Assembly (NCBI GenBank): GCA_903813345.2 | Contig: CAIIXF020000007.1 | Span: 7,633,730-7,697,729, forward strand | Direction: 5' to 3' | Length of the DNA stretch: 64,000 nucleotides | Origin: Owenia fusiformis | Taxonomy: Eukaryota > Annelida > Polychaeta > Sabellida > Oweniidae | Shown here: piece after piece, positions 1-64,000 of the stretch | Numbering within the stretch: the first letter of the stretch is position 1 | Layout of the letters: every line of letters begins with the position of its first letter | Translations under genes and position numbers: made by a program | Notes under the pieces: model-generated | Databases searched by the model: none | The model's input: only the letters and a program-made list of their open reading frames with translations | What the model was told of the DNA's origin: nothing

Positions 1-284
1 TTTCATGAACTTAAATCTGTCTGCAGTGAAGTATATCCATATATTCAGCCTTTCCACGTGTCTTATTGTATAAAGACATGCTATTTAGCAATAGTAGACC
101 ACTGTTGTTACTTTATTGAAATGGTCCAGAAAGTGAAGAAATTGGTTTAAGATTGGGTGAGCACTCAGTTTGAGTAGTTGAAGGGGTATTGAATTTAGAG
201 GATATTTTGTGACCAATCTTTGACTATTTAATGTATATCCATATGGTTTAGATGTTAATCTTCTCTCTTTTATCCTTTCTATAG
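1..284. other. ALS2 intron, 5' flank of window
   Basis: AT-rich sequence ending in a pyrimidine-rich tract and the AG at 283-284 that precedes the first visible ALS2 exon. I see no gene, tRNA or clear repeat in it. Confidence 0.6.
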
Positions 285-450
285 GTTATACTTTGAAAGC
301 ATCCAGTCAGTGTTCAGTGAGATGTTGGAAGAAAGCAAGTTAGACAAGGAGAACCCCTCAGTGAATGTAAGACGCCTCATGCAGATTCCTCTGAGAAGAC
401 TGAAGGATTATGGCAGACTGAAAGCAAAGCTAGCACTGGCCTATGTTGAG
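285..450 (+). CDS. ALS2: ALS2 exon: end of DH domain
   Basis: Codes 55 residues including [13 protein letters not shown], typical of the last DH helix. Acceptor AG at 283-284, donor GTAAAT at 451. Enters with one leftover base and ends in phase 0. Confidence 0.9.
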
Positions 451-3400
451 GTAAATTAACAGTACTGATTTTTTGTGGATGATGTTTGGATGAGGTGTTT
501 TTTTGTTGGTGTTCTGCATTTGGCAGTTGGTGTTGAATGTTTGATAGTCGGTGTCGGTAACAAATAGCAGATGTGAAATATTGCATGTTAATGCCTTGTT
601 TATTCATATTTATGGCAGTACATGTATTTTATATGTGTGTATTGAATCATTGGCTTCCCAGTAAGTTATGATATATTTTTCAGGATAAAGCTAATATTCT
701 ATCTTTTATTTTGGATATCTGTATATATTTTTCAGGATAAAGCTGAGATTAATTTTACCTGACCTCCCTAAGTAAGGGTGTGCTGACAGTTCAAGTGATA
801 TGATTGTTGTTGGTCATTTTGAAGTCATATGATATTATTTCTATTTATAGGGCAGTGAGGAGCATTGTCACCTGACCTCTCTTAGTAAGATGTGGGATGG
901 TATTAAAAGCCAAGCGTCTGTGGAACATACAGTTGCTGAGAGTACAAGAGTTTTTTGGGAGTCCAGTCCTTATAAACTTGTTGTATGTCTTTATTTTTAT
1001 TTTTGATTATTTCTTATAAAAAATCTATATGATTTATTTCAAACATTCATTTTTAAACATTGTATTTAAAATATAACTCCAACAGCAGTACTTTGTAGAG
1101 ACCTTTCTTGGATCAATTCTATTCCCAATCTCAATTACAAATGGCTGTTAGTGAATACTTACATGTGTAAAATTTATTATAGAGTGTCACTGACATTACA
1201 TTAGTCAGAACTATACTTCTTTATTTTTATTATTTATTAAGTCACATTACAAATACAATTCCAAAGTTCACAATTATAAAATAATGTCACATATTTTCAG
1301 AACTATACATACAAATGAGTACTAGTAAATGAAATAATCATATTTCAACGTATTAAGCTATGTTTCCTTATATTTAGGAGTCATTAAAGGTTTCAAACAG
1401 GCGCTTGTTAAAGGAGAGCAAGTCTCTGCCCCTGACCATACCCCAGGCTGGCCGTTTCTCCACCCATTGGTTTATTCTCTTCAATGATGTATTTGTACAT
1501 GCTCAGGTAAACTGTTAATATAGAAAATTGTTCAAGCTCAGGTAAACTGTTAATATAGAAAATTGTTCAAGCTCAGGTGAAGTGTTAATATAGAAAATTG
1601 TCCAAGCTCAGGTGAAGTGTTAATATAGAAAATTGTTCAAGCTCAGGTAAACTGTTAATATAGAAAATCGTTCAAGCTCAGGTATAATGAAGTTACCATC
1701 TTTGCAAGGAATGTTAAACTTTAGATTTCAAGCTTAATGACAGCATTACTTTTACATTAACGTTTCAATTAGTAGTTATAAATTCAAGCAATGAAATCAT
1801 CAATCAAGCCTGGTACATGTTGTTTTTTGTGTGTTTTTTTCTGGTACATGATTTGACTCTGACAGAAGTGTCACAAAATATGTGCTTAGAATATAGGAGG
1901 ATTGTATATTAAACTTGTCAGGATATGTTTAAAATATATGACAATAATTTAAGAGGATTATAGAACTATTATTTGGCTGTTTAAAATGGAGTAACATTAT
2001 GCTTTAGACAATAAATAACTACCATGTGCATACAATATAGGAGGATTATGTGTTAGATAAGGAACTTATATCAGAAGATTATAAACACTACTATAAAACT
2101 ACTATTATTACTATAACTACTTTAATCCTGATCATTTACCATCATGCCACCACCAAAAGTTGACAAACTTGATAAACTTGAAAAAATCATCGAAGCCCTA
2201 ACTCAAAAAATAGCAACCCCAGAGGACATCAGACTTATTGTAAAAGAGGAACTTTCGGCATCTTTGGAACATCTCAACGACAAAATTGTAGCGCTGGAGG
2301 AAGATAATCAACAACTAAAGGAAACAATCAAAAACCAGAACATTAAGCTTCTCGAAATTGAACGACATGCTAACTACAATGAACAATACTCACGAAAATC
2401 AAATATCAAAATTACTGGCGTAAAGGAAGAGGGTGATGAAGTTTGTAGCCAGACAGTTCGTAAAATAGCTACTGACATTGGTATTAAGCTTGGAACAGAG
2501 GACATAGATGCATGTCATAGGGTTGGAAGGAAAGTCGACGCCAAAAATGATGCCTCCACAAAACCAAGGTCCATAATTGTGAGGTTTAAGGCACGGGAGC
2601 ACAAAGAGAAGTTCATCAGCAATCGTAGACAACTGAAAGGAACGGGGATAGGTATACATGAAGACATCACTAAAAAGAACATGGGACTGATCAATCGCCT
2701 AAAAAATGATCCAAATATAACTGATGCATGGATGTTCAACACCAAAGTCTATTGCCGCCCACAAGGCCGAAAAGGAACTATCCAAGTCGATATTGGTACA
2801 CCAATAACAGATATTCTATCTAAATAATCTCCAATTACAGCACCATTTTAATATGCCAAAGCAATCATCTAATGACTTTTCCCCCTGGACTTACATATTT
2901 TGGACTAACATATCCTTATATATATTGTCTCAAAACTTTTGAAAGATAAAAGTTGGGAGTTTCATCAACAGAAATGACAATCTTGGACATTGCAAACATA
3001 TTCATATGTTTGTCTTTTCTATTAGTCAGTTTAGTATTAGTATATAGAAAACATAGTTTAGTTTCTTCACAAATTCAAGAACATAAATCAAAGATACTAG
3101 TATGTTTGCCAATTATAATCACTTCATTTAAAGACACCACTTCAAAGCGATATGCTGATAACAATCACCAAATAAGGATCATTTATGAAACATATACAAC
3201 TGTAGCTATTCTTAATGAGTTCTCACTCTCATTCCATGCTTATTTTACAATGAAACATGAACTTCAGGTCACCAGGTCAATTCAACTGATAGCTCTAGTT
3301 ACAGCTTCCATTCATCCTAATATATATGAATATTTGATGAGATTAGAAGGGGTCTCCTTACTAATCCGACTTTTCCATACAACAACATTTAAACCTGATT

Positions 3401-6400
3401 AACCATGGATGACTTGCATCTTTGTGAGCTACCCTTTTATAACGTTACTCTAGTGATGTTCTTTGATGTCATTCCATCAGCTAATAATCACATTGACTTT
3501 GAAAGCTTAATGTTCAATCCAAAAGACCTTGATAGAGGTGTTGCTAATGACCCCTCCAATCATAATGTTATTGAAGATAATGATTTTTCAACAACTTTAA
3601 TTGAAAAATGTAAATATTATACTCTTGAGCAAATGAACAGCCAACCAATGGACAGTGGGAATAATTTGTCTATGATACATGTAAATATGAGAAGTGTCAT
3701 GAAAAATCAATGGAAATTTGATAACTTGCACAATTTATTAAAGCATGACTTCCCTATCATAGCCATGTCTGAAACCTGGTTAAACAATAACAATCAAGAT
3801 ACTTATAACTTAGAAGGATATAGCACCATATGCAAATCTAGAGATGGTAGGATAGGGGGAGGAGTTTGTATACATATTCTTGATAATATTAATTGCACCA
3901 AAAGACCAGATTTAGAATTTAACATGGATAATTGCGACTCATGCACCATTGAGATGTCTTTAAAGTCTGGGCAAAATATACTAATATCTGTCCTTTATAA
4001 GCCCCCGAATGTTAACCTCAGAGATTTTAACAACAACATAGATATATTTCTTAAAAGATTAAATGGTGAAGGGAAAGTCACATACATCTTAGGAGACTTT
4101 AACATAGACCTCTTAAAGGCAAATGAGCATTATATGACCGAGGATTTCTACAATTCTTTGTTAACAAATGGTTTTCATCCTTCAATCTACAAGCCAACAC
4201 GAATAGGATCAAGATCAGCTACCCTTATTGATAATATTTTTACAAATGCTGTAGATATAAGTTATTCTGGCATAGTGCTAACTGATATATCTGATCATTT
4301 CCCTATTTTCTTAACCACTAAAAAACAACTAAAACAGTCAATTTACAAGACTATTAATTATAGGATTATGAATAAAACAGCTAAGGAGAAATTCAACTAC
4401 CAGCTTTCAAACACAGACTGGAATGATGTCAAACAATCAGATAATTGCAATCAAGCATATTCAGTTTTTATTGACAAATTTATGAGTGTTTACAATGAAT
4501 GCTTTCCTTCAAAATCAAAAACAATAAAGATTTACCTTAATACAAGGAAACCTTGGTTGACTGACGCTATTCTCACATCAGTTAAAGAGAAGAACAAACT
4601 ATATAAAGAATATTTAAAAAATCCCAATCCTATTAATAGTACTAATTATAAGACATATAAAAATATTCTCACAACTCTAATACGGAATGCAGAAAAAACA
4701 TATTTTAAACAAAAAATTGATGAATGCAAAGGGGATGTTAAAGTAACTTTCTATGATTTCATCTAAAAATTAAAACCTTTGGAAATACTAAATATGGTTT
4801 AGGTGCCATATATAAAAATTTATTTTAGAAATATTGTGGATCAAAATGAAAAAAAAAACAAAAATAAAGAATAAAAACACATTCCACTGGAGGGATTTGA
4901 ACCCAGATCTTTTGGAATAAAAGTCTGTTTGAGCCCAAAGCTCTAACCACTACACCAAACTGCCAAAGCTTCCTGAAGGTAGAAATTCTTTATCTATATA
5001 ATCATGGACGAAAAAAGTCTTATTTACATGCTTAAATTTCTTAAAAATGATCAGCATTACTACTAATAATAACATTTTGCATGTCTGAGTAAGTATTTTG
5101 ATCTACATTTAGGATAAAGGTTGTTTTATTCAGTTTTCATTTTGGGTATGACTTCCTGTCAAAACAGTGCTAAAAATGCAGGGCTCAACAAAAATTTTCA
5201 ATTAGAAAATGATATATATCCTTTGATCAGCTGTTTTTGGCACCTGGACTCATCCTACTAGAAAGGTAAGAGCATTTTCTTGAGACATATGGCTCGAAAT
5301 CTCACATTTCTCCTTCTAAGTCTTAGAAAGACACTTTAAGAAAACCTGGTCAATATTAAACAAGATTTTAAAAAGAAAACATAATAAATCACAGGATGTT
5401 CCATTCTTTCAAGTTGATGGTAATAAAATTACGGACAATCAAGGTATAGCCGAAAGATTTAATGACTTTTTTGCAAATGTTGGGAGAAATCTAGCAAATA
5501 AAATTAAACCTAATAAATCTTTTAGGGGTTTTATGTCAAACAATGACAGTGCTAATTCCTCAATTTTCTTAAGACCAATCTCAGAGGAAGAAATAGTAAA
5601 TATAATATCTGAACTTAAGAATGGTTCACCTGGACTTGATCAAATCAAACCAGTTATATTGAAAGAAAATAAGCTTGCTCTAGGAAATATTCTGACTTAC
5701 TTATGTAATATATCACTTAAAACTGGAGTTTTCCCAGACACCTTAAAAACTGCCAAAGTTACTCCTCTATATAAAAAGGGCTCTGTTCACCTTTTCACTA
5801 ATTATAGACCAATCTCACTTCTTAGTGTTTTCTCTAAAGTATTCGAGAAAATTATGCATAAAAAAGTCACACTATTTTTGGATAAATTCAAATTATTAAG
5901 TAAAGATCAATTTGGTTTCAGAAAAAACTTATCAACCTATATGGCAATTCTCACCTTTTTAGAATCACTTCGAGATTCGCTTAATAATAATAAATTCTGT
6001 ATTGGCCTTTTTCTTGACTTATCGAAAGCTTTTGATACGGTTGATCACGCTATTTTGCTGGAGAAGCTTCATTATTATGGAATTCGTGGTGTTGCAAACT
6101 CTTGGTTTAAATCTTACTTAACGGATAGAAAACAAATTACACAATATAAAGACCATGTGTCAACCCCAACAACTATTTCATGTGGAGTACCCCAAGGGTC
6201 TATCCTAGGACCCCTACTTTTTATTATTTATATAAACGACCTCAGTTTTACTTCTTCTATATTGAAGTTTGTACTTTTTGCAGATGACACCAGTATTTTA
6301 CATTCAAATGAGTCGAAAGAAGAACTCATATCTGTTGCAAATAATGAACTTAAAAAAGTCAATGACTGGTTCATGGCTAACAAGTTATCACTTAATATTG

Positions 6401-9400
6401 AAAAGACTAATTTTTTATTCTTTTCACCTAAAAGAGGAACATATAACCCTGAAGAAATCAAGATAAAAATTGATGACAAAAATATTACAAGGAAGGATAA
6501 CATTAATTTTCTTGGTGTCCTAATCGATGACAAACTAAATTGGAAACTTCACACTCAAAAACTAAAAGGGAAAATAGCTAAAATTATACACATGTTATAT
6601 ACTTCTAAGCACTTACTTGACAACTGTTCGAAAATGAAAATTTATAATGCTCTTATTCATTCGGGGCTTGATTACTGTAATATAATTTGGGGTAATGCTG
6701 ATAAAAATCTCCTCAAGCCTCTGCATATACTCCAGAAGAAATTTGCCAGGTTAATAACAAATTCTAGTAAGTTAGCTCATGCTGCCCCTTTATTGAAAGA
6801 TCTTAGCATCTTAAATATTTATGACATATTTAACTTGAATGTTGCCAACTTTGCATACCAAAATATGAATAAACCTGACAAGTTCCCATATCACCTTTTT
6901 AATCAATTCTATTCCACAAATGCTGATACACATGACCATGAAACTAGAAATAAAGACCGTATACGTTCATATATGTTTAAAAACAAATTTGGTGAAAAGT
7001 CAATAAAAGTAGAACTATCAAGAGTTTGGAATGGAGTAAATGGAAACATCATTATGTCTTCTACTTTATCTTTGTTTAAATCGTCTTTGAAATCACTTCT
7101 CCTCTCCACCTACATCTAATATCAAATATCATGTCATGGTTCATTTTGTTCATGTTTCATTGCTAACCTAGTGATCCTTATCATCAAAGAATGTGCTCTT
7201 GCTATATATACACTACAATGTAATATGTAATGTGGTGTAAACTGCACAGTATACGCCCAGCGTCTTGTGCAAACCCTGTTATTCAAATTGTAATAATTAT
7301 AATATGAAAATAAATATAACATAACAAACATAACACAATATATTTGGTCCTGCTTGTGTTTCAGTTTTCTACCAACCAAGCATTCCCATTATCCACTGTG
7401 TGGATTGAACCTCTAACAGACACTGAGACAACACAGTAAGTATAGCTAGGGTCCCTGACACTACACAGTGTAGGATCTTATTTTAAAGGATAAAGAACTT
7501 AAAAGAACATAGAATATAGAAATATAGATCTACTTTTATTTTTTTTAAATGTGCACATTGTCAAACAATAAAGTGGTGTCTATTTTTTTTTTGATATCCA
7601 ACTTTTTTTGTTGATGGTGGTTGTCTGGCATTCAGTGTTTGATACAAATGGCAAGTGGTGACATTTTGCATGTTAATACCTTGTTATTTTTGTAATTTTC
7701 AGCAATGTATTTACTCTCACAACACCTGAAGAATTCCTTACTCTTTCAACCCCTGGGCCGACTGAAAAGGTAAACTTATATTTGTATTGTATAGATTTTT
7801 TTTTATATAGGAGATAAAACTTTACTTTTTTTCCCATGCAATGCCTACATATTGATTGACAGAGCATAATGTAATGTAACTGAGCATTACTATAGTACTT
7901 TGTGCACTACTAAACCAGACATGCTTTTTGTTTTAGGCTGAGTGGACGTGGGAAATTAACAGGTCAATAGACAAAGTCCTTGCAGACAAGAAACAAATAT
8001 ATCGCCCAAAAGGTGGCAGTCATGTTTCCCCACCATTGTCACGACACGCCACATATAAGTTTTACAAAGCAGGAAAGCTGAAGGATGCTGTCTACACAGG
8101 AATGTGGCTCTCTGGAAAGATGCATGGACAGTAAGTATGAAAAATATTTTTCTCTGATTTTTTCCTTTATCACAATGAAAGAGGAGGAAAAGCCCCAGAG
8201 CTTAAGAGATAGCAAACATAATTACATCTCTTAATTACTAACTTTGTTTGTTCGAATTTTCACCCGCTACGGGTTAATTTGTCGTAATGAAGAAGGATTC
8301 TTGATGACTTATGACACAATTTTAAATGTCCTGGACTCACTGATAAAATGATGATTTCATTTTCCACTGAAACACACAGCAGATTTGTCTGACCTATATT
8401 GCTCAGGGATCCTCTTTCCATGCTCTCTGTTGGCAGAGATCTTTGAAAAAAGATAGGAGAGGAATCGGGACAGGTGACAAAGGCCAGATGATATTTCACA
8501 TTTTAAATAGTAGTTTTCCGATTTTTATGTCACCGCCACAAGTGCATATTGTTATAGTCTCCAACTTTTTGCGGAGACTGGTTGGTGTTCAGTTGTTGAC
8601 ATTTCGGCAGTCAGTATCCCTTACAAATAGCAATTGGTGACATTTTGCATGTTAATGCCTTGTTGATTTCATCTTTGTTTTATAAATGCTTTACATTTGT
8701 TTTAGGGGAGAACTAGTGTGGTCGGATGGTAGGACTTATACAGGCAGATTCAAAAACAGTTTACAACATGGGTGAGTGCACCCTTTTATACCATTTATTA
8801 TTATTACCCCAACTAAAAGAGTGTTCATCCACTCTTGTCAGTTACTCCACTGTGCAAAATATTCCGCTATATACAGTATGTAAGTATGTGCATATGTACA
8901 TCTTAAACAGGTTTTATATGTCATGGCATTGCCTTGTTCACTAAGCATTTGGTAAATGGTCCGCTTGTGCATTTGAATATATCTCATTCTTAATCATTTC
9001 CATTCCATTTGGGATTTCATCTATATCTACTTTCTTTTCAACACTGTATACACTCACATCATTTGGAGTATCAAGCAGTTCAAGGTATGTAGCGTGCTCT
9101 GCCGCACCATCAACCTTTACATCATCCAGAGTCTCATATGTGTCTATATTTGTATAAATCACATCTGATTTTTGACTCTTTGTTCTAATATTATCTCGAT
9201 TATTTAAATCATTTGGCTCAGTCTTTTGGTGTGAATTTTGTGCAACATTTGCGCCACTTTGGTTAATTTCTTCCTTATTATTGTCAATATGATGCATAAT
9301 CGGTGATTTTGAGGAGTATTCATGGTTGGTTTGATTGCGCTTTGAAAGGATCAGTAAAGTCAATAAAATAATGGAAGCAATCATAAAGAATACCATTCCA

Positions 9401-12400
9401 ACTATGAGTGCAATAGTCAATGGGGAACTAGAAGCAGAGCTTGAAGCGATGGGGATTCCATGGATGAGATTTGTAGTGGCATAACTAATAATTGAGTCAG
9501 TATAACCTGAAGTAGAAAGGATTCCATGACTGGTGCCTGTAGTCACTGGGTCATTGTCCATAACAGCAGTTATAGCTGCTGTAGTAACAGTGGTAGCAGT
9601 TGCAACAGTTAAAGATCCTGCTTGATCTTGGTCACATGTCTCTGTCTCACAGATGTATGGTAATTTAGAGCAGCATGACTCATACTGAATTGTCAAGGTG
9701 CCTTCAGTTTTTTTCACCATAGCTGGACATTTTCCACATGTATAGTCAATTGGGCAGCTCTCTTTTGATACCAGGAGGTCAAATCGTATTGCAGGACGGT
9801 CATTCCAATCTTGTGGGTATAAACGTATTAACTGTGCATCAAATGGTTCTGTAAAGTTATTATAAACTGATGTACTGCGGTCATTATTAGCAGATAGTTC
9901 TTCTCTTCCCTTTTCTTGAAGTGTGAGGAAACTGTCACCATCTTTACTGTACAGCAGTCTGTAATATTTTGTCCACTGATCTCTATCCTGTCTACCCTTT
10001 GTAACAATACCATATATACACATTGTTTTTCTGAGATCTAATTGGATCCAGTTATTAAATCTCTTGTCTTTAGGTACCCATGCAGTTCCACTATTAATTT
10101 TTGCATATTTTGCGCTTAATTTTTCAAGATTCCTGCTGTATGAAGACGCTTTCAATTGTTCATCATCAGTGTGCTCCATGATGAAATAAAGTTTTTTCAT
10201 TTCTGAAGAATCTGATGTTTCTTGATTATCACCTGAATATCCAATCCAGGCATTCCCAAGCTTATTTCCCTCCATGACACCACTAACAATACTTTTAGAT
10301 TGATTGTCCTTAACATTGATGATTGTTCCCTTCCTCCTGTTACAATCCATAACAGCCTCAGACCAAGACAAGTTCTTCAAGTTAATGAGGATTTTCCTCT
10401 CAATTTTAATTCCAGCTGGGCATATCAGGCCATCCATGTATCTGAGAGAGGCCAATGTTATTAGGATAACTCTTAACAAATGTTCCATTCTTGATATTTG
10501 ACTATTCCACAGTGTTCTTTCAATGTTCCAGTGCATGGAATAGCTACTTATCAGAAAAGTTCTAACAGGGAAAATTATCTTGCATTGTGTTTAAACTTCC
10601 TTGTGGATGCCTAGGTAAAGTGTTTACTCATGTTTTATGAGTTTTTTAGTATGCTGTCGATGAAGTCATCACACAATGATTTAAAATTGGAACATCAATG
10701 CCTATATAAATAAGTCTGATTCAATTTTTTGGTATTTGTAGTTGTCAGGTCATCTCAACCTTGTAAAATTCAATTGAATTTTAAATATGAAAGGTTTTGA
10801 TCTTTTTTAAGGATACTTCCTGGTTCTGTAGGATTACCTTTTATAGTGCCATGAGTAAATAATTATGTGCTATTTTGAACATTTTATTGAGCTGTCATGT
10901 GTTCTTGATTGGATCATTCTAGGTAAACTGTATAACATATCATTGTCATCTGTTGTCCTTTTGTAGCTTAGTATTAAATCTAGAACTAAGTAGTTTTGGA
11001 TTAATTCTACCACCTTGGCTGTTTATTTTTTATCTTGTCATTTCAGAATCTTCCATGGTTTGTTTCACATAGCTTTAAAGAAATTGTTTGAAATAATGGA
11101 GAGATTTCGCAACTCACTTATAGCATGTTTTTTATTCCTGTTTAACTTATAAAGCGTTTGATTACGTCATCATTAATTGCGCAGGTCTATGCATCCATAA
11201 GTGTGTTGTTCTTACATCAAGACCACAGTTATACAGGAATAATAAACATGGTATAAGTGAGTTGTGGAATATCTATATTATCTACGTAAAGGCCCGGTCA
11301 CACCGCCCGGACGTTGCTGGAGCGTTCCTTGAACGTTGAAAAAATTCATCAACGCTCGTCAACGCGCACAAAATGGGGAAAAAAAACAAAAACACGGGCG
11401 TTGGCTTAGCGGTGCACCGCTGAACCCGGCGTTGCTTTAGCGTTGATTAAGCGGTTGCGAGCGGTAGCTAGCGTTTGTTTAGCGGTAATGCGAGCGTTGG
11501 TATAGCGGCGTTCTGCGCGTGAGAGCGTTGCCTCGGCGGGGGTATAAATAGCAGCAGCGTTGGTTTAGCAGCATATCGCGTTTAACTACTGGGAAATTAT
11601 TTCAAGTGGGAAGTTTTTAAGAGTAAAGACCTTTATTGGAATTTGTAACTTTAACAAAAGTCCTTCAAGGATTAAAGAAAAAATGTTTTAAATCTAAAGT
11701 GCTTCTATTAATGTAATATGACATTAAGAATGAATAACATTACAATTTTCTTTAATAATCTCTCATATCATTTCAAACAAACATATCACAATTTAATCGT
11801 TGCATTTCCATTACTTGGAACCGATTTACGTTCAAATTGCTTTAACAATGTCAAATAACATTTACAGCAAAGTAATAATCATGACGCATGACAAATTTTT
11901 GCATTGCTGTGCGCGCATCAACTTTTTGTATAATACCATGACGAGTGCAACATTTTACAAGCTGCGCAGAAAATTCACAGATAATTTATTGAATTGCTTG
12001 ACGTGAAAACACTAGGTATATACTATATTTGAACAATGCAAAAAATTGAAATGCCAGACATGAATATATATCAAATGTAAAATACAAGTGTCTCCACAGT
12101 GTTCTACACAGTGGTGCATTTCTCCACGTATTTATAGCCAAATTCTGGTCCCGCTCCGACACCTCTATACCAACGCCAAAGCAAAGTTCATCGCCGCCAT
12201 GGAACGCTGCGACAACGTCCGACAACGTCCGACACCGTTCCAAGAACCCCATGTACGCTGATAAAACGCTAACAACCGCTCCACCGACGTTTGTGCAACG
12301 TTTAATCGCCGCCCGGGCAACGCTGGCGATGCAGCGGTGGTCCAGCGTTTAAGATTTCTGCGTTGGTCTAGCGGATTCAAGCGTCCACGAACTTGCGTCT

Positions 12401-15400
12401 AGCGGTGCCAAACTTTGACTGGGCGTTGGTGGAGCGGTGATAAACTTTGCCAGGGCGTAAAATTGTCCCTTTTTCAACGCTCACAATATTTTGAGAAGCT
12501 CAAAACTTTTGGAGCGTTAGGATGGCCACTCGAGAAACATCCGCGTTGGCCGAGCGTTGACAGCGTTGCTTTAACGGATGCCAACTTTTGTTAAACGGTT
12601 GTGAACGTTTACGAGCGTTGATGATTTTTTTCAACGTTCAAGGAACGCTCCAGCAACGTTTAGGCGGTGTGACCGGGCCTTAAATGTTTTTGTATGATTA
12701 TAAACAGGAAATTGGGTATAAAAATTCCCAGTTTGTAAGGAAAAAACCTTGTCTGCTCGTAAAAACAAACTTCATCCTTTATGTGATTAAAAATATGGCA
12801 AACATTCAAGTGATTTTATTGAACTGAAAAAACCTTTGAATTATGAATCATATGAGGGAGGGTGACACTAAACAAAATAATCCTTGCGTATTATAAAAAA
12901 CATGAAAATGTCACCACCTGCCATTTGTTACAGACCTGAATGCCGAACACCAACTGCTAAGCTCGAAGCACCATCCACAAAATGTGGGAGACTAGAACAG
13001 TGTGTCACTACTAGTGCTGTTGACATAAAAACACATCATAAGTGTCTTATTATCTCTTATAATATATTGCCATAACTTCACACCTAGCTTTGCCTTTAAT
13101 TTTACTTTCAGTTTGATTTTTAGATGCTTAGTATTTCTTTATATACATACCTAATACAGGTGTAGTATTTTGATTTATACTGAAATTGTTTTGGGATAAG
13201 CACTATAATCCCTATAAAATATTCGATATTTAAACACAGCTTAAAATAAGTTGGGAGTTAATAACCTGCGAGTTAAAGTATGAGCAATTCGATATTTTAG
13301 ATTACAGTATTTTATGTTATAAATCTTCCATCCTTAAATGTATATTTTGGCTATTTATATGGACATATCCCAATGTACTGATTTTGCATAAAAGTAAAAG
13401 TTTGTTAAACGTCCCTAATTATCTGAATAAATCTCGTTGTTGAGCATATCAGTTCCATCTGGGATTTCACTGTCATCTACTTTCTCATCATCATATGCAT
13501 CCACAGCTTCTGGAGAGTCATGCAATGTAGGCTCTTTAGCCCCATTCTCCTGCACTTCATTCTCAACCACTTTCTTCTCTTCACTGTATACACCCTCATC
13601 AGTCAGAGTGATATATGGAGTCTCCATATTATTACCCAAGATTTCGTTTCCATCATCTTTCTTTTCTTCAATGTATTCATATTCGCCATTTTCAGTATGG
13701 TCCAAGTCAGTGTTTATAGCCTCATATACCGTTGTATCTTGTTCAACATTATCTTTAGTGTCAATAGCAAAATATTCAATGTTATTTATGTTCAGTTCAG
13801 TCTTATCATGTAAGTTTGGCGTGACCATAGTGTCACTTTGTTGTATTTCCTTCTTGTTATTTTCATTATGATCAGTCTTTTCTGCATCAGTGGTGGTTCT
13901 AAGATTGTTAAGATGACGATATAAAAAGACAAGTAAAATCAGTAAGATAACTGAGATAATCATAAAGAGAACCATTCCTATTGCAAGTCCTACAGTGGAA
14001 CTTGAGGAAGGGGGTGTTCCTTTATGGGGGTTTGTTGAGGCATTCAAAATAGCTGAATCAGTCAAAGATGATTGGGATTCAGTTGTCAATTCACACGACT
14101 CTGTCTGACAGATATATGGTAACTTGGAGCAACATGACTCATACTGGATTGCTAAGTCCCTTTGAGATGTATTCACTAAAGCTGGACATTTTCCACATGT
14201 AAAGTCAATTGGGCAGGTCTCTTTTGACACCAGGAGGTCGAATCGTATTGCAGGATGGATTATCCAATCTTGTGGATATATACGTATAAACTGTGCATCA
14301 AATGGTTTTGTAAAGTTTCTTGCAACTGGTGTTACAGCGTTCCTATTACCAGGAAATTCTTCTTCTCCATTATCCTGAAGTGTGTGGAAGTTGTCACCAT
14401 CTTTTCTGTAAAGCAGTTTGTAAGCCGTCGTCCTCCAACTTGGATTTTTTCTACCTTGTGTAACAATACCATATATACACATTGTGGCTTCCAGATCTAC
14501 CTGAATCCATTGATCTTGCCTATCATATTGAGGTACCCAAGCGCTTTCACTGTTAAATCTCGCTAATTCTGGGAGGTACAAATTGTAGAAGTAATATGAA
14601 GAAGCTTCAAATTGTTCATCATCAATATACTCCATGATAAAATATGGTTTTCTTATTTCTGATGGATTTGTTGCTTCTACAATATCACCAGAATGTCCAA
14701 TCCAGGCACTACCCAGTTTGAATCTCTCCATAACATTGAAAACGATCTTTTTAGATTGATTGTCTCTTATATCAATGATTGTTCCATTCCTTTTGGTACA
14801 TGCCATTACAGCCTCTGTCCATGTTAAGTTCTTAGAGACAACACTGTCAACTAGAGCATCTTTCACCAGTCTATATCCAACTGGACATAACAGGCCATCT
14901 ACATATATGTATCTCAGAGAGACCACTGTCATTAAAAATACCACTCTGTATAAATATCCCATTGTCAACATGTTATGGTTATGATCAGACTAAATTACTT
15001 CACCAATTATTGCTGTTTGCTCCAAATTGTTGTGTAATTTTAAAGTCACGAAAAAATTTCATCATGAGTAATGTCTATACTTTATACATAGAAACTGCCT
15101 GAGTTAAACCCATAAACATCTGATGTTTACTTGCTTTACATATAAATATAGCATGCATTTAGTCATACTTATGTTGAAATCATAATCCATGAATCATGAA
15201 CCACTAGAGTGTGTCAATTGGTGTATGAGTACAATCACCTCTGTTCACTTTATCCATGCTGTGTAAAGTAACAATTTCAAAACAGTAATCGGTTTGGGGG
15301 TATAAGTACATAATTAAGATAGATTATTCATGAATTTATTGCTATTTGGCATAAATATGATTTATATATTAATCCTCAATGATTGGAGGGCATTCTGTGC

Positions 15401-18400
15401 CATTCTGTCATTGCATAATTTTTTTTGACTCGGACATCCAAGCATTTGGTATTTACAATATGAGCTGTCTTAGAGAACACCTTTGTATTGAACACTGTTC
15501 CTCTACAGATACTTTACATACCTCTGTATAAATTACCCTCTCTGTAGTGAACACCTACCAATGCTGAACACTTTTTCTTGGCAAAAAATGTTCAATATAC
15601 ACAAGATTTACCGTATTTATATAACATGGTCTAATCAGATCACAAGAAATTTTACCACTATTGAATAGTTACATGTATTTCCAGCCATGGGCAATACCAA
15701 GTTCAGAAAGCTGATGGTGTTGAGGTATATGAGGGCAACTGGAGAGACGGCAAGATGCATGGGCTTGGATCTATTAAGTATGAAGCATATAGTATTGCAA
15801 AGCATTCATATTTCCTATTTTATTTCAATGAATCATTCATTTGGTATCATTAATTTTTTTAAGGAATTTAAAGTATTCTAGCTTCCTTATCTTGATGGGA
15901 ACTCAAAACTTTGCAATATAACTTTCTAAACTGGTAAAATCTCTCCATAGGTCACTGTTGGCCATTTTCCATTAGTTTCCTCAACCTCATTTCAATTGTC
16001 TTATACGATAGTGTTTTGATATAAAAGAGAACTTTGAATTCATGAATCACACTTTTAGCATTCCAGTAGATGATCAAGCACATGAATTGGACAGAATTAT
16101 AAATGACACCATTTTGTTGATTGTGTCATGACATTACTCACACATATATGAGCATATACAGGTAGATATGGGTTGTATTGTTCTGATCTTTTCTATTGAT
16201 TTCAATTGGTAATATATTCTAGGTATGCCATGGATCATCGCAACTTTTGTTTTTATTTTCTCAGGTATGCCAATGGAGATGTCTACGAGGGCTATTTCAA
16301 AGATGGTGTGCGTCATGGTCACGGTGTATTTAAACAGGGACGTATGACATCATCACTTGCCAGTGTATTTGTTGGAGAGTGGGCCAATGACAAGAGAAAT
16401 GGCTATGGGGTACTGGATGACATACTGAAAGGTGTGTATTAATTGTTCTTTAAGGAAGAGAATCTATTAGTATGACTTACAGCTTCAGTATGTTACTGCC
16501 TTTTATGTTTAAACTCATGAACCTTACACATAAAGTTGAAAACACTTAACATAATTTTACATGAATTTTTTTGGACTATTTCAAACCAATTATAAAGGAC
16601 ATAAAACTTTATTTTCAAAATCATTTTCAGAACATGTAAGATTCCTATCATGAAACCTCAACTGAAGATCCTCAATTTTCTCGCAGACACTTTAATAACT
16701 TTTAAAAGGCTATACTTGACATACTGTAACGATGTCACTGTTAGCTTTGGTATCTTGATTTAGGAGAGAAGTTCATTGGGATGTGGGTGGATGACAATCG
16801 CCATGGTAATGGTGTTATGGTCACACTTGATGGGATGTACTATGAAGGCAACTTTGCAACAAATAAAATGAGTGTAAGTATTCTTCAATTATTAATGACA
16901 TTCCTCGACATAACACCTTGTTATTCCATCACCAGAATTGGTAACATGTTATAGTCTCCAACTTTTTTCGGGGGTTGGTGTTTGGCGTTTATGCCTTGTA
17001 CATTTATAACACTTCTCACACATGCTGTATTTTATCAGATGGAATTCCTTTACTGTAAAATAATGCAACACATTTTGGTATCTTAAAGGTGTTCCACTTG
17101 AGCAGTGTTCCACATTCAGAGGACTCTAAAAAGTGTTCCACTTTGAGATGTGTTCCACATTACACTAAAAGGCTTAAATATACATGTATAACAAGAATGG
17201 GGGCATTATTAACTTGACTTTAGAAAAGCGTAATCTTGATTCACAATTAAATATATTTGATATTAAAAGTTTTCAGTCTATGCATATCTATTTTAGGGGA
17301 CAGGTTTGGTAATGACTGAGGACAATACATGCTACGAAGGTGATTTCTCAGGAGGTTTCCAGCTTTATGGCAAGGTACATTTAGCACAGTACTCATATAT
17401 ATCCATTAGATTGTATGTTCATAAACTCAACCCATTTAGCATAGTACCTAACACAATATTTGCCCGAAATATTATATGTTCATTGAAGAAGGTCAAAAAC
17501 TTGTACAATGTAAAATTTCAAAATGTTGAACCCTATCATGTATTGTAGGGACCATCAAATACATAATATGTATTACATTCTGCATTCTAATTGCTTTTAG
17601 GGAAAAATGACACTTCCGAATGGGGACACAATAGAAGGACATTTCAGTGGTAGTTGGAGCTCAGGAATCAAAATTAGCGGAACATTCCAGAAATCTGTAG
17701 GACCAGTCAATGAGAAGATGACTTTCAACCATGCTTTAGGAATTCTACCGAAGTATGTGCATACTGCATAGGATACCTCTGATATTATTAGACTAATTCA
17801 TTGCTAATTGAGATTTTCACTAAGTTCTAGTTGTTTGAATTTTAAAGGCTGCGTGTTTATCTTTCTATAACCAAGCTTGATATTGAGATTCTAGCAATGA
17901 TATAATAATGTGTGTTATTTCTAGAACATTTGGTTAATCATGTCACCACCAAAAAGTGGTGACATATTGTTGTGGTCTCCATTTTTTTTTTGACGGCGGT
18001 TGGCGATCAGCGTCTGAAACAAATTCTTACAACTTCCAATAACTTAACAAATACTGTTTAGATTGACTTCATTTTTAAAAAAAATCATCTACAAGTTTTT
18101 AGAAGTTCAAATCTGACATTATATTTAAGATTTGACCTTTTCAATTTAAAAAAAGGTTAAAAAGGTCAAAAAGTTTTTTTTTCAAATTAACCATTTTTTC
18201 AAAATCATCTACAAGTTATCAGAAGTTCAAATCTGACTTTAGATTTGAAATGTGACCTTCAATGACCTTCTCAAGGTCAAAAAAGTTCAAAAAGGTATTT
18301 TTTCAACTTGCTCAAATTGACCAATTTTTTTTCAAAGTCATCTAAGTTCTCAAAAGTTCAAATCTGACTATGGATTTGACCTTCAATGATATTCTCAAGG

Positions 18401-21400
18401 TCAAAAAGATTTGCCATCAGTGACGTTCTCAAGGTCAAAAAGGTCTTTTTGGCTCACACAGTGAGCCTATGGGATCGACCAGGCGTCCGTCCGTTGGTCC
18501 ATCTGTCCGTCCGTCCGTTGGTCCGTCCGTCAACATTGGCCGCACAAATTAAAAATGCTATTCGGATTGAGTCATATCCACATTCATTTTATGCATATTT
18601 TCATCTTGCTTCAAATTGACCAATTTATTTTTCAAAATCATCTACAAGTTCTCAGATATTCAAATCTGACTTAAGATTGAACTCATAATATTTATTGTGA
18701 GCAACTAGATGGTGACATTTTGTCATGTTAATGCCTTGTTTATGTGTTATTTCCGGAAACGTTGGTTAATTTATATGTTATTGCCAGAACATTTGGAACA
18801 TTACGTGTTATTTCCAGATCATTTGGAACATTTATGTGTTATATCCGAAAAATTTGGGAAAGGACGATTCTCGGTTTGGAGAACAGTCTCCTGAGCTAAT
18901 AATATTTTTCATGAAAAATATAGAAATATTACCCAAATTAAACTATGAATATTCAAAAGAGGACATTTAAATCTACAAGATGTAAAAATAACAAATTGGT
19001 CTGAAGCAGGGATAACGCTCAATTAGACCGATTTAATAAAATACAAGTCTCGATTTGGGGAAAGAAGTTCATCAGTGTACTGCGCTAATATTTTTTTGCG
19101 AAAAATCTAGAAATATTACCCAAATTAAATTATGAGTATTCAAAAGAAGACATTCAAATCTATATTATGTAAAAAAATCAAATTTGTCCGAAGCAGGGAT
19201 AATGCTCATTTAGATTGATGAACTTCGTTCTCCAAACCGAGAATCGTCCTTTATTTGTGATTTCCAGAACATTAGGAACATTTATATGTTATTTCCAGAA
19301 CATTTATGCATTATTTCCAAAGCATTCAGACCATTTGTTATTTCCAGAACATTTATGTGTTATTTCCAGAACATTTGGAACATTGTGTGTTATTTCTAGA
19401 ACGTTTGGAAAATTTTTGCATTATTTCCAGAACATTTGGAACATTTATGTGTTATTTCCAGAACATTTGGAACATTGTGTGTTATTTCCAGAACATTTGG
19501 ATCATTGTGTGTTATTTCCAGAACATTTGGAACATTGAGTGTCTCAGCAGATCGTAAATGGGAAGAGATATTCCAACATTGTCGTACAGTACTTGGGTGC
19601 CAAGAGGGTGAGACAACAGTGGACTCTCAGAAAGCATGGGAGATGGTGGCAATAGTTATATCTAATGGAAAGAAAAGACTACAGGATAAACATTTACTGT
19701 AAGTGTTTGAATGTTGTAGGTAGGAATTGCCAGGCACCAATTAAGGTAACTCTCAGTGAGAGCCTCTTTGCAAGAGCTGGACTCATCTGCCCTCTTTAAA
19801 TAATGAATAATTTTTTTGAGCTAGTCTATATTCAATGAAAGCCCCCATTAGAATGTGGATTAATAATTCATGTTAAGTTCATACTCCCCTTTTGAGATCA
19901 TAGAGGTTTAGTCAGAACGATAAAATGCAGTCGATGGTCAAAGAAAAATGTTTTGGACTGCAACACACATAGCAAATATTGAAACTTGAAACTTGTTTTA
20001 TTTTCACTTTTTAGAGATTCACCAAAGCACCTCAATAAGGCCAATTTAGAAGCTTTAGAAAAGATACCTATCCATGATAGAGGCACTTTCAGTATTGCAG
20101 ACTTCCAAGAAATCCAAGCATATTTAGCGAAGGTATGTTAGTACTTGTACTATTTCTGTTTGAATGTTTCCAATATGCATCTAAAGATGGCGTTAATGTT
20201 GTTCATAAGAGAAGATGTAAGAGGGGAAATACCCCAGGGTTCAGAGATGACCATAACTTAAATGGAAATTTACATAGAGATGACCATTGTCGCTGATTGG
20301 TCAAATGACATAAGAGCTGAGGAAAACAAAATGGTGGATTGAAAATTTTGTCAAGTGCTTCAATTAATATGATGTTAATTTCTGGTGTGTTCACCAATAT
20401 CATAGCTTATTAATTTACATCAAGGTAAAAGAAGATGTAAGGAATATGTTTACATCGATGAAAACATCTCATCGATGTGTATTCAGAAACTAGATTGGGA
20501 TATAGAGAAGCCATAGATCTTTTCAATATTTAAGTCTTATCAGTCTAGAATATTTGTTGAAGTGGAAATTCACAAAATGGTGGATTCAAACTACATTTAT
20601 ACTGGGTGGGCATAATAAGTGGGCATAACAAGTGGGCTCTACTTCGGCACCTGATATCTCCGTAACCCTCAATAACCCTCTATTTACCTTTACTTCTAAA
20701 AATTTGAACATGTGAAACCACTTATCTCCCTAATCTAAAAATGAAATTATAGGGTTTGTTCGATGACTATTGCCTTCAGCAAAGACCTTAGTCATTCAAC
20801 TTCTGGTGGCGAAAGGTTATTTGCTTTAATTAAAGCTCAGTATCAAACTATTACCTTGAAAATTGAACAATATACTAAAGTACATTTGTAACTCAATCGT
20901 CTCATGAAAAAAACATGTGTTCACCACCAGAGAAGATGGAGAACCAATTGATCAATGTTATAAGTGTAACAAAGTTTGACGTCATATTGAAATTATCAGG
21001 AACATGCGTTTTTGAATCATGTTTTTGATTTTGATCTTATTACCAGTAATATTTTTATATTAGGGAGATAATTAGTTTCACATGTGCACATTTTTAGAAG
21101 TAGAGGTAAGAGGGTTATGGAAATATCAGGTGTTGAAGTACGGCCCATTTTTTATGCCCACCCGGTATATGGACAAATACAGTGTAATGGCAAATAAATG
21201 ATGCATGAGCATGGTTGGATTTATGTCATTTGCTCATCAATCTATATATCTCTCATTTGAGTTTTAATTGTGACACGCCTTACCATCGCGTAAGCAGGCG
21301 TCACCGTACAGCGTCAAAAAATAGCGGAGTACAGTTTTCTGTACGGTAACGCAAATTAACTGCTTCGAAGCAAAAACTATGACAAGGGTTTAAAAAAATT

Positions 21401-24400
21401 AATTTGATGAAAACTAATACGATTTCATGTGAAATTAAAACAGCATTCTCTTAGAAATGGTTTTAACTTTCTGATTATGATAAACGTTTTACGAGCACTG
21501 TTCGGATTTTTTCTGAGTGAATCGGCCCACATAATCGACCTAAGTGAAAAAAGGTTGTTTTTTCACATTTCGTTTGGTTATTATTTTCCCTGCCGTCTGA
21601 GAGTATTGATTATTTTTATGAGAATATGTATTTGTTAAATACACATTTTAGAACGGGCGAAGATTCAGCAAACAACCATTCATTATGTATATTTAAAAAA
21701 GATCAAATTTGTACGGTGACGCACCAGCTGTACGGTGACGCTATGCTTTGATGAACTAAATGAGACTAAGATTGTATGAAATGGAAACTCTGGAGTATAA
21801 TCATTTGTTCATATATAGTGTATGGGCGCTACAGTTCAATGATATCTTCCATCGCTTAATGGAAGGTTACTGGAAATGTATGATACGGTAAAGATCATGA
21901 AACCAAAAACTCTCCTGTTGCTATGTTATTGATGTTTTAAAACAAGGAATGTCACAAGTAAATCTCATCTTGCACGTGTGACTTTTTGGGATGAAAGATG
22001 CAATATCTTGCATGGGGTAAAGATGGATGTGTAGGCTATCTTTGTTAGTCATATGAGAAAAGCCTGGTTTAGTTCAAATGATACCAAAGCATTACGTCAA
22101 CTTTCAAATAGTTAATTCCATGAAAACTAAAAATATCGAAATTAATACTTCCTGTCCGCCATCTTAAATGCGAAGGTGACGGTTGTAACCTTCGCTTGAT
22201 ACTTACCAGTGATAATGTACATGTAGATCTGACGCTTCTTTACCTCTTGTTTGAACAGTAAGTTTAGAGCACTTCATAAAATCTAAGGAATCGTCACCGT
22301 ACAGTTGACGCGTCACCGTACAGATCTGATTTTATTTTTATAAACACAATGTATGATTATTTGTTAAATCTTCAACAAGCCTAAAATATGTAGTTAACAA
22401 TTACATATTCTCATAAAAATAACCAATACTATCAGACGCCAGGGAAAATAATAACCAAACAAAATGTGAAAAAACAACATTTTTTCTCTTGGGTCCGTTA
22501 TGTGGGCCGATTCACTCAGAAAGATTCCGGGCAGGACTCGAAAAGCTGTTATCGTAATTGGAAAGTTAAAACAATTTCTAAGAGAATACTGTTTTTATCA
22601 AATACGAAATCATAACTGTTTTCATCAAATAATTTTTTTTAAAACCCTCATCATATTTTTTTCTTCAAATCAGTTAATTTCGTCACCGTACAGAAAACTG
22701 TACTACTGTATTTTTGACGCTGTACGGTGACGCCATTTATCGCGATGGTTAGGCGTGTGTGATCAGTTTTTTTAAACCGGAATGTGTATACTCTTAATGT
22801 GATGCAATAATGATCGATACACTATTTTCTATATAGATGGATAAGTAGATGGTAGCATGTGTGTTGGTAGGGTCAGAATACATGGCAACCTGTGGCGAGC
22901 ATAGCTGTAGGGACCGGGGGTTTGATGGGTTCGAACGAATCCCCGGTCAGGGTTCCCCAAAAATATTTGCTGAAAAATTCATTGCAATAACCAGAATATT
23001 TATTCAATTTATATGACCATAATAAAGTTACACTTCTCTCCAAAAGTTTGGCAACCTTAGGCGCGGGGTAGGAATGTCTAATTTTTGGAAGACCCCTGAT
23101 CATCATGACATTATGCAAAGAAATATCAAGAATCTCGCACAATTTATTTTCTAACTTAAATGCTGCTTCATCTCCGGTGAAATAAACCAACTGTAGTAAT
23201 ACTGATAAAAAATTCTTGCCTGGAGCAATTAATTATTAAATAATTTTGAAACCTTTTGAAATGAGTTATTATATAAAGCAAACATGTATGTATCAATTAT
23301 AAACACAAGCATTTAATAGAATGGGTATAGTATTTATTATCCATCACTTCGATTTCTTTTATTTTTGAGAATGAAATTGTCAAAAAATGTAAAAATGCAA
23401 TTTTCTGAAATTGTCTGGATTTTTTTCATACATATTATAAATAGTATGTAAAATCTACCCTTTTATCAATAATCTTGTCAAATTTGATGAACTGACTGCT
23501 TATTAGGTAATTCTAATGTTCCATGTATTGAACTCTCCATCTACAAAAAAATCATAGAAATTCCTTCAAAATTGAGATAGTTATTCCCAAACTAAGGAGG
23601 TGACGTTTCTGGGGTCACCCTGTAAAATTGTTCATGTTACTTAGAAATTTGTCAGCCCCATAGATATGATTCTGCCTTTAAGTACAGATTATCTTTAATT
23701 TTCAATTCAAAGAAAGAACAAATATGTATTTTGAGCACTATGTATTCTTTGTTGCAAGGCATTGGAATTTTAAAAAGGTGTAATTTCAGAGTCTGCGCCT
23801 CTACGGAGCACAATGGATATCTTGAATACCAATTGAGAGTATTTGTGTAGCCATAAAGACTTTTATATGCCATGATTGAATAAATTAACATTCTTCGAAA
23901 AATATTTGCTTTTAACCTTTAGCATGCTGCCTTATTTCAGCAAATATATCCCACGCGACTGACTTATTTTTCAAAGAGTGCAAAAAATGATTTCCCTGGA
24001 CTAAATAATTGATATCTCAATAACTACTGAATGAATCTGGATAAAATTTTCACAAAGGGAAGATACACTGGCCTGGCTCATGAAAAAAATGTTCTCATGA
24101 ATTTTTTCGTACATAAACACGACTGGGCATAAATATACCATGAATACTCCTCCGGAATCTGCCGCTTCGCCCCCGGGAAGATTCAACGTCTGGTCAGAAT
24201 CCAAAACTGAATTTGCAGCGATTGAATGTTCAAATTTTCAGTTCAGAAAATATTCTAGTTTATGTTTTCGATGACCATAATCGGCTTCCAAGAGCCTAAA
24301 GAGCTCGAAATCGCAATCCATTTCCTCTACATTTTTCGTGTGATTGTATTTGGCCGTCATTTTGTATGATTTGTTCACTTAGAACAACTAAAACACTGTT

Positions 24401-27400
24401 TAAATTGTTGAATTGAGAAATATTTTTCGAAAGATTGCCATTTCTAGATCAACAGGAAGTCATGTAAGGCACTGAATAAATCTGGAAATCTAATTGGATC
24501 ATAAGAATAGTGCAAAAGTGTTAAGTTTTTTAAAGTTTAAACTCGGGTGGATGGATCCGCTGGCAGTCACTCAGGATAGTAAAGCATGGGCGGATACACT
24601 CGCCGGCAGCATGCTAAAGGTTAAAAATCCCACTATTCAGTAACTAACTGTAAGTTTATAAGGTCATTATGAACACTCCTCTTATATTATAAAATGAAAT
24701 ACCAAATAAAATTTTTTTGATTTGTTATCTTTTCAAATCATCACATTACATCTTACCTCAGTATTGAAGTGTGGAAATCGCATGTTTCAGAATTTGACAT
24801 ATTGAACTCTGAAGTCTCAATGAATTAGGAATGAGGATTTCTCCCTAAAATATCTCATTTTAGAAAATATGTTACATAAAGATATGTTGGGATTTATGTT
24901 AATTTATGTTAACTCTTGATTTGGATTTCATTAAACAAATGTTATATTAAAATGTATGATTTTGCCTTCAGATTTCAGGCTAACTATATCATATATTCAG
25001 TAAAAGATTCACTGACAACTATTTTAATATAGCAAATCAAATTGTCTAACTTTTTCAAATTCAATTGTATTTTGCGAAAACAATTGCAGGTATCGGAAAT
25101 GATGTCACTTTATTTTTCCTTCCCTAAAAACGTTTTTTTCTTTTTTGGAGGGGATGTAAATTGTATGTATAGGGTGGTCAAATGAAATGGCAACCCAGTC
25201 ACTATACTCCCTGATATTTGGTACATGTGTATATCATTCGATCTCCCACCAGCCTACAGTATTTCATGACCAGGTTGATGGTTTAGAGCACTTTAAACAA
25301 GATGCTCCAAAGTTCAATATTGTGCTTTTGGCAAACCTGCATTCGTCGTCCAAAATGTTTTTACCTGACTTCTATCTGTGGGATATGCCAAAGGTAAAGT
25401 GTACAGAAAGGACCTCAGGACAATTATGGACCTCAAAAAGGAGATCATAATTTTCATTCAGGCCATACCTACAGAGGATTGCAGTTGGGTCATAGACAAC
25501 TTGTGCAGGTTTACCTAAGTGTGATGATGGACGAACCTAGGGCATGTTGTTTAAAGTGCTGTAACATTGTGATCAATCATGAAATATGGTATGCTGATAG
25601 GAAATTGAATGTACAAGTGTGTAAAATATCAGGGAGTAATTCCTTAAAATGACAAAGATATAAGGAAAATACAGGGTTGCCATTTTTGACCGCCCTGTAT
25701 GAAAAATACAGAAATGGTTTCATGTGAGGAACCCCAATGAAAGGGGAGATTTGTTGATAACATAAAACATAGAACCCCTGGTCACCGAATCCTGGCTACG
25801 CCACTGGGCAAGAGTCACTCAATTTCTTGATTTACCAAGTATTTCAATTTGGATTAACATATGAATAATATATGACCTTGGTGACATGCTGATTGTGATT
25901 TCACATTAATATTGTGATCCTAGTTAGAGTAAATAAACTTTTAAAGGTTGATTTAGCCCGACCTCATCAAAAACGAGACTTCATCAAGATTTCAAAGCTG
26001 TTTAGAAAACACTCTATTGAAGATTCTTTTGCAATTATGTGGTGAAAAAATATATTTCTTTGTTCTTTTACAATTATGTGGTGAAAAATACATATCTTTT
26101 ATTGACTCAATAACCATGTCATGTAAATGACATATCAGTCACTACAGTGTACAAAAATCTACAAACTACAACTACATATTACAAAACTACTTTACATCAG
26201 TTTCACATGTTAGGGTATGATATCAGTGTGGTGTATCCATAATACATGTGTTTTAAAAAAATGTTTACATAATATTAATCATTTTCCAAATTTTTAAAAG
26301 AGTGATATACAAATTTGGCTAAATGTAAGTTAACATGAGAGCTTTTACTAGACATAATAGTTTCAAACAGTTTATCTGGATGTTTGCACTGTTCCATATC
26401 AGATTTTAAAGTTTCAAACAAAAGTTCTCTGTGTTTTAAGTTCTTTGTACAGCTTGTGATAAAGTGAAGCTCATCCTCAATTACCCCACATTCACTACAC
26501 AACCTTTCACTTGTGGGTTTTGGCTTTGGTTTTGAGAACCGCCCTATCTGTAATTTATGGGAACTCTTCCTGAGCCTAGTTAATGCATGTCTATATTTTT
26601 TATTTTATTTATGATTCTTTGGTGAAAGTATTTTTGAATTTTATATAGGTCCTAAGTATAGGAAAAGTAAGAATATCCTGTTTCCATTGAAGTGCATAAT
26701 TACTTTGTGATCATTTGAATGAATATATAATCCTCTTCAACATTTTGAGTCAATAAATGAGAAAAAAATCACATTGTTTTGATATATCAATAACTATCTA
26801 TGTTCCTTTACAATAATGTGATGACAAATATATATTTCTATGTTCATTTACAATTATGTGGCAAAAATATATATTTCTGTGAAGAGACATATGAAATAGT
26901 TTTTAACTAGGGCTCTAACGGTTTCATAATTTCTCATTTTGGCTAGCTTCACAATTTTTATCTTTTCGTTTCGTTTTTCATCTTGCAAAGTTTTTTTTCA
27001 CGCATTCCTTTCTCATGTCAGGACAACTTTGCACAACCTACATATTGTCTGGCTGGTATCAAAAGATATGTCCGCTGTGAGGGAGCTTGCTATTTTTCAT
27101 AAAAACACAAATAATACTTCACAATTTATTTTTTTACTCATATGTTTCGTAATATCAAAGAATTACTTACTCTATGCAATGGATATATCATTTGCAGGTA
27201 ACCTTCACTTCTGTTTGAAGTTCAATAACACTAGGCCTAAGAACCATGCAACACCTCGGTTTCGGTGTACCGTTAGAGCCTTAGTTTTAAATTTTAAACA
27301 CTCAAATTACTTATGTAAGCCTCAGTTACATTTGCTCTACAGCAATATAGGAAATCTACATTGTACTGCTCACCCTATATTTTACGTTGCATAATTCTCT

Positions 27401-30400
27401 CGATTTCGGGAAGCTACAGCCATCGTACGGTTGCCATAGATCAAATGTGACTGAGGCTTTTTCATTGGGGTCAGGCTGAACTGAAGCAATTGTTTAATTC
27501 AAATACCTTTTGTGAAGATGTTGAATAAGAATTGAAATAATGAATTACATATTGAGACAGCTTGTAACAGGTTTACACATTTGTTATTTCAACCAGTATG
27601 TATTTCATCCACATGGCCTGACCTATTACTTTTTGATTTATCAGTTTGTTGTGACACAATGTTTTACCTCATTCATTGATTCTGATGAATCTATTTCAGT
27701 TATAATTAGACAATCCTAATTTTAATTCATCAGTCCTTTGAATTAGAGACATTATAAAACGTTGTTAGTTATGCAGAACTATCATTGGGCTTCAGTCTGG
27801 AATCTCTTTCAATTTTGACGAGACAAATGTTTAAAAACAATGCACAAAAGCATATAATGGCTAGAATGACAAAAAAGCTCTTTGAGCAGGATTCTCCGTA
27901 ACACTCATTTGAACCTGGTTGGCTTTGCACTCTATACCCAAACCCAAACAGCTGTTGGAATGCATACATACCAAAACTTTGAGCAACCAATACGATACCA
28001 AAATTTTGTCCAAGATATTTTAAACCAAATAATTCAATGATGACCCACTGAATTTGTACAAAAAATGATCCATGGGCGGAAGCCATGATGATGGTACTAC
28101 TGAACAAACCAATGAAATCATGATAGAAGACAACCATGACAGTACAACTAATGCACATTAAAAATGCACATGGTAGGATACTTGATGATTTGGGAATGCC
28201 AGGCCACTTCTTAAAGATATGGGTAAAAATCACTGCACTAACGATTCTGCCTAGTGTACTGAAAATTGGAAGACAGATTGTGAAAACTGCGATATCATCC
28301 TCCCGGTGAACGGATTTCAAGACTGTTGAGATATTGTTGATGAATGTAGCACCAGTTCCAGCTAAAATGAAAGATACCAGGAAAAGATAGTAGAATTCAA
28401 CTGTTTTTAGAATTTGACATCCGTTCAGATCTGGTGGGTTTGAAGTTGTTTCTTCTAGATTTGCCTTTGGGATTAGTTCAGTTTTATCATTTACACTTTT
28501 TTTAGCTTCTATTTTGTCCTCTGCAACACTAGTTTTAGGAGTTTCTAGTTCTTTCATTTTGATTTCATCTTTCTGGTCTGACAGATTTATTGTGACTTCT
28601 TTAAACACAGCTATGGATAACAAATTAATTATAAATGAGATCACAGCTAGGAACATCATATAGTCTCCATACTTTTGATTCTCAGCATCTTTTATGTGTC
28701 CTTGAACAAACAGTCCTTGATAGATGGCACTAAATATTGCTGGGGCGATCCCATATGCAGCATTGAGAAGCCCTAGTATCTTACCAGTATGTTTTCCTTC
28801 AAAGTTTTTACAATTTACACATGTGCTTGCAAGGTAGGGAAACGATGTCCCGAATAGTGTCATAAAAAACATGGCACATACCAGCCAGGATTTTGTCGCG
28901 AAAAATGTTTTAAACTTTGTAGTCATCCATAATAATGTATATCCAGCAACAGATAAAATAAGACCAAATATACTTGTTACCCTCGGCCCAAAGTTGTCAT
29001 ATATGAAGCCTGCAGGAATAGTAAGACCTTGTCCAAAGTCTCCACTTGCAGCTATATTCTCAATGTCCACTTGTGTAAAGTTAAAGGTACTTTTCAAGGC
29101 GATTGCATATGTGTTGAAGCCATATATAAGTCCTGCCATAACCATGTTGAGCACTCCAAAGACCAGGGTGAGATATTTCTGTATGTACATTTTTGTCCTT
29201 AAGAGTACAATATAATCTATGTTAGTGAACACCTCTCTCTAGTGAACACCTGTGTTTAGTGAACACCTTATTAAGTGAACATCACTTCAAGTAATATTCT
29301 ACAATGGCTTCGGTTTAAATTCCCTTTTTGTGGCTCGATAAGTTTTCACGATATATACATACATAGTACCCCACACACAATTTTGTCGCCTACTTTGATG
29401 TGTTGTAGAAAAATATCCAATAAGAGTTTTCTCATGAAATTTGGCATACATTAAATTGAAACAATTTGTGACACTCAATTTTTTTTTTGGGGGTAATATG
29501 ACTTCACCACAATTTGACTTCGGTTTCTAAATTGCTACGCATTTACAGATTTGAACTAAATTAAGCTAAATTTTGAAACAATTTGTAACAAATTGATTAC
29601 AAAAAAATTTGAATATTCTGTTTAATCCTATCCTATTAAACACCATTATAATCAACTGGTAAAAGAAAAACTGAACCAAGCAGGAGTGACTGTTATAATG
29701 TTACAATGTTATGATGTTATCCCTGAAAGTTCACATGTTTAATCCATGTGAATCATTTCCAACAAAAGGCAAGCCGTCAGTGGCCACCTGTGAGGTATTG
29801 GGCAAATATGGCCTCCCGATCATAGGCCAACGAAAAATTGAGTGCAAGCTCACTTTTAATAATGCCTTAATTGTCTTAAACAAAATACAACAATTTTCTT
29901 GAGATTTTATGAGATGCGAGCTACTGGAAAGGATTTTTTAATCGAGTGAGACAGTAGGAAATGCTGTAGTGGTAGGATGGGATAGAAATCCAAGCAGAGA
30001 TGTGTTTCGGTGCCCTGATAAACCTTTTTAGACTTAAAGCCAACAAATCATATGATACATGCACCTTGGAATTATTAAAAGGGGTGTTCACTCTTAAACA
30101 ATAATAAAACCACACTTACAATATTCCTGTTTAGGAGTTAAACATCTCCAACACATAGTAACAATATCTTAAGAGAACAGACAAACCATATGTAATGCAA
30201 TAAGTTTGTAATCAAAATGTAATCAAAATAATTTAAACTCTCTTTGAAACTACAAAACTGGAAATTTTCGTCGAATTTTGTTAAAACATGATTATTTTAA
30301 AATTGCTTGTTTTTAGTCAATATTACTTAAATTTCCAAATAAAAAAATTTGAGTGTCACAAAATGTTTCAAGTTTACGTATGCCAAATTTTATAAGCAAA

Positions 30401-33400
30401 CTCATTTTGGATATTTTTCTACAATACATCAAAGTAGGCGACAAAATTGTGTGTGGGGTACTATACTATGCACTATATACAGGGTGTCTCAAAAATGGAA
30501 ACCGGGATTTAATTGCTTATTTAGGTCTAAATAACAAAATTGAACGTAGCTTGTGAATTGTATCCCACCTAGAATGATGCCTACTGAGTGCTTATTGTTT
30601 AGTAAATGAACAATATTTTAGTGCTAAATGAGCAATTGTTTAGTACTAAAAGAGCGCTCAAGTAGAACTAGATCATTACTATCGTTACTAAAACGGTACT
30701 AAAATAAACCCTTATTTTTCACAAAATTAGTACTAAAACAGCACTCAATTAGTGCTAAATCATTACTTTAAATATTGTTACTAAAATGGTACTAAAACAA
30801 ACCCTTATTTTTCACAAAATTAGTACTAAAATAGCACTCAAGTAGTAATAAATTAGCACTCTGGCAAAAGTGCACTCATGAGTACTCATGGCACGAGTGC
30901 TAATTTAGTACTAATTTTGTACTAATATAGTACTCGGCATATCTCCCTGTGTACATCTTGGTTTATGACTATTTTCTGACAATGAAGACAGGTTTATCTT
31001 TTAGATCAATTCATTATCTCAAAGAAAACTATATACAGTAATAATAAAGTCAAACAAACTGGGAGATATTTAACTAGTGATCAACCCATCAACACACTTT
31101 TTCGAAGATGTTGACCCCATTTTCACCAAAAATGCAATCATTTTTTACAATGTTTAATGCATTACTATTCTTTATTTTGATGTATCAAATAGTTCTTGAA
31201 AGAAAAACTTAATTGCTTTACGATAAGTGTTCCCCATTTTATTTCTCCATTGAAAAATCTCATGCTATCCATTGAAAAATCTCATGCCATTTCAGTTCAT
31301 TTTGGTCATCCAAATTCAATATCTTTAAAGTCCCTGGAGCAATCAAATTTTTCTTTTTAAGAAATCGAACATGTCTCAAAGCACATTCTAATTAGTACTA
31401 TGCATTCAACAATATAATAAAAGGTTGCATTTTTGGTGAAAATAAGGTCAACATTTTTGAAAAAGTATGTTGATTGGTCCATCGCCCCTTCAATTTCACT
31501 TAGGTCTGATTAATTAAATTATCATTATATATACTTTTCTTGAAGATAATGAATGGATCTACAAGATACACCTATGTTCATGATCAGAAAATATTCATAA
31601 TTCAAGTTAGAATCGTTTGAAATTGTTTGTGATAACTTACATGCGCCTTTGTATTTCCTTTTATTTGATTAATATTACCTTATTTCTAATTCCTTTATTT
31701 GCTGTGTGGAATACAAGTACATGTACAAGAATGTCAATAGATAAATATATAGGACTGACTGAGTCAAGTTGTATAGCACTGGGTTAATAGTTGAGTAGTG
31801 TGTATCCATATGAATCGTGTCAAATGATTCATAAAGGATATATCTGCACTCTGCAGAGATATTGACCTACCCATTGAATGATTTCACCTTGGTGACCCTC
31901 CATTTATTAGACATTTCAATAGGCCTCAAATCTATGGGCTGTCTGAGAGGACTTAAAATAAAGTGATCTGTGACTTATTTTTTTGTATTTTCAATTTAGC
32001 CTATAAGTAATACAGGGTGTCTCAAAAACAGTATGCCCAACTCCAAGCCAGGATACTAGAATTCTGAGCAATTTTTAAAAAATACAAAGGTAATGAAATA
32101 GAAGGCCTGGTTTGCCCTCCATCAAATGTGTAACTGCCAGGGATGACTGAGCAATCATGACCATTATGAAAGGTGGTAAAATCACCACTGTGCTAAGTTA
32201 ACATTCAAGTAGGAATGACACAGTGAATGTTTTTTGTGTTCAAAACATTACTATTGTTCAAATTCAAACTTGTCCATGTTGTTCACAATTTTGCATAACT
32301 TTCCATAAGTTTTTGTTTGTACCTCCCTCTCAGGATATTGGGACTGAAGAGCCTCTTGATCAGCAATGAAACTTCCACTTGATGATATGCAGCTTTGAAG
32401 TCAATTGCATATGGCATTATTTTTGCTTCTTTATTTATTAAATTCAAATATATTCGATATATGAAAGATTTATATTCGCTAAATCATTTTTCCATTCGGT
32501 AAAAACGTTTATATGTTTGTTACAGCAAATTAAGTTTTCAAAATAGCCAATCACTTAATACTATGTGCATTGAATTACATATTTCATTCGTTAAATGATT
32601 TTTTTTTGCGTAAATTGTTATGGTATTCCTTAAGAGTAACACATTATATGCACAATATTGATTTTCTATTTGAACCCTACCGAAATAAGTTTGCCTATAT
32701 GTACCAAATGGTTTATTTTTCTATGACATAGTTAATGCATTTTACCGAAAGCTAATTTGCTATTTGCCGAATGCAATAAAGTAATATTCGATAACTTGCG
32801 TTGTTGTTCGATATTTTGTCACGTGACTTCGAGATTTGCAAAATGGCCGTGCAGCTATTCTACATCGTACAAATATATCACGTGACTGAAAGTCTCGTAA
32901 ATTATCGAAAAATAACGAAATTTATCGAATGTGGCATTCGGTATTTACCGAATATAAATAATTTAAATACCGAATGTACAAATAATTAATTGAATTATAC
33001 GTGCGTTAAGGAAAACAAATTGATTCGCTGCATCACACAAATACATGTATAAATATCAAATGTGAATGTCAATACAAAGAACAAGTGAAACTATTTAGCG
33101 AATATAAATTGTATAGATTATTACATTTGATAAAATAAAAAAAACATTCGATAGATTGGGTAAAGGTTTGGTAAATTGTTTGTTTTATTTGGTATTTATG
33201 GAATATTAATGTACCGAATAATGAAGCAGTTTAAACACCATAATTGCATCCCCATGTCAATGACCCTTACTGAAATCCTCATTTTCTCAGAAGAACTCGA
33301 GTTTATTGAGTCTAAGCAAGTAGATTCATTTGGGACAGTATTGCTTGAATCCATTTCAATAGTAAGAATAGGGGTTCTATAAACAGTACACTGGACTTAA

Positions 33401-36400
33401 TTTTTATTAGAACTTTTTGTTGGCTTTACTGCTCAGTTGTAGTTTAACCATTTTTGCAGGCCTATTTTAGTATAAGTTAAGCTTTTTGTCAAACCTTTTC
33501 CATAAAAGAGTTACTCAGTCCCCAGTCCAGTTCAGTATAAAAGGCCTGTCCTCTAACCCCCCTATCACACCAAACTAGTTCTTACCCGTTCTTGCCAGTC
33601 CTACGAAAACGTCGTCAAACGGGCTCAATCTGGCTGTCGTCGAGAAATATGTCTGAAATAATTAGCTTCTTCATTCTTAAATACGCCCATCTCGTTCGCA
33701 GTTCGTTCAGGTCGCACCACGTCGGAGTGCAACGTCGTAGAATGCGTCCCTTAGTCTAGAAGGTCAACATGACCTGATTACAGAACGGTATGGTCGTCAT
33801 CGAATTTTGAATCGATTCAAAATTATAAAATCACATTCCCGTCTGAGAACGTTCATAAAGTTCGTAAATAGACCTTAGAAAGTTGCAGCTACGTTCATTC
33901 CGTTCGCACACAGTTTAAAACCAGTTTTGAAGAACGCAGTGGCAACTTGTTTGGTGTGATAGCTATATTTTTGCTAACTTTTTCATAAGCAGTGTTAAAT
34001 ACGTTCTTAATCAGTTTAAACCCATTTGCAATTAGTTCTACCTCATTCTCAACACGTCCGCAGACAGTTCAACTCGTTGTTAAAACGTCCCTAGTAGGAT
34101 TGAAGTACGACGGTTCCGTTCGTAGTACGTCCAGCTCGTCGTTAGTACGTTGTCACTCGTTCTAATTGTAGAACGTGACGACCACGAGAACATTTTGAGA
34201 ATTGTCTAAGTTCTAGAGGACCTACCCATTTGAGTACGTTCGATGAAGTTTGTAAATAGATCCCAAATGGTTCTTAGTAGGTCTAGTCCGTTCGTATACA
34301 GTTGAAGCCCGTTTTCGAGAACGCAGTGAGAACTAGTTTGGTGTGATAGTAGGGTTACATAGTGTAACAGAAAAATAATGTTAAGCCAATTACATATCAA
34401 TAGCCACACATGAAGGTAGCTTGGCACAGTGATAATTTTACCACCTCTCATAATGGTCAAGATTGCTCAGTCATAAATGACAGTAACTTAATGATCTACC
34501 ATTTGATGGAGAATAAATCAGGCTTTTTACTGCTACCTTTGTATTTTTAAAAAACTGCTCAGGATTCTAGTAATTGGTTTTGAAGTTAGGCAAACTTTTT
34601 ATGGATAATCAAATGCTTGTTATCCTGTCATTTAAATGGTCATTAAGATCTTAACATGCATGCTAAAAAAATGGGTTTCTTTTGTGTGATGAATACTTCT
34701 TTTATTTATTTTACCTGAGTAAGATGGAGGGTAAAAAGCAAAAAGACCCAAAAAGCAATCACAACCCTTTAAAAGTTCACTGAATTAATTTTAAGGCTGT
34801 AGTTTTATCATTCAAATATTTCTTTTCATGACTTGAAAAACTATTCCTTTTAGAAATAAGTCTTTTGAAAAAAGTTGTTTTCATTATTATTATTTTCAAA
34901 TATTTTATCGTTTTTAAAAAAAATCGAAATGGCCACTTTATGTGGGATTTCACAATAATTTCCTGGTCACTTCAAAGTATAGATATATTATACCCAAATT
35001 GAATTTTTTGTAGAGTAGATCAATATTATGGTAGGCTATTGGATTTTTGTTTGCCTCAGAAAATACAAAATTGATAAAGCGGTAATTGGCTATAATTAGA
35101 GTACTCTTCAAAGTTTGGTTACATTATGATTTGTGCCTTTGATACTCCTAAGTAGACACCCAAATGCCTAAATTGGTGAAAATTCTGATATATCTTTCAT
35201 GCCTGTCTTTTATTATCTGCTAATCGAGGGTAGAGTAAATGGTAAATATTATATTGTGACATATACAGATTCATGAATATATTATTCGTTTGGATTTGCT
35301 ATGCCATGGAAGTTGCTGTTTCCTAGTTTACGTAGATTATAGACTTTATTTTCCATTATATTTTTGTACTCCTCACTATTGTCTTAACTCAATAAATATT
35401 TTAAGATTTTGTCAAAGTGATATCATATTTGAAATCTCCATGTGTACATTTTGAGATATTGTTTGAAAAATTATAAGTGGACTCTGAAATGTAAGTTTTC
35501 TTTGAAATGTGATTTTTAGGATGGGTTGATTTCCTATATAGTCATAGAGGTTATAGAATCATTAAAACTGAAAAGCGATTATGGTGAAATTGTGAAAAAT
35601 TGTCAATTAAAAGGGTGAGGTGCAACATGCTGATAACAACATGCTAGTAATTGCAAATCTTATCCAAACATGACATTGGGTAGGTGTTATTACTGTACTT
35701 AAGGCAGCTTAGTTTACAGAGTTTGAGGATTTAAAGAGTAATGACATAATACTTGTGAAATCCGCGAAATTTAATAGCCACGTAGTCAAAAAAATTAAAC
35801 TAAATTAAAACTCGCGAAATTAACCGGGAGTACATACAGTAAGTGAAACCTAGGAGTAAAGTGCCATTTTATTTACAATTTGAATACAGTAAAAGATATC
35901 AACAGTCATACTGGTATTCTTATTATTAATGGTTATTAGTTTCAACACATCATAAGTTAAATGTGATACTTGCACATTGAATACACAAAGGTTTAATAGG
36001 TTTATTATAATATCTTGGCATAAGCATATTACCATATTCCATGAGGAATATGTACTTATCAGTTCATCTCAGATGAATATCTTTTCCCCTTCCCTCTGAT
36101 GGAATGTTTTCCCATTCCCTTTGATGGAATGTTTTCCCATTTCCTTTGATGGAGTAACAAAAGAACTTGAGTAAATTGTTGATGGCCCACGAGGATTGCA
36201 AGCATATTTAGCTGAAACAATAAGCTGTTCATCATCCTACCAAACATAGTTCAGGCGACATATAAGAGAAGCTGTCCATCTGTCAACTCGTCTGTCTATT
36301 GATTTTTTCATTTCTCTGTCCAGGCATAACTTAAAACCTGGTGAATGATTTGGTTAGAATGTTATAGGCTGATGCCTTAGGACCTCCTCTCAAGAAGAAA

Positions 36401-39400
36401 TTTTCAATATGCCCTCTCAATTCAAAATATCCACTATTTTTGTGAAAAATATAATCTTATATACCTTAATACCAGTACATGGATTTAGCTTCAATTTATA
36501 TGCTGATGCCAGAGGGACTTATGAAAACATAAATGAAAACATAAATCAGGATAATACTCCACTCTTTGTGACATTAGTTGAGTTAAATGAGTAGAAGCTT
36601 TAAACATGGTTATAGCCCCCCCCCCTTTCAATTCTAATGAAATGCATGACAGTTATTGTGATTTTCAAATTTAAGTTTTTTTGCTAAAAATTCCTAAAAA
36701 GCAATTTATTCACGAATAATATACATTGTGTTTTTTCAAGCTCTAATATTTGCTGAAAAGAACATTTGTAACAATAACAATTAGTCTGAGTGGCATATAA
36801 ATTATAGAATAGCATTAGTATTAATGATAGTTAACAGGATATTACTTGTAAGATTAATTTTAACGGAGAATCAGTTATACTTTAAAGGGCAACACATTTA
36901 GAAAATGAAATTACCATTTGCTCATATGTACAATTATTTTTGTAGAATTAAGTTGATTGATTATGAGACCATGTTCTACATGATTCGAGCATCTATAACT
37001 TGGAAATGAAATATGTATAAATATTATAACATCACTTGATATCACTGGAAAAACTGAAATTATATTTAACAGGTTAAAAGTAGATTTATTTTTAAAAAGT
37101 CAATTATTTGCTCATCATTTTACAAACAATTCAATGCCCCGTACGGGAATCGAATCCAGGACCTTCCGCCCTTGAGTCAGACGCTCTACCCCTGAACCAG
37201 AAGGGCTAGCCACTACAGCTTAGAATGCAGTAGCGACTTGCTATCGGAGGTCATCACATTATTATACACATCTTAATTATGTTAAGCAAGATTAGAGCAA
37301 GGATTTTTTGAAATATTTTAACATATCCAAAAAACAATACTTACAAATAATGAAATGATTAATATTTTCCTATATGCATATATATCATATCAATTTATCT
37401 GACTATTATTCCCTACACCAAGACATTTTTAATTTTAAAGTACCATTTTTCTATTCAAAATGTAATCTGATTGAATATTTTATCAACATATTGACCATGA
37501 ATCTCAGTTTAAAGATTTGAAGAATAATGTTAATTTTAGGAATGCTGCTCACTCCTTGGAGGCATAGGGATCACGTTTTGGTTTGCATTGTTTTGGGTGT
37601 TTCTCCAACAACACAGTTCCATCAGTTTGTCACGAAATGTTCTCCCAACAATATTATAGATAATAAAGTTTATTGAGGAATTCATGACCAGAGATAGAGT
37701 GGAAAGGTTATCCACAGGATCATATGTTAACTTGAATTTAAAAAGTGCACATGGCGATATGAGAAAAAAAGAGGTAATTGAGACAGTTAATAGAATTTTT
37801 GAGACATGTTTATCATCAAGTGACGGCATTCCTTCCTCAACAGACTTACATTTACAAATCTGTCGTAATATGAACATATTCAGGATTGCGATTGAAAATG
37901 GTGGGATGATATATGTGAGGATTTGATGAATGAGAAATAGTATGAAACTTCTAGTTTCTATGAAATTAATTTCTATTGCCATAAACCAGCACTCTGTCAT
38001 TGTAATGTTCTTGAACAAAATAGCTAATAGAATGGTCACAAACACAATGCAGAATGTAACCATGCAGATAATCTGTATACGTGTTGACTTCATTGTACAC
38101 AATGTTAATGCCTTTAATGGTAGACAGATATGAATAAAGCGATCAATGGTGACGAGAACAACCGTCCAGATGGTAAGCATGCTCCAGTAGAAGTCTAGTA
38201 TCCTAAGGGAAAGTTTCCAGATGAAATGAATTGGAACCGCCAATCCAATATATGTCATTGCTTGATCTATTATTGTAAAGAAGAGAAAGCAAAGATCCAT
38301 CATTGCCAATGTTGTCAATAGCAACACCCTGGGACTACGTTTATATTTCCTTATAAGGACAATGGCAGAAAGGATGTTTCCGATAATGCCAAGTATCCCA
38401 ACACAAATAATAGTCCATGAAAGCGGCATTCCGAAAGGAGAAGACAGAAACAACCTGAGCATTGCATTACAACTACCATTATATGTTGTACCATTGATGA
38501 ATGTACCTAATGTTCCCATGGTGTTGAAAGCTGCATCTATTGTTTACATACAGTTCATGACTCTGTGAACTGTTGCTGAAACATTGATAGCTGCATCTAA
38601 TATTTTGGTGCTGTTGATGGCTGCATCTATTGTTTACATACAGTAAATGACTGTGAAATGTTGCTGAAACATTGATAGCTGCATCTAATATTTTGGTGCT
38701 GTTGATGGCTGCATCTATTGTTTACTGACTGTGAAATGTTGCTGAAACATTGATAGCTGCATCTAATATTTTGGTGTTGTTGATGTCTGCATCTATTTTT
38801 TACATACAGTTAATGACTGTGTGAAATGTTGCTCAATCATTGATAGCTGCATTTAATATTTTGGTGCTGTTGATGTCTGTTGTTTGCATACAGCTCATGT
38901 CATTGATAGCTGCATCTAATTTCTTGTACTGGTTGCTTTATCATGTATATCTGGAGTAGTGATATGTGCTGCTTTCCATGCAATCTACCCAGTTGATACT
39001 CAGTTCAACATTCCTTATCTAAAGTCTCATACTGATGTTCCAGCTGCAAATCCTTTATTTTCCTTGTTTATTTAGCTTTTGAAAGATTATTGCTGGCTGG
39101 TCTCTTGCTGTATTACATTATAGATGCTTGTAAAAGTTAAGCAATATTTATTCTTATTTCATTTGAATTTTTAATGTACATTGCACGTACAGCTGTGGCA
39201 TCAACTGATGAATGTTCTAGTACACAATCATTATTCTTCATTTACCATTAAGTCTAGAATCGACACATCTACAAATTACAATAATAGAATAATTGTTATG
39301 TTATTCTCAGCATAAAATCATTCTGTACTTAAAGGTCCATGTGCAGTATGGCAAGTGATTTTAGACAGTCATATCTTTCACCATGAGTATTTTCTGGGTA

Positions 39401-42400
39401 TAAATACAGTGCTTTCTTTCAAGTGAAGTTCCCAAGACAACAATTCTTTCAAAATGTTGAACTTATTTGCTCAAAAGAGGATCTTCTTTTTCTGATTTTA
39501 TTGCTTGAAAACATTATTCAACAAGGGGTCTAAATCATCTTCTAAAGTAGGATGGTATTGAAAGTCTAGTTTTGAAGATATCAATTTTCAAATTTTCGTG
39601 CTGAAAACAATGGATAGCATGAGTTTTCCCTATGGGAAAAATAACATGGGAAAGGCGTCCGTCCGTCTGTTGGTCCGTCCGTCCGTTGTTCCTTAACTTT
39701 ATCGCATTTCAATACCCATCCCCTTTTCAGAAATTATTTATATAGTGTAGAAGAAACTTTTGAGACATTTAAATTGAGAAAAACAAGATCTTCTTTTTAG
39801 AAAATAAGCCTTACATTTTTAAAAAAGTGACAAGGTGGGGTCCTAATCCATAATTTTTCAGAGGGTAGAATTGATATTTTACCATCATGGGGACGTCACT
39901 TTAAAGAAAACATATTGTTTTAATAAAAACCACTGTATACCCAGAAAATACTCATGGTGAAGGATATGACTGCCTAAAATCACTTGCCATACTGCACATG
40001 GACCTTTGAGATATGCATAGACATATCCATTCACTGTAGCATCCATGGACATTAAGCAGAAAGAGTTCTGAAGATGCCCATTTGGTTCTACAGGGTGTCC
40101 CAAAAGTAACAAAATGTTTTATTGTGAGCTAATGTGTATAAAGACTTTGCAGCGCTTTTTTGTTTTATTTCTTTTAGGCATTTGATACATGCCTCCATCC
40201 CCTGGGAAAGTTAGTCGAAGGCATAGTTGATGTATACAGAGCCACCTATGTTGGGGTAGGGGCGCACCCTAGACTGCTACATCATGCTGTGTTAGAGGTG
40301 AAATCCTATATCAACAGAATATATTCCATTATAAGGTAAGTGAACTAGCGTAGTCATATTTTTTCATATTTTATTGTATTGTATATTCATGTTAGTAGTG
40401 ATATATTGTTTTATTCAACAATTATTGTGTTATCTGTATGATAACATTCATTGATATTCCTGATATTATGGAGGTATGTGTGATATTTTGCAGAAAATCA
40501 TTTATCAGCCCTCATATGTGGCTAATATCATTTATCAGCAGCATGACCATTTGATAGAGAAGATTGAAATTTTTTAAGATTTTTGGTTGCAATTATGAGA
40601 TAATAACCTTTTACCATGGTCAAGAGCAATATGTACCTCAAGTCCGCTGTTGAATGAGAGAAAAAAGGTTCGACTCTCAGGAATATTTTAATAAATTATC
40701 TCGCCCTAACGTGCAATATCAGATCATTTCTTGTGATATCATTTTATATATTCTGTGTATACTATTAATAATTACTATTATTATTATTTATTAAGAAAGG
40801 CAGTCAGTGTTGCTTTTAAACAAAGAAAAACATATGTTCTTACAATATTTGGGATATTTTGAAGAAATTAGGTATCTTGAAATCATTGAGACTTTATAAT
40901 GCTGTTACACTATATATGTCACCTCAAATGGGACTTACCTTATTTTTAGATATGAACTAGTTAGAGATGTAACATATTTACAAATGTATAACATTTATTT
41001 TGAATTTTTATCGAATCGAAGTCATAGTGTCATTAGTGTAGTTTATTATCTGTATTCATCCTTGTAAAGAATGTTAGATCAATAACCATTGCATAGTTCA
41101 CACTTTTAAAAAGGATGTATTTCTTTTACTATGTAGGTTGCTGTTCCCAGACCTCCCTGTGGAACCAACTCCAGTTCAGTTGATCTCAAGCAACAAAGAA
41201 AGTATAGAGGAGACTATGTCCAAGTCTATAACTAGCATAGATGATTTGGAAGCTGATGGGTATGCTCTACTCTACATACTGGCTGATCTGTAGGGGAGGC
41301 AGCATTTTTATTTTGGGCATAGAAACAGTCCTTTCTGTAACTCATTTTGAGAAAAGTGCCTGTTTCGAATAATTCTGAAATGTTTTGGACCCACTTTTCA
41401 GTTTCAAGATCTGCCTCTGTATTATTTTGTTTCTTCTTGGGTCAAAGAGATCAAAGAGAAAAGATTTTACTATTCATTGTTATAATCTAATGAAGTATTA
41501 TACTAGTCAAAATTGCTAAAAGATATAAGATACCAATAATTGGTACCAGTAATTGATTTTGTAGAAAGAATAAGATATGAACAATTATTTTTGCTAAAAT
41601 GGTAAATGGGCTTCATATTTATTCACACTGTACCATTAAACAGTAAACCCTCTAAAACTTTGCTCAAAATTAAGAGGGGGAGAAACCCCAGGGTTCAAAG
41701 ATGACCTACGTCTTTATTGTAAATATGTATTGAGATGACCATCCTTCTGATTGGTCCAAATCCACAAACAAAAATGGATGGTATGAAAACGAATATATGT
41801 CTGTCATCGCTAAAGCTCTGGGGGTTTCCCTCCTCTTCTTAAAATTATTTAAAAACCCAAGAAATCCCCCTTTAATACCAAGACTCTTCTTAGATTTACA
41901 CAATTTTTTCTCATGCTTTATTTTAGAGATATTATATCGGCAGCCGAACTTCTACATCCGCTGTTACTTCCTAAGATCTACCCCCCTCTGTTTACTCTGT
42001 ATGCTTTATATAATGAGAGGGAGGATGAACGATACTGGGAACGTCTACAGAAGTGGAATAAACAGGGAGATATTTCTCTACTTGCATATCTTGGAGTACA
42101 TGAGTAAGTGATTTTTTACCAATTCAAGGTAGAACTTCAGTGTCGCCCGACTCTTTTTTACAATTCAGATTTTCTTGAAAAAAAGCTGATGTATAACAAA
42201 CTGTGTGAAAATTAGAAAGATTAACGGTTTGTTTATTTCTAAAATATGTTTTAATTTAACATTGCTTTCAGTGGGAATTTTTTTTATTTGTTTAAAAAAA
42301 TAAAAATTCACATTTCAGATTTTCCTCAAAAAAATATAAAATAACTTTGAATATTATGAAACAGTGGGAAAATATTATTATTCAATTGTATTTAATGACA

Positions 42401-45400
42401 CATATTGCCAAAAAATATCTTGATAGATCTACATGAGTGTGACATATAATAAGAGATCAAGAAAATGACTGTATTGTGGATGGTTTAAAAATGAAAAAAA
42501 TAGATTCTGGCGGGTTTCAAACCCACACTCTCTGGTTTAAAAATTTAAAACCCATCACTTTAATCGATTGCTCCACGCAGCATTTGAACAACCAAAGGAA
42601 ATCTTTTCAAATCAACAAATAACGAAATAGGAAGTGAGGTCAAATTAAAAAACAATATCATACCTTACTAAAAATCAAATTTTACATTTATTGTTATTTC
42701 ATTTCTTACAGTAATTTCACAGTTAGCTTAGAGAATTGTTTGAAAATCAAATCACATCCATGTTTTCTCCCATCAATCATCTAAAACAAAAACAGTAAAA
42801 TGATATTTTTTTCAATTCAATTTTAAAGTAATTTTATTTTACATACAGTAATAATACATAAAATATACAGGCTACGGCACACCCAAGGTGCATATAATTG
42901 CCAATAATAATTTTACATAGAAAGAGAGAACATGTATGTGTTACAGTAAGAATAAAGACATAAAGACTAGGTTGGCAGAAAGATGGCACTAGTAGTCTGT
43001 TTATATCTTCTCTTTCAAGAAAGACCAGTGCTGCCATCTTTCTGAAACCTGCTGCCTATGCTATTACATGAAGAAATAAAATGGAAGATGAAAACTTGGT
43101 AAGCCCCTACTTGCTCATTGTATGTTTAATTTAGTAGGAATTTTAGTAAAAATTACCCTATTGCCAGGCTTTTTTTATTGCTTTTCATCTAAAATGGCAA
43201 AAATACACCCTTAAATTGTGAGGGAAAGGTTTGGCTATGGAGGTAATAAGAAGACTTGTGGCATTGATCAAAAGAGAAATAGGGTAACCATATTTTGGGA
43301 AAACATATGATTCATAATATATTCTGAAACCAAATAAGTAAATGAGTAAATAAATAAGTGTTTGTGTCTCTATTATTATCCTAAGATAGGTTCAGTATAT
43401 CAGGATTATTCTGAGGCTAAAATAATGTATCTGCCCTTTGTTATTTATCACATTAGTCCATGATTGAATTAATTAGGCAATAAGAATTACATACGCTTGT
43501 AGGAACTTACATTTTGAGTTTATGGGAAACAACAGCAAACTTCAGTTTCTTGTGGGCAAATATTTTCCAAAATATCCAGATAATCTACACTGCCTTGTGG
43601 GCAGCCAGAGTTGCTTGCATTTTCATCTTCTGGGTGACATTCACCTCTCTGGTATGTAGCATCTATGGCGGTTGTACATGCTGTATTACAGTCCTCTTGG
43701 GCTGCATACGAAACATCAAAAGTTATGTTATCTTACATATTATCATGGGCTTTCAATTAGAGAAAGCCCATGGTATTATTAATAACAAAAGCACACAAGG
43801 ATAATAAATAAAATAAAACCTGAAAAATTAGAAATCAAAAGACCACAATGCAGTATTATTTGGAAATATACATTCATGTGAAATGTTTCTATATCTTGGA
43901 TTGTTTATGGTATGGCGAATAAAATGTGTAGCCCTCTTGTATATTTTAATGGTTCTCTGACACACTGGAACACCCTGACAATGGTTAACTCAGATACCGT
44001 TGTCACAAATGGCATCTACAGGTTCATATTCGATTCAGTTTTCATTAACTGCATGTTTGATAGAGCACCTCAAACTCAAATCCTTTATTTCACTGCAATT
44101 TTATATAGTAGAATATGGAAATGATAGCTCTTGCCTAGCCCTGTATCCATATATGATTGTATATACTTGTCCTCATTAAGTTTCCACTCATATATTTTTG
44201 ATACATTAAGCCTAAATATGGTGCAACATCATAAAATTTCATATCTTATATGATTTTATATACTTTTTACTTTTTACCTACTGCCATCAATGTTTATGTT
44301 CAAACCTAGGTGGTATAATATGTATAACTCAATAATATGAATATATGAAATAAATAATTTAAAACAAATCGAAAAAAATAATTTCACTGATCAAAATATG
44401 ACACAGGACAATGGATAGTGCATTGTCACATCTTACAATGTGTCATTGTCTCTATTAATTATTTGAATTCTGTAGTCATTGACGATATGGAAGGCGGTGT
44501 ATTGTGGCGAACTAGGACCACATTTGATCAAAATTGGGATTTCATATAATACACCATCACAAAAGCTCAATACAAACATAGCATTAGCGACAATAAGGTC
44601 CCATTAAATGAGAACCAGGTGAAGCGATGGTTATCCCTCCATTTGTGACAACGGTGTCTGACTTTACTGTTGTCCAGGTGTTCCTGTGTGTCTGACATTT
44701 TTTTCCAAAAAATCAACATGGCTGGAACTTCCTGAATTATGAGAGGCCACAAGTTTATTTATAAACCTCATTTATATGACCTGAAAAATATACAAACATT
44801 TTGCATGTAAAATATGAATATATATTCTCAATATAGTACTGATCTGTGGTCTTTTGATTTCTTATTTTTCAAGTTTTATTGATGCACAACTTTATTGAAC
44901 TGGACTCTACATGGCAAGCTTTATTCAGTGCAAGTACAATCTTACCCAAAGTGACTGCAACCAGTAGAAGAAGTACACACACAACTTTCATTTTGTTGTT
45001 GAACAAATGTACCATTCACAAAGATTTCTCATTTATTTATATCAGCACTCACAACATTGGTTTTTGATAAAAATGTTGATAAATAATTATAAAGGAGTCG
45101 AGTTAACCTTGGGAGTGCCTTGGTTAGTTATAACAAGGACTTGTGGCAATGCTAGGGCAAAGACCCAAACATTGACCTTGACGTTAGGTCACCTAATCAT
45201 TGGTCACCAATGGTCACAGCAGCCCCCAAATACCTTAATACGCCAAATACCTAAATATTGACCTTTATAGGACCTTGACCTCAGGTTATCCAATCGCCAA
45301 GGGTCACAGTAGTCCCGAAGGGCTTTAAAATGGCAAATACTTAATATCCCAATGAATAAAGTTCAGTAGGGATATAAAGAAGCCCTCCTCATCCAGATTT

Positions 45401-48400
45401 ATCTGGAAATAATCCTAGAAATCAGTCCTATGGAATATTTATATCACAAATAATAACGATTTGAAGAATCCGCAGTCAATTGAAGGATGGAAGCAACAGA
45501 GTTACGACCCTAGGAAAAAAATGACAGTCAAGGTTACAGGTGTGACATGCTGAATTCATATACCAAGAAATCTATAATAAGGAATAAAAGCATATGCACT
45601 AAAAACGATATGACACCATTATCAAATGACCATGAAAGAAGTACATTTATTCTTTGAAAGAGGGTAAACTAAGAGAAGGGACACAGTGGTTTGATATGGT
45701 CCTTCATATTTGGTGGAAAGATGTATATTGGTGAATTGTTTTACGCAAAACATTTTTCAAGATGGTAGCTGCTTTATATATGACGGGAAATTTTCCCGAA
45801 AATCTTAAGTTTCATTTTAAACCAAAGTGATCAGTATTATTGTACGAAATATTGATAGTATATTCACAACATATAATGCCGTGTTTTTCACCCTGACCCC
45901 CAGGGGATGTCTGAAAAATAAGATTTTTTTTAATTTTGAGATCTCTCTTTAGTATAATTTCATTCTACTCAGTTGAAAGGCAATTTAGAGTAGATTGCAA
46001 ATATTGTTTCATTTTTATGATTTGGGCCTCATAAAATTCAAAATTGCTGCCTCATGTGGGATTTCTCAATAATTTTCTGATCTCTTCAAAGTATTGCTAT
46101 ATTATATTCAAATTGAAAGGAATTTTAGAGTAGATCACAATTAGGATATTGTTTTTCTGATTCATGCAGCAGAACATTTAAAATGGCTGCCTAGAGCAGG
46201 AATTTACTATTTTTAGAGATCTCTTCAAAGTATTGTTATTACATTATTATATTAGATTTCAAATATTGTATTGCCTTCATGATTTGTACCTTTAAAACTC
46301 CTATATGGTTACCTAAATGATTAGATCAGTGGAAATTCTGTTATATCTCTAATGTATGTCTTAATATTTGCCAATTTTGCAAATATTACATTGTGACATA
46401 TACAGATTCATGAATATATTGTTCGTTGGGATATACTACTCCATGGAGTTGCTGTTTTTTTAGTCTTAGATACTGACATTTGATTGATTTTGCAAATCAT
46501 GAAATAATTTATCAGAAAGAATGATCATTTTGAAAGAAGTAATTTCTAGGGGCTACCTTACTCAAACTCAGCAACTCAGTTTGTTTTTTTTGAATTCATT
46601 TGATGTCAGATGTGCAAGATGTTTAAGTGCCCAATTTCATCATAACATACACCCAAACTCATCATAAAATACACCCAAATCAAAAATATTCAGCACAACC
46701 TATCAATAACCTTTTTCGACTCTGAACTTATGCCATTTAATTATATACGAGCAATTTTTCAAATTTTTTTTTTTTGACTCAGAGCCACTTTGATCAAGTA
46801 TGGACTAGTTCCCATGTACTAATTTAACCATGGGCAGACTCAGAGCCACTGAAATAATGGATGATTTCCCATTTACTAATTTTACCTCCTCTCATGTTTT
46901 GCAGGAAGTTCTGGTTAGTGAAGACTGAAAGTAATGACATCACACAAGTGTCAAGTGTCAAGGACCAGTGTTATACTGTTGCCATAGAAACATTACAACA
47001 TATCAGGTAAGTATCCCCCTCCCAGTTAATCAGAGATTTTTTTGAAAATCATGATGATTTAATATTTTATGTGCACAGTGTACATGGAATTCAATTCAAT
47101 TCAAAATATTGTATGTAAACTAATCTACGTCTATTCTTAGTGCCGACTAATAAAGATGGCGCAAAAATTTAACAAGAAATAGATCAAAAAACTTGCAAGC
47201 CTGAAATGAGATTTATTTAGTTTTCGATCCGGCATCGAACTTTTGATGCCTCCCCTAAGACTGCTGATGAAGCATATGAGTAGTCAGCACTGTTAGAGCA
47301 TCTATGATGTTTTTATTCCCGAAGACTTAATCAAGATAAATGAAGTTAAATTGAACTTATCTGTTTCAGCACTACATTCAGCCCTGCAGAGAAGTTGAAA
47401 GTAATCCACAAAACATTTGATGGAGTGAACAGGGTCAGTGAACACTTCCTACTAGAACTTAGATAGTAATTTGCAATAGTTTACTATTAACATTAAGTCT
47501 ATATCAATGAATTTAAAGCATTTCTGCTATGATTTGCAATATACATTAATGAGCTATATGTTGCTGATGGAATGCCTCAAATGAAATGAATATTTTTCCT
47601 TTTCTTGTAATTATTAAAGCAGAGGACAAAAACTCTGTTGAGATTCTTTTAATCTAACATAGCAAATGTACAATCATGAACTTGTGTTACGCAAATACAC
47701 CGCAAACTTGGACATTTTCTGTATTTGTCCTGGGAAAATGACTCATAGCAAACTTAACTTTTGTTTATATTTCCTATTCATTTAAAAAAGTTTGATATCA
47801 AAAGTATGATGGAAAGTGGAACCTCAGTTGAAATGGGATGCATATACGGTCTGTTCTAGATACATTGTTTCCCCTCTGGAAATATGTGTATCACCCTCTG
47901 GTCCATCATGAGATCAACCATTTTTCTTTAGGATGAACCCTGTATCTAAATCTTTAGTATATCCTTATTATGTATCAGACAATAATGTTTAATTGATTTG
48001 TACTGTTATTGCAGACTGTCCAAGATGCTCTGGGTTCAGACTATCTCTGGTCTATGGATGACCTGTTCCCTGTCTTCCAATACGTTGTGGTGAGAGCGCG
48101 TATCCGCCATCTTGGAGCTGAGATTCATGGGATTGATGACCTCATGGAACCACATTTGGAGCATGGTGAACTAGGAATAATGTTCACGACACTCAAAGTA
48201 TGATTGATAGACCGATCAACTTTATATTTAGTCATATCAGTGTATTATAATGTCTAACTTTTTTTGATTGTGTTTGGCCTGTGGTGTTTGGCCCCTATCT
48301 TACAGATCAAGTCAACCTAGGGAGAAAAAAGATCCAAATGATTGTTGCTTAGCCACTTTATGCTACCGAATGAGAAAGTACAGCCTCTTGTTGAGCTAAT

Positions 48401-48656
48401 GATAATGAGAGTCAAGTAATGGTATGATGGGGTATGGATTGCAGAGGGGAACACAAAAAAGTGCCACCCACATAACGTTGCATATATTTTATCTCCATGA
48501 TGTCCTACTTTTTCCTTGACACATTGAAATTATACTCCATGGAGAATTTTGGGCCACCCTGTACTCGGGACATTGGTAAATCTTGTTGATTTTATTTGTC
48601 TGTTTTGTTTTCAGGCATGTTACTTCCAAATCCAGAATGAGAAGATAAATTGGTAA
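285..48656 (+). CDS. ALS2: Alsin (ALS2), 3' half, 21 exons; 5' end outside window
   Basis: Alsin is a Rab5 guanine-nucleotide exchange factor acting on endosomes. Exons: 285-450, 851-982, 1378-1506, 7365-7435, 7703-7769, 7937-8130, 8706-8771, 15685-15777, 16265-16431, 16764-16873, 17297-17374, 17601-17752, 19522-19698, 20015-20132, 40178-40335, 41137-41259, 41927-42103, 46905-47006, 47370-47433, 48015-48197, 48615-48656. All phases join; they total 2569 nt, or 855 residues plus stop. Domains in order: DH end, PH-like, eight MORN repeats (Y-x-G-x-(W/F) starts), linker, VPS9. The VPS9 signature SMDDLFPVF is present and the protein ends QNEKINW, close to the vertebrate C-terminus. The RLD repeats and most of the DH domain must lie upstream. 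Introns range from under 200 bp to 20 kb and host nested genes and mobile elements. Identification is by remembered family similarity and is strong. Confidence 0.95.
451..850 (+). other. ALS2 intron with short interspersed repeat
   Basis: About 475-603 is a diverged copy of the intronic repeat family ending in GCATGTTAATGCCTTGTT. A short direct repeat, TTTTTCAGGATAAAGCT, occurs near 679 and 728. Confidence 0.5.
851..982 (+). CDS. ALS2: ALS2 exon: DH/PH linker
   Basis: 44 codons ([18 protein letters not shown]...), phase 0 to 0, acceptor TTATAG, donor GTATGT at 983. Confidence 0.88.
1378..1506 (+). CDS. ALS2: ALS2 exon: start of PH-like domain
   Basis: 43 codons including [19 protein letters not shown], matching the alsin PH region. 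The exon ends in GCTCAG with donor GTAAAC at 1507. This very junction is copied in the tandem repeat that follows. Confidence 0.92.
1501..1684 (+). repeat. 35-bp minisatellite containing the exon end and 5' splice site
   Basis: The unit starts GCTCAGGTAAAC and ends TTGTTCAA. Units begin at 1501, 1536, 1571, 1606, 1641 and 1676 (last partial). The first six bases of unit 1 are the last coding bases of the preceding ALS2 exon, so each unit repeats CAG followed by GTAAAC, GTGAAG or GTATAA. The unit length is not a multiple of three, and the intronic part contains an in-frame TAA in the exon's frame. Confidence 0.9.
1685..2143. other. ALS2 intron / possible LINE 5' region
   Basis: AT-rich, with several dispersed copies of ATAGGAGGATT (near 1895 and 2037). 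The LINE 5' UTR probably begins somewhere in the last 150 bases, but no boundary or target-site duplication is clear. Confidence 0.4.
2144..2827 (+). CDS. LINE ORF1 protein (coiled coil plus RNA-binding domain)
   Basis: 227 residues. About residues 40-80 are a charged heptad-rich coiled coil ([20 protein letters not shown]). It is followed by [17 protein letters not shown] and a basic domain of the L1-ORF1p (transposase_22/RRM-like) type, including [11 protein letters not shown] and [19 protein letters not shown]1 proteins bind element RNA and assemble the ribonucleoprotein. ATG at 2144 follows an ACCATC context. Uninterrupted and full length for a short ORF1. Confidence 0.85.
   Translation: MPPPKVDKLDKLEKIIEALTQKIATPEDIRLIVKEELSASLEHLNDKIVALEEDNQQLKETIKNQNIKLLEIERHANYNEQYSRKSNIKITGVKEEGDEVCSQTVRKIATDIGIKLGTEDIDACHRVGRKVDAKNDASTKPRSIIVRFKAREHKEKFISNRRQLKGTGIGIHEDITKKNMGLINRLKNDPNITDAWMFNTKVYCRPQGRKGTIQVDIGTPITDILSK
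2953..3402 (+). CDS. LINE inter-ORF open frame, function unknown
   Basis: An open frame of up to 149 codons between ORF1 and ORF2. It has no ATG at its left edge; the first ATG is about seven codons in. The N-terminus is strongly hydrophobic ([19 protein letters not shown]), like a membrane segment, and the rest matches nothing I know. It stops two bases before the ORF2 ATG (TAA CC ATG at 3400-3407). It could be non-coding spacer that happens to be open. Confidence 0.35.
   Translation: MGVSSTEMTILDIANIFICLSFLLVSLVLVYRKHSLVSSQIQEHKSKILVCLPIIITSFKDTTSKRYADNNHQIRIIYETYTTVAILNEFSLSFHAYFTMKHELQVTRSIQLIALVTASIHPNIYEYLMRLEGVSLLIRLFHTTTFKPD
4742..5335. mobile_element. 594-bp MITE with TTAA target duplication inside LINE ORF2
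   Basis: TTAA at 4738-4741 and 5336-5339 flank it. The ends are inverted: AGTAACTTTCTATGATTT on the left against AGTGTCTTTCTAAGACTT from the right (14 of 18). TTAA duplication is the hallmark of piggyBac-type transposition. It has no transposase and contains a tRNA-like segment (4880-4966). The target is proven by the host frame, since removing the insertion and one TTAA restores ORF2 exactly. Confidence 0.88.
4880..4966 (-). repeat. tRNA-like sequence (degenerate) inside the MITE
   Basis: On the minus strand it reads GGCAGTTTGGTGTAGTGGTT...then GGGTTCAAATCCC, i.e. recognisable box A and box B of a polymerase III promoter. The acceptor and T stems pair poorly and no convincing anticodon loop forms, so it is a tRNA relic or SINE head rather than a working tRNA. 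Confidence 0.65.
7365..7435 (+). CDS. ALS2: ALS2 exon: PH-like domain
   Basis: Codes [20 protein letters not shown], matching the alsin PH strand region. Acceptor TTTCAG, donor GTAAGT at 7436. Starts 20 bases after the LINE tail. Confidence 0.9.
7570..7690 (+). repeat. Intronic interspersed repeat copy
   Basis: Member of the family with TCCAACTTTTTT in its first half and GTGACATTTTGCATGTTAATRCCTTGTT at its end. It ends about a dozen bases before the acceptor of the next exon. Confidence 0.6.
7703..7769 (+). CDS. ALS2: ALS2 exon: PH-like domain
   Basis: Codes [22 protein letters not shown]; the TTPEE motif is shared with vertebrate alsin. Donor GTAAAC. Confidence 0.9.
7937..8130 (+). CDS. 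ALS2: ALS2 exon: PH end and first MORN
   Basis: 64 codons: [15 protein letters not shown] (PH C-terminal helix), then a linker, then [21 protein letters not shown], the start of MORN 1. Confidence 0.93.
8527..8668 (+). repeat. Intronic interspersed repeat copy
   Basis: Best-preserved copy: starts ATGTCACCGCCACAAGTG, contains TAGTCTCCAACTTTTTG, and ends GTGACATTTTGCATGTTAATGCCTTGTT. It ends about 40 bases before the next ALS2 exon. Confidence 0.65.
8706..8771 (+). CDS. ALS2: ALS2 exon: MORN 1-2
   Basis: Codes [22 protein letters not shown]. Acceptor TTTTAG, donor GTGAGT at 8772. Confidence 0.92.
8941..10536 (-). CDS. Type I membrane receptor: C-type-lectin fold split by a discoidin (F5/8C) domain
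   Basis: Single-exon gene nested antisense in an ALS2 intron. Met17 (codon ending near 10488) is the likelier start, as it opens a signal peptide ([15 protein letters not shown]). Residues 39-101 are the N-terminal half of a C-type lectin domain ([18 protein letters not shown]). Residues about 128-258 are discoidin-like ([32 protein letters not shown]). Residues 261-297 resume the lectin fold ([14 protein letters not shown]). A Ser/Thr stalk, a membrane helix (373-398) and a tail follow, with VIYTNI (ITIM consensus, also YxN), TYETL, TYLEL and EIYSN. Probably a cell-surface adhesion or immune-type receptor; ligand unknown. Paralogue of 13415-14971. Confidence 0.88.
   Translation of the reverse strand: MHWNIERTLWNSQISRMEHLLRVILITLASLRYMDGLICPAGIKIERKILINLKNLSWSEAVMDCNRRKGTIINVKDNQSKSIVSGVMEGNKLGNAWIGYSGDNQETSDSSEMKKLYFIMEHTDDEQLKASSYSRNLEKLSAKYAKINSGTAWVPKDKRFNNWIQLDLRKTMCIYGIVTKGRQDRDQWTKYYRLLYSKDGDSFLTLQEKGREELSANNDRSTSVYNNFTEPFDAQLIRLYPQDWNDRPAIRFDLLVSKESCPIDYTCGKCPAMVKKTEGTLTIQYESCCSKLPYICETETCDQDQAGSLTVATATTVTTAAITAVMDNDPVTTGTSHGILSTSGYTDSIISYATTNLIHGIPIASSSASSSPLTIALIVGMVFFMIASIILLTLLILSKRNQTNHEYSSKSPIMHHIDNNKEEINQSGANVAQNSHQKTEPNDLNNRDNIRTKSQKSDVIYTNIDTYETLDDVKVDGAAEHATYLELLDTPNDVSVYSVEKKVDIDEIPNGMEMIKNEIYSNAQADHLPNA
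10537..11109. other. Upstream flank of lectin/discoidin gene
   Basis: AT-rich, with no coding signal. It presumably holds the minus-strand promoter of the receptor gene, but I see no convincing TATA box. Confidence 0.3.
11110..11264. mobile_element. Short foldback MITE (~155 bp)
   Basis: Ends CAACTCACTTATA and TATAAGTGAGTTG are inverted, and homology continues inward through ATTCCTGT, giving arms of about 35 bp. No clear target duplication. It sits 22 bp before a second MITE. Confidence 0.75.
11290..12680. mobile_element. 1391-bp MITE, PIF/Harbinger-like (TAA duplication)
   Basis: Terminal inverted repeats start AGGCCCGGTCACACCGCC, with TAA at 11287-11289 and 12681-12683. The arms (about 300 bp each) are full of degenerate GCGTTG...TAGCGGT units; the centre (11580-12130) is AT-rich. 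It has no transposase. A 3-bp TAA/TTA duplication and long subterminal repeats fit PIF/Harbinger non-autonomous elements; that assignment is inference. Confidence 0.85.
12684..13414. other. Non-coding stretch between nested genes
   Basis: AT-rich. About 12900-12960 contains a minus-strand remnant of the intronic repeat family (CCATTTGTTACAGACCTGAA). Nothing else is recognisable. It would include the 3' UTR of the receptor gene that ends at 13415. Confidence 0.4.
13415..14971 (-). CDS. Type I membrane receptor, paralogue: lectin fold split by discoidin domain
   Basis: 518 residues, single exon. Signal peptide from Met1 or Met4. N-terminal lectin half at 29-93 ([23 protein letters not shown]); discoidin at about 122-250 ([40 protein letters not shown]); lectin end at 253-288 ([26 protein letters not shown]). 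The Ser-rich stalk is shorter than in its paralogue; membrane helix 327-351. The acidic tail has VYEAI, EYEYIEE, PYITL, VYSEE and EIYSDN. It shares the EIP-G-M-NEIYS ending with the gene at 8941, so the pair is a local duplication in the same antisense orientation. The WIQVDL and TQGR motifs are closer to classic discoidin sequences than in the paralogue. Confidence 0.88.
   Translation of the reverse strand: MLTMGYLYRVVFLMTVVSLRYIYVDGLLCPVGYRLVKDALVDSVVSKNLTWTEAVMACTKRNGTIIDIRDNQSKKIVFNVMERFKLGSAWIGHSGDIVEATNPSEIRKPYFIMEYIDDEQFEASSYYFYNLYLPELARFNSESAWVPQYDRQDQWIQVDLEATMCIYGIVTQGRKNPSWRTTAYKLLYRKDGDNFHTLQDNGEEEFPGNRNAVTPVARNFTKPFDAQFIRIYPQDWIIHPAIRFDLLVSKETCPIDFTCGKCPALVNTSQRDLAIQYESCCSKLPYICQTESCELTTESQSSLTDSAILNASTNPHKGTPPSSSSTVGLAIGMVLFMIISVILLILLVFLYRHLNNLRTTTDAEKTDHNENNKKEIQQSDTMVTPNLHDKTELNINNIEYFAIDTKDNVEQDTTVYEAINTDLDHTENGEYEYIEEKKDDGNEILGNNMETPYITLTDEGVYSEEKKVVENEVQENGAKEPTLHDSPEAVDAYDDEKVDDSEIPDGTDMLNNEIYSDN
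14972..15684. other. ALS2 intron segment
   Basis: AT-rich. Around 15470-15600 are several degenerate AGTGAACACC/GAACAC motifs, a repeat type also seen near 29222 and 50345. No gene. Confidence 0.4.
15685..15777 (+). CDS. ALS2: ALS2 exon: MORN 2-3
   Basis: Codes [19 protein letters not shown] and [12 protein letters not shown]. Acceptor TTTCCAG, donor GTATGA. Confidence 0.9.
16265..16431 (+). CDS. ALS2: ALS2 exon: MORN 3-5
   Basis: Codes [20 protein letters not shown] and later [20 protein letters not shown], colinear with vertebrate alsin. Donor GTGTGT. Confidence 0.94.
16764..16873 (+). CDS. ALS2: ALS2 exon: MORN 6-7
   Basis: Codes [20 protein letters not shown] and [12 protein letters not shown], nearly the vertebrate pattern. 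Donor GTAAGT. Confidence 0.94.
16925..16995 (+). repeat. Intronic interspersed repeat copy (short)
   Basis: Contains TTGGTAACATGTTATAGTCTCCAACTTTTTT and then TTATGCCTTGTA; internally deleted relative to the copy at 8527. Confidence 0.5.
17297..17374 (+). CDS. ALS2: ALS2 exon: MORN 7-8
   Basis: Codes [20 protein letters not shown] then FQLYGK. Phase 0 to 0, donor GTACAT. Confidence 0.92.
17601..17752 (+). CDS. ALS2: ALS2 exon: last MORN and linker
   Basis: Codes [20 protein letters not shown] and SGIKISGTF, then a linker to ILPK. Donor GTATGT at 17753. Leaves two bases (AA) that join the next exon. Confidence 0.93.
17938..18745 (+). repeat. Interspersed repeat copy with internal tandem expansion, splitting the acceptor minisatellite
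   Basis: Starts TGTCACCACCAAAAAGTGGTG and ends GTGACATTTTGTCATGTTAATGCCTTGTT, the ends of the intronic repeat family. Between them are several degenerate units of about 75-100 bp (AATCATCTACAAGTT, TTCAAATCTGAC, GGTCAAAAAGGT) and a GTCCGTCC-rich patch at 18482-18530. Confidence 0.6.
18859..19252. mobile_element. 394-bp MITE
   Basis: Perfect 26-bp terminal inverted repeats starting AAAGGACGATTCTCGG. The interior is two direct copies of about 165 bp (both with ATATTACCCAAATTAAA and GAAGCAGGGATAA). Flanks ATTTGGG and ATTTGTG suggest a 7-bp duplication with one change. Confidence 0.8.
19258..19527 (+). repeat. ~30-bp minisatellite containing the 3' splice site and exon start
   Basis: The unit reads TTATTTCCAG/AACATTTGGA followed by ACATTGTGTG. 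Acceptor-like AGs precede 19268, 19299, 19348, 19370, 19400, 19431, 19462, 19492 and 19522; the last is the normal ALS2 exon start. Outlying copies occur at about 17915, 18743, 18768, 18797 and 18826, so the array was longer before two elements inserted. Starts at 19462 and 19492 are in frame with 19522 and open, adding 20 or 10 residues ([10 protein letters not shown]-type units). Confidence 0.9.
19522..19698 (+). CDS. ALS2: ALS2 exon: linker before VPS9
   Basis: Codes [20 protein letters not shown] and beyond, matching the vertebrate LGNLAVPADEKW region. Donor GTAAGT. The start is the last of a row of repeated acceptors, so 5' alternatives are possible. Confidence 0.9.
20015..20132 (+). CDS. 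ALS2: ALS2 exon: linker helix
   Basis: Codes [18 protein letters not shown] and [15 protein letters not shown]. Phase ends 0; a 20-kb intron follows. Confidence 0.9.
20221..20345 (+). repeat. Diverged copy of the 165-bp TTAA MITE at 41674
   Basis: AGAGGGGAAATACCCCAGGG and the following 110 bases match 41674-41790 in direct orientation (GATGACCAT, GATTGGTC). Its right end is missing. Confidence 0.55.
20600..21167. mobile_element. 568-bp mariner-type MITE (TA duplication)
   Basis: Inverted arms of about 130 bp begin TACTGGGTGGGCATAA and, from the right, TACCGGGTGGGCATAA, with TA at 20598-20599 and 21168-21169. The arms share CACCTGATAT, TAACCCTC and ACTTCTAAAAAT. The centre is unpaired and non-coding. 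Confidence 0.8.
21271..22760. mobile_element. Large foldback element (~1.49 kb)
   Basis: Arms of about 385 bp (21275-21660 and 22380-22757) are inverted copies: CACGCCTTACCATCGCG against CACGCCTAACCATCGCG, GCGTCACCGTACAGCGTC in both, and ATTCTCTTAGAAA deeper in. The motif GTACGGTGACGC recurs eight or more times, including isolated pairs at about 21710-21741 and 22292-22322. No target duplication is clear. Confidence 0.8.
22761..23911. other. Non-coding intron segment
   Basis: An open frame of 105 codons on the minus strand (22873-23190) matches nothing known to me and lacks gene context. GGGTTCGAACGAATCC near 22926 looks like a box B but no tRNA forms. Otherwise AT-rich. Confidence 0.35.
23916..24620. 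mobile_element. 705-bp piggyBac-type MITE
   Basis: TTAA at 23912-23915 and 24621-24624; perfect 16-bp inverted ends CCTTTAGCATGCTGCC. The CCTTT start plus TTAA duplication is classic for piggyBac families. No transposase inside. Confidence 0.88.
25170..25697 (+). mobile_element. Decayed mariner/IS630-type transposon
   Basis: Ends AGGGTGGTCAAATGAAATGG and, inverted, CAGGGCGGTCAAAAATGGC, with TA at 25168-25169 and 25698-25699. Inside, two frames together give a transposase C-terminus: [11 protein letters not shown], then [18 protein letters not shown] and [18 protein letters not shown], followed by stops. The PDF-LW block with an IQAIP helix is typical of mariner-like D,D(34-35)D enzymes. It is an internal-deletion derivative with a frameshift. 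Confidence 0.8.
26010..26110. repeat. Short tandem repeat beside LINE fragment
   Basis: About 45-bp units with CAATTATGTGGTGAAAAA; related units recur at 26800-26880 on the other side of the LINE fragment. Confidence 0.5.
26275..26600 (-). pseudogene. LINE ORF2 C-terminal fragment
   Basis: Minus-strand frame reads [16 protein letters not shown] then [18 protein letters not shown], the arginine-rich lead and CxxC-H-C zinc knuckle that close many CR1-like ORF2 proteins, then a helix and stop. No reverse transcriptase remains, so it is 5'-truncated. Not part of the LINE at 2144 by any visible overlap. Confidence 0.75.
26909..27282. mobile_element. hAT-like MITE (~374 bp)
   Basis: Inverted ends AGGGCTCTAACGGT and, from the right, AAGGCTCTAACGGT; flanks AGTTTTTAA and AGTTTTAA look like an 8-bp duplication with one extra T. 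Mostly AT-rich inside. Confidence 0.7.
27317..27459. mobile_element. 143-bp MITE
   Basis: Inverted ends AAGCCTCAGTTACATTTG and AAGCCTCAGTCACATTTG (17 of 18). It lies 34 bp after the hAT-like element. No clear target duplication. Confidence 0.7.
27769..29232 (-). CDS. MFS transporter, nodulin-like/NFD4 type
   Basis: 487 residues without introns, nested antisense in the 20-kb ALS2 intron. The likely start is Met15 ([14 protein letters not shown]), directly before TM1. Twelve hydrophobic segments fall in two sixes, with a charged central loop of about 60 residues ([19 protein letters not shown]). Residues 75-84, [10 protein letters not shown], are the MFS loop 2-3 motif (G-x3-D-x2-G-x-R). The opening [21 protein letters not shown] resembles the nodulin-like branch of plants, protists and some invertebrates. 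Substrate unknown; a monocarboxylate or amino-acid carrier is possible. The 5' flank carries repeated GTGAACACC motifs. Confidence 0.85.
   Translation of the reverse strand: MFTNIDYIVLLRTKMYIQKYLTLVFGVLNMVMAGLIYGFNTYAIALKSTFNFTQVDIENIAASGDFGQGLTIPAGFIYDNFGPRVTSIFGLILSVAGYTLLWMTTKFKTFFATKSWLVCAMFFMTLFGTSFPYLASTCVNCKNFEGKHTGKILGLLNAAYGIAPAIFSAIYQGLFVQGHIKDAENQKYGDYMMFLAVISFIINLLSIAVFKEVTINLSDQKDEIKMKELETPKTSVAEDKIEAKKSVNDKTELIPKANLEETTSNPPDLNGCQILKTVEFYYLFLVSFILAGTGATFINNISTVLKSVHREDDIAVFTICLPIFSTLGRIVSAVIFTHIFKKWPGIPKSSSILPCAFLMCISCTVMVVFYHDFIGLFSSTIIMASAHGSFFVQIQWVIIELFGLKYLGQNFGIVLVAQSFGMYAFQQLFGFGYRVQSQPGSNECYGESCSKSFFVILAIICFCALFLNICLVKIERDSRLKPNDSSA
29222..29284. repeat. ~19-bp TAGTGAACACC repeats
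   Basis: Four degenerate units (TTAGTGAACACC, CTAGTGAACACC, TTAGTGAACACC, TAAGTGAACATC) just upstream of the MFS gene. Confidence 0.7.
29364..30464. mobile_element. ~1.1-kb foldback element
   Basis: Arms of about 120 bp: ATAGTACCCCACACACAATT on the left and its inverse on the right, continuing through TTGTCGCCTACTTTGATG and AAAAATATCCAA. The interior is AT-rich and non-coding. Confidence 0.78.
30600..30945. repeat. Tandem repeat rich in TACTAAA/GCACTC
   Basis: About 104-bp units (30680-30785, 30785-30860 and partials) share AACCCTTATTTTTCACAAAA and TTAGTACTAAAA. A palindromic zone follows (GTGCACTCATGAGTACTCATGG). No coding content. Confidence 0.7.
30968..31592. mobile_element. ~625-bp foldback element
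   Basis: Left arm 30968-31170 and right arm 31420-31592 are inverted copies: TATTTTCTGA, AGGTTTATCTTTTAGATC, CATTCATTATCTC and TTCACCAAAAATGCAA recur in inverse order. No target duplication seen. Confidence 0.7.
32013..34610. mobile_element. ~2.6-kb inverted-repeat element with a nested MITE
   Basis: The left end CAGGGTGTCTCAAAAACAGT follows TA, as in mariner relatives. About 200 bp from 32013 is repeated inverted at 34380-34600 (CTAGAATTCTGAGCA, AAATACAAAGGTA, TGACTGAGCAATC, GGTGGTAAAAT). The interior is AT-rich with many ATTCGGTA and TACCGAAT motifs (32450-33230). No transposase recognised. Confidence 0.65.
33557..34354. mobile_element. 798-bp MITE nested in the larger inverted-repeat element
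   Basis: Inverted ends CTATCACACCAAACTAGTTC near 33562 and its inverse ending about 34350, with CCC/GGG outermost. A related internal end (TTGTTTGGTGTGATAGC) lies near 33952, suggesting two fused copies. Rich in ACGTCC/GTTCGT motifs. Confidence 0.78.
34915..35400 (+). repeat. Dispersed repeat, copy 1
   Basis: Matches 46020-46480 in the same orientation: TGTGGGATTTCACAATAATT, AGAGTAGATC, then TTGTGACATATACAGATTCA and TGAATATATT. Function unknown. Confidence 0.65.
35400..37134. other. Non-coding intron segment
   Basis: AT-rich; a short tandem repeat of about 30 bp (TTTGATGGAATGTTTTCCCATT) lies at 36083-36150. No gene. Confidence 0.45.
37135..37206 (-). repeat. tRNA-like sequence (pseudogene or SINE head)
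   Basis: Minus strand begins GCCCTTCTGGTTCAGGGGTA and includes AGAGCGTCTGACTCAAGGGC, then GGATTCGATTCCCG. Box A, box B and an anticodon stem (CGTCT/GGGCG) are visible, but position 33 is A instead of T and the T stem pairs badly. Probably not a functional tRNA. Confidence 0.5.
37536..38519 (-). CDS. Rhodopsin-class GPCR, orphan, intronless
   Basis: 327 residues with seven hydrophobic helices; nested antisense in the 20-kb ALS2 intron. Two N-terminal N-glycosylation sites (N8, N13). TM1 has GN (residues 46-47). TM2 has LAMMD. TM3 ends [12 protein letters not shown] (DRF in place of DRY, residues 125-127). TM7 is [17 protein letters not shown], a variant of NPxxY (279-287). A short basic tail with CC (302-303) could be palmitoylated. 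I find no cysteine at the usual top of TM3, so the canonical disulphide to loop 2 (C176) may be absent. It resembles invertebrate peptide/orphan receptors (FMRFamide-like); ligand unknown. The start codon abuts a minisatellite. Confidence 0.87.
   Translation of the reverse strand: MGTLGTFINGTTYNGSCNAMLRLFLSSPFGMPLSWTIICVGILGIIGNILSAIVLIRKYKRSPRVLLLTTLAMMDLCFLFFTIIDQAMTYIGLAVPIHFIWKLSLRILDFYWSMLTIWTVVLVTIDRFIHICLPLKALTLCTMKSTRIQIICMVTFCIVFVTILLAILFKNITMTECWFMAIEINFIETRSFILFLIHQILTYIIPPFSIAILNMFILRQICKCKSVEEGMPSLDDKHVSKILLTVSITSFFLISPCALFKFKLTYDPVDNLSTLSLVMNSSINFIIYNIVGRTFRDKLMELCCWRNTQNNANQNVIPMPPRSEQHS
38521..38925. repeat. ~100-bp minisatellite upstream of the GPCR start
   Basis: Four to five units share GATAGCTGCATCTAATATTT, TGGTGCTGTTGATG and GCATCTATTGTTTACATACA. 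The array starts one base from the GPCR ATG (38519) and so occupies its 5' UTR/promoter position. Confidence 0.8.
39331..40007. mobile_element. 677-bp foldback MITE
   Basis: Inverted ends AAAGGTCCATGTGCAGTATG on both sides, and arms of about 110 bp running through TGGGTATA. Contains a GTCCGTCC-rich patch at 39656-39692. No clear target duplication. Confidence 0.8.
40178..40335 (+). CDS. ALS2: ALS2 exon: VPS9-proximal helices
   Basis: Codes [20 protein letters not shown] then [14 protein letters not shown], very close to vertebrate alsin. The intron before it ends in a CAGGGTGTCCCAAAAG transposon-like end at 40091. Confidence 0.95.
41137..41259 (+). CDS. ALS2: ALS2 exon: variable linker
   Basis: Codes [20 protein letters not shown], then a Ser-rich stretch. 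Donor GTATGC. Confidence 0.9.
41674..41838. mobile_element. 165-bp MITE with TTAA duplication
   Basis: TTAA at 41670-41673 and 41839-41842; ends GAGGGGGAGAAACCCC and, inverted, GAAGAGGAGGGAAACCCC. It ends about 85 bp before the next ALS2 exon. A relative lies at 20221. Confidence 0.75.
41927..42103 (+). CDS. ALS2: ALS2 exon: VPS9 domain
   Basis: Codes [20 protein letters not shown], then [15 protein letters not shown] and AYLGVHE. Donor GTAAGT. Confidence 0.95.
42503..42585 (-). repeat. tRNA-like relic related to 4880-4966
   Basis: Minus strand has GCGTGGAGCAATCGATTAAA and GGGTTTGAAACCCGCC. Layout and flanks (ATTGTGGAT...AAATGAAAAAAA) resemble the tRNA-like part of the TTAA MITE in the LINE. 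Stems are degenerate. Confidence 0.5.
42590..43519. other. ALS2 intron segment
   Basis: AT-rich. It would contain the 3' UTR of the minus-strand peptide gene ending at 43520. An inverted pair (GCACTAGTAG.. and CAGTGCTGCCATCTTTCTG around 42975-43040) is short and unclear. Confidence 0.35.
43520..44991 (-). CDS. Small secreted eight-cysteine peptide, two exons
   Basis: Exon 1, 44991-44946: [16 protein letters not shown], a clear signal peptide, donor GTAAGA. Exon 2, 43701-43520: acceptor GTATGCAG; phases join (1 then 2) to give 75 residues and TAA. The mature part is about 59 residues with cysteine spacing C-x3-C-x12-C-x11-C-x14-C-x6-C-C-C, acidic, ending CCCFP. A TATAAATA-type box at about 45036-45042 lies some 45-50 bases before the ATG. 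I do not recognise the family. An antimicrobial, protease-inhibitor or other extracellular peptide is possible, with no evidence to choose. It lies antisense in an ALS2 intron. The exon pair is inferred from sequence only. Confidence 0.72.
43912..44700. repeat. Inverted repeat pair inside the peptide gene's intron
   Basis: About 62 bp near 43945-44010 is repeated inverted near 44630-44695 (CCATTTGTGACAACGGT and GTGTTCC in both, roughly four in five bases equal). Both copies can be read as TVVTNG-containing frames on opposite strands, but no complete gene emerges. Confidence 0.5.
45036..45042 (-). promoter_or_regulatory. TATA-like box of the small peptide gene
   Basis: Minus strand reads GATATAAATAAATG, about 45-50 bases upstream of the exon 1 ATG, leaving room for a short 5' UTR. 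Confidence 0.5.
45095..46904. other. ALS2 intron with repeats
   Basis: 45150-45345 holds two degenerate units of about 100 bp (ACCTTGAC..AGGT..GGTCACAG). 46020-46480 is the second copy of the dispersed repeat at 34915. 46760-46870 has a two-copy CTCAGAGCCACT repeat. No gene. Confidence 0.5.
46020..46480 (+). repeat. Dispersed repeat, copy 2
   Basis: Same orientation as copy 1 at 34915; includes an internal duplication of the GATCTCTTCAAAGTATTG segment (46080 and 46218). Confidence 0.65.
46905..47006 (+). CDS. ALS2: ALS2 exon: VPS9 domain
   Basis: Codes [20 protein letters not shown] and later AIETLQHI. Donor GTAAGT. Confidence 0.93.
47370..47433 (+). CDS. ALS2: ALS2 exon: VPS9 domain
   Basis: Codes [20 protein letters not shown], matching vertebrate TTFTPSDKLKVI. 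Donor GTCAGT is slightly weak. Confidence 0.92.
47434..48014. other. ALS2 intron
   Basis: AT-rich with no recognisable element. Confidence 0.4.
48015..48197 (+). CDS. ALS2: ALS2 exon: VPS9 catalytic core
   Basis: 61 codons including [20 protein letters not shown] and [14 protein letters not shown]. The D-x-PVF-x-Y pattern carries the conserved aspartate and tyrosine used for Rab5 contact in VPS9 domains. Confidence 0.96.
48615..48656 (+). CDS. ALS2: ALS2 terminal exon
   Basis: Codes [13 protein letters not shown] then TAA, matching the end of vertebrate alsin (ACYYQIQREKLN) with one added Trp. Confidence 0.94.
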   Translation, partial: ACYFQIQNEKINW

Positions 48657-49456
48657 GGGTTTACAATGTATCCTGTTCCTTGGACAATTCCTGGTTGACA
48701 GTCGACATTATTAATGAATGGCAATCAACAGAGCAATGAATCAAAATTGATTGATCTAAAAATGGCGATCAAAATGATCCATGAATTACAAAACACTGAT
48801 CCAAAAATGACAACTGAATAATCCAAAAGAGAAAAATGTCTGATCCATGAATCCTTGAATCTAAGGATGACAACAAAAGTTTCAGCTGAGAGTGATGATC
48901 GAGATAGCCAAGGATGACAAAAGATTCATAATTAAATAACACATGAACTATCCAAGAATTACGAAAGATTCATCAATAAATATCACTTGGTTGATCTGAG
49001 AGTGATCAATAAATGACAATCAACTGATATTGGGATCAGATTTAATATTTATGGATACAATCTGTCCATCAACATTCACGAAATCCCACGCTAACTGTTT
49101 ATAATAAAAATAATGATGCTGTCCTTGTGATTGGACTGAAATAGCTGAAATAACTAAGTGTAACGATTATAATTTGTATTTATAATGTCAGAGAAGGCTA
49201 TGAAATAATTTTCACATTTCTGATGTATGAGTGTAGTTGAATCTACCAATTATTGACTTGTTCAGGCTTGCTTATTCACTGCAGCTATAAAAGCACTCTA
49301 AAGTGTGTATGATTAGCAACTTGTTTTTAATATAATTGAAGTTCCAATATCCCGAGAAAATAGTACTGGTCAGTTGTTGACTCATATCATTTAATGTATT
49401 GTGTAATAGTGGTGTCACTTTACAGCCAAAAACATTGGTCGATTAACTGAAGGTTA
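48657..49456. other. ALS2 3' flank
   Basis: Presumed 3' UTR. AATAAA-like sequences occur around 48977 and 49100, none decisive. 48700-49020 repeats short TGATC/ATGAC-rich motifs without a fixed period. Confidence 0.4.
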
Positions 49457-49463
49457 CACATTG

Positions 49464-49964
49464 CAGAGATCACGGTAGACGTTCGCCATTCGCGAATTTT
49501 CGAAAGAGGTGGCGAAAAATATGTAAAGGTATTTCGCAGTTATGGCGAATTCCCTTTTTTACGGTTTACTCACCAAACAACTTCATAGATGTTGAATTTG
49601 AGCGACTTTTCAGAAGAAAACTTTTTCGGAAAAGTAGATTTCTGGTCACTCATGATGCGACATACTGTATATTAATTTTACACACTATGCTATTTCACAG
49701 TGGAACTCTATCAGTCTTGTGGCTCGTCATCATGTATCTGTATATTCACTCTGGGGTAGTTGTGTCCTTCAAAAATGTGGTAATCTTAAACGCAAATTCC
49801 GTGAGGAATGGGCCTGTGGGAGGCCATGGCTGCTTCACCGGAGTGAGTATTTTATTCCATTTTTTAAAAGGAAAACAGTCATTAGAAGTGTTTAATTTTT
49901 TTCGGTCAAAATGGCTAATTCATATTTTGGTTGGCTAAAGTTTTTTCAACTATCGTGATCTCTG
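49464..49964. mobile_element. 501-bp hAT-like MITE with exact 7-bp duplication
   Basis: CACATTG at 49457-49463 and 49965-49971; inverted ends CAGAGATCACGGTAG and CAGAGATCACGATAG. CAGAG starts are common in hAT, which normally makes 8-bp duplications, so the family is uncertain. A GC-richer core (49690-49850) is open on the + strand but matches nothing known. Confidence 0.8.
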
Positions 49965-50344
49965 CACATTGTGTATATTAATATCATATTTGTGAAAAAG
50001 TTGCATGCAATATTTATACTGACTGAAATTTCTATAAAAAATGACAATTTTGTGATATATTTGTTGTCTTTTACAAACAACCAGTTTTCACAGGGTATTA
50101 TTGCAAAATGACTAAAATATTTCTTAAATTCAAAAAGACCCATATCTTGACATTTTTCAGCAATCCGGATTATACAATTGAGCAAACTGCTTTTTCAAAA
50201 AACTGAATATTTTTATAGAATGGATTATCCCATGTAATGTATGATTACATAGAAAGGAATCAATTGATTAGATTCCTTCATATTTTCATACAAAAGATAA
50301 CTCGATAGTTGCAGATATGTTGCAAAACCCGTGCAGAGTAAACA

Positions 50345-50455
50345 CATTTGCTAGGTGTTCACTCGACTATGTGTTTGCATAATGAAGTTTGGTGTTCACA
50401 TTGTGTTTACATAATGAAGTTTGGTGTTCACATTGACAGACAGGTGTTCAGCCAA
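50345..50455. repeat. GGTGTTCAC repeats
   Basis: Three or four units including GTGTTTRCATAATGAAGTTT and GGTGTTCACATTG, the reverse of the AGTGAACACC motif seen elsewhere. Confidence 0.6.
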
Positions 50456-50529
50456 GAGAGATATTCTGTATTTAATTGATATTCTTTTCTCAAGAATAAA
50501 TTCTTCTATACAAAGAGCCTATGGTGATA

Positions 50530-50660
50530 CAGGGTGACACAAAAAATGTCACCTTTATACTGTTGCATAACTTTTTTGTCAGCATGAATTCTGACTTGTT
50601 CTTTAGCATGTTAAAACTAGACTCCATGGAGGAACTCCACAAGATTTTTGTGTCACCCTG
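50530..50660. mobile_element. 131-bp mariner-type MITE
   Basis: TA at 50528-50529 and 50661-50662; inverted ends CAGGGTGACACAAAAA. Inner homology (TCCATGGAGGAACTCCACAA) forms no ORF. Confidence 0.85.
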
Positions 50661-50804
50661 TATTTCAAACTATCTGAGATATGGTCAGAGTTATAACAGG
50701 ATTGAGCAAGAATCCACCTACTATAAATAACTGAAATGTCAAATGAAATCTAGTCTAGTGTTAAAGTTTTGCTGTGAATAGGATATATCCAGTTGTATTT
50801 ATTG

Positions 50805-51500
50805 TCCCATCGAACGAAGTTCGGAGGGATATAGGGAACGCCTCCGTCCGTCCATCCGGGCAATAACTCAAATACTGTTGGCCCGATTTTGTTCATATTT
50901 CGTACACATATGCCCTATGGGGGTAGAAGTTCTGCTCGAAAGCCGATTTTCAAAATGGCTGCTCATTTCAAAATGGCCACCATTTTAGTGCCGAATTTAC
51001 AGTAATTTAGGTGGAATATGTAAAACTGTAATAGCAATATGTTTTAGATGTAAAAAAATTATATAGGGCATTAATAAAGCTAGAAATGTAGATATTAAAG
51101 AAGCACATGGCAGCCATCTTGAAAAATGGCAGCCTTTACTCGTTATTTTACGATTTTTGCTGTAACTCGAAAAGTAGTGGAGCGATTTTGTTCATATTTG
51201 GTATGTGAATACTATAAACATTGCACACTGTCTAAAGACACTTTTGGTAGAAAGTGGCCATTTAAAATGGCCGCCATTTTGAAAAATTGCCGCCATTTTA
51301 ACCTATTTTACTTTAACTCGAAAAGTAGTGAAGCGATTTTGTTCATATTTGGTATGTGAATACTATAAGGATGGCACATTGTCTAATGACACTTTTGGTA
51401 GAAGGCGGCCATTTTTCAAAATGGCCACCATTTTTGCTATATACTTTGTTTGTAAAAATGCCATCCATGGCTGTTCGATGGTATTCGCTACGCTTTGGCA
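50805..51500 (+). repeat. Interspersed repeat with GTCCGTCC head and ~150-bp tandem units
   Basis: Starts near CGAACGAAGTTCGGAGGGAT and CCTCCGTCCGTCC. Then three degenerate units share AACTCGAAAAGTAGTG, CGATTTTGTTCATATT and AAATGGCCRCCATTTT (50860-51000, 51158-51278, 51310-51430). Confidence 0.7.
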
Positions 51501-52140
51501 TTGCCGTTGTTCTGGTTAATATTATTTATGTTTATATAACGATATAGCTTGTATTCTTTGTATGTTTGCTTAAAGATGGGTATGTGACTACATGTAGATA
51601 ATAATCAGTGTTGATGTGAATTAATGTTATCAAAACATGTTTCTGAGCTGTACCATTTGTTAATGTTTTGTGATATTTTTTTTAATTTTCATCCCACAAA
51701 CTTCAGGCTGTTTTGATATTTTGGATTTTTTTCCTATATTTACAATACATCTGAGATTTGTAAAATGATTCATAGAAACATGGGGATACTGTATTAATTA
51801 AGAAAATTAAATGAAAACCTTTATTATCTTCTCCCAAAAAACCAAAACAATGCTAAACATATGTGTCTATTTACCCTGGCCTTAAATTTAAAAAGGCAAA
51901 GAGGTCATACTGTAAAACAATGGAGGGCCACTACGCAAAGATACCTTTGCAATTTGTGGAATACCATTTGGTGCATGAATATTATGCAAGACTGTTTTGT
52001 TATTAAAGAACTGAATATGTTTTGAATCATTCCACCTTAGTTGTTACTGATTATTCTTTTAAGTCAGGATCATGTAGATCTAGTGACTATTTGTTGATAA
52101 TAAATTATTATATGAATTGTAGATTCATTTTTACTTTTTA

Positions 52141-52263
52141 TTTCACCACCAATAATTGGTAACATGTTATTATTACCACCATTTATCATCAATAATTGTA
52201 ACGAATGGTTTCACTTTTTGAATTGCAACTAGGTGGTCACATTTTCAAGTTAATGCCTTGTTA
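52141..52263 (+). repeat. Intronic-type interspersed repeat copy outside ALS2
   Basis: TCACCACCAATAATTGGTAACATG to GTTAATGCCTTGTTA. Shows that the family is not restricted to ALS2 introns. Confidence 0.55.
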
Positions 52264-52791
52264 GAATAGCAACAATAATATGTGAGGGGTTAAACTTAAT
52301 GAAAATAACCATAAGTACAATTTGTGGCCACATTAGTGCTATATTTCCTTGCTGAAACTCAAAACCATAAGTTTCTATCCTGGACCATTTCAATATGGTA
52401 CATGTACTCTGAATATAGCACCATAAAGCTCCACAATAGGTAGTCATTGAAGAATGTCTTGAATGTACAGTATTTAAATAACGAAATTAAAAAGAGTGAG
52501 CTATTTCGGCTATGACTGAAAATCCAATAAAAATATCAGTCTTAAAGATAAGAACATTTACATAACAGGTTAAGGTGAAAATAGAGAGTTTCAATATGGT
52601 AACATCTCATATGGAAATAAATTGGAAAAAATCGAAGAACAACCTACACTGTACTTCATATCTGCTAACTTGAAACCCCAAACTATCTATATTGACTTCA
52701 CATGATCATATTTGTTTTTAATTCCTCATGAAAGTAGTTCCAAAAAGATTTAATCTCCGACCATAAGGATGTTTTGCTGAAATTAAAAATG

Positions 52792-52864
52792 AGGTTCCGG
52801 TGGGGCTCGAACCCACGACCCTGTGCGTGTTAAGCACATGTGATAACCACTACACCACAGAACC
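52792..52864 (-). tRNA. tRNA-Val (AAC)
   Basis: 73 nt, GGTTCTGTGGTGTAGTGG start. Acceptor pairs with one G-T wobble; anticodon stem TGTGC/GCACA with loop TTAACAC (anticodon AAC); T loop TTCGAGC in a fully paired stem. TTTTT follows the 3' end by two bases, a polymerase III terminator. This copy carries C-to-T at position 6, relative to GGTTCCG in the others. Confidence 0.93.
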
Positions 52865-52960
52865 TTATTGATGAAATTAACCATTGACATTGTAATAAGG
52901 TATTTCACATGATGGCAAAACTTATATGATTTGATCAAAATAGTCATTGCTAGTTTTCCT

Positions 52961-53058
52961 TGCCGAAACCCAGGATTGAACCAGGGACCTTTAGATTCCT
53001 GGTATATCAAGGATTGTACCACTTCAGTCTAACGCTCTCCCAACTGAGCTATTTCGGC
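52961..53058 (-). tRNA. tRNA-Phe (GAA) with 25-nt intron
   Basis: 98 nt; the mature form is 73. Starts GCCGAAATAGCTCAGTTGGG. Acceptor GCCGAAA/TTTCGGC is perfect; anticodon stem TTAGA/TCTAA; loop CTGAAGA after splicing. The intron (52997-53021) lies between positions 37 and 38, the canonical site, and has a TGGTA/TACCA hairpin. Discriminator A. The T stem has an extra wobble in this copy. No strong T-run follows; only TTTT about 20 nt on. Confidence 0.92.
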
Positions 53059-53125
53059 GATGACTGATGACCTAGCATTGAGTGACATTCTGACTTAGAG
53101 AATGCTAGTTGATTATTGTAAAAAG

Positions 53126-53198
53126 AGGTTCCGGCGGGGCTCGAACCCGCGACCCTGTGCGTGTTAAGCACATGTGATAACCACTACACCACGGAACC
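53126..53198 (-). tRNA. tRNA-Val (AAC)
   Basis: Acceptor GGTTCCG/CGGAACC perfect. The T arm differs from other copies by a compensated change (GCGGGTTCGAGCCCCGC region), so pairing is kept. Terminator TTTTT directly downstream. Confidence 0.94.
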
Positions 53199-53294
53199 TT
53201 ATTGATGAAATTAGCCATTGACACTATAATAAGGTATTTCACATGATGGCAAAACTTATATGATTTGATCAAAATAGTCATTGCTAGTTTTCCT

Positions 53295-53392
53295 TGCCGA
53301 AACCCGGGATTGAACCAGGGACCTTTAGATTCCTGGTATATCAAGGATTGTACCACTTCAGTCTAACGCTCTCCCAACTGAGCTATTTCGGC
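53295..53392 (-). tRNA. tRNA-Phe (GAA) with intron
   Basis: Intron 53331-53355, 25 nt. T stem CCTGG/CCGGG. All arms pair. Confidence 0.93.
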
Positions 53393-53674
53393 TATGACTG
53401 AAATGGCAAATAAAAATATCAGTCTTAAAGATAAGAACATTTACCAAAAGGGTCAAGGTGAAAATAGAGAGTTTCAATATGGTGACATCTCATATGGAAA
53501 TAAATTGGAAAAAATCGAAGAACAACCTCCACTGTACTTCATATCTGCTAACTTGAAACCCCAAACTATCTATATTGACTTCACATGGTCATATTTGTTT
53601 TTAATTCCTCATGAAAGTAGTTCCAAAAAGATTTAATCTCAGACCATAAGGATGTTTTGCTGAAATTAAAAATG

Positions 53675-53747
53675 AGGTTCCGGTGGGGCTCGAACCCACG
53701 ACCCTGTGCGTGTTAAGCACATGTGATAACCACTACACCACGGAACC
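53675..53747 (-). tRNA. tRNA-Val (AAC)
   Basis: Consensus copy; all stems pair. First of the 907-bp-spaced series. Confidence 0.94.
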
Positions 53748-53843
53748 TTATTGATGAAATTAGCCATTGACACTATAATAAGGTATTTCACATGATGGCA
53801 AAATTTATAAGATTTGATCAAAATAGTCATTGCTAGTTTTCCT

Positions 53844-53941
53844 TGCCGAAACCCGGGATTGAACCAGGGACCTTTAGATTCCTGGTATATCAAGGATTGT
53901 ACCACTTCAGTCTAACGCTCTCCCAACTGAGCTATTTCGGC
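53844..53941 (-). tRNA. tRNA-Phe (GAA) with intron
   Basis: Intron 53880-53904. Identical tRNA sequence to the copy at 53295. Confidence 0.93.
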
Positions 53942-54581
53942 CATGACTGAAATGGCAAATAAAAATATCAGTCTTAAAGATAAGAACATTTACCAAAAGG
54001 GTCAAGGTGTTAAAGTGTTATCAAAGACCAACTTTATGTACCTTGTCCATCTGGTGGATAAATAGGTTTATAATCTTTTGCTATACACTCCACTTTAAAA
54101 GTTTCACAATTCTGGCTTCACATTGGAAAGTATGTAAGGCCCAGTATAATATTTGAAATTTCCACAAAATAATGGAAAATAATATTTGATAAAACTGCCA
54201 GACTTAACCAGGATTTTTAGGCACATGTTCAAGAAAAAATAGAGAAAAAATTGCTTCACTTGCACATGTTATTTTCTGGTACAAAATAAAGTATGAAGAC
54301 ATGATGTGTACTCCCTTATTTTTCTGGAAAGTATCCCTGTTGCATCTTGTATTTAGTGAACTAGAAATGAAAAAATTAAATGCACACTTGCCTTCATACT
54401 TTTTTTTACACCAGAATGTAACATGGACAAGTAATCAAGTATTGCAATTTTTCAAAAATGTTTTCTTGAACCATCACATTAACATGTGGTCCAATGCAAC
54501 AGGGGAGTAAGGGTTGACAAAACCTTTTGTGGGGAGGTTCATTGGGTTATTCATGTTATTTTCTAGCTGAAATCAAAAATG

Positions 54582-54654
54582 AGGTTCCGGTGGGGCTCGA
54601 ACCCACGACCCTGTGCGTGTTAAGCACATGTGATAACCACTACACCACGGAACC
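54582..54654 (-). tRNA. tRNA-Val (AAC)
   Basis: Consensus copy; downstream TTTTT lies in CATTTTTGATT. Confidence 0.94.
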
Positions 54655-54750
54655 TTATTGATGAAATTAGCCATTGACACTATAATAAGGTATTTCACAT
54701 GATGGCAAAATTTATAAGATTTGATCAAAATAGTCATTGCTAGTTTTCCT

Positions 54751-54848
54751 TGCCGAAACCCGGGATTGAACCAGGGACCTTTAGATTCCTGGTATATCAA
54801 GGATTGTACCACTTCAGTCTAACGCTCTCCCAACTGAGCTATTTCGGC
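54751..54848 (-). tRNA. tRNA-Phe (GAA) with intron
   Basis: Intron 54787-54811, 25 nt; consensus copy. Confidence 0.93.
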
Positions 54849-55488
54849 CATGACTGAAATGGCAAATAAAAATATCAGTCTTAAAGATAAGAACATTTAC
54901 CAAAAGGGTCAAGGTGTTAAAGTGTTATCAAAGACCAACTTTATGTACCTTGTCCATCTGGTGGATAAATAGGTTTATAATCTTTTGCTATACACTCCAC
55001 TTTAAAAGTTTCACAATTCTGGCTTCACATTGGAAAGTATGTAAGGCCCAGTATAATATTTGAAATTTCCACAAAATAATGGAAAATAATATTTGATAAA
55101 ACTGCCAGACTTAACCAGGATTTTTAGGCACATGTTCAAGAAAAAATAGAGAAAAAATTGCTTCACTTGCACATGTTATTTTCTGGTACAAAATAAAGTA
55201 TGAAGACATGATGTGTACTCCCTTATTTTTCTGGAAAGTATCCCTGTTGCATCTTGTATTTAGTGAACTAGAAATGAAAAAATTAAATGCACACTTGCCT
55301 TCATACTTTTTTTTACACCAGAATGTAACATGGACAAGTAATCAAGTATTGCAATTTTTCAAAAATGTTTTCTTGAACCATCACATTAACATGTGGTCCA
55401 ATGCAACAGGGGAGTAAGGGTTGACAAAACCTTTTGTGGGGAGGTTCATTGGGTTATTCATGTTATTTTCTAGCTGAAATCAAAAATG

Positions 55489-55561
55489 AGGTTCCGGTGG
55501 GGCTCGAACCCACGACCCTGTGCGTGTTAAGCACATGTGATAACCACTACACCACGGAACC
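55489..55561 (-). tRNA. tRNA-Val (AAC)
   Basis: Consensus copy. Confidence 0.94.
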
Positions 55562-55657
55562 TTATTGATGAAATTAGCCATTGACACTATAATAAGGTAT
55601 TTCACATGATGGCAAAATTTATAAGATTTGATCAAAATAGTCATTGCTAGTTTTCCT

Positions 55658-55755
55658 TGCCGAAACCCGGGATTGAACCAGGGACCTTTAGATTCCTGGT
55701 ATATCAAGGATTGTACCACTTCAGTCTAACGCTCTCCCAACTGAGCTATTTCGGC
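55658..55755 (-). tRNA. tRNA-Phe (GAA) with intron
   Basis: Intron 55694-55718, 25 nt; consensus copy. Confidence 0.93.
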
Positions 55756-56395
55756 GATGACTGAAATGGCAAATAAAAATATCAGTCTTAAAGATAAGAA
55801 CATTTACCAAAAGGGTCAAGGTGTTAAAGTGTTACCAAAGACCAACTTTATGTACCTTGTCCATCTGGTGGATAAATAGGTTTATAATCTTTTGCTATAC
55901 ACTCCACTTTAAAAGTTTCACAATTCTGGCTTCACATTGGAAAGTATGTAAGGCCCAGTATAATATTTGAAATTTCCACAAAATAATGGAAAATAACATT
56001 TGATAAAACTGCCAGACTTAACCAGGATTTTTAGGCACATGTTCAAGAAAAAATAGAGAAAAAATTGCTTCACTTGCACATGTTATTTTCTGGTACAAAA
56101 TAAAGTATGAAGACATGATGTGTACTCCCTTATTTTTCTGGAAAGTATCCCTGTTGCATCTTGTATTTAGTGAACTAGAAATGAAAAAATTAAATGCACA
56201 CTTGCCTTCATACTTTTTTTTACACCAGAATGTAACATGGACAAGTAATCAAGTATTGCAATTTTTCAAAAATGTTTTCTTGAACCATCACATTAACATG
56301 TGGTCCAATGCAACAGGGGAGTAAGGGTTGACAAAACCTTTTGTGGGGAGGTTCATTGGGTTATTCATGTTATTTTCTAGCTGAAATTAAAAATG

Positions 56396-56468
56396 AGGTT
56401 CCGGTGGGGCTCGAACCCACGACCCTGTGCGTGTTAAGCACATGTGATAACCACTACACCACGGAACC
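56396..56468 (-). tRNA. tRNA-Val (AAC)
   Basis: Consensus copy. Confidence 0.94.
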
Positions 56469-56564
56469 TTATTGATGAAATTAGCCATTGACACTATAAT
56501 AAGGTATTTCACATGATGGCAAAATTTATAAGATTTGATCAAAATAGTCATTGCTAGTTTTCCT

Positions 56565-56666
56565 TGCCGAAACCCGGGATTGAACCAGGGACCTTTAGAT
56601 TCCTGGTATATCAAGGATTGTATGTACCACTTCAGTCTAACGCTCTCCCAACTGAGCTATTTCGGC
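56565..56666 (-). tRNA. tRNA-Phe (GAA) with 29-nt intron
   Basis: As the others, but the intron (56601-56629) has four extra bases (TGTATGTACC on the + strand in place of TGTACC). The mature sequence is unchanged. Confidence 0.91.
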
Positions 56667-57307
56667 GATGACTGAAATGGCAAATAAAAATATCAGTCTT
56701 AAAGATAAGAACATTTACCAAAAGGGTCAAGGTGTTAAAGTGTTATCAAAGACCAACTTTATGTACCTTGTCCATCTGGTGGATAAATAGGTTTATAATC
56801 TTTTGCTATACACTCCACTTTAAAAGTTTCACAATTCTGGCTTCACATTGGAAAGTATGTAAGGCCCAGTATAATATTTGAAATTTCCACAAAATAATGG
56901 AAAATAACATTTGATAAAACTGCCAGACTTAACCAGGATTTTTAGGCACATGTTCAAGAAAAAATAGAGAAAAAAATTGCTTCACTTGCACATGTTATTT
57001 TCTGGTACAAAATAAAGTATGAAGACATGATGTGTACTCCCTTATTTTTCTGGAAAGTATCCCTGTTGCATCTTGTATTTAGTGAACTAGAAATGAAAAA
57101 ATTAAATACACACTTGCCTTCATACTTTTTTTTACACCAGAATGTAACATGGACAAGTAATCAAGTATAGCAATTTTTCAAAAATGTTTTCTTGAACCAT
57201 CACATTAACATGTGGTCCAATGCAACAGGGGAGTAAGGGTTGACAAAACCTTTTGTGGGGAGGTTCATTGGGTTATTCATGTTATTTTCTAGCTGAAATT
57301 AAAAATG

Positions 57308-57380
57308 AGGTTCCGGTGGGGCTCGAACCCACGACCCTGTGCGTGTTAAGCACATGTGATAACCACTACACCACGGAACC
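57308..57380 (-). tRNA. tRNA-Val (AAC)
   Basis: Consensus copy, furthest upstream Val in transcription direction. Confidence 0.94.
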
Positions 57381-57476
57381 TTATTGATGAAATTAGCCAT
57401 TGACACTAAAATAAGCTATTTCACATGATGGCAAAATTTATAAGATTTGATCAAAATAGTCATTGCTAGTTTTCCT

Positions 57477-57574
57477 TGCCGAAACCCGGGATTGAACCAG
57501 GGACCTTTAGATTCCTGGTATATCAAGGATTGTACCACTTCAGTCTAACGCTCTCCCAACTGAGCTATTTCGGC
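57477..57574 (-). tRNA. tRNA-Phe (GAA) with intron
   Basis: Intron 57513-57537, 25 nt. The 5' flank differs slightly from other copies (GGCGAAGACTGG on the + strand). Confidence 0.93.
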
Positions 57575-58168
57575 GAAGACTGGAATGGAAAGTAAAAATA
57601 TCAGTCTTAAAGATAAGAACATTTACCAAAAGGGTCAAGGTGTTAAAGTGTTATCAAAGACCAACTTTATGTACCTTGTCCATCTGGTGGATAAATAGGT
57701 TTATAATCTTTTGCTATACACTCCACTTTAAAAGTTTCACAATTCTGGCTTCACATTGGAAAGTATGCAAGGCCCAGTATAATATTTGAAATTTCCACAA
57801 AATAATGGAAAATAACATTTGATAAAACTGCCAGACTTAACCAGGATTTTTAGGCACATGTTCAAGAAAAAATAGAGAAAAAAATTGCTTCACTTGCACA
57901 TGTTATTTTCTGGTACAAAATAAAGTATGAAGACATGATGTGTACTCCCTTATTTTTCTGGAAAGTATCCCTGTTGCATCTTGTATTTAGTGAACTAGAA
58001 ATGAAAAAATTAAATACACACTTGCCTTCATACTTTTTTTTACACCAGAATGTAACATGGACAAGTAATCAAGTATAGCAATTTTTCAAAAATGTTTTCT
58101 TGAACCATCACATTAACATGTGGTCCAATGCAACAGGGGAGTAAGGGTTGCCAAACCTTTTGTGGGGA

Positions 58169-59192
58169 GTGTACATGTGCTTCTGTTTGCACTCTGTACA
58201 CTTGCTTGTTAGGTAGGATATACCATCTTTAAGAATAATGAAAGTATCAAGTTATTCTTACTATTTAGAACATGAAATATAAGATGGCCAGAACTTCATG
58301 GGATAATTCTCTGTATCTTTAATCCAAGAGATTTGAAAAATTGAAAGTACAAAATAAACTCTGCAATGCGTTTTGAATTTCTCATTTTATTTTTTAATAA
58401 ATTATTCATTAATTTTATATATAATATAGCACTAAAATCAGTGTTTGTTTTACAAATACTCAAAAATTCTTGAAAATGTGAGATGTTATGATTTATATAA
58501 AATGTTTGGTATCAGTGTACATATATTGTATATTTATACATATAATTTATATTTAAGCAATAAATACATTTGTGAAAATACAAGTAGAATAAATACTTAT
58601 TAAACATTAAGTAAACTGCACCTGGTCCGACAAAAGAATCACTGGTACATGTATATCAGATTTTTGGCTTCGATCAATTTTTAATTGTTCTTTGGAGTAG
58701 TTATGCATATCACATGGCAAGAACTCACAATTTCACAAATGTCATCAGAACAGCAAACATTTTAAATTCAAATTATTGGATGGGGGGTCTCATCAAGGCA
58801 CTTCCATTCTTGTTGATTCAGTCATCAAATAGGATCAGAATGTGAAAGTCAACATACAATGAGACCCTTTAGAAGACCCCTGATCTGAGTTTCACTCATA
58901 AATACATTGTTTATCAAAGACAGTTTCCGAGTTTCACTCATAAATACATTGTTTATCAAAGACACTTTCCGAGTTTCACTCATAAATACATAGTTATGAA
59001 ATACTGAAGTCAGGCCCAGGAGACTCATTGACAGCTTCCAATAGACAATTTTTCAGGATTTTGCAATACTGTTTCAATGTAAAAATCATAATTTCCCTTT
59101 ATTTTGCCCATTATTTTCATTTTCTGCCTGTTGTCAGATATTCCAATGAAAACACTGTAAGCTAATTGTATATACCCACACCAAAATACAAA
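58169..59192. other. DAG1 3' flank / 3' UTR region
   Basis: AT-rich. A 42-bp unit (GAGTTTCACTCATAAATACA...) repeats 2.5 times at 58887-58991. Minus-strand AATAAA candidates lie near 58386 and 59100. No gene. Confidence 0.5.
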
Positions 59193-60409
59193 TTACACAT
59201 CACTAGAATTCATCTTAGGCTGATAAGGAGGGGGTAGTTTATACACTGGGGGTAACCTAGTTGGCGTAGAATTTCCACTATGGTAAGATGGCGGTGGACT
59301 ATTCACTGGTCCAAATATATCCTCAAATATGGCATCCCGTGGCAGTTTATACTGAGGTGGCGTGGGCTGAGATGTAGATGGATAAGAGTGTCTAACTGAT
59401 GGATCTTCCCGATCTCGGTCCAAAACTGTTGACCTGGCTGGCTTCGTTGGTGTCTCGTGCATCTCAACCTCTTGCGGAAGAAACAAAGGTTTCCTATTAT
59501 TAACATACGTCACTTTATCCTCTGGTTTCATATGCCCCCTGTGTCTTCTATAGCGGTAGAAAATAAACAGGATTAATCCAACGAGGAACAACAACACAGC
59601 GATTACGACAGCTGGTAGAATTGTACTTAACCAGATGTTATAGAGTGATTGAGTGGCTAGTCCTATTATGACTGTAGGCCGGGGCGGAATGACTCCGATT
59701 CCCTGGCCCAGGCATACCCCTTCAAGGGTATAATTAACACTTTTAACTATAAAAGGCAGCATTGTATTCTGAAATATCTGACTAGGTATTTCCATTTGAG
59801 ATCCTTTATCCGTTTGTATGAGTTTTTCATACAAAGTACGTATCGTTGTATTATCACAATATTGTGATGTTACACTGTTATTGCTCCATGCTATCTCAAC
59901 AGAGCCTTCAAAAATGTTATATACGGTTATAAAATCTAAATTATCATCCCCGTAAAAAGCACCAACATTAGAAAGCAACTGTATCAAAATATCCACATCT
60001 TTTATAAATGTTGTATAATCCATTTCAAATGTTGCATAAAATATGAATGAGAGTGTATAAATATTTGTTGTATCAATTTCGATGTATAAGGCATCATGCG
60101 CCAGTAATCCACTAGTATCTTCAGCAGTGAGAATAAACTCCACTCGCACTCTTGTGCCCGAAAAAGGCATGAGATCATTCATAACAGGTAGTCCGTAGAT
60201 TATACTCGTCGATGTGTTGAGTTTTACCCAAGTTCGTACAATGTTCGTATCAATTTCAACAGGCTGTAGATGTAGGCTGAGTTTGTTTGTGTCGCCATCT
60301 TCAAAGTCATGGAAGGTATCACTAGGTATTTTGTATGTAAAGTATTCTCCAAGTCTTACATTAATAATATCTATGGGGTTGTATAGGACAGGAGGATGGT
60401 CAGGTGCCA
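59193..60409 (-). CDS. DAG1: DAG1 exon 3: SEA domain, transmembrane and tail
   Basis: Starts TGGCACCTGAC after ATTTCAG. Encodes APDHPPVLYNPIDI (cadherin-like), the autocleavage site, the membrane helix AVVIAVLLFLVGLILFIFY, the KPEDKVTYVNNRKPLFLP juxtamembrane block shared with vertebrates, and the end KMNSSDV. Confidence 0.94.
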
Positions 60410-63400
60410 CTGAAATATTAAAAATTTCAAAAAGTTAAGTACATGTACAGTGAAATCTTCTTTTAAGAAACACTCCAAGCTCTAAAAGTGTATAATTTAA
60501 AGTTAGTATTCCTATTTAAACATTTCATTTTTCATTTTCCTTCTTTGTTTGCATGAAACTGCTTAAAAAAATTAGCTTAAAATCTCAACTTTTCTAAAAT
60601 CAAATCAAATCTGGGCTTACCTGTTGTGGTGACCACAGGCTGAGTACTAGATACAGGCAGACTGGTAGATGTTGGCCAGGACATCGAGATACTAGATGAT
60701 GATAATCCCATATTACTTGATGACACAATTGCATCTACCGTTGAAGAATACATTCTGGATATTGAAGAGACTAAACTTGTTGTTGAGATAAACTGGCTTG
60801 AGGATGGACTGAGAAAGCTTGATGATTTGAAAAGATCAGTTGAAGATGATAGGATGATCTCACTTGATATTAATGATGCTTGACTTGACTGTATAGAGTA
60901 TGAACTGGTAGAGGAAATGACAGCTGAACTGACAAAATCATTTGATGATGAAAACACTACAGGAGAGGATAAAATTGGTGAAGAAGATGAAATAAACATT
61001 GTTGGTAGTTCATATGATGAGGATTGTGAGATATAAATTGATGATATAACCATAAGAGATGATGTAACTGGTGTAGACACTGGTATAAACATTGTGGTTG
61101 ATTTGTATGATAAGGGGCTTACCACTGAATAAGACTCTGTAAAAGAGGGCAGAAATGATGAGGAGGCTCTTGTCGCTGTTGATGACACAAACGATGGTGA
61201 AATTGAAGATGATGTTATGAAAGCTGATGTAATCATTGTTTGGAAATCAGAGATTAGAGTAGTTGATGTTGATATGATAGATGGTCCAAAAGATGTAGAG
61301 AATGATGAAGTCAATGAGAATGATGAACTGGGTATGGCTGTAGATGTAGCATCAGGCAAAAATGATGAATCAGTTGACAAAGAGAATACTGATGTTGCCT
61401 CAATTAAACTTGACGAAGCAACTGATAATACTGAACTTGAATCAAGTATTGAAGCAGAGATTGCGAGATCAGTAGATGAAAAAGGTTGTGATGATGATAG
61501 GAATACAGGCAAAGATGGTCCTACTGTTGAGGATTCTAAAGCAACAAATGATGAACTTATAACAGAGACAGATGATGCAGTTAATAATGCTGTAAGTGAC
61601 TGTAATGGTGAAGAGGACTCTGAGAGTCCCGTTGATGAAATATCCTCAACTGTTGATGACATAACAACTGATGGCACATTTGAGGTCAAACTTGTAAGTT
61701 CAAGATTTGATGATGACAAGGGGGTTGTAAAAATGGCAGTTGAATCAAATGATGAAGTTGGCACAAATGAAACAGATGAACCTGTTGGCAGAATGGTAAA
61801 ATATTCACTTTGTAATACTGTTGAGGTAACAGGCAAATCATGGCTAGATGTAGGGCTAGGGGTCATGTTATCTGAAGATGATGACATCAAAGATAACACT
61901 GATGAAGGTGTTAATTGTTCCACTGTTGATGACATGAATTCAACTGTTGGTGTGAATGACGTTCTTTCATCAAATGACATTGAAGAGGCCTTCATGCTTA
62001 AGCTAGATGTTGCAAGCTCTGTACTTTGAATAGTATAGCTTGTCATGCTTGGTTCTGATTGCACTAAGGTTGAGTCTAAAGATTCAGTTAAAAATGACTC
62101 AGATACAAAGGATGTTGAGTCTTCAATAACAGAGGTTACAATCATAGTTAAAGAACTAAATACATCAACATATGATGACTCAATACTGACACTTGTTTGG
62201 CGGGAAAATGAACTAGAAACTGGCTCAGAAGTTACTGATGGTTCAATGAATGAAGTCCTGGACAACAAAGGAGTTGAAGTTGATGACAGAGTATAAAGTG
62301 ATGACTCTAATGCAGACCCTGATATGAGTAAAGATGATGCTATAGATGAACTTGATGATGGTTCAATGGATGAAGTTCTGGACAACAAAGGAGTTGAAGT
62401 TGATGACTGAATATCAAGTGATGACTCTAATGCAGAACTTGATATGAGTGAAGATGATGCTACAGATAGACTTGATGATGGCAAAAAATCAGATGAAACT
62501 TCACTAAAGAGACCAGATGTGGATGATGCATGTACAGATTCAGAAAGCATAGTTTGGACAGCAGTAGGCGATATATCAACTGTCTCTGATGCTGTTAGAT
62601 CGATTGTTGAAGAGCTCTCTGCTATTGTTGATCGCTGTGTTCGAACTTGGTCAGTTACACCTGATCCTGCACTGTGCATAGCAGTCTGTGATTGTTCTGG
62701 TGAAGGTATCACAACTGTGCTTGGTACACTACTGGCTGTGAAGACTGGAGTAGGGACGGGAGTTTGAACAGCTCTTATATGCCGTAAATGATGACGTGAT
62801 TGTCTGAGTTCAGACAACGCTCTATGAGATTCAATTCTCCAGCCTATGACATCATAACCAATTTCCCCTGGGATTCGCTTGGAGCCAATGTTATGTTCAA
62901 GTACATGCTCAAAGTTTTGTATTTCACTAAATGTCCCACATGCTACAGTCCAACTTAAATCAACACCAACTTTATGGAGGGATTCATCAATTTGAGCATT
63001 TCCCGGTCCAGCAGCTAAGATGTGTATATCTGGGTGTTTCACAGAGGAAGACGTCACAAAAGTTAAGTCAACAGCGTTCTTAGATACAAAATGAGCATAG
63101 CGCCTAACTATATCAATCCTTTCTTCGGCAGATATATCCTCCATGTCTATATTTACCTGTAATGTGGCAATAAAGGTAATCTCATATGGCTCACAGGTAA
63201 ATGATTTATAAGTCATGAACTGTTCTGTCAATTCTCTATGATGCATATTATTTGATATGTAATTCAACTGTTTCACAGCCTTTAAGTTAACTATAGCTGG
63301 CAATGATTTGACTGTTATTTGAAATATCTGTGTATTATCCATTATTGGATTTGTGATGTGGACATTGATGTAAACAGGACCCTGATCTGATAGTGTGGGT

Positions 63401-63979
63401 AATCCCTGGAGCATGTTGGATGAATCATTGAAGTGTAACCAGTTAGGTAAGGTTCCTTTACCTGCCTCTACAACCTGGAAAACAATAGGAAAATTTGAAT
63501 ACAGTGTCATAGTCTTGGATCAAGTCTTATCCCTCATCATTCACCTAGTGGAGGTAAGGTGTAAGGGGTGTGGTGTTACAAGGGTATGCTGCAAGGTAAA
63601 CGGTGTCGTCTGTTCATGTAAAAATGCAATCATCATTAAACTTCATATTGATTGCCTAAATTAAGTTTACAAAACTAATCATTGAAATTCTTGGAAACAG
63701 TTATTCTTATAATATTCTAGTAATGGTGTCAATTTTTCCACAACTGTTAATGTTGAACACTGGCTCTTCCATACATACCTTTATAGAGGTTGCTTTCAAT
63801 TCAGAAGGAATGGGATAAAGGAACAGCTTTCCAACATAAGCTATGGCATCTGGGAAATCAAAGTCCTCTGCATCTGGTTGAAGAATATCACCAATGTCTC
63901 TCCATTCTTCTTTATGCCCACTGCAGACTCCCTGCACAGACAGCCATATAGTCCACACTATAAAGAAGACTGGACCCAT
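59193..63979 (-). CDS. DAG1: Dystroglycan (DAG1), three exons, long mucin region
   Basis: Exons 63979-63779, 63474-60621 and 60409-59193; phases join (0, then 1+2), giving 1423 residues. Dystroglycan links matrix laminin to dystrophin/utrophin. Order: signal peptide (1-20), cadherin-like domain, S6-like domain (ERIDIVRRY, AAGPGNA, GYDVIGW), RHIR (about 298-301, R-x-x-R furin-type site at the vertebrate position), Ser/Thr mucin of about 700 residues, second cadherin-like and SEA-like domain, FEG/SVEIAWSNN with the Gly-Ser cleavage site (about 1187/1188), TM (1280-1303), basic juxtamembrane YRYRRHR, and a proline-rich tail with PPQY, PPSY, PPVY and PPPY. The vertebrate mucin is far shorter. Convergent with ALS2. 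Confidence 0.93.
60621..63474 (-). CDS. DAG1: DAG1 exon 2: N-terminal domains and mucin
   Basis: Starts VVEAGKGTLPNWLHF after TTTTCCAG and ends ...VVTTTG before GTAAGC. Holds the rest of the first cadherin-like domain, the S6-like domain, the R-x-x-R site and the whole Ser/Thr-rich region. An internal duplication (SSTSTPLLSRTS..IEPS, twice) lies at about 62200-62420. The opposite strand is open over long stretches only because serine codons read as acidic codons there. Confidence 0.93.
63779..63979 (-). CDS. DAG1: DAG1 exon 1: signal peptide and first cadherin-like strand
   Basis: 67 codons from ATG at 63979: MGPVFFIVWTIWLSVQGVCS, then DFPDAIAYVGKLFLYPIPSE. Donor GTATGT at 63778. An upstream non-coding exon may exist outside the window. 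Confidence 0.88.
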
Positions 63980-64000
63980 CTTAGGTTTTGGGAGTCAAGG

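Follow-up and report, generated by a model that had tools for sequence, protein, structure and literature searches.

Mirages are minisatellites that duplicate an intron/exon boundary. They have been described in lancelet genes, namely the Adh gene Adh3, the globin genes BflGb6 and BflGb9, the troponin C gene (TnC) and PGBD5 (PMC3087553, PMC3902484). The repeat units comprise 10–72 bp in Adh3 and 150–160 bp in the globin genes, and the lancelet mirages are reported not to disturb regular splicing. Internal tandem repeats with units of about 30 bp on average are also described for human segmental duplications, where they alter both exons and introns and occasionally switch on cryptic splice sites (PMC2812944).

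Here we analyse a minisatellite at a 3' splice site of an alsin-like gene of the annelid Owenia fusiformis. It was found in a stretch of 64,000 nucleotides, the window, to which all positions given without a contig refer. As in the lancelet mirages, the tandem unit spans the boundary, and many but not all units retain the AG or GT. The lancelet boundary duplications lie at 3' or 5' ends. Differences are the gene itself and the non-lancelet host. Length instability between haplotypes or in soma counts among the traits of mirages; the alsin array is known from one assembly. Compared with what is given there, the present analysis adds a measured frequency (8 of 172 sampled exon edges) and a gene with at least 18 copies. 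The human repeats are variable and reside in recent primate gene duplicates, whereas the alsin array sits at a boundary of a conserved gene.

Tandem arrays have also been connected with the origin of introns, which is reportedly the subject of Zhuo et al. in 2007 and of Gao and Lynch in 2009. In such systems a tandem duplication with splice signals serves as raw material for a new intron, whereas the extra copies in the alsin-like gene look like passengers in an existing one.

In a literature search that lay mostly outside subscription journals, the term mirage was found for such arrays only in the lancelet papers (PMC3087553, PMC3902484); apart from these, the word came up alongside the other terms in a bird population-genetics paper (PMC5714495). 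No paper on Owenia that also deals with tandem repeats, splice sites and introns was returned by the same search, likewise mostly outside subscription journals.

Results

The array lies at the end of an intron of an alsin-like gene

Alsin (ALS2) has DH, PH, MORN and VPS9 domains in this order. In the window, twelve consecutive exons on the + strand, spanning 285 to 20132, share a single open frame that is 527 codons long. The profile match to MORN repeats reached 60.8 bits (cut-off 22.5), and an exon at 48015..48200 (+ strand) matched the VPS9 domain with 43.2 bits (cut-off 27). We took this exon as part of the same gene, as it has the same strand and the expected order. PH_alsin and DH_Alsin matched with 32.5 and 25.8 bits, respectively, which is below the curated cut-offs of 40 and 30, both being scored on partial domains. 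On these matches, of which that to MORN is well above its cut-off, the gene is called alsin-like.

The exon upstream of the array (17601..17752, + strand) belongs to the MORN region and is followed by the donor GTATGTG at 17753. The exon after the array (19522..19698, + strand) has 177 nt and a donor at 19699. The intron in between, 17753–19521, is 1769 nt long and has the array at its end; joining 17752 to 19522 keeps the frame of the 12-exon model without a stop. The first-pass annotation had placed the additional repeat residues before the VPS9 region; the VPS9 exon is situated about 28 kb downstream of the array.

Several other features were seen in the window. A LINE-like element (2132–7119) lies in the intron after the donor array of the alsin-like gene; by eye from the translations it contains a first ORF, then endonuclease- and reverse-transcriptase-like ORFs. 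Long ORFs on the - strand, antisense within the gene, are found at 27769–29238 and 37536–38543 and appear by eye transporter-like and receptor-like, respectively. A 90-bp tandem repeat at 38522–38879 overlaps the 5' end of the receptor-like ORF and is possibly another array reaching into coding sequence. From 52784–53401 on to about 58000 there is a repeat unit with the tRNA-like sequence GGTTCCGGCGGGGCTCGAACC, and related ORFs recur several times downstream.

Structure of the acceptor array

The minisatellite covers 19258..19540 (+ strand) and comprises ten copies of the intron tail spaced 22–31 bp apart. An array of about 30 bp period was detected within 19260–19542 with a best TRF score of 322. 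The motif TTATTTC[CT]AG stands immediately 5' of 19299, 19348, 19370, 19400, 19431, 19462, 19492 and 19522, and the variant TGATTTCCAG immediately 5' of 19268 makes up the ninth site of the block. The tenth intron tail, before 19321, ends in AA, so the acceptor AG is kept in nine of the ten copies. The tandem units span the boundary, consisting of the intron tail with its AG and up to about 16 nt of exon start. The last unit is partial and enters the exon; comparison of the units by eye identified it with the first ~21 nt of exon 19522 (AACATTTGGAACATTGAGTGT). When region 17753–19560 was shuffled 200 times with its dinucleotides preserved, no TRF score exceeded 59 and no shuffle held the motif more than once; the real sequence reaches 322 and has the motif 10 times.

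The claim that a minisatellite multiplies the true 3' splice site was thus confirmed, both sides of the boundary being present in the units, as was the number of nine acceptor-like sites. Units of about 30 bp had also been stated. Anchored on the first base of the exon part, the unit lengths are 31, 22, 27, 22, 30, 31, 31, 30 and 30 bp, so the figure holds for the 30 and 31 bp units, but the length is not uniform.

A genome search with the array, in which very common words were skipped so that rarity is left unproven, gave no match beyond the array itself and the older piece; on this ground we rejected a dispersed satellite. A known RNA element was rejected as well, there being no Rfam match in 17400–20400.

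Older units and inserted elements

Upstream of the block, older and diverged units were recognized at 18739..18858 (+ strand), TRF reporting the piece as 18739–18857. One of the unit copies starts at 18808, while those at 18747, 18778 and 18839 are imperfect relics. They lie upstream of a MITE-like element of 394 bp (18859..19252, + strand) that is inserted inside the array and has perfect 26-bp terminal inverted repeats. Of its 1767 candidate family members 40 were scored, including the element itself, and the 39 others were full-length with 98% identity. Its flanks, 'aatttggg' and 'atttgtgatttccag', point to an uninterrupted array prior to the insertion. A single outlying unit at 17915..17934 (+ strand) shows one mismatch in the 19-base consensus (17915–17933). 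It is separated from the rest of the array by a second dispersed repeat (17942..18735, + strand) with 6829 candidates in the genome; the 39 others that were scored had 80–84% identity, mostly over the first ~509 bases. The first-pass reading of these outliers as relics of an old array broken up by transposons is borne out by the two dispersed repeats between the old units.

Reading frames and acceptor strength

Eight sites of the block lie upstream of 19522. Exon starts at 19462 and 19492 are in frame with 19522 and open, as the first-pass annotation had stated and the 12-exon frame verified; site 19348 shares the frame but runs into one stop, and the remaining five are out of frame. One in-frame stop each also follows the non-consensus AGs before 19330 and 19276, which keep the frame as well, whereas the older sites 17925, 18788 and 18818 lose it and have at least 11 stops. 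The two open units (19462..19521, + strand) are nearest to the exon and differ from each other by one base; their use would add 20 or 10 residues, respectively. By a uniform-codon formula about 21% of 30-bp units, roughly one in five, are expected to be in frame and open; two of eight were observed.

Acceptor strength was scored with a matrix trained on the other 11 acceptors of the alsin-like gene. Site 19522 received 1.0, compared with 3.8 for 19431, 2.8 for 19348, 2.0 for both 19299 and 19400, 1.0 for 19492 and -0.5 for 19462, the copies in the block ranging from -1.0 to 3.8. The gene's other acceptors reached 6.4–15.5, scored on their own matrix and thus on the training set. In the other introns of the gene 146 of 810 AGs scored at least as high as 19522. 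As copies score alike or above 19522 and this many AGs match it, local sequence does not single out 19522. The matrix does not favour this site, so a preference for it would rest on exon definition. We expect that 19522 is mostly used; isoforms with 10 or 20 more residues from 19492 or 19462 are possible. Splicing at the AGs 19548 or 19551 inside the exon was rejected, because they lie 26 or 29 nt from 19522 and the frame would be lost (assessed by eye).

The donor array of the same gene

A donor-side minisatellite with a 35-bp unit covers 1493..1684 (+ strand) and provides six donors at 1507, 1542, 1577, 1612, 1647 and 1682. The preceding exon (1378..1506, + strand) encodes the start of the alsin PH-like domain; the sequence TTTGTACATGCTCAG at its 3' end is similar to the exonic portion of the unit. 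Only donor 1507 keeps the alsin frame open; the other five add stops.

Similar arrays in other genes

Read as sequence, the arrays that straddle sampled exon edges in other genes are boundary duplications. The CCT-theta gene has nine acceptors in units of 83/89 bp, the CCT-beta gene on contig C11 four acceptors in a 96 bp unit together with a 28-bp donor array, and a myosin-Ib-like gene five acceptors in units of 45/61 bp. A chaperonin gene on C10 combines a two-copy acceptor array with a degenerate donor array, several copies of which have no clean GT. In CCT-beta and in the C10 chaperonin the two arrays seem to belong to the same gene, as judged by collinear hits. Donor arrays were also found in a myosin gene on C4 and a chaperonin gene on C1. 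The donor array at C11:142062, with 16.6 copies of a 28-bp unit, lies outside the frame count given below.

For CCT-beta, CCT-theta and the myosin-Ib-like gene, the downstream exon alone, started from the exon-proximal acceptor, gives an alignment to solved relatives that begins at the first residue and has no gaps. All three upstream acceptors of CCT-beta keep an open frame and, if used, would lengthen the chaperonin by 32, 64 or 96 residues; this in-frame status is no evidence of use.

A further array, outside the sample, was met in a KIF4-like kinesin gene (C2:23266359–23269174), where a 159-bp unit is present in at least 18 copies, one step being 158 bp. The unit contains the acceptor and about 128 nt of exon, and the last copy runs on into the conserved protein. 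Six of the 18 copies were read as sequence, with five acceptors from one side of the array and one from the opposite side; each of the four complete upstream units among them carries an in-frame stop by eye, and a 52-residue frame is listed for 16 of the 18 copies. Only for this gene were both exons joined for the alignment: via the last acceptor they align to KIF4 over 86/99 residues with a single gap that is not at the junction.

The exonic halves of the units in these four genes thus represent ancient coding sequence, since they align to known relatives, which favours arrays that started at the boundary and expanded into the intron. The alsin-like exon pair had no match among solved structures. 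The direction of growth at this locus is therefore taken by analogy, by which the array would have grown from its own boundary, with the residues TFGTLSV of the exon start as putatively ancestral.

Of the 38 extra sites counted in nine arrays, 6 keep an open frame: two of eight in the alsin acceptor array, none of five in the alsin donor array and 4 of 25 in the seven others, this count including five C10 donor-array copies of which several have no clean GT. Selection for in-frame units was rejected on these numbers.

Two further loci showed repeated hits. At C9:37986009–37994334 one myosin-head exon (profile positions ~18–84) was hit twelve times at irregular intervals, which looks like a cluster of mutually exclusive exons. 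Two kinase hits 178 bp apart at C10:2256896–2257205, covering profile positions 101–149 and 101–143, are perhaps a duplicated exon piece.

Frequency of arrays at exon edges

The frequency of such arrangements was measured on exon hits of the myosin head and the TCP1 chaperonin domain in 155,760 bases of the same genome; kinesin and kinase hits are outside this set. The 152 listed hits comprise 92 for myosin, whose search scored 65 of its 210 candidates, and 60 for chaperonins. We used 93 of them, 91 being within the retrieved segments. Hit C11:135225–135701 was excluded because it falls on an array; the other unused hits lie outside the retrieved loci by their coordinates. We counted a profile-match end as an exon edge where it lay within the domain by more than 6 positions; such an edge is not an annotated splice site, and at least one match (C10:13378697) extends past the real exon end. 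Arrays were required to have a period of at least 15 and a TRF score of at least 80.

Minisatellites cover 8.0% of all bases of the sample and 1.9% of the exon-hit bases. By this rule 8 of 172 exon edges are straddled by an array (95% interval 2.4–8.9%), each then being read as sequence, and the number is unchanged at TRF thresholds of 60 and 120. Random rotation of the arrays gave an expectation of 11.5 ± 3.3 edges (P of so few 0.18). In a set of 164 edges the coverage outside the exon is 8–9% at 280–400 nt, about 5.5–6.5% at 20–280 nt and 4.7% in the first 20 nt, and it is 1.9% at 41–60 nt inside. So arrays are abundant and become rarer towards exons, without preference for splice sites.

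In the alsin-like gene 2 of 24 junctions lie in arrays, which does not differ from the sampled rate (Fisher p=0.35). Arrays make up 3.1% of the bases of the window, so that ~0.75 of 24 junctions would be expected, and two are still unremarkable. The first-pass annotation had called it striking that a mirror-image arrangement exists at a donor of the same gene. The donor array is indeed there, but its special status is not supported, as such arrays recur elsewhere at a similar rate, slightly below the random expectation. Two chaperonin genes of the sample, judged to be single genes by collinear hits, also have a donor-side and an acceptor-side array.

Discussion

We consider it highly probable that the block is a mirage, that is, a boundary duplication that has grown into the intron and is nearly neutral, 19522 being mostly selected by exon definition. 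A tandem duplication across the intron/exon boundary would have started the array and given each unit an intron tail with AG and an exon start. Slippage or unequal exchange may then have extended it into the intron, where it would have aged and been interrupted by the two dispersed repeats. Provided that splicing uses the exon-proximal acceptor, upstream additions would remain within the intron, so that the duplication would be nearly neutral and the array could persist. Under exon definition the acceptor would pair with donor 19699 across the 177-nt exon, mostly selecting 19522. The same single rule would explain why the first donor of the donor array and the last acceptor of the acceptor array fit the protein. 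Splicing occasionally to 19492 or 19462 would lengthen the protein in frame by 10 or 20 residues, at a point far upstream of VPS9.

The array might instead be a functional module in which cells choose 19462, 19492 or 19522 and so obtain 20, 10 or 0 residues of a decapeptide repeat. The two in-frame, open units nearest to the exon would suit such a module: they differ by a single base and score -0.5 and 1.0, compared with 1.0 for 19522. About one unit in five is expected to be in frame and open by the simple formula alone, however, and the six other upstream sites of the block, with scores between -1.0 and 3.8, would cause a frameshift or run into a stop. Given also that none of the five extra alsin donors and only 4 of 25 extra sites in the seven other arrays are in frame and open, we regard the module as improbable. 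We give still less credence to a splicing buffer, in which selection would keep redundant weak acceptors since the loss of one leaves others. Site 19522 is weak relative to the gene's other acceptors and nine sites are at hand, but most copies would yield frameshifts or stops if used. Moreover, arrays are not enriched at exon edges and cover donors too, where the extra alsin copies add stops. Least credible of all is that the array is an artefact of the assembly: its units differ from each other and are interrupted by two dispersed repeats, and independent genes carry similar arrays. With similar repeats on several sampled splice sites, the boundary duplication seems to be a tolerated consequence of the abundance of repeats and not a special switch.

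Taken alone, the array in the alsin-like gene is one more boundary-spanning minisatellite, and its value lies in what it points to. Arrays in the sample are located at donors and acceptors of genes including CCT subunits and myosins, with the KIF4-like kinesin gene besides. The chances seem to us evenly balanced that roughly 1 in 20 splice junctions of the genome is embedded in a minisatellite multiplying the splice site up to 18-fold, among whose copies the spliceosome must find the exon-proximal one. If this is true, the genome would be a natural large-scale test of exon definition and would hold standing raw material for new exons and introns, with the alsin-like gene as a case where two copies could already serve in frame. 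If mainly the exon-proximal copy is used, the arrays would provide a clean natural test of splice-site choice where local sequence cannot discriminate. The array of Owenia fusiformis would extend mirages beyond lancelets; if so, mirages would appear to be a by-product of minisatellite-rich genomes and not a lancelet oddity.
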